Assembly: GCF_014644295.1 (NCBI RefSeq) | Contig: NZ_BMKK01000007.1 | Span: forward strand, 186,001-250,000 | Reading direction: 5' to 3' | DNA: 64,000 bases | Source of the DNA: Emticicia aquatilis | Lineage (GTDB): Bacteria > Bacteroidota > Bacteroidia > Cytophagales > Spirosomataceae | In this document: one piece after another, positions 1 to 64,000 of the stretch | Layout: every line of letters starts with the position of its first letter | How positions within the stretch are numbered: the first letter of the stretch is position 1 | Notes under the pieces: generated by a model | What the model saw: only the letters and a program-made list of their open reading frames with translations | Databases searched by the model: none | What the model was told of the DNA's origin: nothing | Made by a program: the position numbers and the translations under genes

Positions 1-1371
1 TCGGGCTGTCATGTCAACATCACATACGAGGGTTTTGCCAACCCATGCTTCTCCGTGCATTTTTGCGACACCGAGACGAATAGGGGCAAGAAGTGAGCAT
101 CTGATAATTAACGTATCGCCAGGTAAAACATTGCGATAGAATCGGCAATTGTCGATTCCAACTAAATATGGCCAGTAAGCTTCTGGGTCACCAGTGGTAG
201 TGAGTACCAAAACTCCGCCAGTTTGTGCAATTGCCTCAATTTGTAAAACGCCTGGCATTACAGGATTTTCGGGGAAGTGCCCCGTAAACTGAGGTTCATT
301 CATTGTAATATTTTTGATACCCACAACGGTTTGGCCATCGAGATAAACAATCTTATCTACGAGAGCAAATGGATAACGGTGGGGTAGGAGTCGTGCAATT
401 TCACTAACATTAAATACAGGAGGTGTATTTGGGTCGTATTGAGGTGTGCTTTTTGCCGAATCGGTGATGTGTTTCTTGATTTTCTTGGCCAAAGCCACAT
501 TAGGCGTATGCCCAGGACGTGCAGCCAAAATATGTGCTTTTAGTGGGCGTCCAACTAATGCTAAATCACCCATTACATCAAGTAATTTGTGGCGAGCAGG
601 CTCATTAGCAAAACGCAAAGGCATGTCATTCAGAATACCAGTTTTACCAACCTGAATTTTTTCTTTATTGAGTAAAGTAGCTAAATTCTCAACTTCTTCT
701 TCCGAAATTTCACGGTCAACAATTACAACTGCATTATCAATATTGCCACCTTTGATTAGGCCTGCCTTGAAAAGTGCTTCTAATTCATGCAAGAAAACAA
801 AAGTGCGGCAAGGAGCAATTTCTTGTTTGAATAGATTAATATCGTGTAATTGGGCGTGTTGGCTATGCAAAACGGTTGAATTATAATCAACCATTACCGT
901 TAGGCGATAGTCATTAAGTGGCAATGCCGCTAATTCAATACTTTGGTCGTCGTTGCGGAAATGTATCGCTTCTTCGATTTCGTAATAATTACGCAATGCT
1001 CCTTGTTCTTCAACACCTGCTTCTTCGATTAATTCGACGAATTTTATTGCACTTCCATCAACAATCGGAATTTCTGGGCCATCAAGTTGAATCAAAACAT
1101 TATCAATTTGAAGACCTACTAAAGCTGATAAAATATGCTCAGTTGTATGTATTCTTACACCCTCTTTTTCTAAGACAGTACCTCTCGAAGTATCTACCAC
1201 ATAATCAACATCAGCTTCTACAATAGGTTTGTTTGGCAAGTCGATTCTTTGGAATTTATATCCGTGATTGACTGCTGCAGGTTGTAAAAGCATGGTTACT
1301 TTCTCTCCAGTATGTAAGCCTACACCTGTGATTGACACTACTTTTTTGAGGGTTTGTTGTTTAACATTCAT
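1..1371 (-). CDS. lpxC/fabZ: Bifunctional LpxC/FabZ (UDP-3-O-acyl-GlcNAc deacetylase / 3-hydroxyacyl-ACP dehydratase), 3' end missing
   Basis: The reading frame opens at the ATG on 1371-1369 (MNVKQQTLKKVVSITGVGLH) and runs off the window with no stop. The N-terminal part is LpxC, the zinc deacetylase that commits the lipid A pathway: it has VGLHTGEKV near residue 17, TTEHILSAL, and the zinc-site region ARHKLLDVMGDL. After a linker (PQYDPNTPPVFNVSEI) comes FabZ, with LLPHRYPFALVDKI and the catalytic stretch GHFPENPVMPGVLQIEA. This fusion is characteristic of Bacteroidota. lpxD follows upstream on the same strand with a 72-bp gap, so the two probably form a lipid A operon. The enzyme is cytoplasmic. 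Confidence 0.97.
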   Translation of the reverse strand, partial: MNVKQQTLKKVVSITGVGLHTGEKVTMLLQPAAVNHGYKFQRIDLPNKPIVEADVDYVVDTSRGTVLEKEGVRIHTTEHILSALVGLQIDNVLIQLDGPEIPIVDGSAIKFVELIEEAGVEEQGALRNYYEIEEAIHFRNDDQSIELAALPLNDYRLTVMVDYNSTVLHSQHAQLHDINLFKQEIAPCRTFVFLHELEALFKAGLIKGGNIDNAVVIVDREISEEEVENLATLLNKEKIQVGKTGILNDMPLRFANEPARHKLLDVMGDLALVGRPLKAHILAARPGHTPNVALAKKIKKHITDSAKSTPQYDPNTPPVFNVSEIARLLPHRYPFALVDKIVYLDGQTVVGIKNITMNEPQFTGHFPENPVMPGVLQIEAIAQTGGVLVLTTTGDPEAYWPYLVGIDNCRFYRNVLPGDTLIIRCSLLAPIRLGVAKMHGEAWVGKTLVCDVDMTAR

Positions 1372-1443
1372 TGTAAATTCTACTTATTTTCTTAGGCAAA
1401 TGTAATTGTTATTTTGAATAGAGGAATTGCTTATATAATGATT

Positions 1444-2496
1444 TTATGCCAAAACTCCTTGTTGGTTCAACTCCAAAAGTTGTTCTTCAAGTGCTTTTAC
1501 TTGTTTTTCAAGAGCAGGAAGTTTGCGTAAAACTGCCATAGAACGCAAATATTCGGTTGCATCGAAGGCTGGATTGCCGTTAAGTGCCGTTCCTGCTTTT
1601 CTCACACTTTTGGTGATTCCTGCTTTGCCTCCTGCTTTTGTTCCATCGGCGATGGTAATATGTCCATTGACACCTACTTGGCCTCCTAACACACAATTTT
1701 TGCCAATTTTAGTTGAGCCAGCTACGCCAGTTTGAGCGGCGATTACGGTGTTTTCTCCAATCTCAACATTATGGGCAATTTGTACTAAATTATCAATTTT
1801 TACTCCTTTACGAAGAATCGTTGAACCCATTGTGGCACAGTCAATGGTTGAGTTTGAGCCGATGCTTACGTTATCTTCAAGTATTACGTTACCCAACTGA
1901 GGAATTGTTTTGTAAGTTCCATCAGCTTGTGGAGCGAAACCGAAGCCATCGCTGCCAATTACTGCCCCTGAGTGAACTACGCAGTCGTTACCGATTACAC
2001 AATTAGCATATATTTTTACGCCAGCATAGATAATTGTATTGTCGCCAATATTTACGTTATCACTGATGTATGCTTGCGGATAAATCTTTACATTTTTGCC
2101 GATTTTACAGTTTTTACCGATGTAAGAAAATGCTCCTTGATAGATATTTTCGCCAACGGTAGTACCTTCTCCAACAAACGATGGTTGTTCGATGCCTTTT
2201 TTAGAAGCATCCAGCATCTTTTGATATTCTTCTAAAAGTTGGGTAAAAGCCGTGTAAGGGTTTTCGACAAGTATGAGTGTTGTGCTATATTCTTTGCGAG
2301 GTTCGAAGTTGCGGCCTACGATTACGGCCGTTGCGTTGGTAGTGTATAAGAATGGTTCGTATTTTTCGTTTGCGAGAAATGAAATATCGCCCGTAGAACC
2401 CTCTTCGATTTTGGCTAACTGACTGATGGTGAGGCTTTCGTCTCCCTTAACTTCACCGTTCAGTAGATGTGCTATTTGCTTAACCGTAAATTTCAT
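1444..2496 (-). CDS. lpxD: LpxD, UDP-3-O-(3-hydroxyacyl)glucosamine N-acyltransferase
   Basis: About 350 residues, normal for LpxD. The N-terminal substrate-binding domain ([20 protein letters not shown]) is followed by many hexapeptide repeats of the left-handed beta-helix ([19 protein letters not shown], then [19 protein letters not shown]). It ends in a short helical segment ([16 protein letters not shown]) that packs in the trimer. The conserved His-rich segment [17 protein letters not shown] contains the expected catalytic His. It N-acylates UDP-3-O-acyl-glucosamine made by LpxC. I chose the ATG at 2496, where homology begins; an in-frame ATG 18 nt upstream adds MHNTRN. Confidence 0.96.
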
Positions 2497-2651
2497 ATTT
2501 CTGGTGTTGTGCAAGTCGATACCCTTGCTGAAGTATTTGCGTTAGTACTTTTCCATTTAGTTGTACAAACTATTTATATGTTTCCCAACTCAATGGTTTT
2601 ATTTAAAAATAATCTTCAAATAATACAAAAAGCTATCTTTTACTCGCAAAA

Positions 2652-3884
2652 TCATTGCAAAGATACGTTTTTGCCCCAACATACATAGTATTTTTTCACG
2701 ATGTTACTCAAAGCTTTAATAGTTGGTAAATCCGAAGCATCGGCAATATCTACTACATTGCGTTTTTTTGTTAAGATGTTGATGGTTTCATCGCCCGAAA
2801 CATAGCCTTTGTTGCTTACATCACCTTCGGTAATAAAATAGTCTAAATCATCTTCGGTGATGCCTTTTTCGAGTAAAGATTGTTTGATGTTTTCGATAAA
2901 TGAATATTCAATCGGGAAATTTGAAATCTTGACTTTGTACAAATTTCGATTGAGTAGGTCTTTACAGATTGTCGATAATATTTTATCCGAGTGGTGCTGC
3001 CAAGTTTTTATACACGCCCAAATATCATAATCGTCAATTTCGGTAAATGCCTTTAAATACTTTTCGTCATTTTTGAATGCTTCGAGCGAAATTTCTTCTT
3101 TCAGAAACAACGAAAATGAGGGTGTGATAAATAAAGTTTCGCCTAATTTTATTAATTCTCTGGCTCTTCTGATGATTTGAATGAGCATTGCTTCGGTACA
3201 AATCGAAGTTTTATGCAAATACACCTGCCAATACATTAACCGTCGGGCGTTCAAAAAGTTTTCGACACTGAGTAATCCCTTTTCTTCAACAACTAATTGG
3301 TTATCAACTACATTGAGCATTTTGATGATACGGTCAACGCCAATTGTTCCTTCGGCTACACCCGTAAAGAAACAGTCTCGGTTGAGGTAGTCCATGCGGT
3401 CCATATCCAACTGGCTCGAAATCAGTTGGTGAAAAAACTCACGATGATAAGTACCATTAAACATTTCGATGGCCAAATCAAGCTGTCCGCCAAACTCTTG
3501 ATTGAGCTTTTCCATCAGTAAAGACGAAATATGCTCGTGATGCACATCGTTCAATATTGTATATTCGAGTACATGCGAAAATGGTCCGTGACCAATATCG
3601 TGTAGCAAAATAGCAATCTGTGCGGCTTCAATCTCTACATCAAGCAAATAATGACCTTTGGTTTGTAAAACCTGCAAGGCTTGACCCATGAGATGCATGG
3701 CACCCAAAGCATGATGAAAACGAGTGTGTAAAGCCCCAGGATAAACATACTCGGCCATACCCAATTGTTTTATACGACGTAAACGCTGGAAAAAAGGATG
3801 CTCGATTAAATCATAAATTAAATCAGAAGGCACACTGACGAATCCATAGACGGGGTCATTGAATATTTTACGTTTATTAGTCAT
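2652..3884 (-). CDS. HD-domain phosphohydrolase (dNTPase/SAMHD1-like)
   Basis: 410 residues. The N-terminal HD domain shows H near residue 55 (RFHHALGAMHLM), the HD pair in AILLHDIGHGPFSH (about 91-104), and a later conserved Asp in QLDMDRMDYLNRD. This is the metal-binding pattern of dGTPase/SAMHD1-like phosphohydrolases. The start MTNKRKIFNDPVYGFVSVP is typical of the widespread Bacteroidota family annotated only as HD-domain protein. Substrate is unknown; deoxynucleotide triphosphates are a family-level guess. It lies 155 bp upstream of lpxD on the same strand and is probably ordinary core chromosome. Confidence 0.9.
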   Translation of the reverse strand: MTNKRKIFNDPVYGFVSVPSDLIYDLIEHPFFQRLRRIKQLGMAEYVYPGALHTRFHHALGAMHLMGQALQVLQTKGHYLLDVEIEAAQIAILLHDIGHGPFSHVLEYTILNDVHHEHISSLLMEKLNQEFGGQLDLAIEMFNGTYHREFFHQLISSQLDMDRMDYLNRDCFFTGVAEGTIGVDRIIKMLNVVDNQLVVEEKGLLSVENFLNARRLMYWQVYLHKTSICTEAMLIQIIRRARELIKLGETLFITPSFSLFLKEEISLEAFKNDEKYLKAFTEIDDYDIWACIKTWQHHSDKILSTICKDLLNRNLYKVKISNFPIEYSFIENIKQSLLEKGITEDDLDYFITEGDVSNKGYVSGDETINILTKKRNVVDIADASDLPTIKALSNIVKKYYVCWGKNVSLQ

Positions 3885-4058
3885 GCTACTGGGCAGGCTT
3901 TAACGATGTTCAAAATTAGCGTTTTATTTTTCGATGCTTATTTACAACAACACAAAGAAGAAAATTTTAGTTGTGAAGAGGAGAAAAATGGGTGTAAAAT
4001 TTTGTAGAGAATTAAGAAATGCCTAATTTTGCATCACGAAACCACAAAAATGGTTTTA

Positions 4059-4132
4059 GGGCCTATAGCTCATTCGGTTAGAGCAACTGACTCATAATCA
4101 GTAGGTGCTTGGTTCGATTCCAAGTGGGCCCA
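4059..4132 (+). tRNA. tRNA with CAU anticodon (elongator Met or lysidine-type Ile2)
   Basis: A 74-nt cloverleaf. Acceptor arm GGGCCTA (4059-4065) pairs with TGGGCCC (4125-4131), with A4132 as discriminator. The anticodon stem is ACTGA/TCAGT around loop CTCATAA (4091-4097), and the TpsiC arm is CTTGG-TTCGATT-CCAAG. The anticodon CAU alone cannot separate tRNA-Met from tRNA-Ile2, whose C34 is modified to lysidine. CCA is not encoded (C4133 then A). This gene is the integration target of the island to its right: its 3' 54 nt recur at 36254-36307. Confidence 0.95.
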
Positions 4133-4133
4133 C
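4079..4133. repeat. attL: 55-bp direct repeat, left end of the integrated island
   Basis: Bases 4079-4133 (TAGAGCAACTGACTC... to ...TGGGCCCAC) are identical to 36254-36308. They cover the D-arm remainder, anticodon arm and 3' end of the tRNA, which is the classical tyrosine-recombinase target. Identity stops sharply on both sides (T4078 against G36253; A4134 against C36309), so the crossover lies within this block. The intact tRNA is kept at this end. Confidence 0.95.
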
Positions 4134-4165
4134 ATTGTAAATAGCTGGTAGTCAGTATTTTATGT

Positions 4166-4201
4166 AGAGAATTTCAACTATTGGAATTCTCTGTTTTTTT
4201 T
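4166..4201 (+). terminator. Rho-independent terminator downstream of the tRNA, supplied by the island
   Basis: AGAGAATT (4166-4173) and AATTCTCT (4185-4192) form an 8-bp stem with an 11-nt loop, followed at 4194-4201 by a run of T. It lies inside the island, so it replaces the original tRNA terminator, which was displaced to 36314-36350. Confidence 0.75.
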
Positions 4202-4203
4202 AT

Positions 4204-4223
4204 TGCACAACAAAATGCACAAC
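4204..4223. repeat. Paired TGCACAAC repeat near attL, candidate integrase arm sites
   Basis: TGCACAAC occurs twice (4204-4211 and 4216-4223) with a 12-bp period, 71 bp inside attL. The same pair with the same spacing and orientation is at 36128-36147, between attR and the integrase start. This is the usual placement of arm-type sites bound by the N-terminal domain of a tyrosine integrase. Confidence 0.6.
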
Positions 4224-4352
4224 ATCTCAGTTCTTTTATTGGTTTTGAATGTAAAAAAACTAAAATTTCCACATACATTTTCAGTAGTTTTTGGATGAGG
4301 GGAACAGTCTCAAAAGATGTGGACAACAAAATACAATATAACCTCATTGTAG

Positions 4353-4595
4353 CTACAACACTAATACAAATCTGTGGTGTGAGTAAACCCTTCCTCTAAT
4401 AATAAAAAAGATTTCTTCTGAAAGCTCAGTTTTCACCATCTCCACAGAATAAATTTGATTTTCTATTAAATCATCTCTTGGAATCATACACCTTGCCAGA
4501 AAAGGGCAATACACTCGTTGTAATTCTCCTTGTGGATTAACCACCAAAATTGAAAATGGGTCAATGATTATTCTTGGTTCAAAATTTTTTGCCAT
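4353..4595 (-). CDS. Hypothetical 80-residue protein of the island backbone
   Basis: 80 residues starting MAKNFEPRIIIDPFSILVVN, with a predicted beta-rich pattern and no motif I recognise. It is the last gene of a minus-strand series (6934 to 4353) that encodes an unknown protein, an AAA ATPase and a DUF3871 protein, so it probably belongs to the same replication/recombination module. It lies 48 bp after the DUF3871 stop codon. Confidence 0.6.
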   Translation of the reverse strand: MAKNFEPRIIIDPFSILVVNPQGELQRVYCPFLARCMIPRDDLIENQIYSVEMVKTELSEEIFFIIRGRVYSHHRFVLVL

Positions 4596-4643
4596 GTGTA
4601 TAAAAATTTAAGGGTAGCCACTTGACTACCCTATTTTGTTCTA

Positions 4644-5660
4644 CTAATTCAAAAACCAACTTTCTGAGCCTGTCTGCAATGTGTTTACAAGTGTATTGGT
4701 AAAATCAAAAGCATTGACACCCCTATCAATAAAGGTATCAATGTAACTGCTTTTGTTTGCACCTGTAAATAAGTTGTACACCTTCCAGAGTGAAATACTA
4801 CCATCATCATTTCTACAAAATGAATCATCTTTGTAATAGTCTCTTGCTATGAATCCAGTTTGGGTATCTCCAAATAAAAGTGGTGGCAATTCCTTCTTTT
4901 GTTCACTCCCTAAAAATGGATACAATCTACACTTACCCAACATTTGAGCAAATTGTCTTTCAGTCAAACTAAACTGTGTGAATGATGCCATAGCTTTGAG
5001 GTAACTCTCTGCTTTAAATTGACAAATTGCTTGGAAAATCTTATCACTGAGTTCTTTCATGGACCTCACTTTGATATTTCCAGTGTAGCCATCAGACCAC
5101 ACACACAAATTGGTGCAGACTTTATTCTGAAAACCAATGAAAATCTTGAAAACTTCCTCAGCACCTTTTTTTGAATAGATATTATCCAAATTATATGCTT
5201 TGACTCCACCAACAGTGAGTGTTAGTAGGTTGCCATCAATAGTTTCATGAATTGTAGGAATTTCAATAACAAAAGCCATTCTTTCATAGTAAAGTGTTTG
5301 TTCATGCTCCAATAACTCCTTGGCAGGTTTGTGTCTTGCTTCTGGAATCCTGCCCTTGATTGGATGTGAAACTCTTATGTTGGGCATTAATATACTTTCC
5401 TTGGAGTAGAGGTGGTGAACCACTTGCTCAACAGATTCAATGAAATCAATATGAGAAATCAAAGGTTCATTATCTTTGACAAATACAGGAATGATGTGCT
5501 TGTGTTGCATTTCTTGAAGTGATACAGGAATTGTATTTGCCTCAATGAAGGGTTTAGCAGTGGAAATTGTACCTTCAAAGATAGTTTCCTCAAGACTAAT
5601 GATTGGCTGTTTATTAACTGCGATGAGTTCCATTGGTAGAGTAGGTTTGAGGTGGGACAT
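4644..5660 (-). CDS. DUF3871 family protein
   Basis: 338 residues matching my memory of DUF3871, a family found in Bacteroidota mobile elements. Landmarks are HPIKGRIPEARHKPAKEL, YERMAFVIEIPTI, LTVGGVKAYNLDN, FKIFIGFQNKVCTNLCVW and the C-terminal ARDYYKDDSFCR with SLWKVYNLFTGANKSSYID. The last pattern resembles DUF932-type plasmid/phage proteins that may act in replication. Function is unproven. The start overlaps the end of the ATPase gene by 47 nt if MSHLKPTLPMEL is used, or by 20 nt from the internal Met at 5633; overlap in either case points to translational coupling. Confidence 0.8.
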   Translation of the reverse strand: MSHLKPTLPMELIAVNKQPIISLEETIFEGTISTAKPFIEANTIPVSLQEMQHKHIIPVFVKDNEPLISHIDFIESVEQVVHHLYSKESILMPNIRVSHPIKGRIPEARHKPAKELLEHEQTLYYERMAFVIEIPTIHETIDGNLLTLTVGGVKAYNLDNIYSKKGAEEVFKIFIGFQNKVCTNLCVWSDGYTGNIKVRSMKELSDKIFQAICQFKAESYLKAMASFTQFSLTERQFAQMLGKCRLYPFLGSEQKKELPPLLFGDTQTGFIARDYYKDDSFCRNDDGSISLWKVYNLFTGANKSSYIDTFIDRGVNAFDFTNTLVNTLQTGSESWFLN

Positions 5661-6498
5661 AAACTAATTGGTTTTTTCTGGTGCTGAAATCTGCATTATA
5701 CTCCTTTTGAGTAATGACATCCAAAGACATATACAAATCTTTCAAGGTATCTACATCTTGGCAAGCATAAATCTGCTCTAAAAGTGCATCTGGTTCAATA
5801 TATGTATCTTCCCTTTCTTGCACCTGTGCTTTTCCCTGATTACACCATGCAGCTAAAATTTTGCCTGTGTCTTGACTAATTTGAAAAGCAGGTAAATCCA
5901 TGAACAAACTGGTTCTGTCTTTGGAAGCAGTGGCATAGTGCTTGACATCCAAATCAAAAACCAGTGTAAACTCATAATCAGTAGAATCTCTCATAACACC
6001 CTTTAAACCAACCTTCTCAGGTATCATCTTACCATTCTTTTCATTCAAGACATAATCTTGTTTGGTTCTGATGGTAGCAATGATATGAGCCTTTGTTTGA
6101 AGCATTTTCTGAATAAAGGCATTATGCCTTGGAGTGAACTTACTCCAATTAGTGAAACTATTACCTGTGAGTTTAGAATGCTCCTCGATGATGTAATCCC
6201 ATTCTTGACTTATACCATCTATGATGATAACCTCCATTTCTGCTTCAATACAAGTTTGAATAGCTTGAATGTATCTTTCAGGAGAAAAAGGTGGTTGCAG
6301 GTCAAGGACATTATAAGCCCCTAAGTGTGCATACAAACTGGCTGAATTATTTTCAGCATCAATGACAGCAATCTTTTGCCAGTTATTACATAATCCATGA
6401 GCAAGAAGAAGTGCTGAGTAACTCTTACCTCCACCTGCACAAGATTGTAAAGCCATCTTTATAAAGGCTTTTTTTCTTTCTGCTTGTTGTAATTGCAT
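5614..6498 (-). CDS. AAA_24/RecA-like ATPase (phage-type nucleotide-binding protein)
   Basis: About 294 residues from the ATG at 6498 (MQLQQAERKKAFIKMALQS). The start 34 codons upstream has no matching homology and would add a Cys/Phe-rich tail. Walker A is SCAGGGKSYSALLLAHGL near residue 20, and Walker B is VIIIDGISQEWDYI near residue 85. HIIATIRTKQDYV is the sensor-like strand. It resembles AAA_24 proteins such as phage Sak4-like recombinases that help anneal or repair single strands. Coupled to the DUF3871 gene downstream, it likely forms part of the island's replication or recombination module. Confidence 0.8.
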   Translation of the reverse strand: MQLQQAERKKAFIKMALQSCAGGGKSYSALLLAHGLCNNWQKIAVIDAENNSASLYAHLGAYNVLDLQPPFSPERYIQAIQTCIEAEMEVIIIDGISQEWDYIIEEHSKLTGNSFTNWSKFTPRHNAFIQKMLQTKAHIIATIRTKQDYVLNEKNGKMIPEKVGLKGVMRDSTDYEFTLVFDLDVKHYATASKDRTSLFMDLPAFQISQDTGKILAAWCNQGKAQVQEREDTYIEPDALLEQIYACQDVDTLKDLYMSLDVITQKEYNADFSTRKNQLVYVPPQTYSTNGTHRS

Positions 6499-6580
6499 GA
6501 TTGAAATTAAATTTGAGTAGAAAATGAAAAAGCAGTGCCTCAATGACACTGCCCTTGGTTGGTTGCAGATAAATGAAAGA

Positions 6581-6934
6581 TTATACAAAGGCTGGCTCAT
6601 TGGTTTGGTTTACCACTTCTTCCATAGTACCATTTTCTAAAGGACAATAATCATAGCGATGATGTCTTGTAATGATTTCCCCTGTATCTGGAATAGTAAA
6701 TTCATAAGGCTCACAGGCAGTTTTTACAATACTTCCTTGCATTTCTTTGCCAAGCATTTTCTTGGCTAAAACTTCATTGAAGGTAGAAGAAATCCAGCAT
6801 TTTCTTACTGTGACATAGTGTCTGCCAGTAACTTTTGATACAACAAACTCCATATCATCAGATTGAAGTTCAAGGGCAATGTAGGGTTTTCCCTCAGTTG
6901 AGGTACGTTCTTGATAAGCTGTTATAGTTACCAT
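6581..6934 (-). CDS. Hypothetical protein, first gene of the DUF3871/ATPase module
   Basis: 117 residues, starting MVTITAYQERTSTEGKPYI. The pattern (ALELQSDDMEFVVSKVTGRHYVTVRKCWIS) is beta-rich, and EFTIPDTGEIITRHHRYDYCP may be a metal-free turn. I do not recognise the family. Its position directly before a Sak4-like ATPase would suit a single-strand-binding or accessory role, but that is inference from context only. Confidence 0.65.
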   Translation of the reverse strand: MVTITAYQERTSTEGKPYIALELQSDDMEFVVSKVTGRHYVTVRKCWISSTFNEVLAKKMLGKEMQGSIVKTACEPYEFTIPDTGEIITRHHRYDYCPLENGTMEEVVNQTNEPAFV

Positions 6935-7273
6935 AATTGATAAAGGTTTTAATTGAAGAATGATTTTTGAAGTGGCAGTAAGTGGTACACTTTAAGTTAA
7001 GCTATATTATATTTATAGCTATTGAATTTAATAATGAGGTAACTCCAAGAAAAAGTCAAGATTTGGATTGGTTGTTTCTCATATCTATCAATTCATTTTA
7101 TGGGGAGTAAGACCACTGCCTTGGATAAGTGGGGGAATAGAAATGTAACCTGCCTTTATCATTTATAGGTATTATTTTTCTTTGGAGAAGGATATGGGGG
7201 GCTGTTTGTAAGCCTTGAACCAAAGGGGGGATAAAATGAAGTTATCAAGATGTGGGGTATGAAAGATTATTAA
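6935..7273. other. Non-coding stretch with detached arms of the island's intergenic repeats
   Basis: No convincing gene. It contains GGTAACTCCAAGAAAAAG at 7038-7055 (the right arm of repeat family B), a TTGGTTG half of family A near 7068, and ATTATTTTTCTTTGGAG at 7171-7187 (the left arm of family B). The arms are in reversed order compared with intact copies, so this may be the junction of two partly deleted copies. GGCAGTAAGTGG at 6973 and CCACTGCC at 7115 could pair at long range. Confidence 0.5.
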
Positions 7274-7477
7274 TCATTTTCTATCATTTCTGTCATTATG
7301 ATAGTACATTTTGTAGGCTGCATATAGAATAAGAGCCCAAGAGATAATGGTAATTATTGGAGATGGACTATCAGAGTCTTGGTCTCCAGCTAATCCATCT
7401 TGTGCATAAACGTGTAGCTGTAATTGAACTATCAAAACTACTACTGTTACTTTTTTAAATAAATGTGAGAATTGCAT
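7274..7477 (-). CDS. Small secreted or membrane protein
   Basis: 67 residues. An N-terminal signal-like segment (KKVTVVVLIVQLQLHVYAQ, cleavage plausible after YAQ) is followed by an acidic stretch (DGLAGDQDSDSPSP), one transmembrane helix (IITIISWALILYAAYKMYY) and a charged tail HNDRNDRK. Function unknown. It stands alone between non-coding stretches on the minus strand. Confidence 0.55.
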   Translation of the reverse strand: MQFSHLFKKVTVVVLIVQLQLHVYAQDGLAGDQDSDSPSPIITIISWALILYAAYKMYYHNDRNDRK

Positions 7478-7631
7478 GATTTTAAATGTTTATAAATGAA
7501 AAATGGTTAAATCTGTGAGTGTTTTCCTAAAATTGATGTGAAAAAGCAAGGACTATTCACAAGTAAATTATGAATAGCCCTTTGAGATACATCAGTTAAT
7601 ATACTTTCACTTTATTTACAAATTGATTAAT

Positions 7632-8150
7632 TTACTCAAATTCATAATTTAGATAAATTTCAGGAAGGCTTTCTATTGTTTCTAATCTAATTGTATAGTT
7701 GGGATTATAATGATATTTGTAAACTGTTAAATTCTGATTTTCTGCAATGTTAAACTTGCCATGCTTCCTTTGAAGCAAACCAAGAACTTTAAAAAACATT
7801 TTATTTTTAGCCTTTTCATCACTATTGACATAAATAAATTGCACTTTCTTAACAGTATTTTTAGCATAATTATATGTAATCGTAGTTCTATCATTAGTGC
7901 CAAAATTGGCAGATTGTGTAGGAACTCTGAAAACACCATATCCATCATAAGAGGCTACCAAGTTATTGGAATCAAAACTTTCTTTAGTTGCATTTACAGC
8001 ATATAGATAATCTGGGTCTTCTAATGGTTTGGTTATTTCTTCATTTGGTGAATTATTAACGTTAGCATTGTTTTGTTTTTTTGATTCACATCCAAAAAAA
8101 GTTATTGAAAAAATGCTTAAAAAAACTAAGGAGGTTTGTTTAATATTCAT
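7632..8150 (-). CDS. Predicted lipoprotein of unknown function
   Basis: About 172 residues from ATG 8150 (MNIKQTSLVFLSIFSITFFG). A lipobox-like FFGC precedes a Ser/Asn/Lys-rich linker, so it is probably anchored in the envelope. The mature part (YAVNATKESFDSNNLVASYD; TITYNYAKNTVKKVQFIYV) is beta-rich with no motif I know. It is divergent from the XRE regulator gene that starts 115 bp away. An in-frame ATG 27 nt upstream (8177) adds MNSKINLNI and is less likely, since it would push the signal sequence inward. Confidence 0.65.
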   Translation of the reverse strand: MNIKQTSLVFLSIFSITFFGCESKKQNNANVNNSPNEEITKPLEDPDYLYAVNATKESFDSNNLVASYDGYGVFRVPTQSANFGTNDRTTITYNYAKNTVKKVQFIYVNSDEKAKNKMFFKVLGLLQRKHGKFNIAENQNLTVYKYHYNPNYTIRLETIESLPEIYLNYEFE

Positions 8151-8264
8151 GATATTTAGGTTAATTTTCGAGTTCAAAACTACCTACAATGCACAGATTT
8201 TCAAGTCTGATTTTGGTACTGTAAGGATTAATTTTGAACTTTGAGGGATACAATAATTTAAGAT

Positions 8265-8633
8265 ATGGAAATAGGAACAAAAGTTAAGAAGTTGAGGGAG
8301 TTAAGAAACTTCACACAGGAGTTTATGGCAGCTTCTTTAGAGATGACACCATCAGGGTATGGGAAGATTGAGAGGAATGAATCTGAGGTTAGTTATCAGA
8401 AATTAGAGAAAATTGCTGAGGTGCTTGGTATTAAGGTGGAGGATATTATAAGTTTTAATGAAAGCCTTGTATTTAATGTAATGCACAATCAGACAGGTAT
8501 TACCAATGGCTATGTTGTGAATCATAATTCTATTTCTGACAATGAAAAAAAGCTTTATGAAGACATGATTAATCAACTTAAAGAAGAGGTTCTTACACTA
8601 AAGAAGATTATTGAAAAACTCCAAGAAAAATAG
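8265..8633 (+). CDS. XRE-family helix-turn-helix regulator
   Basis: 122 residues. HTH of Cro/C1 type at residues 6-60: IGTKVKKLRELRNFTQEFMA, then SGYGKIERNESEVSYQKLEK and the tail EVLGIKVEDII. The C-terminus has a short coiled coil (MINQLKEEVLTLKKIIEKL) suitable for dimerisation. It is divergent from the lipoprotein gene and is the most complete transcription regulator on the island. It could bind the repeated palindromes found in the island's intergenic regions, but this is only a hypothesis. Confidence 0.85.
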   Translation: MEIGTKVKKLRELRNFTQEFMAASLEMTPSGYGKIERNESEVSYQKLEKIAEVLGIKVEDIISFNESLVFNVMHNQTGITNGYVVNHNSISDNEKKLYEDMINQLKEEVLTLKKIIEKLQEK

Positions 8634-8665
8634 TTTTTTGTAAGTGCATTATCCACACCTGCAAC

Positions 8666-8712
8666 ACCCAACCAAAACATTCTTGTAATATATATCTATA
8701 TGCTGGTTGGGT
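8666..8712. repeat. Repeat family A, copy 1: ACCCAACCA / TGGTTGGGT palindrome
   Basis: Perfect 9-bp arms (8666-8674 and 8704-8712) enclose an AT-rich 29-bp spacer. The same arms recur at 12733-12776, 31791-31836 and 32132-32173. This copy lies between convergent genes, directly followed by a family B copy. Confidence 0.75.
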
Positions 8713-8723
8713 ATTGAAATAAT

Positions 8724-8786
8724 TATTACCTTCCTTTGGAGTTGGAGAAACAAACAGCTTTAAAAGTGGTAACTCCAAGAAAAAAT
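8724..8786. repeat. Repeat family B, copy 1: CTTTGGAGTT / AACTCCAAG hairpin element
   Basis: The left part ATTATTACCTTCCTTTGGAG and the right part GGTAACTCCAAGAAAAA can form a stem around a loop of about 25 nt. The same sequence with a different loop occurs at 12826-12886 and 30951-31010, and a stretched copy at 31670-31768. Conservation extends beyond the stem (ATTATTACC and AAGAAAAG flanks), which suggests a shared element and not merely a terminator. Confidence 0.75.
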
Positions 8787-8931
8787 GATAGTTGACTTAA
8801 CCAACATAAATTACCTGTAAAAATGAATATCTTAATTAGTAAATAATTGATTAATTTGTAAAAAAATCACATACCTAATGGAACAAAAAGTTAAAGTATG
8901 GATTTTACTATATTATGAAATGAGATTACTT

Positions 8932-9417
8932 TTAAAATTTCCATTTTTGTTCAAACATTATTGTGCTTGAATTGTCCCCTTTGTATTCATTAAAAAGTTG
9001 ATTTATTAGTTTCAATAACCTATCTATTTCTTCTTCTTCTAAGTTGAACTTAATAATGATATTATCTAAAAATTCTATGAAAGAAGTAATAACGTCTATT
9101 GATTCACTTTTAGTCAAATTAGAATAAAGATTACTTTTAGATAGAAAAATGGAAAATGTCAATTTTATGTAATTTTTCAATAAATAATCATCTGTAACTT
9201 TATCAAAAAGTTCTAAAGTTATACTAATACATTTACAAATTTCAGTGAATATATAACTTTCTCTTGCTTCTTTAGAAATATAATCAAATGTGTTTTTTCT
9301 ACCCATCCTAAAGTCAATATCTAACTCATCATCTGAATATTTAGAGTCCATCAGCACCCTATTTTGAGGAGGTTTTGGTACTTCTGGTAATTTATTTTCA
9401 CCCTCTGATTCTGCCAT
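8932..9417 (-). CDS. Hypothetical protein with PEVPKPP N-terminal motif
   Basis: 161 residues, mainly helical (YIFTEICKCISITLELFDKV; DYLLKNYIKLTFSIFLSKSN). Its N-terminus, NKLPEVPKPPQNRVLMD, matches the neighbour upstream (NPEVPKSPEPPKIRTLVD). It is the last of three co-directional genes (10528 to 8932). Nothing points to an enzymatic function. Confidence 0.65.
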   Translation of the reverse strand: MAESEGENKLPEVPKPPQNRVLMDSKYSDDELDIDFRMGRKNTFDYISKEARESYIFTEICKCISITLELFDKVTDDYLLKNYIKLTFSIFLSKSNLYSNLTKSESIDVITSFIEFLDNIIIKFNLEEEEIDRLLKLINQLFNEYKGDNSSTIMFEQKWKF

Positions 9418-9498
9418 TATTTTTCTTCTGCTTTTTCATGGTTTGAATAATTAATTACAAAATTTGATAATCATATTATTTTACAATCCTTTTTTGAA

Positions 9499-9846
9499 TT
9501 ATTCACTTACTAACATACCACCACCCTTATTATCATCATCAACATTCTTTACTTCCCACTTAGGTTTAAGTCCCTGTATTTTGCTTTGAATAGCTTTACT
9601 TTCATCAGGGTCCTCTATCATCAAATTGGGTGTACTTTCAGTTGCTATTGTTTTAGGAATAGATTTCTTACCATTATCCTTTTTTTTATCTTTATCCTTT
9701 ACAAACTTCTCTAATAGTTTCCAACCAATAATAGCACCCACAGCAATAACCCCTACAGCATCAACTAAAGTTCTAATTTTGGGGGGTTCAGGAGATTTTG
9801 GAACTTCTGGATTTTTATCTTTATTTTCATTGTCTATACTTTCCAT
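9499..9846 (-). CDS. Small membrane protein with PEVPKSP N-terminal motif
   Basis: 115 residues. After an acidic start, NPEVPKSPEPPKIRTLVD is followed by one hydrophobic segment (AVGVIAVGAIIGWKLLEKFV) and a highly charged region (KDKDKKKDNGKKS). The mature tail faces one side of the membrane only. It starts 1 nt after the stop codon of the upstream three-helix membrane protein, so the pair is surely one operon. Function unknown. Confidence 0.65.
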   Translation of the reverse strand: MESIDNENKDKNPEVPKSPEPPKIRTLVDAVGVIAVGAIIGWKLLEKFVKDKDKKKDNGKKSIPKTIATESTPNLMIEDPDESKAIQSKIQGLKPKWEVKNVDDDNKGGGMLVSE

Positions 9847-9847
9847 C

Positions 9848-10528
9848 TTATTTGTCTTTCAAGGTAGGTTTTATTACATCAATTTTTAAAGAATCCTTTT
9901 TTATAAAAACAGTAGTATCAATAATATTATATTTATCTTTTGGATTAGAAAGATTTAACTCAATATGAAAATTTATTTTGTCTTCTTTTTCACTTTTATT
10001 TAAAAGTATGTTTGTTATGAAAAAAATTCCACACATAAATAATCCTATTAGCCCATAAAAAAAATACTTTTTAAAATGAAAAAAATGAGTAGATTTTAAA
10101 TCATTATTTGTTTGATAGTTGACTGTAGCAGTAATATATTGCTCAATTAGCCAAGTATTAAAAGCTTCATTTGCCACATCTGCTTTATCATGGAATAACC
10201 ACAGTTCCTTTCTATATTCTTCAATCTCATCTGGTCTGGGAAGTTCAATTGTTTTGAAACCAGAGTCAATATTTGAATAAAACTTTACAGTATAATATGC
10301 ACATATAATAAAAAAAATAGTTGAAAAGGAAAAAAGAACAATAAAACAGTAATCAATAAAGACCCAATTTATAAATTTATAAGCTGAAATCAAATAAAAG
10401 ATAATAGAAAACACACCTGTCAATAGGGTAATAGGAACAACTATTGAATTATTAAAATCTTTTCTTCTATCTACTTCTTTATAAAATAATTCTTTATAAA
10501 AATTCTGACGTTGCTCAAGTGTTATCAT
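9848..10528 (-). CDS. Multi-pass membrane protein, candidate effector or sensor of a three-gene operon
   Basis: 226 residues. There are two adjacent transmembrane helices (VVPITLLTGVFSIIFYLISA and a Phe/Ile-rich helix WVFIDYCFIVLFSFSTIFFI), then a charged helical domain (PRPDEIEEYRKELWLFHDKA) and a third helix (YFFYGLIGLFMCGIFFITNI), ending in a short soluble tail. Layout, size and the N-terminal KEVDRRKDFNNSIVVP remind me of SLATT-like membrane effectors associated with conflict systems. That resemblance is weak and unverified. Confidence 0.6.
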   Translation of the reverse strand: MITLEQRQNFYKELFYKEVDRRKDFNNSIVVPITLLTGVFSIIFYLISAYKFINWVFIDYCFIVLFSFSTIFFIICAYYTVKFYSNIDSGFKTIELPRPDEIEEYRKELWLFHDKADVANEAFNTWLIEQYITATVNYQTNNDLKSTHFFHFKKYFFYGLIGLFMCGIFFITNILLNKSEKEDKINFHIELNLSNPKDKYNIIDTTVFIKKDSLKIDVIKPTLKDK

Positions 10529-10658
10529 GGTAATAAATTGAGAAAAAGTTTTAATTGGTTCAATTCAAAACTAAATATAATAAATAGTATTCCATTAATC
10601 TTACTTCCCCTATTTACTTAATATAAAATGATGGTATATAAGGGCTGTATTTATTGGT

Positions 10659-10841
10659 TTGGGTAGAACTTCAACAGATAAACCAAGTATTAGTCAAGAA
10701 GAATTATGTTATCTTGCAAATATCTCAAAAAATCAAATTGGCAATATTGAAAGAGGTGAAGTAAATGAAACAATTTCTACTGTTTTTGCCTTAGCCAAAT
10801 CTCTTCAAATTGAAATTATAGATTTATTCAAATTTGAGTAA
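10659..10841 (+). pseudogene. N-terminally truncated XRE-type HTH gene (remnant or TTG-started small protein)
   Basis: About 60 codons with the second half of an XRE domain: ISQEELCYLANISKNQIGNI, then NETISTVFALAKSLQIEIID. The first helix that normally precedes SQEEL is missing or unrecognisable. No ATG starts the frame; the only candidate is TTG at 10659, and an in-frame stop lies at 10629. I read it as a decayed regulator, but a short functional protein cannot be excluded. Confidence 0.55.
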
Positions 10842-10911
10842 GCTACAACTACTTCAATTATATATTTTTGAAAAGGTCATGTGATATATTTTTATCAACT
10901 AATTGAAGCTT

Positions 10912-12705
10912 TTATTCTTCCAACTTTGTTATACCAACTCCACAAAAAAGCCATTTTACATTATTTTTATCTACCAATATTTTCCTTATATCATCAGAAG
11001 CAATTCTACTATCTTTTGTTGTAAAATGCTTCCATTCTAAACCATCAAATCTAAATAAACCATCATTGTAAGTGCCAAACCATTTTATACCATTTTTATC
11101 TATTGCCATACAAGTAACTTCATGCTTACCAATGGTGCTATTTGTTAAATCATATTTTATCCAACTAACATTATCAAATTTTGAGACTCCCTTCCCAGAA
11201 CAAAACCATTTGTCTCCATTTCTATCAATAAGCATATCTCTAAAACTATCATCTGGAATAATTGCATTTGAAATGTCATATTTAGTCCAAGTATTATTGA
11301 AATATGAAGAGATTCCTTTTGCTGTAGCAAACCACTGCTTTCCATTTTCTTCAAATTTAACAGTATTTACAAAGTTGGTACATAGCCCACTATTAGTATT
11401 GGTATAATTTATCCAATTTCTTCCATCAAATCTACTCTCACCATAACCTGTACTTACCCATAAGGCACCAGATTTATCAAAATCTAATCCAAATATAATA
11501 TCACCAATTATCCCACTATTTTTAGTATTATAATTTTTCCAAATACCATTTTCAAATTTATATAAACCAGTATTTTGACTTCCAATCCATTTGTTGCCAA
11601 GTGAATCTATTACAAATGGACATTTTACACATTCAATCTCCTTTGTTGTATCTACTGCTGAATATTCAAATGAATTTCCATTGTATTGTATAAGTTTCAT
11701 TCCCTGATTAACTGCCCATATATTTCCAGCATTATCAAAAGTAGCATTTACTATCCTTGAAATATTAACTTCATTTTTAGAAGGTAAATTCAATAATTTG
11801 AAATGATTATTTTCAAAAAGATAAAAACCAGATGCTCCACCAACCCAAAGGTTTTTACCATCAAATGCTAATTTTTTAATATGATTGGTTTTTAATGAAG
11901 AGTTTGATGTGTTGTATTTTTTCCAATTCAATCCATCAAAGCAGAAAAGACCTGAACTGGTTGCTACCCAAGTTGTATTTTGAGAATCAACTATAATATC
12001 TGAAACCATGTAGGCAGAAAATCCATCAGGAATATTACTAAAATTCTGCCAATTATCATCTTTATATTGATAAATACCATTAATTAAAGTTCCTATCCAT
12101 ATTTCCTTATTCTGTCCTTCAACAATGCTTGTTACCCACACACTACTTTTATCAATTTGCTCAATTTCTTTCCAAATTTTACCATCAAAAGTTAATAATC
12201 CAACAAGCATTTGACCACACCAAAGTAGATTACTGGAATCCATAAATAAGCAAGAAATACTATTAGATTTCAATTTAGAATTCTTAGTATTAAAATTTTC
12301 TATTTCCCCCCTTTTTGACTTAAACACTCCATTTGAATTTGTGCCAAACCAAACTTCTCCTTTATTTCCTATTGCAATAGTAGAAATAAACTTGCCTTTT
12401 AATTCTTTTATATTATCCCATTTACCTTTAAAATAAGTTAACACACCATCATTAGTGCCTATCCAAATTTTACCTTTCTTATCTTTTTTTAAGCAATTAA
12501 CTTGATAATTGAAATCTTCAAATTGATTGAGTAAATTACCCTTTAAATCTGTTCGTTTTATCCCACTTGTACTACAAATCCAAACTTCATCCTGATTTAT
12601 TAAAATATCTGAGGTCAATTGGGTATTCAAGAAGGATGTCATTTTCTGTGACATACATAGATTAGCAAAAATGACTAAAAAACAGCTCAAAAGAATTCTT
12701 TTCAT
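10912..12705 (-). CDS. Secreted two-component-regulator-type beta-propeller protein (no kinase part)
   Basis: About 597 residues from ATG 12705 (MKRILLSCFLVIFANLCMSQ, a signal peptide). The frame is open to 12762, but that start would bury the signal. The rest is a string of Reg_prop-like blades, each with W-x-G-T/S and a YDG/FDG-x-x-W unit (SGLFCFDGLNWKKYNTSNSS; DGLFRFDGLEWKHFTTKDSR). No membrane helix, histidine kinase or Y_Y_Y domain follows, so it ends as a free propeller. A CVKCP motif before IDSLGNKWIG is shared with the paralogue at 21508-23304 (CSNCP before IDSLGN). Such a protein is unexpected in a defence island. Confidence 0.8.
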   Translation of the reverse strand: MKRILLSCFLVIFANLCMSQKMTSFLNTQLTSDILINQDEVWICSTSGIKRTDLKGNLLNQFEDFNYQVNCLKKDKKGKIWIGTNDGVLTYFKGKWDNIKELKGKFISTIAIGNKGEVWFGTNSNGVFKSKRGEIENFNTKNSKLKSNSISCLFMDSSNLLWCGQMLVGLLTFDGKIWKEIEQIDKSSVWVTSIVEGQNKEIWIGTLINGIYQYKDDNWQNFSNIPDGFSAYMVSDIIVDSQNTTWVATSSGLFCFDGLNWKKYNTSNSSLKTNHIKKLAFDGKNLWVGGASGFYLFENNHFKLLNLPSKNEVNISRIVNATFDNAGNIWAVNQGMKLIQYNGNSFEYSAVDTTKEIECVKCPFVIDSLGNKWIGSQNTGLYKFENGIWKNYNTKNSGIIGDIIFGLDFDKSGALWVSTGYGESRFDGRNWINYTNTNSGLCTNFVNTVKFEENGKQWFATAKGISSYFNNTWTKYDISNAIIPDDSFRDMLIDRNGDKWFCSGKGVSKFDNVSWIKYDLTNSTIGKHEVTCMAIDKNGIKWFGTYNDGLFRFDGLEWKHFTTKDSRIASDDIRKILVDKNNVKWLFCGVGITKLEE

Positions 12706-12732
12706 AAATGATTTAATTATTACAATTATTTT

Positions 12733-12776
12733 CCCAACCAATACATTTATACATATACACAATTTTCTTGGTTGGG
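12733..12776. repeat. Repeat family A, copy 2: CCCAACCAA / TTGGTTGGG, upstream of the propeller gene
   Basis: Perfect 9-bp arms (12733-12741, 12768-12776) lie 28 bp upstream of the propeller ATG at 12705. The spacer contains TATACATATAC-like AT-rich DNA. Location just before a start codon suits an operator or promoter element. Confidence 0.75.
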
Positions 12777-12825
12777 TGAGTTAAGAATAAAAAAGGTTTA
12801 ATAAAGTTTAATATATAATATCATT

Positions 12826-12886
12826 TATTACCTTCCTTTGGAGTAGATTCAGAAACAATTGTTTTTTAGGTAACTCCAAGAAAAGA
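12826..12886. repeat. Repeat family B, copy 2
   Basis: TTATTACCTTCCTTTGGAG on the left and GGTAACTCCAAGAAAAG on the right, with a different 26-nt middle. A half copy of family A (CCCCAACCAAAACAAT, 12896-12911) follows directly. Same order (A, then B, then half A) as at 8666-8815. Confidence 0.75.
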
Positions 12887-13003
12887 TAAAATTAACCCCA
12901 ACCAAAACAATATTATATTTTTACTAAAATATTTTAAGATTTTTAATATCCTCCACCACAATTTGAGGTTTATCCTTATATAATACTACCAACCCTTTCA
13001 CAA

Positions 13004-13282
13004 CTAAATTCTTTCTTCAATTTCAGCTTTTAAATTTAGTGCTTTGTAGGCTGCATCATACAATTCAACAGTTAATGGATTTTCTGGATACCTTTTATCT
13101 AAATTGATTAAAAATGTCTTTTTACCATCTTTATCAAATAGCCTTGTACTTGTTATGTAACCCTTAATTATAACTTCTTTACCTAAATAGTTTTTAGCTT
13201 GTTCAGCTTTTAGTGTATCATTTTGAGCAAATGAATTAATTCCTATGATAAGGAATAAAAATGTGATTGTTTTTTTATACAT
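13004..13282 (-). CDS. Small secreted OB-fold-like protein
   Basis: 92 residues. Signal peptide KTITFLFLIIGINSFAQ, then AKNYLGKEVIIKGYITSTRL and TFLINLDKRYPENPLTVELY. The pattern (A..lGk.v.v.G.v, then tFl.l...yP...ltv) matches exported OB-fold domains of Bacteroidota. The C-terminus (ALNLKAEIEERI) stops shortly after, so the domain may be slightly truncated. It is upstream of the secreted propeller gene on the same strand, separated by an A/B repeat cluster. Confidence 0.65.
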   Translation of the reverse strand: MYKKTITFLFLIIGINSFAQNDTLKAEQAKNYLGKEVIIKGYITSTRLFDKDGKKTFLINLDKRYPENPLTVELYDAAYKALNLKAEIEERI

Positions 13283-13442
13283 TACTTATTAGCTTATTTT
13301 TATAAGAGTACTGAAATAACAGTAGTTTAAGATAAAAATCTTAATTTAAAAGTTATTCAATTTTTTTTACTTTTCTCAAATATATAGTTTTTCAAAAAGT
13401 ATACCCAAATTGGTTAAAAATTTCAATAAATATTTTATTAAT

Positions 13443-14159
13443 ATGACTCTTGAAGAAAGTATATCAAACCTCCATTCTCAATTTCAACTCTTTTCATCAC
13501 AAGATTTTGATAAAGATTTGAGTATATTAAAGGTACTTTCAACTCTTCCAGAATATGCCTATCTTTTTGAATTTTATAAAGTGTATAAAGATTATTTTGG
13601 TATAATAAAGGATACTCAAGCAGTTAGTAGATATTCAACAAATAGAGACCTACCCTTCATTGGTAAAAATGCTTTGGAAAAGCAAGAGGTTAAATTTATT
13701 TTCTATTTTGAGGGCAGTTTAGCAGAAGAAGCCAAACTAAGTATTACTGTTTTATCTCACCTGTGGCTGACAACAGAAGAGGATATTATCAACAAGTTTT
13801 GTGGCAAAGGAAAGTGGTGGTATGAGAATAATTATAGATTTATTAAAGACAATCTTAATATATCAAATGAGGTTATTCAGAATTCATACATCACTGATTC
13901 TGTGAGATTTTCAGATAAAAATGGTAAAAGTGATGATGAAAAAAATAGAAAATTTATAAAACAAGAAATTTTACTTTTAAAGCCTAAATTGGTAATTTGT
14001 GTAGGTACAAAAGCAAAAGATTTGGTGGGCATGAAATATTATGACCAAAATACAAAATTCCATTATGTACCATTTCCATCTTTTCAATTTAAGTCAAAAG
14101 TTGAAGGATACAAAAGTAAGTATGAAGAGTTGAACTCTGTTCTAATTAGTTTAAATTGA
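13443..14159 (+). CDS. Uracil-DNA-glycosylase-like protein
   Basis: About 238 residues from ATG 13443 (MTLEESISNLHSQFQLFSSQ). The frame also allows a TTG start 33 nt earlier. The second half reads FIKQEILLLKPKLVICVGTK, then AKDLVG and FHYVPFPSFQF. This is the late-UDG-superfamily pattern (I..l.PklIv.lG..A, then h.v.HPS), with P in place of H in the PFPS motif. IKDNLNISNEVIQNSYITDS corresponds to the middle region. The fold call is from pattern only; catalytic competence is uncertain. It stands 27 bp upstream of an HNH nuclease gene on the same strand. Confidence 0.55.
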   Translation: MTLEESISNLHSQFQLFSSQDFDKDLSILKVLSTLPEYAYLFEFYKVYKDYFGIIKDTQAVSRYSTNRDLPFIGKNALEKQEVKFIFYFEGSLAEEAKLSITVLSHLWLTTEEDIINKFCGKGKWWYENNYRFIKDNLNISNEVIQNSYITDSVRFSDKNGKSDDEKNRKFIKQEILLLKPKLVICVGTKAKDLVGMKYYDQNTKFHYVPFPSFQFKSKVEGYKSKYEELNSVLISLN

Positions 14160-14186
14160 TAAAATGAAGCCTAAAATTCTAACTTG

Positions 14187-15299
14187 ATGAAAGATTATAT
14201 ATTCTCCAACATCAGTAAGATAATAGAAAGAGATAGCAAGACTACTACTTATAAGTTTGCTCTGTTAAGAGGTGTAATTGACATCATTCAAGATAATTCT
14301 CCTTTCATCACATTTTCAAATGAGAGAGCTTACTTTTCTTTTGGATTATTGATTGAAAAATGGTTGGTTTATTATTACCCAATTTTAGAATCAAATACTA
14401 CAATCCCACAAATTAATGGAGAAAATAATTTAGCTTTTGAAAATCAATTTAAGAGACTTATTTTTTTCTATAAAGATTTAGGTGGTTTATCAGCTTTTTA
14501 TAATGATTTGAAGAATAAGGGAATTCCAAAATATATTGAGAAAGACTTTATTGCATTATCCAACAAATTAAAGAATACAATATCAATGATGCCAATGAAA
14601 TACATAGGCACTTCAATTAATAGGGAATATTATTCTATTTTCAGGTTAGAAAGTCCAACCTCAAAGAAATATACTTCATCAATTGATATACAATTCTTAA
14701 TTGAGAATTATGGTAATTTTTCAATACCAATTGATTATTATGAAGCATTTAAAGTTTTAGGTAGTTTTATTTGTGGGCAAGATTCAATTCTTTTTAAATG
14801 GGCTTCATTTTCTGTTGGTGCATCTAAGCAAAATATATCAATAGAAAAGGTTATTAATGAGGTATTGAAAAGCCCCATCACTGAGAGGGATGTTGCATTG
14901 TCTAAAAAGCTTTACAAAAATATTTTACAAAAGGAAGGAAAAGTATTCTGTGTTTGGACTGGCAAGGCAATTACAAATTATGATATTGACCATGTAATTC
15001 CATTCTCTATTTGGAAAAACAATGACTTATGGAATCTATTACCTTCTATGAGTAGTATGAATAATCAAAAGAGAGATAAAATACCCTCTGCTGGGTTAAT
15101 TGAAAGTAGAAAAGATATGATAATTCACTATTGGGGATTAATCAATGAGTGCCAGCCACACAGATTTAAGAAAGAGATTCAAATTACTCTTTTAGGTACT
15201 AATTCTTTCTCAGATTGGGAAGATACCTCTATAAAGAAACTACAAAACATTAGTGATTACTTTATTTCAAGTAGAGGTTTTGAAGAGTGGAATTCTTAA
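14187..15299 (+). CDS. HNH endonuclease domain protein
   Basis: About 370 residues from ATG 14187. The C-terminal third carries the HNH motif: FCVWTGKAITNYDIDHVIPF near residues 254-273 (D and H of the metal site), NNDLWNLLPSMSSMNNQKRD (central N and final N-x-x-K), and KIPS. There is no Cys cluster. The N-terminal 240 residues are helical and unrecognised (SFALLRG-type start; ISMMPMKYIGTSINREYY), and probably hold partner or target recognition. Pairing with the glycosylase-like gene suggests a two-gene defence unit that nicks or cuts DNA with modified or damaged bases. Confidence 0.75.
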   Translation: MKDYIFSNISKIIERDSKTTTYKFALLRGVIDIIQDNSPFITFSNERAYFSFGLLIEKWLVYYYPILESNTTIPQINGENNLAFENQFKRLIFFYKDLGGLSAFYNDLKNKGIPKYIEKDFIALSNKLKNTISMMPMKYIGTSINREYYSIFRLESPTSKKYTSSIDIQFLIENYGNFSIPIDYYEAFKVLGSFICGQDSILFKWASFSVGASKQNISIEKVINEVLKSPITERDVALSKKLYKNILQKEGKVFCVWTGKAITNYDIDHVIPFSIWKNNDLWNLLPSMSSMNNQKRDKIPSAGLIESRKDMIIHYWGLINECQPHRFKKEIQITLLGTNSFSDWEDTSIKKLQNISDYFISSRGFEEWNS

Positions 15300-15326
15300 A
15301 CAGCTAAACATCAATAGTCCAAAATC

Positions 15327-16772
15327 TTACATATAAAAAGAGTATTTTAATTGTGGGTCTTCCCCTTCTTCAAGGTATTTAAGTATTTCACCAACTTTAT
15401 GGGAACATTCTATAGTAATTGGTGAACGTTTATCAAATTGTGTATTATTCCAATTCATTTTAGTTAATGCAAGAATTTCTTCACAAATCAGATTGGGAGA
15501 TTCATCAAACCTATATAGTCTTATTTGTAAAGGATTTGGAATATATTTTGATGTTGATGTTTCATAATATAAAACAGAACCTCTTGTATAAAGCAAATGA
15601 TTTTTATCATCAAATGCCAAATGTGTACCTCTCAATGGAGGGTAATTATGCTCTCTAAATAATCTATAATTTGTCCTACTAAGTATAGTAACTAAATCTA
15701 AAGCATCTATTTTATGTTTTTTAGCAGCCTGCAAAAAGCCCTCTTCTTCTTCCTCATTATAGTTTGAAGATTTATGAATAACTAATCTTTGTGGGCTTAT
15801 TTTTACTGCTAAACTGTACTCTGTTAATGCTCTATCAATAAGATTAAAGGCCTGCTCTGCTGTAAGATGAGGTATCCTATCATCTTTTCTCTCAAGAATT
15901 TCATCTCCTCTAAGAATTACCCCTTTACCTAACTCATCAAATATTTGAGCAATGCTTGTTTGTGTAGTTTTTCTATCTCTACTCTTATAAAAACTAATCC
16001 CTGCATAACAAACAATTGAAGAGTCTTTCTTTACAATTCCCCAAGGTGTACCTGATGCTTTATAGTAAAGTGCTGTAAAAAAATTCCAAGCTATTGTAGC
16101 TGGGTCTTGCATTTCACCACTTGGTTTTACAATTCTATCTCTTACTAATTGAATTGGTTTACCAAATTTCATAGCTTTGGCTTTTAACAATCTTCTAAAA
16201 TTTTGTTCAATTTCAGATTCTTCATTATCTAAGACATCTTCATCCACTATTTTTTCAATTCCATCCTCTTCAGGAGAATTATTATCAACAATCTCTGGCA
16301 ACAGAATTTTTGTAAAATCTTCTGGTAAAACACACAGGATCACATCTGGGCTTTTATTTTTAGATAGCCATTCTATCTCATTCAAATAAAGTTGAACTAT
16401 ATTTTCAATTAATTTCTCATAAGTCACATTCTTTTTTGTATCTTCAAAATCTGAGTTATTGATTTTTCTGATGTAACTTTCATCATACAGTATTTGAGAA
16501 GCAAATCCTTCATCTGCTTTATATCCCATAAAATCAGTAAACAATCTTGGTTTATTATTTTTTTCTTTGGATGGGATATGATTTTTACAATCATCTAACC
16601 ATGAGCAAATAAGTTCAATACTTATACTTTTTCCTATTATGCCTAATTTTATTATTTGGGGTCTGACTTTATCAATATCATAGGGGAATAATCTTCTGAT
16701 ACCATTCTTTGGGCAAACATCTTCACCAAGTCCAAACTTTAATATTGGTTCTTCTATATATCTTATATTCAT
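15327..16772 (-). CDS. Short prokaryotic Argonaute (MID-PIWI), predicted catalytically inactive
   Basis: 481 residues, the size of short pAgos without N and PAZ domains. The MID region includes LLKAKAMKFGKPIQLVRDRI (about 195-215). PIWI follows with PATIAWNFFTALYYKASGTP, WGIVKKDSSIVCYAGISFYK, KISPQRLVIHKSSNYNEEEE, and the terminal LTKMNWNNTQFDKRSPITIE. Positions of the catalytic DEDX tetrad are changed (GIS instead of GID; VIHKS), as is normal for short pAgos, which bind guides and targets but do not slice. The start codon follows the stop of the SMEK-APAZ gene by 2 nt, so the two are translated as a pair. Confidence 0.85.
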   Translation of the reverse strand: MNIRYIEEPILKFGLGEDVCPKNGIRRLFPYDIDKVRPQIIKLGIIGKSISIELICSWLDDCKNHIPSKEKNNKPRLFTDFMGYKADEGFASQILYDESYIRKINNSDFEDTKKNVTYEKLIENIVQLYLNEIEWLSKNKSPDVILCVLPEDFTKILLPEIVDNNSPEEDGIEKIVDEDVLDNEESEIEQNFRRLLKAKAMKFGKPIQLVRDRIVKPSGEMQDPATIAWNFFTALYYKASGTPWGIVKKDSSIVCYAGISFYKSRDRKTTQTSIAQIFDELGKGVILRGDEILERKDDRIPHLTAEQAFNLIDRALTEYSLAVKISPQRLVIHKSSNYNEEEEEGFLQAAKKHKIDALDLVTILSRTNYRLFREHNYPPLRGTHLAFDDKNHLLYTRGSVLYYETSTSKYIPNPLQIRLYRFDESPNLICEEILALTKMNWNNTQFDKRSPITIECSHKVGEILKYLEEGEDPQLKYSFYM

Positions 16773-16774
16773 AC

Positions 16775-18295
16775 TTAAAAATCAATTAAAATTTGATTTG
16801 TAGATTTATTTTTATCATTGGATTTTCTTGGTAACCAATCTTCATCTTTAATAGCTGGAGAAAATTTCTGAAAAGTAACTGGCTCAATAAAATCAAACTT
16901 ATATGGAACACTTGGAGTATAGTTTAGGTCTGATTTTGCTAAATCAGTAGAAATACAGTTAGAAATAAACAAGAAGTGATTATTAACAGCTTCATTATTT
17001 TCTTGTCTTTTGATTCCTGTAAGGTACTTTGATTCAAAACGGCTTTTATAGCTTCCACTTGGATTTGTAAAACTCCAAGTAGGTCTTATTGACAGATACC
17101 ACTCATCATACTTTTCAATTTCTAAGAAGAAAGCTAAATGCTTGAAACAAATCAAAATTACTTCATTCTTTTTTGCTTTTTCTTTATTGTTCATTTCAAA
17201 TACAACAGTTCTTGGTTGTTCTTTTGTCTCTTTTGTCCAACTCACTTTACGTTCTTTAGGGATTATACTGCTACTACCAAATGCACTAAATCTAAATATT
17301 CTATCATCATTTACCCATTCAATACCCTTTTCTTTCAATAATGGTATTATTGAATTTCTCAAAAGTTCTTTGTATTTCCTTAAATAATTCTCATCTACTT
17401 CATAAAAATCACTGGCATCAATATTATCAATTGTACCTGTATCAATTATTTCTCTTAATGATTCATTTGAGTTATTTAGGTCTCTAAAAGTAAATAGCTT
17501 ATCTTGGAAAAGAATAAAGTCCTCTTTTGATTCCTTACCTAAATTATGAAGTTTTGCAAAAACTAAATCTTTCCCTTTAATATTATGCCTTCCACCTCTT
17601 CTATATGGCAAAAATCTTTCTTTCCTTAATTGAATAACTACTTCTTTAAGTTTTTCATCATTAATGTCTGTTATTGCAAAATACAATTTTTGAGGTGGTC
17701 TAAATTTGATAAAGTTTAAAATCAATTTTTCTGAGAGTATTTTTTCTTTACTATTTAACCTTACTTTTCTTTCTGTTATTTTCAGTTCTGAGAATTCACC
17801 CATTAATAGGTCATTTACTTCTTTTACATAGTTTGTGTTTATAATATCACTAATAATTTTAGATAAATCTGCATTATCAATAATATCCCTGTTTACATCA
17901 AAATCAATATGTCCTTTTGTTAGTTCAGAAAAGTCTTTTCTATAACTATCCTGTTTCTGTGAAATGATATAAACTATAAGTCTATCAAATGTCACATATT
18001 GCTTTTTCTCTACAAATTTTGATATGGTTTCAGTTATCTTTTTACTATCTGAGTCAGATGTAACTTGGATTGCTAATCTTGCTTCATAATCATACAAATC
18101 AATAGCAGGATAATTCTTTTGTTCAGAATTATAGTTTTTTAGATTAACTCTAAATACTTTATTAAGTAAGGGTATTAGTACAGTTTCAGCATGAATATTT
18201 ATATCATAAGTACTTGAAGCTGTATGATTTCTAACCTCTTGTGTAAATCTCCCAAGATATGTTTTAACATCATTTAAAATATTTATTCTGTTCAT
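16775..18295 (-). CDS. SMEK-APAZ protein, effector partner of the short Argonaute
   Basis: 506 residues. The N-terminus is a SMEK domain (about 1-130): NRINILNDVKTYLGRFTQEV, INIHAETVLIPLLNKVFRVN, then PAIDLYDYEARLAIQVTSDS. The D-x(n)-Q-V-T arrangement looks like a PD-(D/E)XK-type nuclease core, but that is inference. From about residue 180 to the end is APAZ, the domain that replaces N/PAZ in short-Argonaute complexes: LFTFRDLNNSNESLREIID, YEVDENYLRKYKELLRNSII, AFFLEIEKYDEWYLSIRPTW. Known short-Ago partners carry SIR2, TIR or DUF4365-type effectors; a SMEK effector is less described. Confidence 0.8.
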   Translation of the reverse strand: MNRINILNDVKTYLGRFTQEVRNHTASSTYDINIHAETVLIPLLNKVFRVNLKNYNSEQKNYPAIDLYDYEARLAIQVTSDSDSKKITETISKFVEKKQYVTFDRLIVYIISQKQDSYRKDFSELTKGHIDFDVNRDIIDNADLSKIISDIINTNYVKEVNDLLMGEFSELKITERKVRLNSKEKILSEKLILNFIKFRPPQKLYFAITDINDEKLKEVVIQLRKERFLPYRRGGRHNIKGKDLVFAKLHNLGKESKEDFILFQDKLFTFRDLNNSNESLREIIDTGTIDNIDASDFYEVDENYLRKYKELLRNSIIPLLKEKGIEWVNDDRIFRFSAFGSSSIIPKERKVSWTKETKEQPRTVVFEMNNKEKAKKNEVILICFKHLAFFLEIEKYDEWYLSIRPTWSFTNPSGSYKSRFESKYLTGIKRQENNEAVNNHFLFISNCISTDLAKSDLNYTPSVPYKFDFIEPVTFQKFSPAIKDEDWLPRKSNDKNKSTNQILIDF

Positions 18296-18524
18296 TATAT
18301 CCTTAAATTTATAAAGTGAGCTGTTTTCAATTAGTAAAGCCTACATTCATTTAACTTAACTTCAATGGCAAATAATTTACATAGCAATACTAAACTTCCC
18401 TGATATTGTCAGCAGATTATAATTTTAAATTAAGTCCATTTATTATTGCTTGTTTGTAAGATTTAGAAAACTAATTTTATCCCTTGAGCTAACTCAATCA
18501 ACCCAAATTTCATATCCCCTCTCT

Positions 18525-21494
18525 TTATTTGGTTTGGCTACTCCTTTTAAAATGCTGATACATCATATCTGCAATAATAGGTTTTTTATCTGCTGACTCT
18601 ACTGTTTTATAGAAATCAAAGTTATCATTGATATACTCCAAAAACATCTTGCTCATCATCTCTGTCCAAAACTGCTTTTTGTTGGCTTCTGAGTTATCTC
18701 CTTCCATTACTTTCTTTACCTCTGCACTTTGGCTCATTCTTAGATATACATTATTCAAATGGATTCTATCTTCATCTTTTAAATGAATGCCATGTATCTC
18801 ATTTACTTTCTTAATGATTTCAGATAAATAGTCTGTTTCTTCTTCTCCAGTTCCTTTTGTACCTCCTTCTGTCATTGGGTCAAGTTCTCCCTGCTTATCT
18901 TCTAAACTAAGTTTTTGCTCACCTATTTTCTGAATTCTCAGAGAATCTAAATCAATGGAATCTGTAATATCTATACTTGAGCCTTTTCTTTTGGGTAGCT
19001 TCTTTTTGAGGTATTTTAAGAATATGTACAGTTTTTCTAACTCAGCATCAGTAAAATTCATAATTTGAGCAATGTAGCTGTATAATCTGCAATAGGAATT
19101 TATCAATGACCTGTATTCTTCTCTTTTATCTTCTTCTTCAATCTCTTGCCATTTCTCAACTGCTCTATTCAAATAAGGCTGTAATGCTCCATCGCCTTCT
19201 CTTTCTGAGTAGAATACCTTGCAGAACTCATCTAATTCATACTTTGTAAACAAATGAAATGATTTGATTTCTGTGTCTAAATCATAGAGTTTATGTGGGT
19301 CTGTTTCTCCTGTGAGTAGTGTTGAGGTATAGTATGGCTGAAAGGCTTCTAATATAGCTTCTGGTTCATTCACAAAATCAAGTACAAAGGTATCTGTCTT
19401 GCCACTTGTCTTTCTGTTGAGTCTTGAAAGGGTCTGCACACATTGGACCCCACCCAATAGCTTATCTACAAACATGGTATGAATGAGAGGTTCATCAAAT
19501 CCTGTCTGAAACTTGTTGGACACTATCAAAATCCTGAATCTTGGGTCTTTCAACCCATCAGGTATTGAAACATTATTTTGTAAGCCATTAGCAGTGTTTA
19601 ATGAGCTTTCTGTGTGTTCTTCTCCTTCATGTTTGATGCTTCCACTAAATGCCACCAAACAAGAGTAAGGCAGCCTTAGAGCCTTCATTTGCTTAACCAT
19701 TTCTTGCTGAAACAATACACAATGTTTTCTTGACCTAACCACCACCATTGCCCTTGCCTTACCCATGATTTGCTTTTGGGTATGATGCACAAATTGGTTG
19801 AGTATGATATATACTTTCTGTCTGATGGTTTCTGGGTGCGAATCTACATAGTTTACCAGCTCTTTCTTTACCTTGCCTTCTGGTAGCTCTAAATCATCTT
19901 GCTCATCTTCTTGTTTTAGCTTAAACCATCTTTTATAGGTCATGTAGTGTTCCAGCACATCCAAGGTATAGCCTTCTGCTAAGGCTTGTTTCATAGAATA
20001 GGTATGAAAAGCCTCAAACTGTCCTGCTGGATTTTTTCTACCAAAAAGCTCTAAGGTTTTGTTTTTGGGTGTGCCTGTAAACCCAAAGAATGAGATATGT
20101 TTTTGTTTGCCTCTGGCAGTTATTTCTTTGTTTAGTATATCTTCATAATCTTCCTCAGTATTTTCTTCATCTACTTCAATTTCATTGAGTGATAAGGATT
20201 TTTTGAGTTTCTTTGAGGTTTCTCCTGTTTGTGAAGAATGTACTTCATCAATAATAACCCCAAAGGTTCTGCCCTTTAGCTTTGACATGAAATCTGCAAT
20301 CACTCCAAATTTTTGAATGGTTGTAACAATAATGTCATTACCTTTTTCAAGGGCTGTTTTGAGTTGGTCAGAGTTTTTATCAATGGCTTTTACTACCCCT
20401 GCTGTTTGCTCTAATTCTCTTAATGTCTTTTGGAGTTGCTTATCTAATACCTTTCTATCTGTAATTACTACAACTGTATCAAAGATTCTGGTTTTATCAG
20501 TACTATTCTTGTACAATGAAGTAAGTGTGTGTGCCAGCCAACCTATACTATAACTTTTGCCAGAGCCTGTGGTGTGTTGTATGAGGTAGTATTGCCCTGT
20601 ACCATCTGCCTTTATTTGGTTTCTTAGTTTTCTGATAACCTCCAGTTGGTGGTATCTTGGAAATATTAACAAATCCTTTTTCTTTTCTACTACTTTTCCT
20701 GCTTTATCATCCCATTCTTTATCTATTTCTGTGGTTTCAAGCACAAAATTTTCAATAATATCTAATACTGAACTTGGGCTTAGAATCTCCTTCCATAGAT
20801 AAGAAACTTTATAATCATTCTCCACTATTGGATTAATAATACCTTTGTTGTAGGGCAAAAATCTGGTATCTGCTCCATTGAGCTTTGAGGTCATGCCTAC
20901 TGTGTCATTATCTACAATGAAATGCACCAACATTCTTTTGAATTGTAGTAGTGGTTCATTTTTAGGGTCTCTATCAAACTTAAATTGTTTGATTGCATCA
21001 GAAATATCTTGCCCTGTGAGTTGATTTTTGAGTTCAATGCCAATGATGGGTATGCCATTGATACACAGCACCATATCTATTGATTTCTTGGGGTTTTGCT
21101 TGGAGTAGTGTAGCTGCCTTACTACACTTAATTTATTGCAGAGATATTTGGCTTGATGCTCAGGGTTTAGGCTGCTTTTTGGCTCAAAATACACCAAATC
21201 AAGGTAAACTCCTCTCTCTCTGATGCCAGTTCTGAGTACATCAATTACTCCTCTTTTTTGTATATCAATGGCAAGCCTTTTAAGTAGTTTTTCTTCTGAA
21301 TCTTCTCCAAACTGAACCTGCCAGTTTTCATAAGCCTTTGGTTGTGAGGTTTTTATAAAATCAATCACCTCTGTGGGTAGCACACAAAGGTCTTTATTGT
21401 ATTGGTTGTGGTTGGTGGCATGGTATTTCAGACCACCATCTTCATGGCTAATGAGGTATTTTTCAATATGTTCCTCAAATCTTTTTTCAGTCAT
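18525..21494 (-). CDS. hsdR: Type I restriction enzyme R subunit
   Basis: 989 residues, in family range. The HSDR_N nuclease domain is at 130-190 (MVLCINGIPIIGIELKNQLT; IELK is the E-x-K of the PD-(D/E)XK site). Superfamily 2 motifs follow: Walker A QHTTGSGKSYSIGWLAHTL near 315, DEVH in GVIIDEVHSSQTGE, SFFGFTGTPKN, and motif VI in QTLSRLNRKTSG. The C-terminus ends in YQHFKRSSQTK after the subunit-assembly region. It is the last gene of the minus-strand restriction-modification series and lies 13 nt after the propeller gene. Confidence 0.93.
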   Translation of the reverse strand: MTEKRFEEHIEKYLISHEDGGLKYHATNHNQYNKDLCVLPTEVIDFIKTSQPKAYENWQVQFGEDSEEKLLKRLAIDIQKRGVIDVLRTGIRERGVYLDLVYFEPKSSLNPEHQAKYLCNKLSVVRQLHYSKQNPKKSIDMVLCINGIPIIGIELKNQLTGQDISDAIKQFKFDRDPKNEPLLQFKRMLVHFIVDNDTVGMTSKLNGADTRFLPYNKGIINPIVENDYKVSYLWKEILSPSSVLDIIENFVLETTEIDKEWDDKAGKVVEKKKDLLIFPRYHQLEVIRKLRNQIKADGTGQYYLIQHTTGSGKSYSIGWLAHTLTSLYKNSTDKTRIFDTVVVITDRKVLDKQLQKTLRELEQTAGVVKAIDKNSDQLKTALEKGNDIIVTTIQKFGVIADFMSKLKGRTFGVIIDEVHSSQTGETSKKLKKSLSLNEIEVDEENTEEDYEDILNKEITARGKQKHISFFGFTGTPKNKTLELFGRKNPAGQFEAFHTYSMKQALAEGYTLDVLEHYMTYKRWFKLKQEDEQDDLELPEGKVKKELVNYVDSHPETIRQKVYIILNQFVHHTQKQIMGKARAMVVVRSRKHCVLFQQEMVKQMKALRLPYSCLVAFSGSIKHEGEEHTESSLNTANGLQNNVSIPDGLKDPRFRILIVSNKFQTGFDEPLIHTMFVDKLLGGVQCVQTLSRLNRKTSGKTDTFVLDFVNEPEAILEAFQPYYTSTLLTGETDPHKLYDLDTEIKSFHLFTKYELDEFCKVFYSEREGDGALQPYLNRAVEKWQEIEEEDKREEYRSLINSYCRLYSYIAQIMNFTDAELEKLYIFLKYLKKKLPKRKGSSIDITDSIDLDSLRIQKIGEQKLSLEDKQGELDPMTEGGTKGTGEEETDYLSEIIKKVNEIHGIHLKDEDRIHLNNVYLRMSQSAEVKKVMEGDNSEANKKQFWTEMMSKMFLEYINDNFDFYKTVESADKKPIIADMMYQHFKRSSQTK

Positions 21495-21507
21495 GGCTAA
21501 CCTTCTG

Positions 21508-23304
21508 TTATGGATGGATTATTTTGTTCATTTTTACTAAAGCATTGTTCAAATAATAATAAATTTCATTTTGTGGTGAGATAGCAAAATTAGTATTTAA
21601 GGGTACTCCTAATTCCATTTTTCTGAGGGTGTTGCTATTGGTATAGGCAAAAATACCACTTGAACCATAAAAACATTTTTTATCTGTCTGAGGGTCTATG
21701 ATAATTTTTCTGAAGCCCCATAATGAATTATTATTCTCATCATTTCTGATTATCTGCCATTCATTATTTTTATAATAGGCAATGCCCTTGTATGTTGCTA
21801 CCCATAGAGTGCCTTCTGCATCAAATTGGATATCATTAATGTCATTATCTTTCAGCAGTTCAGATTCTATTTTCTCCCATTTATTGTTGCTATACCTATA
21901 AATTGCATTATATCCATTTACCCAAATATTATTGGTTTTATCTTTTACTATGCCATTTGCTCCAACGTTTTTCAGTACAGGGTCATTTAAAGAATGCTCA
22001 ATGAGTTTTCCAGAGTTGTATTCATAAATACCTTGTACTGCTCCAACCCAAAGGGTGTTATTGTCTTGAAAGAGGGTTAGTATATTCTTCTTGATTTCAA
22101 TGGTTTGTTTTTGCCAACTACCATTGATAAGTTTTAAAAGTCCATGTTTCTCTGTTCCTACTATGATATTTCCTAAACTATCAATTATGGCAGGACAATT
22201 ACTACAAGTAGTATCTTTTGATGGTTGTTTGATAGTTGTAAATTTATCTCCTTCTAACTTTACTATTCCTAACTTAGTATTGATGAGGTAAATGTCTCCT
22301 TCTTTTGAGAAAAAAGGCTTAGTTAAATTTGTAAATGGTATATCGTTGGGCATATTCACATCAAGAGTGGCTATTTGTTTGCCATCATTGATAATGATTG
22401 TTTCTTCAAAAAGATTTGCCAATATATCATCTCCAAACTTTAATATCTTAAAAACATGACCTTTATTTTGTTTAGCTTTTAAACTATCTACAAAATATTG
22501 TGTCCATGTAGCATTATCATATTTAAAAATGCCACTCTCTGATGAAATCCATTTAGTGTCTTTTTCATCTACAATTATAGTATTTACAATAAAGCCTGCA
22601 AAGGTTTTAGGGTCTTTTATAAAGGTTGTCCATTTATCTTCTTTCTGTGTCTTTAATCCACTTGCTTGTGTACCTATCCAAAGTGTATTGCTTTTATCTT
22701 CCTTGATGTCTTTGGCCCATAGTATTGAGCTGAATTCTTTGGTTTTATCAATCCATTCTTTACCATCAAACATCTTAAAGTATGAGAATGGATAGGAAAC
22801 CCAAACTCTACTTTTGGAGTCAACAAATAGCTTATGAATACTGTTATCAAGTCCATCTTTTTTATCATAGTAACTGACACTTCCATTTGATTTCAATAGC
22901 ATAACCCCTTTGCCAGTAGTGCCAACCCAGAGTTCATTGGTAGTGTGATTGTATGAAAGACAGGTAATAACTGTGTTTTCAAAGGTTTTGATAAAAGTTG
23001 GTTTTTTGTTGTGCAATAACCAAAGTCCACTTACTGTGCCAACAAATATTTGCCCTTTTTTACCCTTTTCAACACTTGTAATCATGTTGAAATCATATCC
23101 TTTTTCAGAGCCAAGTACTTCTTTTAGCTGATACTTCTTGTCAGTTATTCTAATATCAAAATTGGTAAAAAAACAAATTTCTTTTTTTTGTTCTACTGCA
23201 TCAACGATTCTTTTTGCATACTGATACTTGGCTATTGGTTGAGCAGATAAGCTACCTATAAATAATACACTAAATATAATACTGACTAATGGTGTGTGTT
23301 TCAT
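21508..23304 (-). CDS. Secreted beta-propeller protein inside the restriction-modification operon
   Basis: About 598 residues from ATG 23304 (MKHTPLVSIIFSVLFIGSLS, a signal peptide ending SAQ). The body is Reg_prop-like blades (GTVSGLWLLHNKKPTFIKTF; NELWVGTTGKGVMLLKSNGS; EGTLWVATYKGIAYYKNNEW). It has a CSNCP motif before AIIDSLGNIIVG, equivalent to CVKCP in the paralogue at 10912-12705. There is no membrane helix or kinase. It is squeezed between hsdS (65 bp) and hsdR (13 bp), so it is co-transcribed with cytoplasmic restriction genes although it is exported. Its role is unknown. Confidence 0.8.
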   Translation of the reverse strand: MKHTPLVSIIFSVLFIGSLSAQPIAKYQYAKRIVDAVEQKKEICFFTNFDIRITDKKYQLKEVLGSEKGYDFNMITSVEKGKKGQIFVGTVSGLWLLHNKKPTFIKTFENTVITCLSYNHTTNELWVGTTGKGVMLLKSNGSVSYYDKKDGLDNSIHKLFVDSKSRVWVSYPFSYFKMFDGKEWIDKTKEFSSILWAKDIKEDKSNTLWIGTQASGLKTQKEDKWTTFIKDPKTFAGFIVNTIIVDEKDTKWISSESGIFKYDNATWTQYFVDSLKAKQNKGHVFKILKFGDDILANLFEETIIINDGKQIATLDVNMPNDIPFTNLTKPFFSKEGDIYLINTKLGIVKLEGDKFTTIKQPSKDTTCSNCPAIIDSLGNIIVGTEKHGLLKLINGSWQKQTIEIKKNILTLFQDNNTLWVGAVQGIYEYNSGKLIEHSLNDPVLKNVGANGIVKDKTNNIWVNGYNAIYRYSNNKWEKIESELLKDNDINDIQFDAEGTLWVATYKGIAYYKNNEWQIIRNDENNNSLWGFRKIIIDPQTDKKCFYGSSGIFAYTNSNTLRKMELGVPLNTNFAISPQNEIYYYLNNALVKMNKIIHP

Positions 23305-23368
23305 TTTGTGGGTGTTAGTATTTACAATCATTTTTATTGGAGAAAATTATTAAAAGTTTTAGGTTTCT

Positions 23369-24610
23369 TTAAGCTACACAAATCTTCCCTGTTACTACAT
23401 TAGAAATAAGGCTTTGTCTGTATTCTTTGAGTGTTGAAATCTTTTGGCTCTCCAGCTCAATATTTTTATCAATCAATGCTGTTTGCTCATCTAAGTAGGC
23501 TACAATGGCTTGTTGTTCTGAAAGTGGTGGTACTGGAATAGATAAATTCTTAATTTTATCAACAGCTAATCCTGGCTGTGCTGCTGATTGAGAATACTGA
23601 TTAAGGTTCATTTTTCTTAATAATTCTCCAAGCCAAATTGTTTCATCCTCCTTTATCATTGTTATTACCACAGCATGTTCAGAAGCCCAGAATTTCCCTT
23701 TTGCATAATTAATATTACCACATAACGCCCCTTGTCTTCCAATCAAGACATAGTGACCTTCATAATTGTACTTATCACAAAATCCACGAAATCCATTTCC
23801 ACCATAAACAGGATAGCTTGACTCATAATCTATTTCTTCTGAAGTTATAGAATCTCCACTTTTTAATATACCTACATATTTTATTTTTTTCATCTGCCAA
23901 TGAGATGGAATTAAACCAATATCAACTAAACCAGAATCTTTCATGGACACATTTTCATCAAGCCCTTTGGTAACAGCCTGATTGATGAGGGCTGCTCTTT
24001 GCTCTTTGAGTAGCTCAATTTTTCTTTCTTTTTTAGCAATTAACTCATCAATCAAAGTAGTTTTTTCATCTAAATAGGTTACTATTGCTTGTTGTTCTGA
24101 AAGTGATGGGATTACTATTGGTATATCTTTTGTCTGAGATTGGTTTAATATGGGTAAGGTTGCAAAATTTGCAAGACTAACTATATTTACTGAATTTGTA
24201 AATAAAAATAATGCTCCAAAATATGGTTTAATTTTTTCATTAAATACTATTGCATTTATTTGTTGATTTGATGAACAAGGGTAATTAACAATTCCAATTT
24301 TACCCAAAGTTGCACCTATACCAACCATTAAAACAGAGCTTTTGGGGAAAACCTTAACTTTTCCATCTTTTACAGCTAATTCTGTTATTTTCCTTTTAGA
24401 ATCATTAAGCTTTACACTCTCAGATGAAAAATCAGCAGGTGTAAACCAATTAAAATCACCACTTTCAAAATATTCTTCATTATCAGTAGGTGGAGTAGTG
24501 CCTGTTTGAACTTCATTTGTTACAAATCTTAGCTTAGAAACACTCCAATTGCTTGGGATTTCACCAATCCAATCAATGTTAGAGGGTTTGTATGTGGGGT
24601 ATTTTTGCAT
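23369..24610 (-). CDS. hsdS: Type I restriction-modification specificity subunit S
   Basis: 413 residues with two target-recognition domains and two conserved coiled-coil helices. The first half starts YKPSNIDWIGEIPSNWSVSK, and its helix reads PSLSEQQAIVTYLDEKTTLI. The second half starts SGLVDIGLIPSHWQMKKIKY, and its helix reads PPLSEQQAIVAYLDEQTALI. The two halves set the two parts of the DNA target, which cannot be read from sequence. It starts 3 nt after the stop of the PD-(D/E)XK nuclease gene, so it is translationally linked to it. Confidence 0.93.
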   Translation of the reverse strand: MQKYPTYKPSNIDWIGEIPSNWSVSKLRFVTNEVQTGTTPPTDNEEYFESGDFNWFTPADFSSESVKLNDSKRKITELAVKDGKVKVFPKSSVLMVGIGATLGKIGIVNYPCSSNQQINAIVFNEKIKPYFGALFLFTNSVNIVSLANFATLPILNQSQTKDIPIVIPSLSEQQAIVTYLDEKTTLIDELIAKKERKIELLKEQRAALINQAVTKGLDENVSMKDSGLVDIGLIPSHWQMKKIKYVGILKSGDSITSEEIDYESSYPVYGGNGFRGFCDKYNYEGHYVLIGRQGALCGNINYAKGKFWASEHAVVITMIKEDETIWLGELLRKMNLNQYSQSAAQPGLAVDKIKNLSIPVPPLSEQQAIVAYLDEQTALIDKNIELESQKISTLKEYRQSLISNVVTGKICVA

Positions 24611-24613
24611 GGC

Positions 24614-25687
24614 TTAGAGGTTTTGTAGTGCTGTAATAAGTGGTTGCCAAACTTCTTTCACTGATTGTGTAAAGTTTATTTCAAAATCTGGTTTATTAAT
24701 TTCATATACTTGGTAGAAAGTAGAAGTCCAGTCTCTTCCATTATTTTTCTCTTTGGCTACCATTAATTTACCACTATTCCTGTATTCATTTACAAGCTCA
24801 CTGAAAATGCCACTATTTTCTTTATGCCATTCTTTATACCAATGCTCACTACCTGCAATCCAGAGAGATATAAGAAGTTGATTGGTGTTTTCATCATTAA
24901 AAAACACATATCCATAAAAAGATTTATCTTTTATTTTAAAGTTCATTGAAGCATTTCTTTCAATAGTTACTTTAATTTGTTTGTCAAGAGTACTTCTTAC
25001 AATAGAACTAACTTGTTGGAGATAACTTGATTTTACTTCATTTACAAGCCTAAACAAGTTGATTATTTGCTCATTATTATTTGATAAGAAAGCCAGTTTT
25101 TCTGTTAGGTTTTCCACAATGCTATATTGTTTTTTTAGTATGTCAATGAAAGTTTGAAAATTTTCTGACTGTCTTGTGCTAAGTTTAGGTGTCAGTATTT
25201 CAAACTTTTTTTCAATAATCTGAAATAGCTGTTGATGAGTACTTACTTGCCATTCTCTAATTTTTTCATAATACTTCACTACTGAAAGAATCAAATATTT
25301 TCCTCTTTTTTCACTATCATAAGATTCATATACTTCTAAATTGTTGTAAATATCTGCAAAGAGCTTATTCTCAATTAAAATTAAGTTTGAGGCATCTCTA
25401 ATGATGATGTCAATATATTTTTTCTGGTGATGCACTTCCCTATGAATACTGATTGTAGTTAGGTCAAAATCTGTTTCTAATCCTACTAATTCTTTAAGTG
25501 CATCAAGAAATAGAGTGCTTAGTCCATGAGATTCTTTAGGGTCAAGAAAGTAAGCATAAAGATTACTGATTGTTAGTTCTTTTACTCCTCTTCCAATAGC
25601 TAAAATATTGGGTTCTTTTGGAGTAGTTGTTTCTTTCAGTATTGGGTTTTCTAATAGGTCTTTAAATTGAGTGTTATATTCAGTCAT
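24614..25687 (-). CDS. PD-(D/E)XK nuclease family protein (PDDEXK_4-like)
   Basis: 357 residues. The nuclease core is at about 50-140: LYAYFLDPKESHGLSTLFLD, REVHHQKKYIDIIIRDASNL and ILIENKLFADIYNNLEVYES. D in YIDIII and E-x-K in IENK are the expected catalytic residues. The C-terminal part is helical and unassigned. Proteins of this family often sit in defence islands and in some restriction loci. It heads the nuclease-hsdS-propeller-hsdR series and must have its own promoter in 25688-25949, because an oppositely oriented cassette separates it from hsdM. Confidence 0.75.
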   Translation of the reverse strand: MTEYNTQFKDLLENPILKETTTPKEPNILAIGRGVKELTISNLYAYFLDPKESHGLSTLFLDALKELVGLETDFDLTTISIHREVHHQKKYIDIIIRDASNLILIENKLFADIYNNLEVYESYDSEKRGKYLILSVVKYYEKIREWQVSTHQQLFQIIEKKFEILTPKLSTRQSENFQTFIDILKKQYSIVENLTEKLAFLSNNNEQIINLFRLVNEVKSSYLQQVSSIVRSTLDKQIKVTIERNASMNFKIKDKSFYGYVFFNDENTNQLLISLWIAGSEHWYKEWHKENSGIFSELVNEYRNSGKLMVAKEKNNGRDWTSTFYQVYEINKPDFEINFTQSVKEVWQPLITALQNL

Positions 25688-25949
25688 CTGTCATCTATTT
25701 TGATGTGGTTGTGTGTATTTTTAGGTATAAAGTTACAACTATTTTACTTCATAATATTTTAATAGAGCAAGTAATCAAGTTATTTGCTTCAACTTTTAAT
25801 TTCAAATATAGATAATTACTTACTGTTTTTTTACAAGAATTTAGATGAGAGATACCGTATAATAAATATAGTATAATATGTTTGTTAAAAAATTTGAGAT
25901 TTCATAGATTTATTTAATTAAATACCAACACATACCTAATTGAAAATTT

Positions 25950-26348
25950 ATGAGCTACTTAATAGAGTATTTTGAGGATATTCCTGTCATTTTAGAGCCT
26001 GACATTGCTTATTTTTCCATTCATGAAGATGTTAAAGAACTCAAAGTATTAGAGACTAAAGAAAAAAAAAATCAGGAATATTATCCAACTTCAGCACATG
26101 ATTCTAATGAAACTTTATCAATAGAAGTTAAAGAAAAAATAGCTACTCTTAAAGAAGTTATTGCTGCTATCACTAAATCATTTAGCAACACTTTTGAAGA
26201 AATTAAAAGTGGCATTTCTGAGGTTGAAATTGAGATAAGTCTTGGATTTGAAAAAGAATTGAAGATGTGGATATTAGGTGCTAAAGGTACATTTAGCACA
26301 AAAATTAAAATAGTCTGGAAAAGAACAGCTTTAAATCATAGCATATAA
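25950..26348 (+). CDS. Trypsin-co-occurring domain protein (Trypco1, CU044_2847 family)
   Basis: 132 residues. The C-terminal half carries the Trypco1 pattern: TLKEVIAAITKSFSNTFEEI, then VEIEISLGFEKELKMWILGA and a strand ending STKIKIVWKR. Members are small beta-rich proteins encoded next to trypsin-like proteases or NTPase conflict systems (Aravind-group predictions), and are thought to regulate or present substrates to them. The next gene starts 1 nt after its stop and is exactly such a protease. TATGTTTG at 25877-25884 could be its -7 box. Confidence 0.75.
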   Translation: MSYLIEYFEDIPVILEPDIAYFSIHEDVKELKVLETKEKKNQEYYPTSAHDSNETLSIEVKEKIATLKEVIAAITKSFSNTFEEIKSGISEVEIEISLGFEKELKMWILGAKGTFSTKIKIVWKRTALNHSI

Positions 26349-26349
26349 G

Positions 26350-28002
26350 ATGTCTGTAATCAATAATAATTTGAAGAAATCAATTTGTAAAATTGAAATA
26401 TTAGATAACAATAAAGTAAAAAGTAGTTTCACTGGGTTTTATTTTGCACCACAATTAATTTTAACTGTAGGTCATCCATTTATAAATTCTGAAATTTTTT
26501 CTGAGGAGAAGAGAAACACAGAAAACCAGAGTCAAAGTGTTATCAAAATATATATTGAAAATGATTTTGTTTCATATGCCATAGTTGTGGAACAAAGATA
26601 TGAAATTGAAAAACCAAAAGAAGTGATAGATTTTGCAATACTAAAAGTAGATAAGCAAAATGAAAGCTTTTTGAAATTAGGTAGTGCAACTTATGCTAAA
26701 AAAGATTGTATCCTTTTGGGATATCCCTCAGATACATTAATGAATGACCCAAGATTTTTGCCAGTAAGAATTTTAGGCCAAATAAGGGATAATTTTGTTC
26801 AAATATCAGTGGATGGGAATCAAGAGGTTCCAGCCAATGGAATGAGTGGTAGCCCTTGTATAATTAATGGAGAAAAGCAGGTACTTGCCATTCAAACACA
26901 TTTTGACCCAAAGCAAAAAGTATTGTTTGGAATTACTATTGAATCAATAAAAAAGATATCTAAATATTTCAACAAACATTTGGTCTATAGACATGAAAAC
27001 ATTTACAATAATTTATTTGATAATGGACATGTAATTAGAATTAAAAATAATACTAATTCACAAATAAATAAACGATGGTCATTACTTATTAGTGATGAAA
27101 ATTTAGAAGATATCAATTACCAACTATTGCCACAATGGAATATAAAGTTGATTAATAAAGTAAATGAAATAATTCAAGATTTATTAAAACATCCCAATTT
27201 TATTAGTGAAAATGAATTAACTTACTATGAAATAGTTAAAGACCTAATTAAAGATGGAGTTAATCCATTAATGTATGCTCTTGATGAGTCTCCCTATAAC
27301 AATAACCATTTGAGGGTAGTTATAGACCCCACAAATTACTTTATAAATTTGGATTCTAAATGGAGTACTTTTTCAAAAGATAGTATTTCACATTCAATTT
27401 CAATAGTAGCAAATTTTAATGAATGCCAAAATAGAATAATTAAAAACCCTAATTTTGACTTGACATATGAGATAGGTATGAGCAAAGAGGTTGGTAATAT
27501 TAAGTATTTCGTAGATTGTGTAATAAATATATTAGTAGATATTACAATTGATAGAATAATATTTTACAAATATAATATTTTCCCTCTTTTATTTATTGAA
27601 TCAAACTTGGGATTAAATTTCTCAAAAATGAAAGTAGCATTTGCAAAACAAGAGATGAGAAAATCATATGGTTTAGATTTTTCAGAAATTGATATAAACT
27701 ATATATCACTGGCATCGCTAACTCGAATATCATTAAATCATATGGATATTAGCACTAACATGTTAAAAAATATTTTAAATAAATTTATTGAGTTTTTGTT
27801 GGCAAACTACTTTGATGATAGGAAGTTTGTAATAAAGATTACGAAAAGTACAATTAAAGCACATGAAAGAGGATTAAAAGAAGAAACATTAAGAAGAATT
27901 TTTGGTACTTATAAAATAGGAGCTACAAAAGCCTTTGAAGTCAGTAAATATTATGAATTGAATTCTATCTCACAATTTATAAGTATAGTAAATATATGTT
28001 AG
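26350..28002 (+). CDS. Trypsin-like serine protease with long uncharacterised C-terminus
   Basis: 550 residues. Protease domain 1-200 with the full triad: H42 (ILTVGHPFINSE), D94 (EVIDFAILKVDK) and S166 (ANGMSGSPCII). There is no signal peptide, so it acts in the cytoplasm. Residues 210-550 are helical and unrecognised (SLLISDENLEDINYQLLPQW; IDPTNYFINLDSKWSTFSKD); they may be an effector-associated or target-sensing module. Overlap of 7 nt with the downstream gene and a 1-nt gap upstream make a tight three-gene operon. The cassette fits the logic of protease-triggered conflict systems. Confidence 0.75.
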   Translation: MSVINNNLKKSICKIEILDNNKVKSSFTGFYFAPQLILTVGHPFINSEIFSEEKRNTENQSQSVIKIYIENDFVSYAIVVEQRYEIEKPKEVIDFAILKVDKQNESFLKLGSATYAKKDCILLGYPSDTLMNDPRFLPVRILGQIRDNFVQISVDGNQEVPANGMSGSPCIINGEKQVLAIQTHFDPKQKVLFGITIESIKKISKYFNKHLVYRHENIYNNLFDNGHVIRIKNNTNSQINKRWSLLISDENLEDINYQLLPQWNIKLINKVNEIIQDLLKHPNFISENELTYYEIVKDLIKDGVNPLMYALDESPYNNNHLRVVIDPTNYFINLDSKWSTFSKDSISHSISIVANFNECQNRIIKNPNFDLTYEIGMSKEVGNIKYFVDCVINILVDITIDRIIFYKYNIFPLLFIESNLGLNFSKMKVAFAKQEMRKSYGLDFSEIDINYISLASLTRISLNHMDISTNMLKNILNKFIEFLLANYFDDRKFVIKITKSTIKAHERGLKEETLRRIFGTYKIGATKAFEVSKYYELNSISQFISIVNIC

Positions 28003-29105
28003 GATGTATTGTTGAATTATTTGGAGTAAGAGATAAAGCTGAATATGACCATATTGAGTATGAGAGAGATTTGTCTGATTTCAGAAATTCAATATTTATT
28101 TCATTAAAGAAAAAGTTTAATGGAATAACAGATAATAAATCTTTTGAAGTCCTTTTTTTTAGAGATTTTTTATATCTATTTACAACATGTACAGATGATT
28201 TGATAAATGTTTTAAACAGCCTGCAAGATAGTCTTATAAAAAAAGGATTACTTTATAGAGCTTCACTAATTGAAATAAAAAAAACTGAAGATAATGTTTT
28301 TATATTTTCTAAAGAGTTACAAGAATTTAATCACAGTAAGGTTACCTTTATTAAGTCAACCCATGAGAGTGTTTTATTATATAGCAAACTCCTTGAGTTG
28401 AAAGGGGTTGGTATAAATGTAAATTTAAAAAATACCAATCCTGATAAGTTTCTTGAGAATTTTTGGGTTTCCCAATCAAATGTTTCTAAAAATAGTTATA
28501 ATACATTCATTGATCTAAAAATACCACAGTCTGTTTTAATAAATGAAAGCTATTATCCAACAGTTTTATCTCTATTTAAAAGGTCTGGTATTAATAAAAA
28601 AATTGGAGTATTTTACATACCTTTTTATTACAATATTTTGAAACAATTGAGTATTAAAGAAATTAAACAAGGTGAAAAAAGTATTTTTGATAAAGAACAA
28701 AAGTTTGTATATTTTGAAAATTATCTATTGAGTCATGAATTCTTTTCAAATGAAATTCATATTAAAGGTATCGAATTAATAGTAGCTGTGATTGTTTCCA
28801 AATTATTTGATGATGATGTTTATACATATTCATCAAAAGCACTTTTTAATGAAATAAAAAAAATTATGATTAACTCAAATGTCACTTTAAAAGAGTTTTT
28901 AAGTAAGGTTGAAAGTTCTAAGATTGAAAGTGAAAATGGTTTTTCAAACATCAGATTATTAACAAATTATTACTTCTTGATTAAAAGAAAATGGATTAAA
29001 AATCTCTTATCTCGAAAAATAAGTGATGTTCCAAAATCAACAATTACAAAATCAGAATATAATAGATTTTTAAATTTTTGTTCAATTATTGATTATAATT
29101 ATTAA
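27996..29105 (+). CDS. Unknown protein, possible nucleotide-cyclase-like domain
   Basis: 369 residues. The first 150 have a pattern that recalls palm-domain nucleotide cyclases: CIVELFGVRDKAEYDHIEYE (first strand), FEVLFFRDFLYLFTTCTDDL in place of the usual FSDS, then LQDSLIKKGLLYRASLIEI. Catalytic Asp residues are not clearly conserved, so it may be a degenerate cyclase, or the resemblance may be chance. The remainder is helical. It overlaps the protease gene by 7 nt. It is likely the sensor or third partner of the protease cassette. Confidence 0.5.
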   Translation: MLGCIVELFGVRDKAEYDHIEYERDLSDFRNSIFISLKKKFNGITDNKSFEVLFFRDFLYLFTTCTDDLINVLNSLQDSLIKKGLLYRASLIEIKKTEDNVFIFSKELQEFNHSKVTFIKSTHESVLLYSKLLELKGVGINVNLKNTNPDKFLENFWVSQSNVSKNSYNTFIDLKIPQSVLINESYYPTVLSLFKRSGINKKIGVFYIPFYYNILKQLSIKEIKQGEKSIFDKEQKFVYFENYLLSHEFFSNEIHIKGIELIVAVIVSKLFDDDVYTYSSKALFNEIKKIMINSNVTLKEFLSKVESSKIESENGFSNIRLLTNYYFLIKRKWIKNLLSRKISDVPKSTITKSEYNRFLNFCSIIDYNY

Positions 29106-29128
29106 ATTAATTACATCCATAGTCCTTT

Positions 29129-30835
29129 TCATCTCTTAATTATCTTCTGAAACAAACCATCACTTTCATCCTCCAGCTTCAATAAATCTGCTGTAATTTC
29201 CTGCAAACTTCTGAGAGGCTTATATTGATAAAAATACTTGGTAAAGTTTATCTCATAGCCAACTTTATCTTTGGTTCTGTCCATCCAAGCATTAGGTAGG
29301 TGTGGTTTTACCTCTGTTTCAAAGTAGGTTTCTACATCAGTTGATAGGGGGATTCTTTCAAAATCTCTAAGGCTACCATCTGCTTTAGGTAGCTTTGATT
29401 TCTTATCTAACACTGGTGCATCATTTTCCATCAATGGCTGCTCAATAGTTACTTTGGTATAGCCAAAATACTCATTTGGAAACACCTTAACTATTGATTC
29501 ATCAGTAGGAAAGTGGTATTGCTTTATAATCTCATCTCTTTGCTCATCAGTGATAAACTTTCTTTTGCTACCCAATGATTTTTTCATGGTCTGGCAAAAA
29601 TTAGTAGCATTGATAAGCTGTACTTTACCTTTTCTGTTGGCTTTCTTTTTGTTGGTAACTATCCAGATATAGGTACTTATGCCAGTATTGAAAAAGAGTT
29701 GGTCAGGCAGAGCTACAATAGCTTCAAGCCAATCATTTTCAATTATCCATTTTCTGATTTCAGATTCACCAGAGCCAGCATCACCAGTAAACAAAGGAGA
29801 GCCATTAAAGACCACCCCAACTCTGCTACCTTTGGTTTCCATTTTAGCAATCATGTGTTGCAAGAATAGCAATGAACCATCAGAGCTTCTTGGAGTACCC
29901 ACAGCAAACCTTCCTTGTGGGTTTTGAGCTTCTGCTTCAACAAAATCCTGCTCAGATTTCCATGAAACTCCAAAAGGTGGATTAGTAATCATGTAATCAA
30001 AGGTTTTATCTTGGAGTTTATCTTCTGAAAGAGATGAACCTAAATGAATATTATTAGGGTTTTGCCCTGTAATGAGCATATCTGATTTACAGATGGCATA
30101 GGTTTGAGGATTGAGTTCCTGCCCAAATAGCCTAATGTCAATATCAGCATTAATATTTTCAAGAATCCATTCTTTACCAATGCTCAACATTCCACCTGTA
30201 CCACAACAAGGGTCAAAGATGCTTCTTATTTTGCCTTCACCTTGTAGGTCTTCCTTGTCTTCTGCAAATACCAATGCTACCAATAGTTTTACTACATCTC
30301 TTGGGGTATAGTGTTCTCCACTGGTTTCATTGCTCATCTCAGAGAATTTCCTCAGTAATTCCTCAAAAACCTGCCCCATAGTGTGGTTATTCACTACATC
30401 AGGGTGTAAATCAATCTCTTTGAACTTAGTGATAAGTAAGTATAACCTATTGTTTTTGAGAAGTTTTTCAATGGGTTTTTCTAACTGGAAATTCTCAATA
30501 ATTTCAAGGACATTCTTAGAATAGCCATTGAGGTAGTTTTGAAAATTGAGTTTTAGGCTATTGGCAGTAAGCCTTGATAAATCATATTGTGAATGATTAA
30601 AGAAACTCAAACCAATCTGATTTTGAATAATTGGGCTTGGGTCTTCAATTTTATCTTTGTAGGTATTGTAGAGTTCATGTACTTTATCTTTGTGAGGTTC
30701 AAGCACACAGTCCAGCCTTCTTAATACTACAAAAGGTAGGATTACATCTCCATATTCATGTTGTTTGAAAAGTCCTCTGAGTACATCATCACACACATTC
30801 CAGATAAAGGAAGAAATTTCTTGGTGGTTAGTCAT
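29129..30835 (-). CDS. hsdM: Type I restriction-modification DNA methyltransferase subunit M
   Basis: 568 residues. HsdM N-terminal helical domain (SSFIWNVCDDVLRGLFKQHE). The SAM-binding motif is SIFDPCCGTGGMLSIGKEWI, and the catalytic N6-adenine motif is MITNPPFGVSWKSE. GEHYTPRDVVKLLVAL is the usual family landmark. With HsdS it methylates one adenine on each strand of the target. It is encoded alone, with a protease cassette on the other strand between it and the rest of the system, and a family B repeat about 120 bp upstream of its start. Confidence 0.95.
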   Translation of the reverse strand: MTNHQEISSFIWNVCDDVLRGLFKQHEYGDVILPFVVLRRLDCVLEPHKDKVHELYNTYKDKIEDPSPIIQNQIGLSFFNHSQYDLSRLTANSLKLNFQNYLNGYSKNVLEIIENFQLEKPIEKLLKNNRLYLLITKFKEIDLHPDVVNNHTMGQVFEELLRKFSEMSNETSGEHYTPRDVVKLLVALVFAEDKEDLQGEGKIRSIFDPCCGTGGMLSIGKEWILENINADIDIRLFGQELNPQTYAICKSDMLITGQNPNNIHLGSSLSEDKLQDKTFDYMITNPPFGVSWKSEQDFVEAEAQNPQGRFAVGTPRSSDGSLLFLQHMIAKMETKGSRVGVVFNGSPLFTGDAGSGESEIRKWIIENDWLEAIVALPDQLFFNTGISTYIWIVTNKKKANRKGKVQLINATNFCQTMKKSLGSKRKFITDEQRDEIIKQYHFPTDESIVKVFPNEYFGYTKVTIEQPLMENDAPVLDKKSKLPKADGSLRDFERIPLSTDVETYFETEVKPHLPNAWMDRTKDKVGYEINFTKYFYQYKPLRSLQEITADLLKLEDESDGLFQKIIKR

Positions 30836-30950
30836 TGTATAATTTAGTATATTTTAAATAGATTGGCAATATACTAAAACTCCTGCCATTTGTAAAATTG
30901 GTTTATTTTATAGTACAAAAAAGCCCCAACCATTTGACTGATTGAGGCTG

Positions 30951-31010
30951 ATTATTACTTTTCTTTGGAGATGGATTACATTTAATTTGAAGGCAACTCC
31001 AAGAGAAGAT
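30951..31010. repeat. Repeat family B, copy 3, upstream of hsdM
   Basis: ATTATTACTTTTCTTTGGAG on the left and GGCAACTCCAAGAGAAG on the right. Two arm changes (TTTTC for CTTCC, GAGAAG for GAAAAG) are partly compensatory in the outer stem. A weak family A-like inverted repeat (GCCCCAACC with TTGAGGC, 30922-30948) lies just before it. Confidence 0.7.
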
Positions 31011-31023
31011 ATTGAGTTTAACT

Positions 31024-31641
31024 TTAAGCTTCTATAATGCCTTCTTCTTTTAGGAAGTCTAAAATTTCTAATGGAGAATTCTGGGCTTTGAACATCTCAT
31101 AAGCTACCTCCATAGTTGTTCTGAAATATTCCAGTTGATTTAAAGTTTCAATTCTTAATAAATCATCTTCTGTTGACTGAGAGAAAATGTCATGTTGGGT
31201 AATTTGACTTGATTCATCTTCATTAGAAATATTCAGCATTGGAAAGGTTTGTTTAATTCCTGCATTTTGAATTGAGTCCATTTTGTATCGAGTTTCAATG
31301 TATTCAACAAGTCCTTCATTGTGCTTAATTGGTGAAAATGTATCCTCTAAAAAAAAATAAATGATATTGTCATAAATGGTTCTACCATCCTCATCATATT
31401 CATCAATATCTAATTCTCCATTAATTAGCTCTACAAGCATTTTCTTTAAAAAGTCAATAAATTGAATTAGGCACTCTATTTCTTTTCTGAATATTACTGC
31501 TTGAGTATATAAATTTGCATGTATCTCTTTTTCATTTTTATCACCCAGCACCCTTTGTTTTTTATAGGAAGCAGTGATTAATATTAAAGTTTCAAGCTCC
31601 CAAAATTTCAATTTACTTCTTAGAATTTGTAATATTTTCAT
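31024..31641 (-). CDS. Hypothetical island protein
   Basis: 205 residues, predicted mostly helical (FRKEIECLIQFIDFLKKMLV; ETLNQLEYFRTTMEVAYEMF), with an acidic middle (INGELDIDEYDEDGRTIYDN). No known motif. It is upstream of hsdM on the same strand, with the family B copy between them, and so may or may not share a transcript with it. Confidence 0.6.
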   Translation of the reverse strand: MKILQILRSKLKFWELETLILITASYKKQRVLGDKNEKEIHANLYTQAVIFRKEIECLIQFIDFLKKMLVELINGELDIDEYDEDGRTIYDNIIYFFLEDTFSPIKHNEGLVEYIETRYKMDSIQNAGIKQTFPMLNISNEDESSQITQHDIFSQSTEDDLLRIETLNQLEYFRTTMEVAYEMFKAQNSPLEILDFLKEEGIIEA

Positions 31642-31669
31642 TTTTTTATAAAATTTATTGTTTTCAACT

Positions 31670-31768
31670 CCTTGTTTTTGGAGTTTTTAAATGATTAAAC
31701 TGTGCTTTCATCATATTCTCTTGAAGTAAAATTTTCAAATTGTTATTTGTAGATAACTCCAAGAAAAG
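31670..31768. repeat. Repeat family B, stretched copy
   Basis: Left arm CCTTGTTTTTGGAGTTTTT at 31670-31688 and right arm GATAACTCCAAGAAAAG at 31752-31768, with about 65 nt between them against about 25 in the other copies. The right arm and its flank are well conserved; the left arm is degenerate. Confidence 0.55.
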
Positions 31769-31790
31769 ATTAGAAAGATTGATGTAAGTA

Positions 31791-31836
31791 CCCAACCAAA
31801 ACAATGATTATATTAATATAAATATATTGGTTAGGG
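31791..31836. repeat. Repeat family A, copy 3
   Basis: CCCAACCAA (31791-31799) and TTGGTTAGG (31827-31835), 8 of 9 positions pairing, with an AT-rich spacer. It is followed on the plus strand by GGGGCTTTTTTT, so this copy could also act as a terminator. It lies between a minus-strand gene start and the end of the next. Confidence 0.65.
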
Positions 31837-31843
31837 GCTTTTT

Positions 31844-32113
31844 TTAGTTAATTAAATCAATTTTGCTGGCTGTGATATTGTTAAAAAACCTATCCTTGAC
31901 TCTTCTTGCCTTCAGATTTGCTACAACTAATACATGATTTCCAACTACAATATTTGGATTATTTATTTTGTCATTCCAAACTTCCACTGCAATGCTTCTT
32001 GGGAATTTGCCTGATTCAATTTCAAGTAAAAACTCTACTTTCTTACTTACTTCTTCATTTATAGTCATTTCAACTACTGGAAAGACTTCTTTGATTTCAC
32101 CAATAAAGTTCAT
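31844..32113 (-). CDS. DUF3127-like single-strand-binding OB-fold protein
   Basis: 89 residues, close to the DUF3127 family that resembles SSB. Landmarks are FLLEIESGKFPRSIAVEVWN, then DKINNPNIVVGNHVLVVANL and a final strand FFNNITASKI. The N-terminal strand (FIGEIKEVFPVVEMTI) corresponds to the first OB strand. Role is probably in replication or recombination of the island, next to the RepA-like ATPase gene 67 bp upstream. A family A palindrome starts 18 bp upstream of its ATG. Confidence 0.75.
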   Translation of the reverse strand: MNFIGEIKEVFPVVEMTINEEVSKKVEFLLEIESGKFPRSIAVEVWNDKINNPNIVVGNHVLVVANLKARRVKDRFFNNITASKIDLIN

Positions 32114-32131
32114 TTTGTTTTATTATTTAAG

Positions 32132-32173
32132 CCAACCAACACATTAATATCTATATAGTAAGATATTGGTTGG
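32132..32173. repeat. Repeat family A, copy 4, directly upstream of the DUF3127 gene
   Basis: CCAACCAA (32132-32139) and TTGGTTGG (32166-32173), perfect 8-bp arms with a 26-bp AT-rich spacer containing ATCTATATAGTAAGAT. It starts 18 bp before the ATG at 32113, the same arrangement as copy 2 before the propeller gene. Confidence 0.75.
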
Positions 32174-32180
32174 GTTGGTT

Positions 32181-33293
32181 TTAAATTAATTCTAATTCTT
32201 CTTGTGGCAATGCAGCCAGATTGTATCTTGTTGGTTTGCCATTTACAGTTTTACTAATCAATCTGCAAGGGATATTTTCACTATTCAATAACTCCAATTT
32301 ACATTGCTCTATTTCTCTTAATCTAACTTTTGAAGTATTATCTGTACAATTAAATTGTGTATTGATAGCTTGAAGAATTTCTTGTTGAGAGTATTCTCTT
32401 GACTCTTCCATGAAACTACCCAAGAAATCTGCAACTTCTTCATTTTCAGCCTTTTGTCTTCTATCTGATAATACAGCTTTAACTTCAGAAGCTTTTGCTA
32501 ATACCAAGCCTTTTTGAGTTTCATCATATTTAATATAGATATTTTCAGGCTTCTTGGCACTTCTCAATTTCATGAATTTCAGCCTAATCAAATCAGTATC
32601 TTCATTGCTTTTGTTCTTTTCAAAACCAATACTGAATACTGTTGAGGCTTTATTAGTACCTTCTGTTCCAAGATGCCCTCTGGCTTTATCAGAACCTGGG
32701 TTTTGATGAATGATTAGGAGAAATGTGGCATCTTCATCCTCTGCTAAATTGCCTATATAATCATACAACTCCATTGATTCTGATGGGTCATTAAAATTGC
32801 TTATACAGTCAGTTACTACATCTAAAACTACAAACAGGTGATTAGTTGTGGTTCTTCTAACATCACTTAGAAATACTTTTAGGGCGTTTAATCTGTCCTT
32901 TCTCTCTACCTTTTTGAGGCTGGTAAATCTAAAATTTGTACCATCAGTGTTACAAGAATTGGCTAAAATACTCTTTATTGATTGTGGGAATTCTTCTATA
33001 GTATTTCTTTCAGTGTCCAAATAGCAGACAGTTATTGGGTCACTGGCTAATTTTTTAAAGCCTAAAAATTCAGACTTACAACCTTTATCAAGTAAGAGAG
33101 AACAAAGCCCTTCTCCAAGTCTTGATTTGTGAGAACCAAACCCACCCTGTATAGAATTAATAGTTCCTTTTCTGATAATACCAATCCCATCTCTTTCTAT
33201 TAATGCAGGGGCAATTCTAATTTCTTGTGTTGCTCTTGCTTTGACTAATTTTTCAATTTCCAACAATGTGGAAAGCAGTTGCTCTTGACTCAT
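32181..33293 (-). CDS. RepA-like AAA_25 ATPase
   Basis: 370 residues. Walker A-like NSIQGGFGSHKSRLGEGLCS near residue 45 (G-S-H-K-S in place of G-K-S/T, as in RepA-type RecA-fold helicases). Walker B is HLFVVLDVVTDCISNF, and the sensor strand is FLLIIHQNPGSDKARGHLGT. The C-terminus has a winged-helix-like part (QQEILQAINTQFNCTDNTSK). It is the likely replication initiator/helicase of the island. It overlaps the stop codon of the excisionase-like gene by 1 nt, so the pair is coupled. Confidence 0.8.
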   Translation of the reverse strand: MSQEQLLSTLLEIEKLVKARATQEIRIAPALIERDGIGIIRKGTINSIQGGFGSHKSRLGEGLCSLLLDKGCKSEFLGFKKLASDPITVCYLDTERNTIEEFPQSIKSILANSCNTDGTNFRFTSLKKVERKDRLNALKVFLSDVRRTTTNHLFVVLDVVTDCISNFNDPSESMELYDYIGNLAEDEDATFLLIIHQNPGSDKARGHLGTEGTNKASTVFSIGFEKNKSNEDTDLIRLKFMKLRSAKKPENIYIKYDETQKGLVLAKASEVKAVLSDRRQKAENEEVADFLGSFMEESREYSQQEILQAINTQFNCTDNTSKVRLREIEQCKLELLNSENIPCRLISKTVNGKPTRYNLAALPQEELELI

Positions 33294-33616
33294 TATTTTG
33301 ATAATTTTAAGTTATTGAATAGTTCCTTTTTTGTACTCTTTCTCCCTTCATGTAGCCAAGATTCAAGCTCTTTTCTTTCAAAGTAAAGCTTCTTACCTTT
33401 CTTGATGTAAGGAATGAATCTATTGCTAACATATCCATAAAGGGTTGGCTTTGCTACATTTAAGTAGGTACATGCCTGGTCAAGTGTCAAATATTTTGAT
33501 TCAGGCAAAGGGTCTATTTTTTGAGGAAGGCTAAACTGTTGAACTGCTACATTCACTGCATTCTGGATGAGTGTTTGGAGTTCTGAGGGGGTAATTAACA
33601 CCATTTGCTGATACAT
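33293..33616 (-). CDS. Helix-turn-helix (excisionase/MerR-like) protein
   Basis: 107 residues. HTH_17 pattern at 44-100: KYLTLDQACTYLNVAKPTLY, then GYVSNRFIPYIKKGKKLYFE and RKELESWLHEGR. In Bacteroidota islands such genes sit between the integrase and a RepA-like ATPase and act as recombination directionality factor or regulator. It is coupled to the ATPase gene downstream. Confidence 0.85.
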   Translation of the reverse strand: MYQQMVLITPSELQTLIQNAVNVAVQQFSLPQKIDPLPESKYLTLDQACTYLNVAKPTLYGYVSNRFIPYIKKGKKLYFERKELESWLHEGRKSTKKELFNNLKLSK

Positions 33617-33759
33617 AACTTTTATTAAATAAATGATTATGTACCAAAATTATGTAGGCTACAAATGGTGTTTTTTAAAGAAGTATTGGCAGTAAAAACA
33701 AAATATTAACAGTACTAACAAAGTACTTTTGTGGTATTGGTGGTAGTATAAATAGTTAT

Positions 33760-34749
33760 CTATGACTTTTTATGAAAGTTATCAAAAACCTTATCATAGT
33801 CAAACTTTGTAAAATTGTCTGTCAAAAGTTTCACATATTTGGGTTTACAATTTTTTGTACTCTCATAATCAAATTTTGCATTATTATAAAATTGGTAAAA
33901 TTTGTATATTACACTTTGTCTCTCTCCATCCTCTACATTTAATTCAATTTTATTTGGAAGAGGATAATTATCATTAATAAAGATTTCTATAATAAAAGTT
34001 TTAAATTGCTCTTCTGTTAAATGGGGTTTGCCATTCTTACTTTTAGTTGTAGTTAGGGGTTTAAAGTGTTCCCAAACCATTTTTAATGGCATATTATTAA
34101 ACCTAACAATGCAATTAAAGTCAATGTCTATAATTTCTTCAAGTGGCTTTTGGGTTTGTGTTTCTCCAGTTTTTTGTTTCTTTATCCAATTTACTGAATC
34201 TTGTAAAAATAAATTGAGTAAATTTTTAGTAATTCCATCTTGTGCTGGAACTATATAATCTTGGTTCTCTGATAATTCTAAAAAATAGTTTAGTTTTAGT
34301 AACATTCCTTCATTAAAGCTATTTCTATTGACATCAGTCACATCTTTCATTAAGGAGTTGGCAAAGCATTTTTTCAAAAATCCTAATTGAGATTTGTACA
34401 GCTTAACTAAATCATCATGGAAACAGTCTTTTACTTCTTCAAATATTTCACCATTATCACTGTAAATAGTTTTCTTGTAGTAAGTAAGTTTTGAAGGATT
34501 TATAATTAAGTAATCTGTGAAATTTTTATGCAAGATAATTTCTCCACCATCAGCCTCGCGTGCAGAATAACCTACATAATCATCATACTTTCTTGGCTCA
34601 AAAATGTATGTGCCATCTTCATCTATTTTATAAGTGCTTAATTCAAAATCTAAGATTGAATACTTTTTCTTCATATTTTCATATCCACCTTTCTCTATAT
34701 GTTCTTGAAGAAAAGTGAAAAATGAATTCATGTCTTCTATTTTATCCAT
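33760..34749 (-). CDS. Hypothetical protein next to the integrase
   Basis: 329 residues, no motif recognised. It has a helical N-terminus (MNSFFTFLQEHIEKGGYENM), a beta-rich middle (DEDGTYIFEPRKYDDYVGYS) and helices near the end (LTEEQFKTFIIEIFINDNYP). It is in the backbone segment between integrase and excisionase-like gene, where accessory proteins of unknown function are common. A left arm of repeat family B (CTTCCCTTGGAGTGG, 34775-34789) lies upstream. Confidence 0.6.
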   Translation of the reverse strand: MDKIEDMNSFFTFLQEHIEKGGYENMKKKYSILDFELSTYKIDEDGTYIFEPRKYDDYVGYSAREADGGEIILHKNFTDYLIINPSKLTYYKKTIYSDNGEIFEEVKDCFHDDLVKLYKSQLGFLKKCFANSLMKDVTDVNRNSFNEGMLLKLNYFLELSENQDYIVPAQDGITKNLLNLFLQDSVNWIKKQKTGETQTQKPLEEIIDIDFNCIVRFNNMPLKMVWEHFKPLTTTKSKNGKPHLTEEQFKTFIIEIFINDNYPLPNKIELNVEDGERQSVIYKFYQFYNNAKFDYESTKNCKPKYVKLLTDNFTKFDYDKVFDNFHKKS

Positions 34750-34863
34750 GCTTTTTTAAATAATTGTATTTATAGCTTCCCTTGGAGTGGGCAAATTTAA
34801 AAATTAAGAAACATCTATTTTGACTTGTTTAGATGTAATTGGACACATTTCATATCAAAAAAA

Positions 34864-36102
34864 TCAATTAAACTTTGTCAGAAGGTTGGCATATTGCTTT
34901 TTAGTTTCATCCTCAAAGCTATCAAGATAGGATTGTGTTGTGGCAAGGTTACTATGTCCTAATGCTTCTGAGATAAATTCTGTTGAAACACCACTTCTCT
35001 TGAGTACAGTTGCAAATGAGTGCCTTGCAGAGTAGAAAAGGGGCATTTTTTCAAAACCAAGTTTTAATCCTATTCTCTTCATGTAGGTATTTATCAACTT
35101 GTTTGTATATTGAATTAACTCTTTTTCTCTTTTTGGAGTAACCTTTGGCTCAAGGATTGGCAATAAATAATCATCAGGATTATTACTTCTATTCTTCCAC
35201 TTATCAATAATTTCTTTGGCTTTATCTGACAATATAATTGTTATGGCACTTTGATTTGCTTTTGTTGAAAGTTGGGTTTTGGCTCTAATGAATGTAATTT
35301 TATCAGATTCAAGATTTTTAATTTTGAGTCTTGCTAAGTCTTTTAGATTAATTCCTTGGCATAAATATGATAAGCACCACAAATCTTTGGCTTTATCTTC
35401 TGATGTTCCTGTGATAGTTTCATAATTGAAAATCTTCTCAATCTCAGATATTGTGAAGGCTTTCTTGATGTTTCTGCTGGCTGGTATTTGAAATTTGTTT
35501 TTCTTGAATGGATATAGCTCTTTTGCAATTATCCCATTTTCAATAGCTTGATTATATATTGTTCTGAGACTTCTTAAATAGATACCAATAGTAGTAGATG
35601 AGTTCCCTTCATTTAACATTGATTTTTCATAATCATTTAAGAATTTTGGTGTAATATCTTCAAATGTCAATTTTTTCTTAAACTTCTTTAATGAATTTGA
35701 TGCACAGGTGTAAGAATCAGCAGTAGAAACCCTGCTTTGGCTTTTTAATGCAGAAATATAGTTTTCAAAATTTTTGTAAACATCTTTTGATTTTACCTGC
35801 TCTTCTGGGTTGACAAAAAAAGTGTCTTTAAATTTATCAAAAGTGAATTCATCAATTTTACTTCCAACTTCTTCTGCTTTTTGTTTAATGGCTTCACAGT
35901 TAAGTCTTACATCTTTCAACCATTCATCTCTTAGCTTTGAAGAAAATAGTTTTTCAAATTGTTCTTTTGACAAATCTATCCCAATACTATAAGTTCTATT
36001 TTGCCTATTGAAAATGACCCTCAGCTTCAAAGGGTATTTGCCTTCAATATTAGCTTTTCTTGTGTCTTGAATTATTGCAAAGGTGGGTTTTAAGAGTCCC
36101 AT
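34864..36102 (-). CDS. int: Tyrosine recombinase (site-specific integrase)
   Basis: 412 residues. N-terminal arm-binding region (KPTFAIIQDTRKANIEGKYP, RTYSIGIDLSKEQFEKLFSS), SAM-like core-binding domain (DSYTCASNSLKKFKKKLTFE), then the catalytic domain. Catalytic residues: the Arg I region is CQGINLKDLARLKIKNL (Arg near KDLARL is displaced), HSFATVLKRSG follows YSAR (H-x-x-R as RHSF), LGHSNLATTQSYL gives the box II His and the nucleophilic Tyr. It lies 151 bp inside attR and reads inward. It should catalyse the tRNA-targeted integration seen here. Confidence 0.93.
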   Translation of the reverse strand: MGLLKPTFAIIQDTRKANIEGKYPLKLRVIFNRQNRTYSIGIDLSKEQFEKLFSSKLRDEWLKDVRLNCEAIKQKAEEVGSKIDEFTFDKFKDTFFVNPEEQVKSKDVYKNFENYISALKSQSRVSTADSYTCASNSLKKFKKKLTFEDITPKFLNDYEKSMLNEGNSSTTIGIYLRSLRTIYNQAIENGIIAKELYPFKKNKFQIPASRNIKKAFTISEIEKIFNYETITGTSEDKAKDLWCLSYLCQGINLKDLARLKIKNLESDKITFIRAKTQLSTKANQSAITIILSDKAKEIIDKWKNRSNNPDDYLLPILEPKVTPKREKELIQYTNKLINTYMKRIGLKLGFEKMPLFYSARHSFATVLKRSGVSTEFISEALGHSNLATTQSYLDSFEDETKKQYANLLTKFN

Positions 36103-36127
36103 ATTTGGAGGTTATTATTTATATTGT

Positions 36128-36147
36128 TGCACAACATTTTGCACAAC
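36128..36147. repeat. Paired TGCACAAC repeat near attR, candidate integrase arm sites
   Basis: TGCACAAC at 36128-36135 and 36140-36147, period 12 bp, same orientation and spacing as at 4204-4223. It lies 26 bp upstream of the integrase start, so bound integrase could also repress its own promoter. Confidence 0.6.
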
Positions 36148-36253
36148 AAATTTAATAATAATTGATATATTTGCAAAACAATTCATAAAATTAAATGTGT
36201 TATATAATTGATTATAAGTAAGTTATATAAGTATTGATAAGTATCTATATGTG

Positions 36254-36308
36254 TAGAGCAACTGACTCATAATCAGTAGGTGCTTGGTTCGATTCCAAGT
36301 GGGCCCAC
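36254..36308. repeat. attR: 55-bp direct repeat, right end of the island
   Basis: Perfect copy of 4079-4133. The 5' part of the tRNA is absent here (preceding bases ATATGTG are unrelated), so this is a truncated, non-functional tRNA copy. The next bases belong to the original chromosome. Confidence 0.95.
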
Positions 36309-36313
36309 CTCTT

Positions 36314-36350
36314 AAAAATCCTGATAATCAAACGATTATCAGGATTTTTT
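36314..36350. terminator. Original tRNA terminator, displaced by the island
   Basis: AAAAATCCTGATAATC and GATTATCAGGATTTTT form a 16-bp stem with a 4-nt loop (36314-36349) and T- and A-runs on both sides, so it could act in both directions. It lies 5 bp after attR, where the terminator of the uninterrupted tRNA gene would be. Confidence 0.85.
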
Positions 36351-36393
36351 ATTGCTAAAATTTGGCGTTTAAAATTAGTGGTTTAAACATAGT

Positions 36394-36627
36394 TTAAACA
36401 TTGTCATTAGAATCTATCTGCTTTTCTCTCTCTGCCTTTTTGAGTTCTTCCCGCTCTTTTTGCTTCTGTTTATATAATACGTACAGAAAACCACCTGCTA
36501 AAAAAAGAATGATGAAAATAATTATACCTAACCATTTAAAAGGATTACTTTCTCTATCTCCTTCAAAAGAATTGGAGAAAACTGGTAGTTTAGTATCCGA
36601 AAACGGGAATGAAACTTGCTCTAACAT
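36394..36627 (-). CDS. Small membrane protein downstream of the RHH gene
   Basis: About 77 residues from ATG 36627 (MLEQVSFPFSDTKLPVFSNS). One transmembrane helix, WLGIIIFIILFLAGGFLYVL, is followed by a basic/acidic coil (KQKQKEREELKKAEREKQID). An upstream start at 36657 would overlap the neighbour. It starts 4 nt after the RHH gene stop. Together they look like a small plasmid- or element-derived operon. Function unknown. Confidence 0.65.
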   Translation of the reverse strand: MLEQVSFPFSDTKLPVFSNSFEGDRESNPFKWLGIIIFIILFLAGGFLYVLYKQKQKEREELKKAEREKQIDSNDNV

Positions 36628-36631
36628 GGCT

Positions 36632-37066
36632 TTAATTGGTTTTGAATGAATGAACAATAACTGTGAAAATGTCGGCTACGGATTGGATTCTAATTTCTTG
36701 ATTTCTTCCATAGGCATCTTGAAATTGTATTTGCTTGCCCTGGTGTTGAAAGAGTAGATTTTTAAGATTGGTATTGTTTTCATAAAACTCTAATGCTCTC
36801 AAAATTTGTTGATTTTCTTGTTTCGCCTTCTCTAATCTTAACTTGAAATCCGAGTTGAAATAGGAGTTTGTACTTTGTTGGTTTTGGTAATGTCGAGCTG
36901 AGATAATAGTATCAACATATTCGCTCAAAGTCATTCCACTTTGACGGGCTTCTTGTGCCAACGAAATCTTTGTACCAGCATCGCATTTAAAGCCAAGTGT
37001 TACTTTGTTTCGAGCATTTTCAAGTCCTTCCAACTGTAATGCTCTACCTGTTCTGAGTTCTTGCAT
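36632..37066 (-). CDS. Ribbon-helix-helix-like protein with C-terminal helical domain
   Basis: 144 residues. Residues 19-60 fit an RHH pattern: KVTLGFKCDAGTKISLAQEA (strand and helix 1), then GMTLSEYVDTIIS (turn and helix 2). The rest is a coiled-coil-like helix (FKLRLEKAKQENQQILRALE) and a short tail. RHH proteins often regulate their own gene; an array of 10-bp-phased GGTTAA repeats begins 58 bp upstream of the start codon (37125-37190). Confidence 0.65.
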   Translation of the reverse strand: MQELRTGRALQLEGLENARNKVTLGFKCDAGTKISLAQEARQSGMTLSEYVDTIISARHYQNQQSTNSYFNSDFKLRLEKAKQENQQILRALEFYENNTNLKNLLFQHQGKQIQFQDAYGRNQEIRIQSVADIFTVIVHSFKTN

Positions 37067-37124
37067 TGTATTTTATGTTTTTGATGTTGATATAAAAATA
37101 AGAAACCCGAATTAACCACTTAGA

Positions 37125-37190
37125 GGTTAATTCGGGTTAATTGAGGTTAATCAAGGTTAATCAAGGTTAATGTTAATTAATCTGCGTTAA
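37125..37190. repeat. Helically phased GGTTAA repeat array upstream of the RHH gene
   Basis: GGTTAA starts at 37125, 37135, 37145, 37155 and 37165, an exact 10-bp period, with weaker copies near 37172 and 37186. An inverted copy (TTAACC) is at 37112-37117. Ten base pairs is one helical turn, so all sites face one side. This suits cooperative binding by the RHH protein encoded just downstream on the minus strand, or an iteron-like origin. Confidence 0.8.
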
Positions 37191-37425
37191 TTGGGTGGTT
37201 CTCCGATATGGTTAGTCATAATAGTTATTTGTTTGAGAGTCAAAATTCTATCTATTTCTGATAAATGTAAGTCTGGAATCTTGAAATAAGGTAGATTTCA
37301 TACTTCTGACCGAAAAATACCTGTGTTCAATCAAGATATTGATGTATAAATCATCGCTGAGAAAATCAAACATGAGTGTAAAATGATTCTGGCGAGTGAA
37401 TTACTTAAAATAGACAAATAAGAAA

Positions 37426-37518
37426 ATGGAAAACCAAGAAAAACAATCATTGCTCAGCCAATTAATAGCTTTCATACTCAAGATTGTAAGAGAACTAACT
37501 AAACAAATTAAAATTTAG
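37426..37518 (+). CDS. Possible 30-residue peptide
   Basis: ATG to TAG frame. It begins MENQEKQSLLSQLIAFILKI and ends VRELTKQIKI, an amphipathic helix with an acidic-polar start and a basic end. Nothing proves translation. It sits between the repeat array and the hairpin terminator. Confidence 0.3.
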   Translation: MENQEKQSLLSQLIAFILKIVRELTKQIKI

Positions 37519-37656
37519 AACTCAACCGGCAAATGCAATTTTGAAGGTCTTGCTTTTTATTTTGGATATTTTATCTTGCTTAATGCTGGTTGAAATAGTG
37601 TTAGGTTTTTATCTTTTAGGATTTTTGGCGAAATATTTCTTCTGGGTATTATTGAA

Positions 37657-37690
37657 ACCGAAAAAGCCCTCGAAAGAGGGCTTTTTCGGT
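37657..37690. terminator. Strong hairpin terminator at the 3' end of the RHS-like gene
   Basis: ACCGAAAAAGCCCTC and GAGGGCTTTTTCGGT form a 15-bp stem with loop GAAA. It directly abuts the stop codon of the minus-strand gene that ends at 37690 and is symmetrical enough to work in both directions. Confidence 0.85.
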
Positions 37691-40600
37691 TATTGTGCCT
37701 TGTAATTATACTGATAAGATTTTACAACTTTACCATTTGTATCTTTAACTTCTTTCAGCCTATTGAATGAATCATAATTATAAGAAGTTATTAAACCATT
37801 GGGAGAAATCACTTTTTCTACTCCAACTAAAGATTTGTAAGTATATCCTGTTATCAAATTATTTGGTAGTGCAGTTCTTAATCCATCTAAAGTACTTTGA
37901 ATAGTTTGTGAATTTGTTGAATTTAAAATAAAGGTTTCGGCAGTAGATAATTCCGCTGACCAAAGAGAGTTTTTAATTTCTGCTATTGGATAAACACCTT
38001 TATAAGCATATAAATATGAAATATTTTCGTTTTTATTTGTTGTAACGGACCCTATTTTACCCAAATTATTATAATCATTAAATCTTAATATTTCTCTGTA
38101 ACTACTATTTGAAATAATATCGTCAGTAGTTCCATCATAAGAATTACTTATAACTCCTGATAACTCTCTATTAAATACAAATTGTTTATAGGGCATTAAC
38201 AAAGTTGCCTTATTAGCATTACCAGGAAATGACTTAAATGTTGTAACAGAAGCATCTAACACCTTTCTATTTGTTGGTGATTTTTCTAAAACGGTGAATT
38301 GTTCAATAGGTGTTGAAACTCGATTTTCAGCTATTAATTGATTAATAAAACTTGCTCTCGACGGGATTGATAGATAATCATGAGGGTACTTACTGGTCAT
38401 TTCTACCTTATCTCCATTCGACTTGGTTGTTAAGGTTTTGGTTAATTGAAGATGATTTTCTTTTTCATAAAAATATTCTTTGGTTTCTACTACTCCAATA
38501 TTATCTGAATCATTATATAAAGTAGTAGTTTCTTTTGTTTTTTCTAAAAAGCTGGCTACATTATAGTAAAACTTATTCCAAAATAAATTCTTACTTATAG
38601 AATTGTAGGCATTAGAAAGTGTTATTGATACTAATGACTCATAATACATTGAAGGAATTTTGTATTCAAAATTATTTTGTAATCCAATTCCAGTGACTTT
38701 ATTGAAGCTATAAACGTAATCAGTCTTACTCACTAACGTACTTAAATTTTTATAGTTCTTTAAACTCAAAAGTTTCCCTCTACTAAAGTCATAGTTCTCT
38801 GAGCTTCCTATTACTTCTACATTAGATTGGAGAACTGCAGGCATGGAATTTATATCAAGATAAGGTTCTTTATATGTTGTAAATGTATAATTATTTCGGA
38901 TGTTATTACCTATTACTTCATCAACATTTTCATAAATCACCATTGGTGAACCTATTGGTAAAATTGAAGAATTTCTATAAAATGAAAATGGGATAGTTGA
39001 ATTCTCTACGGTTAAATAAGTAGCACCTGTATAAACTGGACTATGATTAATACCTCCACTTGAAAGGTCAATATTAGTACTATTATTATAGAAATATTCT
39101 TTTGATTCTGTTGTACCACGAACAGGCTCAACATTTTCTATTTTTTTAATTCTAATACCCGGTCCATACTTTTTATTCAAACCAATTACATTATTTAGTG
39201 TAACATAGGCAAAAATATGCAAGGAAGCATTACATGGAACACCTAAATCAGCTATTTGAGATTGAGTGATAAAATATCCATCTGAATAACTTTGTCCTGG
39301 CGATAAAACCCCAGAACTGGGAAGAAAAGAACCACTACATTGATTATTAGGGCAACAGGTTTCATCTATATATTCCCAGTAAACTGTAACGTTATAATTT
39401 GATGGATAATTAACAGTAATGGGAGTACTTGGTAAGAAAGTATTTCCTGCTGCCTCATAAGCAAAATAATGATTTTCTACATCAATCAAATCGCCTGTTA
39501 TAAAAGCAGTTGAAGTAAAACTATATTCATTTTGCTCATAAGTTATTAAGGAAGAACCACCTGTTGGATAGGTTATTTTCTTTAAAGCTTTTCTTTTTGC
39601 AGAATTAAAATTAGGGTTTCTGTTTGCTCCAAATTCAGGAATTAATGTATTTGAGTTATTACTTCCATTGTAATAACCCCAATGGTCAATTGCTTTTGTC
39701 ATGTACAGATTAAGGGCCGAAATACCATCAAAATATTCAAATTTATGAGGTTCTAAAAACGTACCAAGGCTACTTTCATCTTTGATACTTGCCAATAAAT
39801 CGGAAAATGTATCGTTATAAATGAAATTTTTCTTTATAATTATAGAATTGTCTATTTGACTTTTTAGAACGACCGAATTGAGCTTACGGGTTGTACTTGT
39901 CTGATTAGAAAATTGGTCTGAAATTATTTGACTGTTAAATTCAACCTTAGACAAACCATCCGAAACCTCAATTGAGGTTAAAAACTTTTCTTCTGCAAAA
40001 CTATATGAAATATCATTAACAAAATTAGAACCTCCAACTGACACCTCGCAACCAGTACACCCACCATATATCCCTTTTTCCACAAAGTTTGGAGATATTA
40101 TAGTTGTTTCCCCTCCGACAGTATAGTTAAATACAAGCTTTTTACCAGTTGGAGATAATACATGTTTTAGATGCCAAGTTGATATTTCCCAAGGCGAACT
40201 ACTTCCTAACCCCATGGCACTTGTAGAATATTCCTTTACATTGAAAAAATATTGAAATCCTGCTTCATCAGTAATTGTGAAAGATTCAATTATACCATTT
40301 GTTGAGTGGTCGTCGGGGTTTGTTCCACTGAGAGCCAAAGTTTTTTCTATTTTAATTTTTCTATTGGTTACAACATGAGGATTTCCATCTTGTCCAAAAA
40401 AGAATTTTCCACTAAGACTTCCTGCATTAAAATAAAAGATATCGGGTTCGGTATCATAAGTTCCCAAATCTTTATTTTGGAAAATTGGACTCGAACTAAC
40501 TGTAGATTCTATAGGATTAACTAAGAGTAGATTAGCAAATTCTGCACCTATTGCTAAAAAACCAAAATTTTGAGTTTCATCGGCAAGGCCTCTAACGGTA

Positions 40601-40896
40601 CGAGTAATTACACCTCCCCCATTTAATGCCCAGCCTCTACCAACCCATCCAGCGTGTTCCATTGGCTTAAAGCCTGAATAATTATAGCTGAGTGAGATAG
40701 GCCAATTAATATCGCCTTCCGAAATTGAAAGCAATGGAATATTTAAGTTTAATGCACCAGTACTTTGATTCACTGGAATTTCTCCATATTTACCAAGATT
40801 TGCTGCATTAGGTGCTGGTGGAATTTCACTAAATTTATTAGGTGTTTGTGCTATCACGTTTATAGCACACATTATTAATAGTAGTATTTTTTTCAT
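37690..40896 (-). CDS. Large secreted RHS/YD-repeat-type protein
   Basis: About 1068 residues from ATG 40896 (MKKILLLIMCAINVIAQ, a signal peptide). An ATG 21 nt upstream would overlap the kelch gene by 11 nt and is less likely. The N-terminal domain is the Bacteroidota RHS-associated type (NLNIPLLSISEGDINWPISL, VGRGWALNGGGVITRTVRGL). The end has YD repeats (LITSYNYDSFNRLKEVKDTN, then SYQYNYKAQ), and the frame stops before any RHS core or toxin tip. It may be the N-terminal half of a split RHS system whose core is the ORF at 42982-45216. Confidence 0.75.
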   Translation of the reverse strand: MKKILLLIMCAINVIAQTPNKFSEIPPAPNAANLGKYGEIPVNQSTGALNLNIPLLSISEGDINWPISLSYNYSGFKPMEHAGWVGRGWALNGGGVITRTVRGLADETQNFGFLAIGAEFANLLLVNPIESTVSSSPIFQNKDLGTYDTEPDIFYFNAGSLSGKFFFGQDGNPHVVTNRKIKIEKTLALSGTNPDDHSTNGIIESFTITDEAGFQYFFNVKEYSTSAMGLGSSSPWEISTWHLKHVLSPTGKKLVFNYTVGGETTIISPNFVEKGIYGGCTGCEVSVGGSNFVNDISYSFAEEKFLTSIEVSDGLSKVEFNSQIISDQFSNQTSTTRKLNSVVLKSQIDNSIIIKKNFIYNDTFSDLLASIKDESSLGTFLEPHKFEYFDGISALNLYMTKAIDHWGYYNGSNNSNTLIPEFGANRNPNFNSAKRKALKKITYPTGGSSLITYEQNEYSFTSTAFITGDLIDVENHYFAYEAAGNTFLPSTPITVNYPSNYNVTVYWEYIDETCCPNNQCSGSFLPSSGVLSPGQSYSDGYFITQSQIADLGVPCNASLHIFAYVTLNNVIGLNKKYGPGIRIKKIENVEPVRGTTESKEYFYNNSTNIDLSSGGINHSPVYTGATYLTVENSTIPFSFYRNSSILPIGSPMVIYENVDEVIGNNIRNNYTFTTYKEPYLDINSMPAVLQSNVEVIGSSENYDFSRGKLLSLKNYKNLSTLVSKTDYVYSFNKVTGIGLQNNFEYKIPSMYYESLVSITLSNAYNSISKNLFWNKFYYNVASFLEKTKETTTLYNDSDNIGVVETKEYFYEKENHLQLTKTLTTKSNGDKVEMTSKYPHDYLSIPSRASFINQLIAENRVSTPIEQFTVLEKSPTNRKVLDASVTTFKSFPGNANKATLLMPYKQFVFNRELSGVISNSYDGTTDDIISNSSYREILRFNDYNNLGKIGSVTTNKNENISYLYAYKGVYPIAEIKNSLWSAELSTAETFILNSTNSQTIQSTLDGLRTALPNNLITGYTYKSLVGVEKVISPNGLITSYNYDSFNRLKEVKDTNGKVVKSYQYNYKAQ

Positions 40897-40906
40897 ATAA
40901 AAGTTG

Positions 40907-42226
40907 TTATTCTTCATTAAACTTCCAAATAGTATTACTGTACTTCATGTTAAGACTATTATCAATAAACTCTCCACATAATAACCAAACATTATTCAGG
41001 TCATCAATCATTGCAGCACCTGATGCCATTATTGGAGGAGCGGTATTTGTAAATATAGCACTCCAATTAGATGTTTTATTATTGTATTTCCAAAGCATTC
41101 TATCTGACTTTAAAGTGTCATTTTTAAAACCGTATTGCCCACCAAAGAGCCAAAAATTTCCTTTCTTGTCTTTCCATGTAATGCTACTAAATCTGTATCC
41201 TGGATTATTAGCACTATTTTCTTTGGCAAAGGATTTGATATTTGCAGATTGAAACAATTTATCATCTCCAGATTTTAATGTCCACTTTTCTTTCTTTACA
41301 TCAAATATCCACATATCAGACAAACCACCATAAGCTGTTACTTCTGCATTTAGGCCAAATCCTCCATACAAACATAGTACATTGTTTATATCATCGAACC
41401 ATGCAGCACTTGAAGCTCTGGCAGATGGCGAAATTTCGGTTTTTAAAACCCTGGTATTACCATCCAAATTTCCACTTACCCATACCCAATTATTTTTATT
41501 TGTATCATACTTCCACAAATCATTGAAATAAACATCCCTACTTTGAGCATAATCGTGTGCAGTGCCACCAAAAAGCCAAAAATCCCCTTTATTATCTACC
41601 CAAGTTGTAGCTTTTGCTCTTGCTGCGGGTGAATTAGTAGTATTGTTCTTGTTTTTGCCTGATGATTGACTTTTTTTATTAAATTCTTGGGTATTTGATA
41701 GTTTACTCCACGTTTGTTTTTTGAGGTCAAACATCCAAAAATCGCTTAAATATTCATCTAACATACCTGTGTTACCTCCAAACAAATACAAATTTCCTTG
41801 CTTGTCTGCCCAAGTTGCCGCACCTTGGCGTGCTGTGGGAGCTGTAGCCGTAGGATTCAATTTCTTGTTATTATCTTTATTGAACTTTTCAATTTCTCGA
41901 CTTCCGCTCAAGTTTTTCCATACTAAATCCTTAGAGCTAAATTGCCATAAATCTGCAAACGAACCCTCATTGAGATTATCATCTGTTCCTAAACCTCCAA
42001 ATATGTAGATATTGCCCTGTTTATCTTGCCAATTGATAGAGGCATTTCGAGGGGTGGGGTTTGTTATTGAAGCGGCCGTTTGTATTTTGTTGGCATTAGG
42101 AAGAAAATCATTTTTGTTTTGATTTTTATTCAGGTTTTGGCGGTCACTATAGTTCTCCCATTTACCTTTTTGAGCCAAAAGTGTGTATGGTATAAATATT
42201 AGTATTGCAATATTTTTAAGTTCCAT
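40907..42226 (-). CDS. Secreted kelch-repeat (galactose-oxidase-like) protein
   Basis: 439 residues. Signal peptide MELKNIAILIFIPYTLLAQ. Kelch blades are visible as repeated GNIYIFGG (about 70), GNLYLFGG, GDFWLFGG, NVLCLYGG, GNFWLFGG and NVWLLCG, each preceded by P-x-x-R and followed by W...D..K..W. That is a six-bladed propeller. There is no C-terminal sorting domain. Adjacency to RHS genes on both sides suggests an extracellular accessory protein, but its ligand is unknown. Confidence 0.85.
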   Translation of the reverse strand: MELKNIAILIFIPYTLLAQKGKWENYSDRQNLNKNQNKNDFLPNANKIQTAASITNPTPRNASINWQDKQGNIYIFGGLGTDDNLNEGSFADLWQFSSKDLVWKNLSGSREIEKFNKDNNKKLNPTATAPTARQGAATWADKQGNLYLFGGNTGMLDEYLSDFWMFDLKKQTWSKLSNTQEFNKKSQSSGKNKNNTTNSPAARAKATTWVDNKGDFWLFGGTAHDYAQSRDVYFNDLWKYDTNKNNWVWVSGNLDGNTRVLKTEISPSARASSAAWFDDINNVLCLYGGFGLNAEVTAYGGLSDMWIFDVKKEKWTLKSGDDKLFQSANIKSFAKENSANNPGYRFSSITWKDKKGNFWLFGGQYGFKNDTLKSDRMLWKYNNKTSNWSAIFTNTAPPIMASGAAMIDDLNNVWLLCGEFIDNSLNMKYSNTIWKFNEE

Positions 42227-42311
42227 AGATTATTACAAATTTTAAAATAGTTAAAGTTCTTATATTATGATGATAATATTACATTTAATCTATCTTCATA
42301 GATTGGTACGT

Positions 42312-43010
42312 TTAACGTCTCTTTTCATCTAATAAAGCTTGAGGTAGTAAAATCTTATTTATTAGTTTTGTCCTTATATTCTTTTTCAAACCCGAATATT
42401 CAATTTTAAAATAGTGCTTAATGAATTTGCATTCAGAAATACACTCTATAATCGAATAGTTACAAACACTTGCACCAGTTAAACTATGTACTTTCTTTTG
42501 TCCATTCATCAAATTTTCAATGACAATAGTATCATCTAAAATGTAAGCGATTAAGCTTCTATCTTTATCATAACATAGAACGTTTTGTTTTTCAAACTCA
42601 TACAGTTCATTATTCTTTATTTGAAAAAATAAGTTTATAGAACAGAATGTGCCACAAGACCTCCTCAATGATAAAATATTATTATTCGACCATTCATAAT
42701 ATGGAACAATTGACAGGGGGACATTACAATCAAATTGATACCCTAAATATTTAGTTTTATTTTTTATTTTTACTTGAATATTATAAGTGGAGTCTGATAA
42801 TATATATTTAACGAAAAAGCCCATCTTCTCATTTATTGTATCTCTTGGAAGGCAACTTTTTAATACGTTTTTCATTGAATCTATTTTTTCATTTCCTTTA
42901 ATTATATGGTTATTTTGTGAAAAACAACCATATAAGTTAATGATAGAAAAAAAAAGATTTAAAATTACAATTAGTCTAATTTTAATAGTATTTCCACGAA
43001 TATCCTGCAT
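42312..43010 (-). CDS. Candidate immunity lipoprotein for the RHS toxin
   Basis: About 232 residues from ATG 43010 (MQDIRGNTIKIRLIVILNLF); another ATG is 12 nt upstream. The hydrophobic segment ends SIINLYGC, a plausible lipobox, so the protein would be anchored in the envelope. The rest is beta-rich and not recognised. It overlaps the 3' end of the toxin gene by 29 nt, which is the usual place of an immunity gene. A periplasmic immunity protein fits a cell-wall-degrading toxin. Confidence 0.6.
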   Translation of the reverse strand: MQDIRGNTIKIRLIVILNLFFSIINLYGCFSQNNHIIKGNEKIDSMKNVLKSCLPRDTINEKMGFFVKYILSDSTYNIQVKIKNKTKYLGYQFDCNVPLSIVPYYEWSNNNILSLRRSCGTFCSINLFFQIKNNELYEFEKQNVLCYDKDRSLIAYILDDTIVIENLMNGQKKVHSLTGASVCNYSIIECISECKFIKHYFKIEYSGLKKNIRTKLINKILLPQALLDEKRR

Positions 43011-45216
43011 TTTGTTTAGCATCTTTATTTGGTTTCCAAAAAATTGTTTTTCCTACTACAGCAGCTGATTTATATAAAACCCTACCTTTATTACTTCCTG
43101 TTGCTTCATGAATACCAGATGTTAAGTTCGAGGAAAAAGTAGCATTTTTATTCTGACTATAAGCCCTTAATAAACTACTTGGCCAAGCTAATTTAAATTG
43201 GTTAAAGTGATCTTCAGCAATATCTACTCCTTGATTTGTAGGTTTAACATGGTCAAAGCCTTTCATTGCAAAATCAAATCCATCCCAATGAGTAGCACCA
43301 TTCGAATAATCAAATCCACCAGATAATGCATTGATAACAGCAGCAATAGAATTTTTCTTTTTATCATTTTTATTATCAACTGTAAAATCTTTTTTAGCTG
43401 AACTGAAACGTCCATTTAATAAATCTGCGAGTGTTGTCTTAATTTTATTTTCATTCCTAAAGTTAAGATAATTGATTACTGCACTACCTGTTGCAAAAGC
43501 TGCTTCTTTAGTAGATGGGTCTTCATTGAACACCAAACCTGCAAATTTCAAAAATTCGTCATGATTACTTGAAACTTTAACATTTTCATAAACATCTGCT
43601 TCAACATCAGTTACTATTTCTTGACCACCTTCTGCATATGTTGTTATTGAAATGGTTCTCTTTTCTCCTGTTGCTCTTTGTGAATATACATCCTTGTTAT
43701 TTTTATCACTCCCTTGATTTAAGAACCTACCATCGGCGGCATAGTAAAACTCTAAACCATCTAAATCAACGCCACTTATAGGGCTGTTTTCAGCATAATC
43801 AAATTCACTTTTATAAGAATATTTTTCAGCTAATGGGTCAACTTGTACAAATCTTGCAATTGTTGCATCATACCATCTATAACCATATTCATATAAACCA
43901 ATATCTAAGTCTTTTATTTCTTCTTTTCCATTATATTGATATTTATTTGTCAACTCATTGGCTTGTACTTCTGTATTTACCCCAAAACTTAAACCCCAAG
44001 GGTCATAGTGGTTTTCTTGTACTACTGCTAAGGCTTCTATGCCTGCACCTACTGTGCCTTCGGGTATTATTGTACCCGAGGCATTACGTTTTGGTTCGCC
44101 ACAACGGCAACTTACTCTAAGGTTACCCAAATGGTCTTTTAGACTATATTCGTATCTAAATTTATCACCTTCCTCGGGGTCGGTTGGTGTATTCAGTACC
44201 TTACGGGTTAGTAATGCACGTCCTTCGTGGCTTGGTACAAAGTCAAGTGTTTTGGGGCCTATTTGACCTTCTTGTATATATACCATTCCCGCTACATAAT
44301 CGTACGCTTTTTTTATAACACCTGTATTAAGATAATAAATCTCCATTCTTACTTTAGCATCACCTGCATAATAATGCTTTATGTTACCATTATTATCAGT
44401 ACTATTACTTTTCCTAAAACCACTACTACCATCATCACGGGTCATTTCACCAGGTAGGTTGAGATGGTTATATTGTATTGTTAAGTCTTTATTTTTATCT
44501 TGTTTCATATTGCCTGCTGCATCATACAGATAATCAGTGGCATAGGCTCTATCTTTAAATAGTTGGTTGACATCTCCATTATCATCTACTTTGTTTAGTT
44601 GGTTAGCAGTATAGCTATATATCAATTCGTCCATTGGAGTAGTTACACCTGCTTTAGTACGTTTTAAGTATCTAATGTTACCATTTAGGTCATAGTTACG
44701 TAATGGATTGGTAATATCATACATTTTTACACTCAAGCCTTCTGTTAAAGAACCAACAAAGTTTGCTTCCATGAGGCGGTTTAGTCGGTCATATTTGTAG
44801 TCATAAGTCTGCTTGCCATTGGCAGTTGTACCAGTTGTGGTATTTTTTAGGGTATTCCATTCTTGCTTTACAATATTTCCATTAAAAAATGTATTGCTTA
44901 CCTCTGCATTATCATTAGATGCGTTTATGCCATCATAAGTCAAACGCATACCGAATAGGTCTTTATTGTCTTGTAAGTCAGCGTTTTCTACACCATTTAT
45001 ACTCATCAACCAACCTCGTATATTTTTTACATAATCTACGGTTTGCAAAGCCTTTTGGGTACCTGTGCTATTATCACATCCCAACTCTTTTGTTTTCAGT
45101 TCGCCAAGTGCATAATAGCTACTTTTACTAATACGTTCCCAATTATCGGTATTTACTTTTTCGGCAAGTTGTTTTCCTACCATAAAATACAATAGCAATT
45201 GCTCACGATTCACCAA
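42982..45216 (-). CDS. RHS-core protein with predicted cell-wall-hydrolase tip; N-terminus fused to a DUF1016 fragment
   Basis: 744 residues. Residues 1-28 (MVNREQLLLYFMVGKQLAEK VNTDNWER) belong to a DUF1016 nuclease. RHS sequence starts around residue 30 (SSYYALGELKTKELGC). The RHS core is DHLGNLRVSCRCG and GLYEYGYRWYDATIARFVQV, then ISGVDLDGLE near 480-488. The 257-residue tip has KEAAFATGSAVINYLNFRNE and ALSGGFDYSNGATHWDGFDF. These recall the SleB/CwlJ-type hydrolase fold (conserved Glu region, then D..xGATh). Most likely a contact-type toxin. Its 5' end is clearly damaged, so expression is uncertain. Confidence 0.7.
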   Translation of the reverse strand: MVNREQLLLYFMVGKQLAEKVNTDNWERISKSSYYALGELKTKELGCDNSTGTQKALQTVDYVKNIRGWLMSINGVENADLQDNKDLFGMRLTYDGINASNDNAEVSNTFFNGNIVKQEWNTLKNTTTGTTANGKQTYDYKYDRLNRLMEANFVGSLTEGLSVKMYDITNPLRNYDLNGNIRYLKRTKAGVTTPMDELIYSYTANQLNKVDDNGDVNQLFKDRAYATDYLYDAAGNMKQDKNKDLTIQYNHLNLPGEMTRDDGSSGFRKSNSTDNNGNIKHYYAGDAKVRMEIYYLNTGVIKKAYDYVAGMVYIQEGQIGPKTLDFVPSHEGRALLTRKVLNTPTDPEEGDKFRYEYSLKDHLGNLRVSCRCGEPKRNASGTIIPEGTVGAGIEALAVVQENHYDPWGLSFGVNTEVQANELTNKYQYNGKEEIKDLDIGLYEYGYRWYDATIARFVQVDPLAEKYSYKSEFDYAENSPISGVDLDGLEFYYAADGRFLNQGSDKNNKDVYSQRATGEKRTISITTYAEGGQEIVTDVEADVYENVKVSSNHDEFLKFAGLVFNEDPSTKEAAFATGSAVINYLNFRNENKIKTTLADLLNGRFSSAKKDFTVDNKNDKKKNSIAAVINALSGGFDYSNGATHWDGFDFAMKGFDHVKPTNQGVDIAEDHFNQFKLAWPSSLLRAYSQNKNATFSSNLTSGIHEATGSNKGRVLYKSAAVVGKTIFWKPNKDAKQNAGYSWKYY

Positions 45217-45294
45217 ACGAGCTGCTTGATAGTGGCTACGGAGAATTTGCTGTTTTACTTAGGCAATAAAGGTTATGTAATTGTTTTCGGTCAT
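45132..45294 (-). pseudogene. 5' fragment of a DUF1016 (PDDEXK-like) nuclease gene
   Basis: Reading from ATG 45294: MTENNYITFIA, a TAA stop, then in the same frame VKQQILRSHYQAARLVNREQ and LLLYFMVGKQLAEKV. This is the well-known DUF1016 N-terminus, interrupted by what looks like a CAA-to-TAA change. It is then cut off about residue 50 and continues straight into RHS sequence. The remainder of the gene is missing. Confidence 0.75.
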
Positions 45295-45298
45295 AGGT

Positions 45299-45625
45299 TT
45301 AAGCTGCTTCGTTATACAAGGCTTTTTTGAGTTGTTGAAGCATGGCGTAATAATTAGTTTTATTGCCAAATAGTTTCACGAGTTCTATAGTAGTTCAGTT
45401 CCCTTTTCGGCAATCGGGTTGGCTTGTAGGTCGGTGGTATCTTCTATTTGGGTAATACCACGCTCGGTGTATTTATTAAGCAATGCTTGAATGAGGGCTT
45501 GGGCTTTAGCGTTGTACAGTTTCATAATCGGGTGATTTTACAGCCTTTTGGCTCGGTTTTCAAGCAAAACTACGGGAGCATTATACGCCAAATGGCACAC
45601 CAAATCATACTCGTCCATGTTTTGC
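45299..45625 (-). pseudogene. 3' fragment of an EcoR124-type hsdR gene
   Basis: Minus-strand pieces read DEYDLVCHLAYNAPVVLLEN, then after a stop and frameshift LYNAKAQALIQALLNKYTER and GITQIEDTTDLQANPIAEKG. After another stop/frameshift come VKLFGNKTNYYAMLQQLKKA and LYNEAA with TAA at 45299-45301. This is the C-terminal signature of type I R subunits (A..aLL.KY...Gi..., then FGg...y..a...L...LY). It has several frame breaks, hence decayed. It is unrelated by position to the intact hsdR at 18525-21494. Confidence 0.75.
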
Positions 45626-45962
45626 CACTATTTAACTTTGCAAGTATTGACTAAACCAGTGATTAAATAGAATAATTCGTAACTAATTTATATGTTATGT
45701 ATAGGAGCAAACAAAGTAATCGTAATTGATAATAATCCTAAGCAGGATTGCATACAATAAGAAAATACAACTGAATCAACACAGGCTTTTACAAAAAGTT
45801 TTTTATAATTTTGGTGAAATTTAATAAAAGTAAAAGACAGATTTGAATAATTCAAAAAACTAACAAATTCTTTACTAATCCATTTTCTTCTCCAGAAATC
45901 TTTACAATTAGGCCAAAACTTCTTAATTTGCAGCATAATTCATTCCCAATCAACGAGTCTTA
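45626..45962. other. Intergenic stretch, nothing recognised
   Basis: 337 bp between the hsdR remnant and the MBOAT gene. A minus-strand frame (45688-45936) exists but has no recognisable pattern and no neighbours to support it. The promoter of the MBOAT gene should be within the last 100 bp. Confidence 0.5.
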
Positions 45963-47408
45963 ATGCTTTTCAATTCAGTAGAGTTTATCATTTTTTTTAT
46001 TGTCGTTACGGCTGGTTACTTTGTTATTCCGCACAAATTTAGGTGGTTTTGGTTGTTGTCGGCGAGTTGTTATTTCTACATGTTTTTCAAACCCGTTTAT
46101 ATTCTTATTCTGGGATTTACGATTGTAATAGATTACTTTGCTGGAATTTTTATAGAAAATGCAGTTGGGTATAAGCGTAAAACATTTTTGATAATAAGCC
46201 TAATTGCCAATATTGGGGTTTTGGCGATTTTCAAATACTACAATTTCTTTATTGAAAATATTAATTCCTTTGCTCCGAGTCCATTTTTACCATATTTATC
46301 TATTTTATTACCTATAGGCTTATCGTTTCATACATTTCAAGCGATGAGTTATACGATAGAAGTATATCGAGGTAATCAAAAAGCCGAAAGGCATTTTGGC
46401 ATTTATGCTTTGTACGTTATGTTTTACCCTCAGTTGGTGGCAGGGCCTATCGAAAGACCACAAAACGTACTTTATCAATTTCATATAAAACACCATTTTT
46501 CATACGAGAATGTAACGAATGGGCTAAAATTGATGGCATGGGGGATGTTCAAGAAAGTAGTTGTTGGCGACCACTTGGCCATAATGGTGGATAAAGTTTA
46601 CAACAATCCGACTCAATACGAAGGCTTACCCTTGATTATTGCAACTGTTTTTTTTGCATTTCAAATTTATTGTGACTTTTCTGGGTATTCCGATATTGCA
46701 CTTGGTTCTGCACAAGTAATGGGTTTTAAATTAATGCAAAACTTTGACAGACCGTATTTTTCAAAGTCAATCTCCGAGTTTTGGCGTCGTTGGCATATTT
46801 CACTCTCTACATGGTTTCGAGATTACCTGTATATTCCTTTAGGTGGAAGTCGAGTTCCTTACTACAGACAATTATTCAACTTGTTTATTGTATTTATGGT
46901 GAGTGGTCTATGGCATGGGGCAAGTTGGAATTTTATTATTTGGGGAGCTTTACATGGCTTACTCTTAGTATTGGCTCGTTTACGAGAAAGATTCTTACCT
47001 ACACTTCATCTCAAAGCCAATAATTTAGTCGCGAAAATTATTCATATCCTTATTGTATTCATATTAGTCGATTTTTGTTGGGTATTTTTTAGAGCCAGAA
47101 CCTTTGCTGATGCCAAGTATATTATCACTCATTTATTCAGTAATATTTCTCTAAATTCACTAAAAAATGTTGATTTTGTAAGGAATAATATTCTTTTGGG
47201 TGAATCAAAACAACTATTTTTAGTTACAGTTTTATCTTTAGTATTGATGGAAATTGTGCATTACTTTCAACGAAATCTAAGTATTCGTAGTTATCTATCA
47301 ACCCAAAACAAATGGCTAAGATGGGGGCTTTACTGCTTATTAATTTCGTGGATTTTACTCTTTGGAGCGTTCGAGAAACCAGCACAATTTATTTACTTTC
47401 AATTTTAG
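45963..47408 (+). CDS. MBOAT-family membrane O-acyltransferase (AlgI-like)
   Basis: 481 residues with about ten transmembrane helices. Family landmarks: ILLPIGLSFHTFQAMSYTIE, QLVAGPIERPQNVLYQFH, SISEFWRRWHISLSTWFRDY and LYIPLGG, then VSGLWHGASWNFIIWGALHG, which contains the catalytic His (WHG). It transfers acyl groups across the membrane to an envelope polymer. An SGNH-like gene follows 3 nt after its stop, the usual AlgI-with-AlgJ/X or DltB-with-DltD type partnership. The substrate cannot be named. Confidence 0.92.
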   Translation: MLFNSVEFIIFFIVVTAGYFVIPHKFRWFWLLSASCYFYMFFKPVYILILGFTIVIDYFAGIFIENAVGYKRKTFLIISLIANIGVLAIFKYYNFFIENINSFAPSPFLPYLSILLPIGLSFHTFQAMSYTIEVYRGNQKAERHFGIYALYVMFYPQLVAGPIERPQNVLYQFHIKHHFSYENVTNGLKLMAWGMFKKVVVGDHLAIMVDKVYNNPTQYEGLPLIIATVFFAFQIYCDFSGYSDIALGSAQVMGFKLMQNFDRPYFSKSISEFWRRWHISLSTWFRDYLYIPLGGSRVPYYRQLFNLFIVFMVSGLWHGASWNFIIWGALHGLLLVLARLRERFLPTLHLKANNLVAKIIHILIVFILVDFCWVFFRARTFADAKYIITHLFSNISLNSLKNVDFVRNNILLGESKQLFLVTVLSLVLMEIVHYFQRNLSIRSYLSTQNKWLRWGLYCLLISWILLFGAFEKPAQFIYFQF

Positions 47409-47411
47409 AAT

Positions 47412-48347
47412 ATGAGACAATTTTTTATAAAAAGTACTCTTATTACCCTTTTTGTTACTCTTAGTTTTTATTCGGCTTTCAGATATGTCAGAGCAAAAGA
47501 GTTTCTAATAGGCTCTCAAACAATGGCAGGAGCTATTATTGACAAGCATAAACGCTTGAACGACCTTCCTTCGCCAAAGTTGATATTGATTGGTGGCTCT
47601 AATGTTATGTTTGGCTTTAATAGTCCATACATGGAACAAGAGTTAAAAATGCCTGTACAAAACATGGCTTTAGCAGCGAGTTTAGGGCTTAGTTTTATGC
47701 TAAATGAAGTAAAAGAAGATATAAAGAAAGGTGATGTGGTTCTACTTTCAATTGAATATTTTTTAAATGAAGGCGATGATAATATCAAGTTGTTTTTGGC
47801 GGAATTATATCCACCTGCCAAAAAATATATTGAGTTTCCAAATGTACTTGAAGATTTAAAGGCCAATTGTAAATATATTTTTAGAGAGCTTCGCAAATAC
47901 CTACTTTTAAAGGTATTATCAAATGATAATCATATTGATGACGTGGCTTATAGTAGAAAAGCATTTAACAAAAATGGCAACATAAGAGAAGAGCTAAGGT
48001 TAGTATCGCATTTACCCCTCAATGATGGAGGACCTATTGCAAGAAAGAGTTATTCTGAGAGTATAACCAAAATAAATAAGTTTGTTGAGTTGATGGAAAG
48101 TAAAGGAGCTAAAGTGTATTTTGTTTTTCCTTGTTTGGCGGAAAGTCAATACAAACTAAGTCCAGAAGCAATAGAAGATTTACATCAGCAATACAAAAAA
48201 AGTTTAAAAACAAAAATAATTAATTCCCCTATTGATTCGGTCTATCCTGATAGTTGTTTTTATGATACAATTTATCATCTTCGAAGCCCCTATCATACGG
48301 TTCATACTAAGAAGGTAATAAAAGATTTGGAGCAGTATTTGGAATAA
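47412..48347 (+). CDS. SGNH-like periplasmic partner of the MBOAT acyltransferase
   Basis: 311 residues. Membrane anchor at 6-25 (IKSTLITLFVTLSFYSAFRY), then an SGNH block I-like motif LILIGGSNVMFGFNSPYMEQ (Ser of GGSN). Further pattern NMALAASLGLSFMLNEVKED and DVVLLSIEYFLNEG. The C-terminus has CFYDTIYHLRSPYHTVHTKK, a possible D-x-x-H block V. It is predicted to complete acyl transfer outside the membrane. Directly coupled to the MBOAT gene. Confidence 0.75.
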   Translation: MRQFFIKSTLITLFVTLSFYSAFRYVRAKEFLIGSQTMAGAIIDKHKRLNDLPSPKLILIGGSNVMFGFNSPYMEQELKMPVQNMALAASLGLSFMLNEVKEDIKKGDVVLLSIEYFLNEGDDNIKLFLAELYPPAKKYIEFPNVLEDLKANCKYIFRELRKYLLLKVLSNDNHIDDVAYSRKAFNKNGNIREELRLVSHLPLNDGGPIARKSYSESITKINKFVELMESKGAKVYFVFPCLAESQYKLSPEAIEDLHQQYKKSLKTKIINSPIDSVYPDSCFYDTIYHLRSPYHTVHTKKVIKDLEQYLE

Positions 48348-48699
48348 GTATTCTTATTTTGGACAGTGTCTGAAACTTAGAGAATGGAGCAGGGTAGAGG
48401 CACGTTGTGTTTTTCACAAGTGTTTTATTCTGGGTTAATTTGAAAAATCTTTAAGTTAATCCTTTTTTGAATGAAATTATTGCGGGAGTGAATAACCTTA
48501 GTCCAAGTAATTTAAGGCACTTATTTAGTATTAAGCATAATATAAAAATACCGACTTAATGTAAGGTATTAGATTAATAAATTGCTATCCCAATTTATCC
48601 ACTACCTAATTCTTTTCTAAATCTATTTGTCCTGATTTTCTCCAAATTTGATTTATTTCAAGAATGTATATAATAAACAAAAGAATTTTATAAATTATT

Positions 48700-48740
48700 A
48701 ATCTATCAATTTGATAGATTATATGGATTATATATATTTG
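48700..48740 (+). promoter_or_regulatory. Promoter with overlapping palindromic operator (box 1 of the sulfur motif)
   Basis: The -33 box TTTG (48710-48713) and -7 box TATATTTG (48733-48740) are 19 bp apart, matching the Bacteroidota consensus. The palindrome AATCTATCAA-T-TTGATAGATT (48700-48720, perfect 10-bp arms) covers the -33 box. Related 21-mers stand at 55560, 58826 and 61466. An Rrf2-family repressor encoded in this same operon is the likely ligand. Confidence 0.7.
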
Positions 48741-48799
48741 TGTTATCAAATAAAAACACAAAGTATGAATCTGAAAATTATCTGTTAAAAACTAAAATA

Positions 48800-48871
48800 A
48801 TGAAACAAAAAACCAGTCTGGCTGCCACCAAACTGGTCAAGTTTAACTCAAATAATATCACCGCTAAATGA
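48800..48871 (+). CDS. Possible 23-residue leader peptide
   Basis: ATG at 48800, MKQKTSLAATKLVKFNSNNI then TAK and TGA. The stop overlaps the ATG at 48868 (ATGA), which is in frame with the TonB receptor and would add 22 residues to it. The overlap suggests either translational coupling or chance. No Cys codons. Confidence 0.3.
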   Translation: MKQKTSLAATKLVKFNSNNITAK

Positions 48872-48933
48872 CTCCGACAGTAATCTTTCGATTGACTGCC
48901 AAGACTTTATTTTGCATTAAACAACTAAAATTA

Positions 48934-51501
48934 ATGAAAAAAATTCTAAATTCAATAGTTATTCTGGGAGCAATCCTTTTGCCATTTATCAGTTCTGCAC
49001 AAGACAAACCCATTATCAATGCTACGGTATCGGGTAAAGTAATTGATGCCATTACCAACGAAGCCCTCATTGGAGCAACAGTTTCGATTAAAGGTACTAC
49101 TAATGGAGCGAACACCGACGCAAACGGAGAGTTTGCCTTGATTACTGGTCAGAAACTACCTTTTACAGTAATCGTTTCTTACGTTGGGTATATAAAAAGA
49201 GAAATCGTAATCACCGAAAGCAAAGTTGAAATCAAACTTGAGCAAGATGTAAATAAATTGGCCGATGTGGTAGTTTCTTCTCGCCGTCGTCAAGAAGCAG
49301 TACAAGATATTCCGATTCCGATTTCGGTAATTCGTGGCACAACTGCCGAAGATGCTGGGGCGTTTAATGTAAACCGTTTGAAAGAACTCGTTCCTACTGT
49401 TCAACTATATGCGTCAAACGCTCGTAATACAACACTTAATATTCGTGGTTTAGGTTCAACTTTTGGTTTGACCAATGACGGTATCGACCCAGGTGTAGGT
49501 TTCTATGTAGATGGTGTATATTATGCACGTCCCGCAGCCACTGCTCTTGACTTTGTTGACATCGACCGTGTAGAAGTTTTGCGTGGCCCACAAGGTACAT
49601 TATTTGGTAAAAACACAACTGCTGGGGCATTTAATATCACGACTCGTGAAGCAAGCTTCGACCCAACTGCCAGCTTTGAATTGAGCTACGGTAATTATGG
49701 ATACATTCAAGCAAAAGGTTCACTTTCGGGAGGGTTAACTAAAAAATTAGCAGCAAGAATCTCTTTCTCAGGTACACAACGTGATGGTTTATTATACAAT
49801 ATCAAGACTCAACAACACCAAAACGATATTAATAACCTTGGTTTCAGAGGTCAACTATTATATACGCCAACTGATAAAATCAAAATCACATTTATTGCCG
49901 ATGTAACCGACCAAAAGCCAAACGGTTATGGCTGGCCAGTAGCGGGAGTAGTTACTACCAAACGTGCGGCTTATCGCCAATTCAATGCAATCATCAAAGA
50001 TTTAAACTATACACTGCCTTACAGTAGCCCATTCGAGAGAATTGTTGATTTAGATACACCATCAAAAGCCGACAACCAATTGGGTGGAGCTTCTGTAAAT
50101 GCTGATATTAAAATTGGTAACGGTACTTTGACTTCAACTTCTGCATGGCGTTATTGGCAATGGACTCCGTTGAATGACCGTGATTATACTGGTTTACCAA
50201 TCTTCACTATTTCATCGGGTAACTCAAAACATGAGCAATGGTCACAAGAAATTAGATATTCAGGAAAAGTTTCTTCAAAAGTAAGTGGGGTAGTAGGTTT
50301 GTTTGGTTTGTGGCAAGATTTGAACTCAGACCCAGTTCAAACCGAAGAAGCGGGTTCGGCACAATGGCGTTTTGCTCAAAGTTCAACAAGTGCGTTATGG
50401 AAAACACCTGGTTTATTTGATAATTTCGGTATTCGTACTACCAACCGTATCCAAAGTACAAGTTTAGCCGCATTTAGCCAAATAGACTGGGCAATTACTG
50501 AAAAAATACACCTTTTGCCAGGTGTAAGATATAACTACGACAAAAAAGTAGCGAATTATAAAAGAGAAACTTACGGTGGACTCCAAACAACTGACGCAGC
50601 TCTAATCGCATTGAAAAATGCAGTTTACACCAACCAAGCATTTGATACAGAAGCAACAAATGGTAATTTCTCTGGTCAGTTGACTTTGCAATATAAGGCA
50701 AACAAGAACATCAACGCCTATGCAACTTTTGCTTCGAGCTATAAGCCAATTGGTATCAACATCGGAGGTTTGCCAACTGCCAACGGACAGGTATTGATTG
50801 ACCTCGCAAAAGTGAAACCAGAATTTGTGAAACACATTGAAGTTGGTGTAAAAACAAAACCAACGTCTAACTCAATCTTAAATGTAGTATTCTTCGATGA
50901 TGAAATCAAAGATTACCAAACGCAAGTACAAACACCAGAACCAGGTGTAAACCGTGGATACTTAGCCAATGCTGAGAAGGTTCGTGTAAGAGGTGTTGAA
51001 GTTGACGGAAATATCAGAATCAGCAATCACTTTACATTCAACGGAGCTTTGGCTTATACAGATGGTAAATACGTTTCATTCACGAATGCACCAGTGCCTT
51101 TAGAAGAAGTTGGTGGAGCTCAAGCATTTAAAGATGTATCGGGTGGACGTTTGCCAGGTATTTCAAAATGGTCAGGGTCGTTTGGTGTAGAAGCAACAAC
51201 CAAAGGAAGTCTATTAGGTTTGAAAGGAAATTACTTTGCAGCTGTTGATGTATATTTCCGTTCGGAATTCTCATCAAGTCCATCACCTTCTCAATTCTTG
51301 AATATTGACGGTTATTCATTACTAAACAGTCGTGTTGGTTTCAGAGCATCAAACGGAATCTCTTTATTTGTTTGGGGTAGAAACCTCGCCAACAAAGACT
51401 ACTTCGAGCAATTATTGGCTGCTCCGGGTAGTGCAGGTCAGTACGCCGGTATCTTAGGCGACCCTCGTACTTACGGAACAACGCTTCGATATTCGTTTTA
51501 A
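48934..51501 (+). CDS. TonB-dependent outer membrane receptor
   Basis: About 855 residues from ATG 48934 (MKKILNSIVILGAILLPFIS, signal peptide ending SAQ). An N-terminal carboxypeptidase-like beta-barrel insert (SGKVIDAITNEALIGATVSI) precedes the plug (VQDIPIPISVIRGTTAEDAG; VDIDRVEVLRGPQGTLFGKN) and the barrel, ending in RTYGTTLRYSF with a terminal Phe. The type resembles siderophore/vitamin or small organic ligand receptors without a SusD partner. First gene of an operon with Rrf2, encapsulin and cysteine desulfurase, so the cargo is probably a sulfur compound (inference). Confidence 0.9.
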   Translation: MKKILNSIVILGAILLPFISSAQDKPIINATVSGKVIDAITNEALIGATVSIKGTTNGANTDANGEFALITGQKLPFTVIVSYVGYIKREIVITESKVEIKLEQDVNKLADVVVSSRRRQEAVQDIPIPISVIRGTTAEDAGAFNVNRLKELVPTVQLYASNARNTTLNIRGLGSTFGLTNDGIDPGVGFYVDGVYYARPAATALDFVDIDRVEVLRGPQGTLFGKNTTAGAFNITTREASFDPTASFELSYGNYGYIQAKGSLSGGLTKKLAARISFSGTQRDGLLYNIKTQQHQNDINNLGFRGQLLYTPTDKIKITFIADVTDQKPNGYGWPVAGVVTTKRAAYRQFNAIIKDLNYTLPYSSPFERIVDLDTPSKADNQLGGASVNADIKIGNGTLTSTSAWRYWQWTPLNDRDYTGLPIFTISSGNSKHEQWSQEIRYSGKVSSKVSGVVGLFGLWQDLNSDPVQTEEAGSAQWRFAQSSTSALWKTPGLFDNFGIRTTNRIQSTSLAAFSQIDWAITEKIHLLPGVRYNYDKKVANYKRETYGGLQTTDAALIALKNAVYTNQAFDTEATNGNFSGQLTLQYKANKNINAYATFASSYKPIGINIGGLPTANGQVLIDLAKVKPEFVKHIEVGVKTKPTSNSILNVVFFDDEIKDYQTQVQTPEPGVNRGYLANAEKVRVRGVEVDGNIRISNHFTFNGALAYTDGKYVSFTNAPVPLEEVGGAQAFKDVSGGRLPGISKWSGSFGVEATTKGSLLGLKGNYFAAVDVYFRSEFSSSPSPSQFLNIDGYSLLNSRVGFRASNGISLFVWGRNLANKDYFEQLLAAPGSAGQYAGILGDPRTYGTTLRYSF

Positions 51502-51567
51502 TGGAAGATAAACAAAGTATTGGTTGTGAGGTTTCTTACAATCAATACTTTCAAAACTTTTACGGCC

Positions 51568-52122
51568 ATGTTAGATACTCAAATAAAATTTATCAATGTG
51601 CCTGGTTTGAATAATTCTGATGATTGGCACTGGCAAACCCTTTGGGAAGAACAGAACCCATCAAACTTTGTGAGGGTTGCTCAAGAAGACTGGGATAATC
51701 CAGAAAAAGATAAGTGGGTTGTTGGTCTTAAAAAGACGATTGAAAACATCAAAGAACCAATTGTTTTGGTTGCCCATAGTTTGGGCTGTATGACAGTGGC
51801 TCATTACGCTCAACAATTTGATACGAATGCCCATATCTTAGGAGCATTGCTTGTAGCACCACCTGATGTGGAAGAATTTGATAATGCCAAATTAAATTCA
51901 TTTGCACCAGTACCTAAAACCAAACTTGCCTTCAAAAGCGTGGTTGTTGGCAGCACCAACGATAATTACTGTCCAATAGACAAAGCACAAAAAATGGCCG
52001 ACTATTGGGGAAGTAAATTTATAAATATTGGCACAAAAGGCCATATCAATAGTGATTCTGACCTCGGAGCGTGGACTCAAGGCAAATCACTCCTCCGAGA
52101 ATTAATCTTTCAGAAAGACTAA
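51568..52122 (+). CDS. RBBP9/YdeN-type alpha/beta serine hydrolase
   Basis: About 184 residues from ATG 51568 (MLDTQIKFINVPGLNNSDDW). HWQTLWEEQNP and the nucleophile elbow VLVAHSLGCMTVAHYAQQ (Ser of HSLG) are family features. The acid region is VVGSTNDNYCP, and the final His is in KGHINSDSDLG. Substrate unknown. It lies 66 bp after the receptor gene and 46 bp before the Rrf2 gene. Confidence 0.85.
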   Translation: MLDTQIKFINVPGLNNSDDWHWQTLWEEQNPSNFVRVAQEDWDNPEKDKWVVGLKKTIENIKEPIVLVAHSLGCMTVAHYAQQFDTNAHILGALLVAPPDVEEFDNAKLNSFAPVPKTKLAFKSVVVGSTNDNYCPIDKAQKMADYWGSKFINIGTKGHINSDSDLGAWTQGKSLLRELIFQKD

Positions 52123-52168
52123 AACTCCATTTTAAACCAGCATATTACACTTCAAAAAACTTAAAGGT

Positions 52169-52579
52169 ATGATTACCAAAAAAGCTAAATATGCCTTAAA
52201 AGCACTAAGTGTTTTGGCAAAGAACTACGAAGCCAAATCATCATTGACTCTTGGTGATATAGCAGCCGAAGATAATTTACCTAAAAAATTCTTAGAAACA
52301 ATCTTGCACGATTTGCGTAGAGCAGGAATATTGAGTAGCACGCAAGGAAAAAATGGTGGATATTTTCTGAATACCCACCCAAGCCAAATCGTAATAGCCA
52401 AACTGATAAGATTGATTGATGGGCCAATTGCCCCAACATTGTGCGTTTCATTGCACTTCTACGGAAAATGCGACGATTGTGTGAGCGAAGAAAAATGCAA
52501 GATAAGACCCTTGATGATGCAAGTACGAGATGCCAATTTGAGTGTCTATGAAAACATGACATTGGCTGATATTTTATAA
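52169..52579 (+). CDS. Rrf2-family transcription regulator (CymR/IscR-like)
   Basis: 136 residues. Winged HTH at 1-65 (KKAKYALKALSVLAKNYEAK; DNLPKKFLETILHDLRRAGI; GKNGGYFL). The later part has four Cys residues (CVSLHFYGKCDDCVSEEKC, about 91-110), where IscR-type members bind a Fe-S cluster, while CymR responds to cysteine synthase. Its operon neighbours handle sulfur, so control of cysteine metabolism is likely. Candidate sites are the four 21-bp boxes listed here. Confidence 0.9.
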   Translation: MITKKAKYALKALSVLAKNYEAKSSLTLGDIAAEDNLPKKFLETILHDLRRAGILSSTQGKNGGYFLNTHPSQIVIAKLIRLIDGPIAPTLCVSLHFYGKCDDCVSEEKCKIRPLMMQVRDANLSVYENMTLADIL

Positions 52580-52617
52580 TTCCTCTAAATAAATTCAAAC
52601 AATTAAACGTTTTTTAA

Positions 52618-53547
52618 ATGGCAAATCTTAATAAAAACACCCAGCAAACAGCACTCGGTGATGTAGCGGCAAGGCAACTGGCGATTGCAACCAGAACAGT
52701 GCCACAAATGGTGACTATTACACCTCGTTGGTTGACAAAACTACTCAACTGGATACCCGTTGAATCTGGTGTTTATCGTCTCAATAAAGTAAAAGATGGT
52801 ACTGCCATTGAGGTTGATTGCTCAGCTCGTGATGAAAGAGTTTTACCACAAACGTTCGTAGATTACATCGACGACCCACGTGAGTATAATTTGGCTGCCG
52901 TACAAACGATTGTTGATGTTCATACCCGTGTTTCAGATTTATATAGCAAACCATACAACCAAATCGGCGAACAACTTCGCTTGTCGATAGAAACCATTAA
53001 AGAACGCCAAGAAAGCGAACTTATCAATAATAAAGAATACGGACTTTTGCACAGTGTTGCACCATCGCAAATTATTAAAGCTCGTACTGGAGCTCCAACT
53101 CCAGATGATTTAGACGAGCTAATTACCAAAGTATGGAAAGAACCTGGTTTCTTCTTGCTACACCCACAAGCGATTGCCGCTTTTGGTCGTGAGTGTACTC
53201 GTCGTGGTGTGCCACCACCAACAATTTCTTTGTTTGGTTCCCAGTTCCTAACATGGAGAGGTATTCCACTCATTCCATCTGATAAATTGCCAATTGTTGA
53301 TGGAAAATCAAAAATTATTTTACTCCGCACTGGTGAAAGCCGACAAGGTGTAGTGGGACTTTTTCAACCTGGCTTACAAGGCGAACAATCTCCAGGATTA
53401 TCGGTTCGTTTTATGGGTATCAACGAAAAAGCCATTGCTTCTTATTTAGTTTCACTCTATTGCTCATTGGCTGTTTTGGTAGATGATGCCATTGCGGTTC
53501 TTGAAGATGTAGAAATCGGCAAATACCATGAATACAAATATTTATAA
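52618..53547 (+). CDS. Family 2A encapsulin shell protein
   Basis: 309 residues. HK97-fold family 2A shell, formerly SrpI. Landmarks: LGDVAARQLAIATRTVPQMV (N-arm), TPRWLTKLLNWIPVESGVYR, EYNLAAVQTIVDVHTRVSDL (E-loop region) and PPTISLFGSQFLTWRGIPLI, with YLVSLYCSLAVLVDDAIAVL near the end. Family 2A shells package a cysteine desulfurase and in some bacteria store elemental sulfur. The next gene, overlapping by 20 nt, encodes that cargo. Confidence 0.93.
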   Translation: MANLNKNTQQTALGDVAARQLAIATRTVPQMVTITPRWLTKLLNWIPVESGVYRLNKVKDGTAIEVDCSARDERVLPQTFVDYIDDPREYNLAAVQTIVDVHTRVSDLYSKPYNQIGEQLRLSIETIKERQESELINNKEYGLLHSVAPSQIIKARTGAPTPDDLDELITKVWKEPGFFLLHPQAIAAFGRECTRRGVPPPTISLFGSQFLTWRGIPLIPSDKLPIVDGKSKIILLRTGESRQGVVGLFQPGLQGEQSPGLSVRFMGINEKAIASYLVSLYCSLAVLVDDAIAVLEDVEIGKYHEYKYL

Positions 53548-55495
53548 TCAATCAGGTGGCGTTCCATCGGGTTTACCTGATATTGATTCACTGCAAGACT
53601 TTGCTAATCAATTATTTAAGGCATTACCCAATGGAGCCCCCAAGGAGTTTTCACTTAACCCAACCGAGCATCCAAGAGCCAAAGCTTTTGCAGGAAATCT
53701 GTTAGATGGATTTTCTCAGGGAAATGTTCCGCATGATACGCACCTTGCTCAAAGTGGAATTGCTCCGCTGGCAAGTCCAACAATATCAAGTAGTCCGATA
53801 AGTGGTTTAGGTATATCGCCTTCGGTGCTGAGCTATGGAAAAGAATTGGATATTAACTTCGGAATTTTAGAGAATCCTTTGGCAAATCATCCAAATAGCA
53901 CTTCTGAATATAGTTCTTTCGGCGGGCAAGTACCGAGTTCAGTGGCAGGAAGTGGAGCTTCTCCATCATATTTGAATCATGGAGATAACTTCAACATAGA
54001 TTCACCAGATACGAGTTTTCCAGACTCAAACCTTAAAAAAGGTACAAATGGTGGTATAAATAATGAATTCCATTTGCCATTACTTTTTGAACACCTCAAT
54101 TTAAACGAGATTCTGAAAAGTATCAGTGGAAATCATCTAGGCAGTCACGAACCAAAGCCAACTTATACGCATTTGTATCAAGATAGAGTAGGGGATGCAA
54201 AACCAACTTATTATTTCTTGAACGAAAGATTTCCTGATACATCAACCGAATTGAAAAAGTCGGCAACAGGAAGCACTTTCGATGCAAATTTGATAAAAAA
54301 AGACTTCCCAATTCTTGCTGAAAGAGTCAATGGGAAGCCACTCATTTGGTTAGATAATGCCGCTACAACCCAAAAACCAAAGCAAGTTATTGACCGAATA
54401 AGTTATTTTTACGAACACGAAAATTCTAATATTCACCGTGCTGCTCACGAACTTGCTGCTCGTGCAACCGATGCTTACGAGGCAGCTCGTCAGAAGGTTC
54501 AACATTTTCTGAATGCAGGTTCGATAAACGAAATCATTTTTGTGCGTGGAGCAACCGAGGCTATCAATTTAGTAGCACAAAGTTGGGGCGAACAAAACTT
54601 AGTAGCGGGTGATGAAATCATTGTTAGTAATCTCGAACATCACGCCAATATTGTGCCGTGGAAACGCTTGGCCGATAGAAAAGGCTTGAAATTAAGAGTC
54701 ATTCCAGTAGATGATGACGGACAAATTTTGTTGGATGAATATTCAAAATTATTGAATCCTCGTACTAAACTGGTGTCGTTTACGCAAGTTTCAAATGCTC
54801 TTGGTACTATTACACCTGCCAAGCAAATTGTTGAAATGGCTCACGCTGCGGGTGCGAAAGCTTTAGTTGACGGAGCTCAGTCGGTTTCGCACATGCGAGT
54901 AGATGTACGAGATTTAAATGCTGATTTCTTTGTTTTTTCAGGTCATAAGGTATTTGGACCAACGGGAATTGGTGTACTTTACGGCAAAGAGGACATTCTG
55001 AATGCAACTGAGCCGTGGCAAGGTGGTGGGAATATGATTCAAGACGTAACGTTTGAGCATATCAAGTATCACAATGCTCCGAATCGCTTTGAGGCAGGCA
55101 CAGGAAATATTGCAGATGCCGTTGGATTGGGTGCAGCTATTGACTACGTAACCCGAATCGGGATGGATGTGATTGGTCAATACGAGCATTATTTACTCGA
55201 ATACGCCACTCATTTGCTCAAACAAGTACCAGGTTTGCGTTTGATAGGTACGGCTGCCAATAAAGCAAGGGTACTTTCGTTTACATTACAGGGTTATACC
55301 AATGACCAGGTAGGACAAGCACTCAATCAAGAGGGAATTGCTGTGCGAACTGGCCATCATTGTGCCCAACCAATTTTAAGAAGAATGGGTCTGGAGACAA
55401 CCGTTAGACCGTCACTGGCTTTTTATAATACTTGTTCAGATGTTGATACCCTTGTGTCTGTACTACATCGACTCAAAAGTGGACATCGAAACTGA
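53528..55495 (+). CDS. Encapsulated cysteine desulfurase (family 2A cargo)
   Basis: 655 residues. The first 250 are low-complexity and disordered, the usual cargo-loading region. It contains a repeated motif: GISPSVLSYGKELDINFG (about 95-112) and GASPSYLNHGDNFNID (143-158), and a third conserved block THLYQDRVGDAKPTYYFLNE (214-233). The SufS-type enzyme starts near 252: PLIWLDNAATTQKPKQV, PLP lysine in FFVFSGHKVFGPTGIGVLYG, catalytic Cys in GHHCAQPILRRMG. It releases sulfur from cysteine as persulfide inside the shell. Confidence 0.93.
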   Translation: MNTNIYNQSGGVPSGLPDIDSLQDFANQLFKALPNGAPKEFSLNPTEHPRAKAFAGNLLDGFSQGNVPHDTHLAQSGIAPLASPTISSSPISGLGISPSVLSYGKELDINFGILENPLANHPNSTSEYSSFGGQVPSSVAGSGASPSYLNHGDNFNIDSPDTSFPDSNLKKGTNGGINNEFHLPLLFEHLNLNEILKSISGNHLGSHEPKPTYTHLYQDRVGDAKPTYYFLNERFPDTSTELKKSATGSTFDANLIKKDFPILAERVNGKPLIWLDNAATTQKPKQVIDRISYFYEHENSNIHRAAHELAARATDAYEAARQKVQHFLNAGSINEIIFVRGATEAINLVAQSWGEQNLVAGDEIIVSNLEHHANIVPWKRLADRKGLKLRVIPVDDDGQILLDEYSKLLNPRTKLVSFTQVSNALGTITPAKQIVEMAHAAGAKALVDGAQSVSHMRVDVRDLNADFFVFSGHKVFGPTGIGVLYGKEDILNATEPWQGGGNMIQDVTFEHIKYHNAPNRFEAGTGNIADAVGLGAAIDYVTRIGMDVIGQYEHYLLEYATHLLKQVPGLRLIGTAANKARVLSFTLQGYTNDQVGQALNQEGIAVRTGHHCAQPILRRMGLETTVRPSLAFYNTCSDVDTLVSVLHRLKSGHRN

Positions 55496-55509
55496 TTGAT
55501 ACACGTTAT

Positions 55510-55540
55510 AAAGTAGAATCATCGCCGATTCTACTTTATT
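55510..55540 (+). terminator. Terminator of the encapsulin operon
   Basis: AAAGTAGAATC (55510-55520) and GATTCTACTTT (55527-55537) form an 11-bp stem with loop ATCGCC, followed by ATTTTG. It lies 14 bp after the desulfurase stop. Confidence 0.75.
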
Positions 55541-55559
55541 TTGAGAACTTTTGGATATT

Positions 55560-55580
55560 AATCTATGGATTTAATATATT
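55560..55580. promoter_or_regulatory. Sulfur motif box 2, upstream of serine acetyltransferase
   Basis: AATCTATGGATTTAATATATT, aligned with box 1 at 15 of 21 positions, followed by AATAG as in box 3. It ends 21 bp before the ATG at 55602. No clear -7 box is visible, so it may sit at or after the transcription start. Confidence 0.6.
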
Positions 55581-55601
55581 AATAGAAAAATTTTGACTTC
55601 A

Positions 55602-56414
55602 ATGAAATATAAAAATTTTATCAATTTACTCCGTAAGACGCACAATGCAGAATGGGAAGCAACTCCTTCTACGCACGATGCGATTGTTTGGCTCAATGAC
55701 CTCATACAGTTTTTGTTTCCGAGTAATCATTTGCCAAAACAGACTTCTTACGAGGGAATCCTGAAGAAAAATCAAATTGATTTAGAGAATATTTTATTGA
55801 GTTATTTAGACCCAAAAGTATTTGATATTGAGGGAGTTACGAATGCTTTTTATGATGAACTGGAAAATATTTATAATAACCTCCGACTCGACGCTACTAA
55901 AATTTACGAATTTGACCCCGCAGCTACAAGTATTAATGAAGTAATTGTTTCATATCCAGGTTTTTATGCCATTACGGTTTATCGTATCGCTCACGAACTG
56001 GTAAGGCTTGAAGTACCTGTTTTACCTCGTATCTTGAGCGAATTCGCTCACCGAAATACAGGAACGGATATTCATCCAAATGCACAAATTGGTGTACCGT
56101 TTATGATTGACCATAGTACAGGAATCGTAATTGGAGCAACTGCTCAAATTGGCAATAATGTATCTATCTATCAAGGAGTTACGCTCGGTGCTTTACAAGT
56201 CGCCAAAGAATTGGCCGAAGTAAAACGCCACCCAACAGTAGAAGACAACGTAATAATTTATGCCCGAACAACCATCTTGGGCGGTAAAACGGTTATCGGC
56301 CGTAATAGTGTCATCGGTGGAAGTGTTTTTCTGACAAAAAGTGTAAGTCCATACTCGCACGTATTCAATACTCACCAACTAAGAATTGATGATAAACAGA
56401 AAGTTTTAGGATGA
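55602..56414 (+). CDS. cysE: Serine O-acetyltransferase (EpsC-type)
   Basis: About 270 residues from ATG 55602 (MKYKNFINLLRKTHNAEWEA); a TTG lies 9 nt upstream. The N-terminal helical domain (VSYPGFYAITVYRIAHELVR) is followed by a hexapeptide-repeat beta-helix: TDIHPNAQIGVPFMIDHSTG, IGNNVSIYQGVTLGALQVAK, KRHPTVEDNVIIYARTTILG. His of IDHSTG and the EDNV strand are catalytic/binding landmarks. Makes O-acetylserine, the cysteine precursor, and is commonly linked to family 2A encapsulins. Confidence 0.93.
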   Translation: MKYKNFINLLRKTHNAEWEATPSTHDAIVWLNDLIQFLFPSNHLPKQTSYEGILKKNQIDLENILLSYLDPKVFDIEGVTNAFYDELENIYNNLRLDATKIYEFDPAATSINEVIVSYPGFYAITVYRIAHELVRLEVPVLPRILSEFAHRNTGTDIHPNAQIGVPFMIDHSTGIVIGATAQIGNNVSIYQGVTLGALQVAKELAEVKRHPTVEDNVIIYARTTILGGKTVIGRNSVIGGSVFLTKSVSPYSHVFNTHQLRIDDKQKVLG

Positions 56415-56487
56415 GGTAAGTGCGTTTTATCATGATTTAATTATATAAGAACTAACACTATCAACAATATAACTTACAAGTCACTTT

Positions 56488-57720
56488 ATGAAACTCAACA
56501 TAATGGCCTTCGCAGTGCCTTTTTTCTTCTTTTTTATACTTTTAGAATACTATATTTCTAAGAAAAAAGGCAAAAGTTTATACTCGTTTAGCACCACAAT
56601 GGCTAATCTGAATGTTGGTATCGCTGAGCGTCTGATTGATGCTTTTACAGCGGGTGGATTTTATTTTTTTTATGTTTATTTGCACGATAATTTTGCCATT
56701 TTCGACATAAAACCGAGCATTTTACTGTGGATTGTCTTATTATTGGCAACCGATTTTGTATGGTATTGGTATCACCGTTTCGGGCATGAAATTAATCTTT
56801 TTTGGGGGTTTCACGTAGTGCATCATTCAAGCGAAGAATTTAATTATTCGGCGGCTGCTCGTATCACAATTTTTCAGGCGGTAGTTCGTACACTCTTTTG
56901 GTCGATTCTGCCAATCATTGGTTTTCCACCGCACATGATTAGTGTTTTGTTGATTATTCATGGAATTTACCCATTCTTCACCCATACCCAGCTCATTGGC
57001 CGACTCGGGATTCTCGAATACATTTTCGTTACGCCTACACATCATGGTGTGCATCACGCAAGCAACGAAGTGTATTTAGATAAAAACTACGGCGATATGC
57101 TTATCATTTGGGATAAACTTTTTGGCACTTTTGCTGAAAAGACAGAAACGCCAATCTATGGTTTAACCAAACAATTAGAAAGCAAGAGCTTTTTATGGCA
57201 ACATTTTCATTTTTTGGTTGAAATTGCCTATTCGGTTTCTAAAACAAAAGGCTTTCTGAATAAATTGAAAATTATTTTTGGTTCACCAAGCAATTTCGAC
57301 CCAAATGCAAGAGCAATCGTAGAGAGCAAACTTTTATCGAAACATAAAGTAAAAACTCATTCCAATAAATTTAAGCAATATGTGTTGATTCAGATGGGGC
57401 TGATGCTCGTCACACTCTTTACCTTTTTACTGTTTGAGCATTACATCAATGCGTTTTTACAGACCATTTTTGCACTAACAATCATAGCCACACTGATTAA
57501 TTGTGGAGCAATTTTGGAGCAACGCCGATGGGTATTTTACATCGAATTCGTGCGAATTGCTATCATTGCTTTGCCACTAATTTGGTATTTTCCACAGATA
57601 ACTATTTCGGTTTTATCGCTCATCTCGTTGATAATCCTGGCCGTTGATTACGATGTAGTTTCTAAAGCAAAAATTGCTTATTTAAGATTTATCTATGGTG
57701 GGAAGAAAACCCTCATCTAA
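56488..57720 (+). CDS. Sterol desaturase/fatty acid hydroxylase family membrane protein
   Basis: 410 residues. Several transmembrane helices and the three His boxes of the family: WYHRFGHEINLFWGFH, VVHHSSEEFNYS and THHGVHHASNEVYLDKNYGD. These bind the di-iron centre that hydroxylates a lipid or carotenoid chain. Residues 300-400 form extra membrane helices. It follows cysE by 73 bp, but a sulfur role is not evident; it may be a passenger. Confidence 0.88.
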   Translation: MKLNIMAFAVPFFFFFILLEYYISKKKGKSLYSFSTTMANLNVGIAERLIDAFTAGGFYFFYVYLHDNFAIFDIKPSILLWIVLLLATDFVWYWYHRFGHEINLFWGFHVVHHSSEEFNYSAAARITIFQAVVRTLFWSILPIIGFPPHMISVLLIIHGIYPFFTHTQLIGRLGILEYIFVTPTHHGVHHASNEVYLDKNYGDMLIIWDKLFGTFAEKTETPIYGLTKQLESKSFLWQHFHFLVEIAYSVSKTKGFLNKLKIIFGSPSNFDPNARAIVESKLLSKHKVKTHSNKFKQYVLIQMGLMLVTLFTFLLFEHYINAFLQTIFALTIIATLINCGAILEQRRWVFYIEFVRIAIIALPLIWYFPQITISVLSLISLIILAVDYDVVSKAKIAYLRFIYGGKKTLI

Positions 57721-57884
57721 AAATGCGATTACGTGATTTACGTGATTTTGTTGAACTAATTCATTCTGGGTAAATTTATCATTGATTTACCCAGATTTAT
57801 TTCAATCTCACATCCGAAATCACCCAAAATATATTTAAACTAACCTTATTTTAACCAAAAATACATTTTACAGAACAGCAACGT

Positions 57885-58763
57885 ATGAAAAAAGTTTATT
57901 TGAGCGATTCGGGTCCAAAAGTATCAGAAGCAATTTATGGGTTTTGGAGATGGGAGAATTTGGGTTCTCAGACCACACAAAAAATGGAACAAATCGTCAA
58001 TTTATGTTTAGAACTGGGCATTAATACCTTCGACCACGCAGATATTTACGGAGATTTTACGATTGAAGAGCATTTCGGAAAAGTAATAGCCAGCAAAAGT
58101 TTTCGTAGAGAAGACATCGTACTATTTAGCAAATGTGGTATCCGAAAATCAGATAACGGTAAAGGTTTTTATTTCGATAATTCAAGAGATTACATCGTAG
58201 AGAGTGTCGATAATTCACTCAAAAAACTAAAAACCGACTATATTGACATATTTTTATTGAATCAAAGCGACGTACTGGCCGACCCTGAGCAAACTGCAAT
58301 GGCTTTGGCCGAAGTGGTGAATTCAGGAAAAGTAAATCATATTGGAGTAGCTAATTTCAATGTTTTTCAACACAAACTTTTGGCGTCTTATCTGACCATT
58401 CCAATCGTAACGAACCATATCGAGCTAAACGTGATGAATACAACGGCCATCGAAGACGGTCGGGTTGATTTTATCAAACAAAGTTTTAGTAAACCATTGG
58501 CTTGGGCTCCATTGGCGGGCGGAGAAATTTTTGAAGGAAAAGAAGGAAAAGCAGCAGTATTGAAAGCAAAACTCGAAAGTATCAGCAAAAAATACGATGC
58601 CAATATTGAGCAAACGGCCGTTGCGTGGCTCATTCAGTTAGGAACTTTGCCAATTATTGGGTCTTTGTCCGAAACTCGCATAAAAAATGCTGCCAGTGCG
58701 GCACAAATAAAACTCAGCCAACAAGATTGGTACGACATCTACCAAACCACAGTAACGTCTTAA
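57885..58763 (+). CDS. Aldo/keto reductase (YdhF-like)
   Basis: 292 residues. Landmarks: SDSGPKVSEAIYGFWRWENL, FDHADIYGDFTIEEHFGKVI (Asp and Tyr of the tetrad), VLFSKCGIRKS (Lys), then KTDYIDIFLLNQSDVLADPE, where the catalytic His of the HxPD motif is Asn (LLNQSD). NADPH-binding GSLSETRIKNA is near the end. Substrate unknown. A hairpin (AGTAACGTCT/AGACGTTACT, 58751-58776) overlaps the stop codon. Confidence 0.85.
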   Translation: MKKVYLSDSGPKVSEAIYGFWRWENLGSQTTQKMEQIVNLCLELGINTFDHADIYGDFTIEEHFGKVIASKSFRREDIVLFSKCGIRKSDNGKGFYFDNSRDYIVESVDNSLKKLKTDYIDIFLLNQSDVLADPEQTAMALAEVVNSGKVNHIGVANFNVFQHKLLASYLTIPIVTNHIELNVMNTTAIEDGRVDFIKQSFSKPLAWAPLAGGEIFEGKEGKAAVLKAKLESISKKYDANIEQTAVAWLIQLGTLPIIGSLSETRIKNAASAAQIKLSQQDWYDIYQTTVTS

Positions 58764-58795
58764 TTGAGACGTTACTGTAAAAAAAGAAAAAAAAG

Positions 58796-58846
58796 TTTGG
58801 ATATTACGTTTTCATAAAGTATCTTTGTCTATCGAATAAGTAGATT
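58796..58846 (+). promoter_or_regulatory. Promoter with sulfur motif box 3, ahead of the SAM riboswitch
   Basis: The -33 box TTTG (58796-58799) and -7 box TATCTTTG (58820-58827) are 20 bp apart. Box 3 (TGTCTATCGAATAAGTAGATT, 58826-58846) starts at the end of the -7 box, where a bound regulator would block initiation. AATAG follows, as in box 2. Confidence 0.65.
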
Positions 58847-58860
58847 AATAGATTTATTAA

Positions 58861-58945
58861 GAACGAAGAAAGAGATTAGGCTCGACGAACTTCTGGCAAC
58901 CTGCTAACCACCAGTAAGGTGCCAATTCCTAAACAGATAAATCAA
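58861..58945 (+). ncRNA. SAM riboswitch (SAM-I clan)
   Basis: Core signature CTGGCAACCTGC (58892-58903) and AAGGTGCCAATTCCTA (58916-58931), the most conserved part of S-box RNAs (GCAACC...AAGGUGC.AAuUCC). P1 can form from ATTAGG (58875) and CCTAA (58928). It is shorter than typical S-boxes between these. The sequence downstream encodes a tiny Cys-rich peptide, then a YceI protein, not a methionine enzyme. Confidence 0.75.
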
Positions 58946-58961
58946 ACCAAATAAAAAACAC

Positions 58962-59084
58962 ATGAAAAATTTTAGATTCAATTCCCAGACAATGGTGGTA
59001 TTGTCATCTCTCTCTTTTGTTGGCGAAAAACTCGCTCATCGTTTAAGCAATCGTTTTTACCCTGCTTCACAATGCTGTTGTTGA
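58962..59084 (+). CDS. 40-residue peptide ending Cys-Cys-Cys, candidate cysteine-sensing leader
   Basis: ATG at 58962, TGA at 59082-59084. It starts MKNFRFNSQTMVVLSSLSFV and ends RFYPASQCCC. The three terminal Cys codons overlap the left arm of a hairpin TGTTGAAA-TTGT-TTTCAACA (59079-59098). Stalling on cysteine codons would keep this hairpin open, as in polycysteine attenuators described in mycobacteria. It lies 17 nt after the riboswitch. Function is unproven. Confidence 0.5.
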   Translation: MKNFRFNSQTMVVLSSLSFVGEKLAHRLSNRFYPASQCCC

Positions 59085-59260
59085 AATTGTTTTCAACATC
59101 GCATTAAGAATTCCTTTTTCCACTTGTCGAATTATGGACTATCAGCTGTGCATTTTTGCTCGGTAAGAAAGTGCTGTCCATACACATTCAACTTTAGCAT
59201 TTTGCAGGAAAGTTAAACATCGAAAAAATCAAATCATTTATAATAAAACCAAAGAAAATC

Positions 59261-59866
59261 ATGAAAAAATTAGCACAATTAGCCCTTTTTAGCGTATGGT
59301 TTGTATCATCATTTGCGATGGGTTTCGACAAATCGAAAGGTAATAAGACCTTAAAAGTGGATACACAAAATTCAAAATTAGTGTGGAAAGGCAAGAAATT
59401 TACTGGCGAACATTGGGGGAATATCGACATAAGCAGTGGTAGCCTAATTGTAGATGGTACAAAACTAAAGGGTGGAGCTTTTGATATTGATTTGAAGTCA
59501 ATTACAGTAACCGATATTACAGACAAAGATGGCAATGCAAAACTCGTTGGACACCTGAAAGGAGATGACTTCTTTGCAGCCGATAAATTTCCGAAATCAA
59601 CTTTTGTAATTACTTCGGCTACTCCGAAAGACAAAGAAAACTACGAAATCGCTGGAAAATTGACCATCAAAGGCGTGACCAAAGAGATTAAATTCCCAGC
59701 AGTAGTTACGATTGATAGCAAGAAAGCTACCGCAAAGGCCAAAATTACCATTAATCGCACTGATTTTGGTATCAAATATGGCTCGAAAAGCTTCTTTGAT
59801 AACTTGGGAGACAAATTTATTTACGACGATTTTGAATTAGATATAAATCTGACATCAGCATTGTAA
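59261..59866 (+). CDS. YceI-family periplasmic lipid-binding protein
   Basis: 201 residues. Signal-like N-terminus (KKLAQLALFSVWFVSSFAMG). The YceI lipocalin-like barrel: NSKLVWKGKKFTGEHWGNID, FDIDLKSITVTDITDKDGNA, GDDFFAADKFPKSTFVITSA, then GKLTIKGVTKEIKFPAVVTI and RTDFGIKYGSKSF. Members bind isoprenoid or fatty chains. Context (SAM riboswitch and Rrf2-type box upstream) suggests sulfur-related control. Confidence 0.9.
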   Translation: MKKLAQLALFSVWFVSSFAMGFDKSKGNKTLKVDTQNSKLVWKGKKFTGEHWGNIDISSGSLIVDGTKLKGGAFDIDLKSITVTDITDKDGNAKLVGHLKGDDFFAADKFPKSTFVITSATPKDKENYEIAGKLTIKGVTKEIKFPAVVTIDSKKATAKAKITINRTDFGIKYGSKSFFDNLGDKFIYDDFELDINLTSAL

Positions 59867-60030
59867 AGTGTTCTAAAGTTTAATACTTGAAATTAGGTTG
59901 AATAGTGATGACAGAATTAGGTAGGGTTCGAAAACACTTGAATCCTACCATAATCTTATCAACCACATTATTTCTAAAAAACTAACTCACATACACTTCA
60001 TCAATTAACTAAAAACCTATTAAACAAATA

Positions 60031-61227
60031 ATGAATATCTATTTAGACAACGCAGCCACAACCGCCATAGATTCTGAAGTTCTAAACGTAATGATGCCCT
60101 ATCTATATAGGTATTACGGAAATCCATCATCAAACCATAGTTTGGGCCGAAAAGTACATGAAGCTATTGAGACTTCTCGCCGAACTATTGCCGATATTTT
60201 AGATGTATTGCCCGAAGAGATTTTCTTTACTTCGGGAGCAACTGAAGCTAATAATTGGGCAATTTCGAGTTCTTTAGAGGCCTATCGTATCAAACACATT
60301 ATTACGAGTGCCATTGAGCATAAGTCAATTTTGGAGACTTTTACCGAGCATTTTTATAAAAATAAAATAAAATTAAGCTTCGTGAATCTCGACCGAAAAG
60401 GCAATATCAATCTAAATCATTTGGAGCAACTACTGGTCGAAAACCCCCGCTCTTTGGTAAGTTTAATGCACGTCAACAACGAAATCGGGAATATCACAAA
60501 CATCGAAGAAGTAAGCGAACTTGCCAAAATATACAGAGGAATTATACATTCTGACATTGTGCAAAGTCTTGGTAAATTCCCCGTTCAACTAAATTCAAAT
60601 GGCGTTGATTTTGCGGTTGGGTCGGGACATAAAATACATGGCCCAAAAGGTGTCGGTTTTTTATTTGCCCGCAAACGAACCAATTTACATTCATTGCTGC
60701 ACGGAGGAGGTCAAGAAAGAGGCTATCGAGGTGGCACCGAAAATGTAGCCAGTATTGTGGGGTTTGCAAAAGCCCTTGAAATTGCGAACAGCAATATCGA
60801 AAAAGTGCATAAACATAACCAAACTTTGAAAGAACGACTTATCAGTGGACTAAAACGCTTAGATTTAGAGGAGTTTGAATTTAATGGCGAAAGTGAATCA
60901 CTGAGCAAAAGTGTGCCAAACATTCTTAACGCTCGTTTTCCAGTTTTACCTAATAATAGACTTTTACAAAATATACTCGACGAACAAGGAATCCATGTTT
61001 CGAGCGGCAGTGCTTGCTTGAATTTGTCGAAAGGAGGTTCGCACGTTATCAGTGCATTATACCCAAAATCAGATGGCGAAAACGTCAGGTTTTCTTTTTC
61101 AAAGTACAATTCATTGTTTGAAATTGACACTGCCGTACGAGCAATCGCAAAGGTTTTTAAACAAGAAAAGAAACGTTTTTTAGTGAAGGATTTACACACA
61201 GTTCAATCAGAGAGCGTTGTGTATTGA
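60031..61227 (+). CDS. Cysteine desulfurase, IscS/NifS type
   Basis: 398 residues. IYLDNAATTAIDSEVLNVMM, YYGNPSSNHSLGR, EIFFTSGATEANNWAISSSL, PLP lysine in FAVGSGHKIHGPKGVGFLFA, GGGQERGYRGGTENVASIVG, catalytic Cys in VSSGSACLNLSKGGSHVISA. This is the group I (IscS/NifS) type, unlike the encapsulated SufS-type enzyme at 53528. It provides persulfide for Fe-S clusters or tRNA thiolation. It has a weak promoter region, and no 21-bp box was seen. Confidence 0.92.
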   Translation: MNIYLDNAATTAIDSEVLNVMMPYLYRYYGNPSSNHSLGRKVHEAIETSRRTIADILDVLPEEIFFTSGATEANNWAISSSLEAYRIKHIITSAIEHKSILETFTEHFYKNKIKLSFVNLDRKGNINLNHLEQLLVENPRSLVSLMHVNNEIGNITNIEEVSELAKIYRGIIHSDIVQSLGKFPVQLNSNGVDFAVGSGHKIHGPKGVGFLFARKRTNLHSLLHGGGQERGYRGGTENVASIVGFAKALEIANSNIEKVHKHNQTLKERLISGLKRLDLEEFEFNGESESLSKSVPNILNARFPVLPNNRLLQNILDEQGIHVSSGSACLNLSKGGSHVISALYPKSDGENVRFSFSKYNSLFEIDTAVRAIAKVFKQEKKRFLVKDLHTVQSESVVY

Positions 61228-61289
61228 TAGATAATCAGTGGGTTTATTGTAACCGATTGAGATACAATAAATTAATTTGACGGAAACAA

Positions 61290-61319
61290 TAAAAGGCCTA
61301 ATCATTTTTAGGTCTTTTA
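61290..61319 (+). terminator. Terminator of the cysteine desulfurase gene
   Basis: AATAAAAGGCCTAA and TTAGGTCTTTTATT pair except for a G-T wobble, with loop TCATT and a T-rich flank. It is symmetrical and may work in both directions. Confidence 0.7.
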
Positions 61320-61465
61320 TTTCAAATAAACGCATAAGTCGCTGATTATTAAATTTTTATTCGTTTCTTTGTTTTTGATAAATACCATAAATATTTGTAC
61401 TTTTTAAAGAAAATATAAACAAAGTTTTTCTTTTTTTAGGAATAAGAAAATTAAATAATTTACTT

Positions 61466-61486
61466 TGTCTATGGATTTTATAGATT
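61466..61486. promoter_or_regulatory. Sulfur motif box 4, upstream of metY
   Basis: TGTCTATGGATTTTATAGATT followed by AATAATA. As with box 3 it directly follows a -7-like TTTACTTTG. Distance to the metY ATG is 277 bp, leaving a long leader. Confidence 0.6.
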
Positions 61487-61751
61487 AATAATAACAAAAT
61501 ATTATTCACAAATATTAGAAATTTAAGGTTAGTACTCAAGAGATTTTTTAATGAAACAAAGTTAAAAGCAACTGTTGACCATCAACCATGAACTAATTTA
61601 TCTAACCGAACAAACAGAATAAATACCAGATATGACGGTTTCCATCGAGTTGCTTGAATATTCGGTGGTTGTCTATTCATCATCTTCTTTGGAACTGTCT
61701 ATCGGTATTAATAGCAAGCATATTCAACCAAAATAATTATACAACAAATAA

Positions 61752-63053
<1,302 letters not shown>

Positions 63054-63059
63054 GGCACA

Positions 63060-63206
63060 CAAACAGTAAATATATAAAGCCAAAAGATGCCACTCTTGCT
63101 GGAACAAGAGTGGCTGGTCAAAAAAAGGCTCATTGCGGAATGATTCAGGAGATTGCGGTGCAATCGTCCCAGTACCTTATTTTTTAAATTAACCATTACA
63201 AAGTAA
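63060..63206 (+). promoter_or_regulatory. Structured leader of the SusC-type receptor gene
   Basis: GCCACTCTTG and CAAGAGTGGC (63090-63115) form a perfect 10-bp hairpin with loop CTGGAA, without a T-run. It overlaps an 18-codon frame MPLLLEQEWLVKKRLIAE (63087-63143). GATTGCGGTGCAATC (63152-63166) is a second hairpin. Either attenuation or a leader peptide is possible. Confidence 0.4.
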
Positions 63207-64000
63207 ATGAAAAAAAAGCTACTTGTACAGTTTTTATTGGCTATTTTACTAATTCCGTCGGTAATTATAGCTCAGAATGCAGATGCCACGATTAACTCCA
63301 CGCTTTCGGGGAGGGTTTTAGATGAAAAAACAAACGAACCACTCATTGGTGCTTCGGTGCAGATTAAAGGAACGACTCACGGTGTAATTACAGATGCTGA
63401 GGGAAAATTTTACTTCAAAACAGGTCAAAAATTACCTTACACGCTGATTGTCAATTACATTGGCTACGAACTAAAAGAGGTTTTGGCAACTACAAGTTCA
63501 ATCTCGATTTCGTTACAAACCAATGCCAAGCAATTAAGTGAAATTGTGGTTGTGGGCTATGGCACACAAGAACGCAAAAACTTGATTGGCTCAATCACAA
63601 AAGTAAATCCGCTCGAAGTAAACGCCATTCCTGTAGGTAGTATTGATGCACAATTACAAGGAAAAGTTTCGGGTGTACAAATTTCTTCGCCTACTGGCGT
63701 TCCTGGCGAAACTGTAAACGTCAGAGTGCGTGGAGCAACTTCAATCAATGCCGATAATGACCCACTTTATGTAGTTGATGGCGTATTTATCAATAGTAAT
63801 AGTCTTCAAACCATCGGAACTGGTGGCAAAGCAACTTCTCCGATTGCCGACCTAAACCCTGCTGATATTCAAAGTATTGAAGTATTGAAAGATGCCGAAG
63901 CAACGGCTCTCTACGGCTCTCGTGGAGCAAACGGTGTTATTTTGATTACTACCAAAAGAGGAAATTTCGAGCAAGCTCCGAAAGTAAACTTCAACGTAAG
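63207..64000 (+). CDS. SusC/RagA-family TonB-dependent receptor, 3' end missing
   Basis: 264 residues seen, continuing past the window. Signal peptide (KKLLVQFLLAILLIPSVIIA). CarboxypepD-like domain (LSGRVLDEKTNEPLIGASVQ), then plug with the SusC signature VVVGYGTQERKNLIGSITKV and SIEVLKDAEATALYGSRGAN. A SusD partner is expected downstream. It lies behind metY, and its start is similar in sequence to the receptor at 48934 (NEPLIGAS..IKGTT.G). Confidence 0.93.
   Translation, partial: MKKKLLVQFLLAILLIPSVIIAQNADATINSTLSGRVLDEKTNEPLIGASVQIKGTTHGVITDAEGKFYFKTGQKLPYTLIVNYIGYELKEVLATTSSISISLQTNAKQLSEIVVVGYGTQERKNLIGSITKVNPLEVNAIPVGSIDAQLQGKVSGVQISSPTGVPGETVNVRVRGATSINADNDPLYVVDGVFINSNSLQTIGTGGKATSPIADLNPADIQSIEVLKDAEATALYGSRGANGVILITTKRGNFEQAPKVNFNV

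Follow-up and report, generated by a model that had tools for sequence, protein, structure and literature searches.

The window, a 64,000-nucleotide stretch of Emticicia aquatilis DNA, carries a gene pair that we read, with fairly high confidence, as a short Argonaute defence system of the SPARDA type whose effector is SMEK: an ortholog of the Kordia jejudonensis KjAgo/SMEK-APAZ pair that would act by collateral-type DNA cutting, and that is carried as cargo on an element of ~32 kb. It adds a new and divergent member to an established kind of system. The pair is known here from its sequence, and the nuclease activity of its own proteins is predicted.

The SMEK-APAZ and short pAgo genes

Both open reading frames of the preliminary description, a SMEK-APAZ gene and a short pAgo gene, were found on the minus strand, with the following features.

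16775..18295, minus strand: SMEK-APAZ effector, 506 aa, ATG start, first gene of the pair (open reading frame with profile and fold matches)
17816..18295, minus strand: SMEK domain of the effector (residues 1-160), predicted to be a PD-(D/E)XK-like nuclease
16802..17785, minus strand: APAZ region, approximately residues 171-498, matching the APAZ chains of SPARDA, SPARHA and SPARTA structures
16773..16774, minus strand: intergenic gap GT, 2 nt, from the SMEK-APAZ stop to the pAgo ATG
15327..16772, minus strand: short pAgo (MID-PIWI), 481 aa, ATG start

The junction reads TAA-GT-ATG, matching the 2-nt spacing described earlier, and the two genes are likely to be translationally coupled across it. 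As a pAgo sequence lies directly downstream, on the same strand, of 33 of the 34 distinct SMEK-APAZ genes collected, the pairing is not a matter of chance. Among those 33, one locus (L073) has only a 48-aa pAgo start near the contig end and another (L103) has its pAgo split into two open reading frames; the 34th gene (L080) is short (431 aa), with no pAgo in the 310 bases before its contig ends.

Despite the absence of a Piwi match, or of anything else over the cut-off, when the 481-aa protein was searched against Pfam, its identity as a short pAgo was confirmed by PADLOC (pAgo_I, 2.1e-169 over residues 1-481) and by phmmer searches of the PDB, in which the best match was 9om4_B (2.9e-72), from the SPARHA system of Acidithiobacillus caldus, with 9jsb_A of DREN-SPARDA (2.1e-64) and the more distant 8ifk_B of SPARTA/SPARSA (1.5e-35) also recovered. 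By profile, it aligns end to end with solved short pAgos. Active Agos carry GID and HRDG at the catalytic site; the corresponding neighbourhoods here read GIS and HKSS, with S260 present in 26 and S336 in all of the 27 pAgo rows of alignment A4. Judged against that motif, the PIWI of the window pAgo appears to be inactive.

Fourteen guide contacts of NbaAgo, the pAgo of a DREN-SPARDA system, are named in passages of PMC12205087, and seven of them are identical in the window pAgo (N181=N191, F182=F192, R183=R193, K187=K197, Q224=Q222, N232=N230 and K240=K238, NbaAgo residue first), including all three contacts to the 5'-phosphate; the two contacts of NbaAgo to the U2 base are likewise conserved. 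Six others are changed (W201 to R211, W159 to L158, L233 to F231, which is a main-chain contact, S447 to N443, N451 to D447, and R459 to E455), R221 falls in a stretch missing from the window pAgo, and the residues of the first-base pocket differ. Since these seven contacts are not identical, the guide preference may differ from that of NbaAgo.

In the C-terminal half of the partner protein, where the preliminary description had placed an APAZ, one was indeed found by sequence, by profile and with Foldseek. Residues 257-491 match the SPARDA APAZ chain 9jsb_D in sequence (4.4e-29 by profile), and the fold matches 9qbp_C (Foldseek, 3.0e-16); the pTM of the full-length SMEK-APAZ model is 0.55.

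The SMEK domain and its putative catalytic residues

The N-terminal domain was identified by Pfam (SMEK_N, 7.7e-44 over residues 10-148) and NCBIfam (SMEK_N, 6.2e-29), and PADLOC matched its Aga_REase-PNTD1-PNTD2 profile over residues 1-498 (1.1e-123). SMEK_N alone was over the Pfam cut-off for this protein; SBDS_C was sub-threshold, and there was no TIR or SIR2 match. The AIDL...QVTSD pattern quoted previously is present as A64-I65-D66-L67 and Q77-V78-T79-S80-D81. Seven residues (E37, N54, N56, N61, D66, Q77 and K86) are invariant in the 34 SMEK domains of alignment A5 and the 17 of alignment A6, which are overlapping sets, and the window domain keeps every one of them. A5 represents 34 of 48 SMEK domains listed, two of which are duplicates; A5 and A6 together omit L054, L095, L096 and L097, and three broken, divergent or short sequences (L085, L086 and L089) were excluded from every alignment. 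The divergent copy in the window, with its open frames and this list of invariant residues, makes the SMEK catalytic site testable by point mutants.

The proposal that SMEK has a variant PD-(D/E)XK core fared unevenly. The predicted elements (helix 32-48, strands 53-54, 67-69 and 74-79, helix 85-96 and strand 105-110) run in a compatible helix-strand-strand-strand-helix-strand order, with D66 and Q77 in place and K86 within a helix. Residues 2-161 of the Kordia SMEK are identical to PDB chain 26bh_D, from an entry for the Kordia effector domain that its depositors label Mrr. The direct fold check, on the other hand, gave none of 290 Foldseek matches to the PDB at E ≤ 0.001 for the SMEK domain model, and 26bh was absent from the best 50 of these (database copy to April 2026). 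Known PD-(D/E)XK nucleases occupy ranks 1-3 and 5 of this weak list (EcoO109I, with two chains, Can2 and BamHI), although rank 4 and numerous other matches belong to unrelated enzymes. The canonical lysine of Q-x-K is also absent, the motif reading Q77-x-T79, and the catalytic lysine may therefore be provided from the next helix, by K86. Together, the topology, the invariant residues (D66, Q77 and K86 in particular) and the depositors' label make it plausible that SMEK is a PD-(D/E)XK-like nuclease.

We consider it very unlikely that SMEK is instead an RNase, or an NAD- or protein-directed effector, built on a PD-(D/E)XK-like scaffold. The displaced lysine and the want of a significant PDB fold match would both suit such an effector, as would the range of partners in the same pAgo tree, where related pAgos pair with DUF4062, trypsin-like, PNP_UDP_1 and EAD8 effectors, a swapping of effectors that is the more open lead to arise from this work. 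Against it stand the invariance of E37-D66-Q77-K86, the nucleases at the head of the weak Foldseek list, and the DNase activity reported for the Kordia complex in passages of PMC10810196 and PMC12205087.

A profile link between SMEK and the DUF4365/DREN nuclease was considered and rejected: hhalign does align Q77 with the glutamine of DREN, yet the probability of the match is 1.4%, a value that also counts against the PD-(D/E)XK proposal. Of the 17 domains in A6, 15 come from proteins in which the search found no APAZ. SMEK could conceivably constitute a defence nuclease class of its own, marked by a displaced catalytic lysine (E-D-Q-x-T...K), common to other defence-like proteins and recruited independently to short Argonautes, although we hold this only tentatively and lean somewhat against it. 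In that case the Argonaute trigger would be common to SMEK-SPARDA and DREN-SPARDA, and the differences between the two would lie in catalysis, substrate and 5'-guide choice.

Relation to the Kordia pair and to other short Argonaute systems

The Kordia jejudonensis locus (L079) encodes the same two proteins in the same gene order, with a 1-nt overlap at the junction where the window has its 2-nt gap. The SMEK-APAZ proteins are 35% identical over 450 columns and the pAgos 58% identical over 488 columns, and the Kordia SMEK shares all seven invariant residues. In the pAgo tree, the window falls with Kordia in an 18-row, all-SMEK set (support 98/93) that is nested in a 26-row, all-SMEK set (100/100); the window pAgo is flagged for its long end branch (0.64). 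The tree has 41 rows and is built on pAgo sequences. It draws on the best ten, by genome, of 20 genomes with a match (L021-L030 being unused) and omits L032 and L033, which share their contigs with L081 and L083, as well as L101-L103; alignment A3 (26 rows) omits L054, L073, L095-L097 and L101-L103.

Kim, Jung and Lim, as cited in PMC10810196 and PMC12205087, reportedly studied the Kordia KjAgo/SMEK-APAZ pair in 2020 (BBRC 525:755), under a title that includes the words 'nucleic acid-guided nuclease'. The earlier claim that no SMEK-type short-Ago system had been characterised must consequently be withdrawn: the Kordia pair, PDB 26bh and the PADLOC 2023 profiles, which match both window proteins, amount to what the preliminary description had itself named as decisive against it, prior publication of a system that joins these two domains, and they rule out a new class of short-Ago system. 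Our searches of the literature and the PDB revealed only one experimental paper, from 2020, and one domain structure, leaving SMEK-SPARDA a little-studied nuclease branch of the short Argonautes.

Passages of PMC12205087 name SMEK among the SPARDA nuclease domains (DREN, SMEK, MRR and HNH). The window pair shows the corresponding features: a pAgo with MID and PIWI only, a co-encoded APAZ partner, and an N-terminal SMEK of the listed nuclease type, for which a nuclease role is predicted. The DREN-SPARDA systems of Novosphingopyxis, Xanthobacter and Enhydrobacter (PDB 9jsb/9jsz, 9qcc/9qbq and 9qbp) have pAgo and APAZ homologous to those of the window, whereas their N-terminal nuclease is DUF4365/DREN, with D41, Q60 and K62, in place of SMEK with D66, Q77-x-T79 and K86. 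SPARHA (HNH-APAZ, PDB 9om4) likewise has a homologous APAZ (7.2e-14 by profile; Foldseek, 2.0e-9), but an HNH effector domain. SPARTA and SPARSA share the design of a short pAgo with an APAZ partner; the TIR or SIR2 NADase that their APAZ proteins carry was not found by Pfam in the SMEK-APAZ protein.

The 'guide-triggered nuclease' suggested originally remains the best reading, such activity having been reported for the Kordia pair and being predicted for the window pair. In the mechanism we infer, contact between APAZ and MID-PIWI would most likely join the two proteins as a heterodimer, the MID pocket would, to judge from its conserved residues, bind a small guide RNA, and the guide would base-pair with invading plasmid or phage DNA that the PIWI itself is probably unable to cut. 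Pairing would then lead to assembly of the complex as in NbaSPARDA, for which passages of PMC12205087 report a target-induced filament and nuclease tetramer, and SMEK domains would be brought together. SMEK, as a probable PD-(D/E)XK-like nuclease, would use E37, D66 and Q77 with K86 from the following helix to cut DNA without sequence preference, resulting in loss of the invader, or in cell death or dormancy.

An alternative, which we regard as unlikely, is that SMEK cuts only the guide-bound target DNA, replacing the lost PIWI cut, with no collateral degradation. The title of Kim et al. could be taken in that sense. Later papers citing the Kordia work, in the passages available, describe an RNA-guided heterodimeric nuclease (PMC10810196, PMC12205087), and PMC10810196 summarises its action as RNA-guided target DNA cleavage, as the alternative would require. 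However, weak collateral activity of the Kordia system on dsDNA and ssDNA is described in part of PMC12205087, and DREN-SPARDA, with its homologous pAgo and APAZ, is reported to act by collateral cleavage (passages of PMC10810196 and PMC12205087), both of which favour collateral-type cutting.

The integrative element and neighbouring genes

The ~32-kb element, which is integrated in tRNA-Met, carries both the pair and a type I restriction system.

4059..4133, plus strand: tRNA-Met (CAT), integration site
4079..4141, plus strand: left copy of the 63-bp direct repeat, covering the 3' portion of tRNA-Met plus the next 8 bases, one end of the element
36254..36316, plus strand: right repeat copy, 95% identical, other element end
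34864..36102, minus strand: tyrosine integrase, just inside the right element end
18525..21494, minus strand: type I restriction HsdR, neighbour, directly upstream of the pair with a 229-nt gap
23369..24610, minus strand: type I restriction HsdS, neighbour
29129..30835, minus strand: type I restriction HsdM, neighbour

The Hsd genes are neighbours, not components of the pair. A convergent HNH gene (14184-15299) and a UDG-like gene (13410-14159) were considered as parts of the system and rejected: around the HNH relative, no UDG match was found within 1.5 kb at any of nine other loci (L106-L114), and the HNH protein has no match in G046 and G087, the two other sampled genomes with the SMEK pair.

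A reading in which the element carries the pair as a decayed or silent passenger appears very unlikely. Searches of the 10 other genomes from the genus gave no match to SMEK-APAZ, and a Bacteroidota-type promoter upstream of the pair was rejected, the consensus having no match in the 229-nt gap and 5 in the window against 5.09 expected, which is chance level; both observations would be in keeping with a passenger. Yet both frames are open and equal in length to their aligned relatives, and the seven residues of other SMEK domains are kept. Among phage records, only an 18% SMEK-like fragment was found, in two records of one Klebsiella phage. A single-sequence scan of genome contigs found no relative, and an alignment-based scan recovered relatives that it had missed.

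The integration site is empty in three sister genomes, and the presence of the pair with type I restriction on an integrative element shows how such pairs move.

Gene pair and its Kordia precedent

Both open reading frames of the pair lie exactly where the preliminary description placed them, separated by 2 bases (TAA to ATG):

16775-18295, minus strand: SMEK-APAZ gene, 506 aa
15327-16772, minus strand: short Argonaute (pAgo) gene, 481 aa

Its assignment of SMEK, APAZ and short pAgo is also borne out. Residues 10-148 of the first protein match SMEK_N in Pfam (7.7e-44), the DREN-APAZ chains of SPARDA (DREN being the DUF4365 nuclease domain) are sequence matches to its APAZ half, and the PADLOC match is Aga_REase-PNTD1-PNTD2 (1.1e-123). 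A fold search with the full-length AlphaFold model (mean pLDDT 79.9, pTM 0.55) puts SPARDA chains first (9qbp_C, 3.0e-16) and also matches the HNH-APAZ (SPARHA) chain 9om4_A (2.0e-9). A Pfam search of the pAgo gave no Piwi match; in PADLOC it matches pAgo_I (2.1e-169), and solved short pAgos align end to end with its family profile. The Emticicia aquatilis genome (6.75 Mb, 36 contigs) contains a single SMEK gene, and this pAgo has a single match in it.

The further claim, that no SMEK-type short-Argonaute system had been characterized, did not hold, as the Kordia jejudonensis pair was already known: PMC10810196 and PMC12205087, citing Kim, Jung and Lim 2020 (BBRC 525:755), describe it as a heterodimeric nuclease guided by RNA, and PMC10104839 places KjAgo among Argonautes without preference for 5'-phosphorylated guides. 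The Kordia locus itself was recovered here (L079). It has the same SMEK-APAZ and pAgo makeup, with identity to the window copy of 35% for SMEK-APAZ (450 columns) and 58% for pAgo (488 columns). PDB entry 26bh_D, named by its depositors the Mrr domain of Mrr-APAZ pAgo, is identical to residues 2-161 of the Kordia SMEK. The window pair adds a new, divergent member to SMEK-type SPARDA.

Predicted SMEK active site and guide pocket, and proposed mechanism

Seven residues (E37, N54, N56, N61, D66, Q77 and K86) are invariant in 34 of 34 aligned SMEK domains, and all are kept in 17 of 17 domains of a second, overlapping alignment, 15 of which come from proteins without APAZ by profile (two of these, L042 and L084, cut by contig ends). 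Modeled by itself (mean pLDDT 86.4, pTM 0.82), the SMEK domain is predicted to have a helix (32-48), a short strand (53-54), two strands (67-69 and 74-79), a helix (85-96) and a strand (105-110). This order of helices and strands is that of the PD-(D/E)XK core. In the model D66 lies at the second strand and Q77 within the third; T79 occupies the usual position of the catalytic lysine, two residues past Q77, and the sole invariant lysine of the aligned domains, K86, opens the helix that follows. We read this as a displaced catalytic lysine. Two results speak against this: Foldseek with the domain model gave no match at E ≤ 0.001 among 290, with EcoO109I (0.051), Can2 and BamHI at ranks 1–3 and 5, and unrelated enzymes at rank 4 and in many other places; aligning the SMEK profile to one built from five DUF4365 domains reached 1.4% probability, despite Q77 standing opposite the DREN glutamine. 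Because of these two results, the modeled PD-(D/E)XK-like fold is considered only likely. The preliminary reading of a guide-triggered nuclease is probably right.

PMC12205087 names 14 guide contacts for NbaAgo, the Argonaute of the Novosphingopyxis DREN-SPARDA. Mapped via profile alignment, 7 of the 14 are identical in the window pAgo:

Identical guide contacts (NbaAgo, window pAgo)
N181, N191
F182, F192
R183, R193
K187, K197
Q224, Q222
N232, N230
K240, K238

These include all three 5'-phosphate contacts of NbaAgo (R183, K187, K240) and both U2-base contacts (Q224, N232); K197, N230 and K238 are constant in all 27 rows of a pAgo alignment. The first-base pocket differs (W159 and W201 of NbaAgo become L158 and R211), as do L233 (F231), S447 (N443), N451 (D447) and R459 (E455), and R221 falls in a stretch absent from the window pAgo. 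With the phosphate contacts kept and the first-base pocket changed, the comparison predicts a guide held likewise, with another first-base preference. The PIWI site carries the motifs GIS and HKSS, and we take it to be without the aspartates of active Argonautes.

The starting point of the proposed mechanism is the two directly abutting genes. A heterodimer is reported for the Kordia pair in papers citing Kim, Jung and Lim 2020, and by analogy the window proteins would form one too. Judging from its residues, MID would hold a guide RNA, which would pair with invading DNA; PIWI would make no cut; as in NbaSPARDA, complexes might then assemble and activate the effector. Weak unspecific DNA cleavage is reported for the Kordia complex (PMC12205087); SMEK in the window pair may likewise cleave DNA unspecifically, and invader or cell would be lost.

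Distribution and effector exchange

SMEK_N was found in 10 of 395 genomes of the phylum sample, adjoined by a pAgo in three (the window genome, G046 and G087); in another, G370, the gene runs into a contig end. The window pAgo has matches in 20 of the 395, its own genome included. The genus has 10 other genomes in the sample, none with a SMEK-APAZ match; in a broader set of 58 related genomes, 6 have one, counting the window genome itself (two match the APAZ half only and two the SMEK half only). Across all sources, same-strand pAgo sequence lies directly downstream in 33 of 34 distinct SMEK-APAZ genes, counting L073, with only a 48-aa pAgo start visible near a contig end, and L103, where the pAgo is split in two ORFs; at the 34th, L080, where SMEK-APAZ is itself short, no pAgo was found in the remaining 310 bases of contig. 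By title, the 25 named genome loci comprise 23 Bacteroidota, 1 Chlorobiota and 1 Balneolota. Plasmid carriers are Parabacteroides, Vibrio, Methylomonas, Methylibium, Novosphingobium and Frigidibacter, and one further locus lies on an IMG/VR contig. BREX adjoins the locus on Vibrio tubiashii p123, a type ISP restriction gene that of Methylibium and a type I methylase gene that of Methylomonas. The split pAgo, on Frigidibacter mobilis plasmid pcai42A (L103:4440-5845, plus strand), consists of ORFs of 371 and 95 aa, where the incomplete PLSDB table lists no gene.

In a 41-row pAgo tree, which draws on 10 of the 20 genomes of the phylum sample that matched the pAgo and is flagged for several long branches, 26 pAgos with SMEK partners fall in a single fully supported set (100/100). 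An all-SMEK subset of 18 rows (98/93) contains Kordia and the window pAgo, the latter on its own long branch (0.64). The SMEK-partnered L083, L096 and L097 fall in a neighboring 7-row set (91/86) amid pAgos with other effectors. Because the SMEK label changes four times on the best tree, at least twice on well-supported branches, the sequences indicate that effectors are swapped between related pAgos.

Other partners were seen beside short pAgos. At L057:7439-9004 (minus strand; G406, of the window's family), a single protein joins a trypsin-like domain (Trypsin_2, 1.8e-7) to APAZ, and its gene immediately precedes that of a short pAgo akin to the window's; here a protease takes the place of the nuclease or NADase. 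One literature search returned no paper naming trypsin-APAZ or protease-APAZ alongside APAZ. DUF4062-APAZ genes (L034:6368-7768, plus strand, G320, 2.7e-25; L035:6306-7697, plus strand, G353, 1.7e-23) stand upstream of short pAgos from the neighboring tree set, and the search found no paper on DUF4062 together with APAZ. PNP_UDP_1 (phosphorylase superfamily)-APAZ fusions of Acidobacteria (L093:3915-5762 and L094:3876-5729, both plus strand), also upstream of a short pAgo, are possible nucleoside-destroying effectors. On Nostoc carneum NIES-2107 plasmid2, the APAZ protein beside a short pAgo (L098:3938-5215, plus strand) has a weak N-terminal match to the effector-associated domain EAD8 (9.7e-5, below the curated cut-off), and this pair may recruit its effector in trans. 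Two long proteins (L045:4320-7277, minus strand; L100:4001-6667, plus strand) likewise begin with a SMEK domain and match NACHT and nSTAND1 weakly, below threshold, which suggests that SMEK serves other defense sensors too.

Probable integrative element and its cargo

A 63-bp direct repeat (95% identity) occurs at 4079-4141 and 36254-36316, 32,175 bases from start to start. Its left copy covers the 3' portion of the tRNA-Met at 4059-4133, which is intact, and runs 8 bases past it; just inside the right copy lies one further gene:

34864-36102: tyrosine integrase

In 3 of the 10 other genus genomes (G404, G398 and G399) just 82–84 bases separate the flanks, as much as the tRNA and the repeat end take up together. 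The right-flank matches measure 81, 80 and 37 bases, respectively; G399 is the weakest empty-site case because its match is short and similar short matches to this stretch occur elsewhere, the own genome included. Flank distances of 750 bases in G403 (left match ending 56 bases before the tRNA) and 22,605 bases in G401 (right match 37 bases) make the site appear open to other inserts. The remaining five genomes have no right-flank match beside the left-flank match. Given the repeats, the integrase and the closed-up flanks, the SMEK pair most likely shares one ~32-kb integrative element with HsdR/S/M and other cargo.

Convergent with the pAgo are genes for a 249-aa UDG-superfamily protein (13410-14159, plus strand) and a 371-aa HNH_4 protein (14184-15299, plus strand) whose HNH part resembles Cas9 profiles. 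Relatives of the latter are adjoined by a same-direction gene of 283–288 aa in 7 of 9 other loci, and by a UDG match in none of the nine. Between the HsdS and HsdM genes lies a PDDEXK_4 protein (24614-25687, minus strand) that matches PDC-S26 (8.2e-205), a candidate defense family. The same element encodes a 550-aa protein (26350-28002, plus strand) whose N-terminus is trypsin-like (Trypsin_2 below cut-off) and which has a PADLOC match to RT-Protease_XI (5.2e-10). The window also encodes two Reg_prop beta-propeller proteins (10912-12762 and 21508-23331, both minus strand), one of them from a gene that HsdS and HsdR of the type I system flank.
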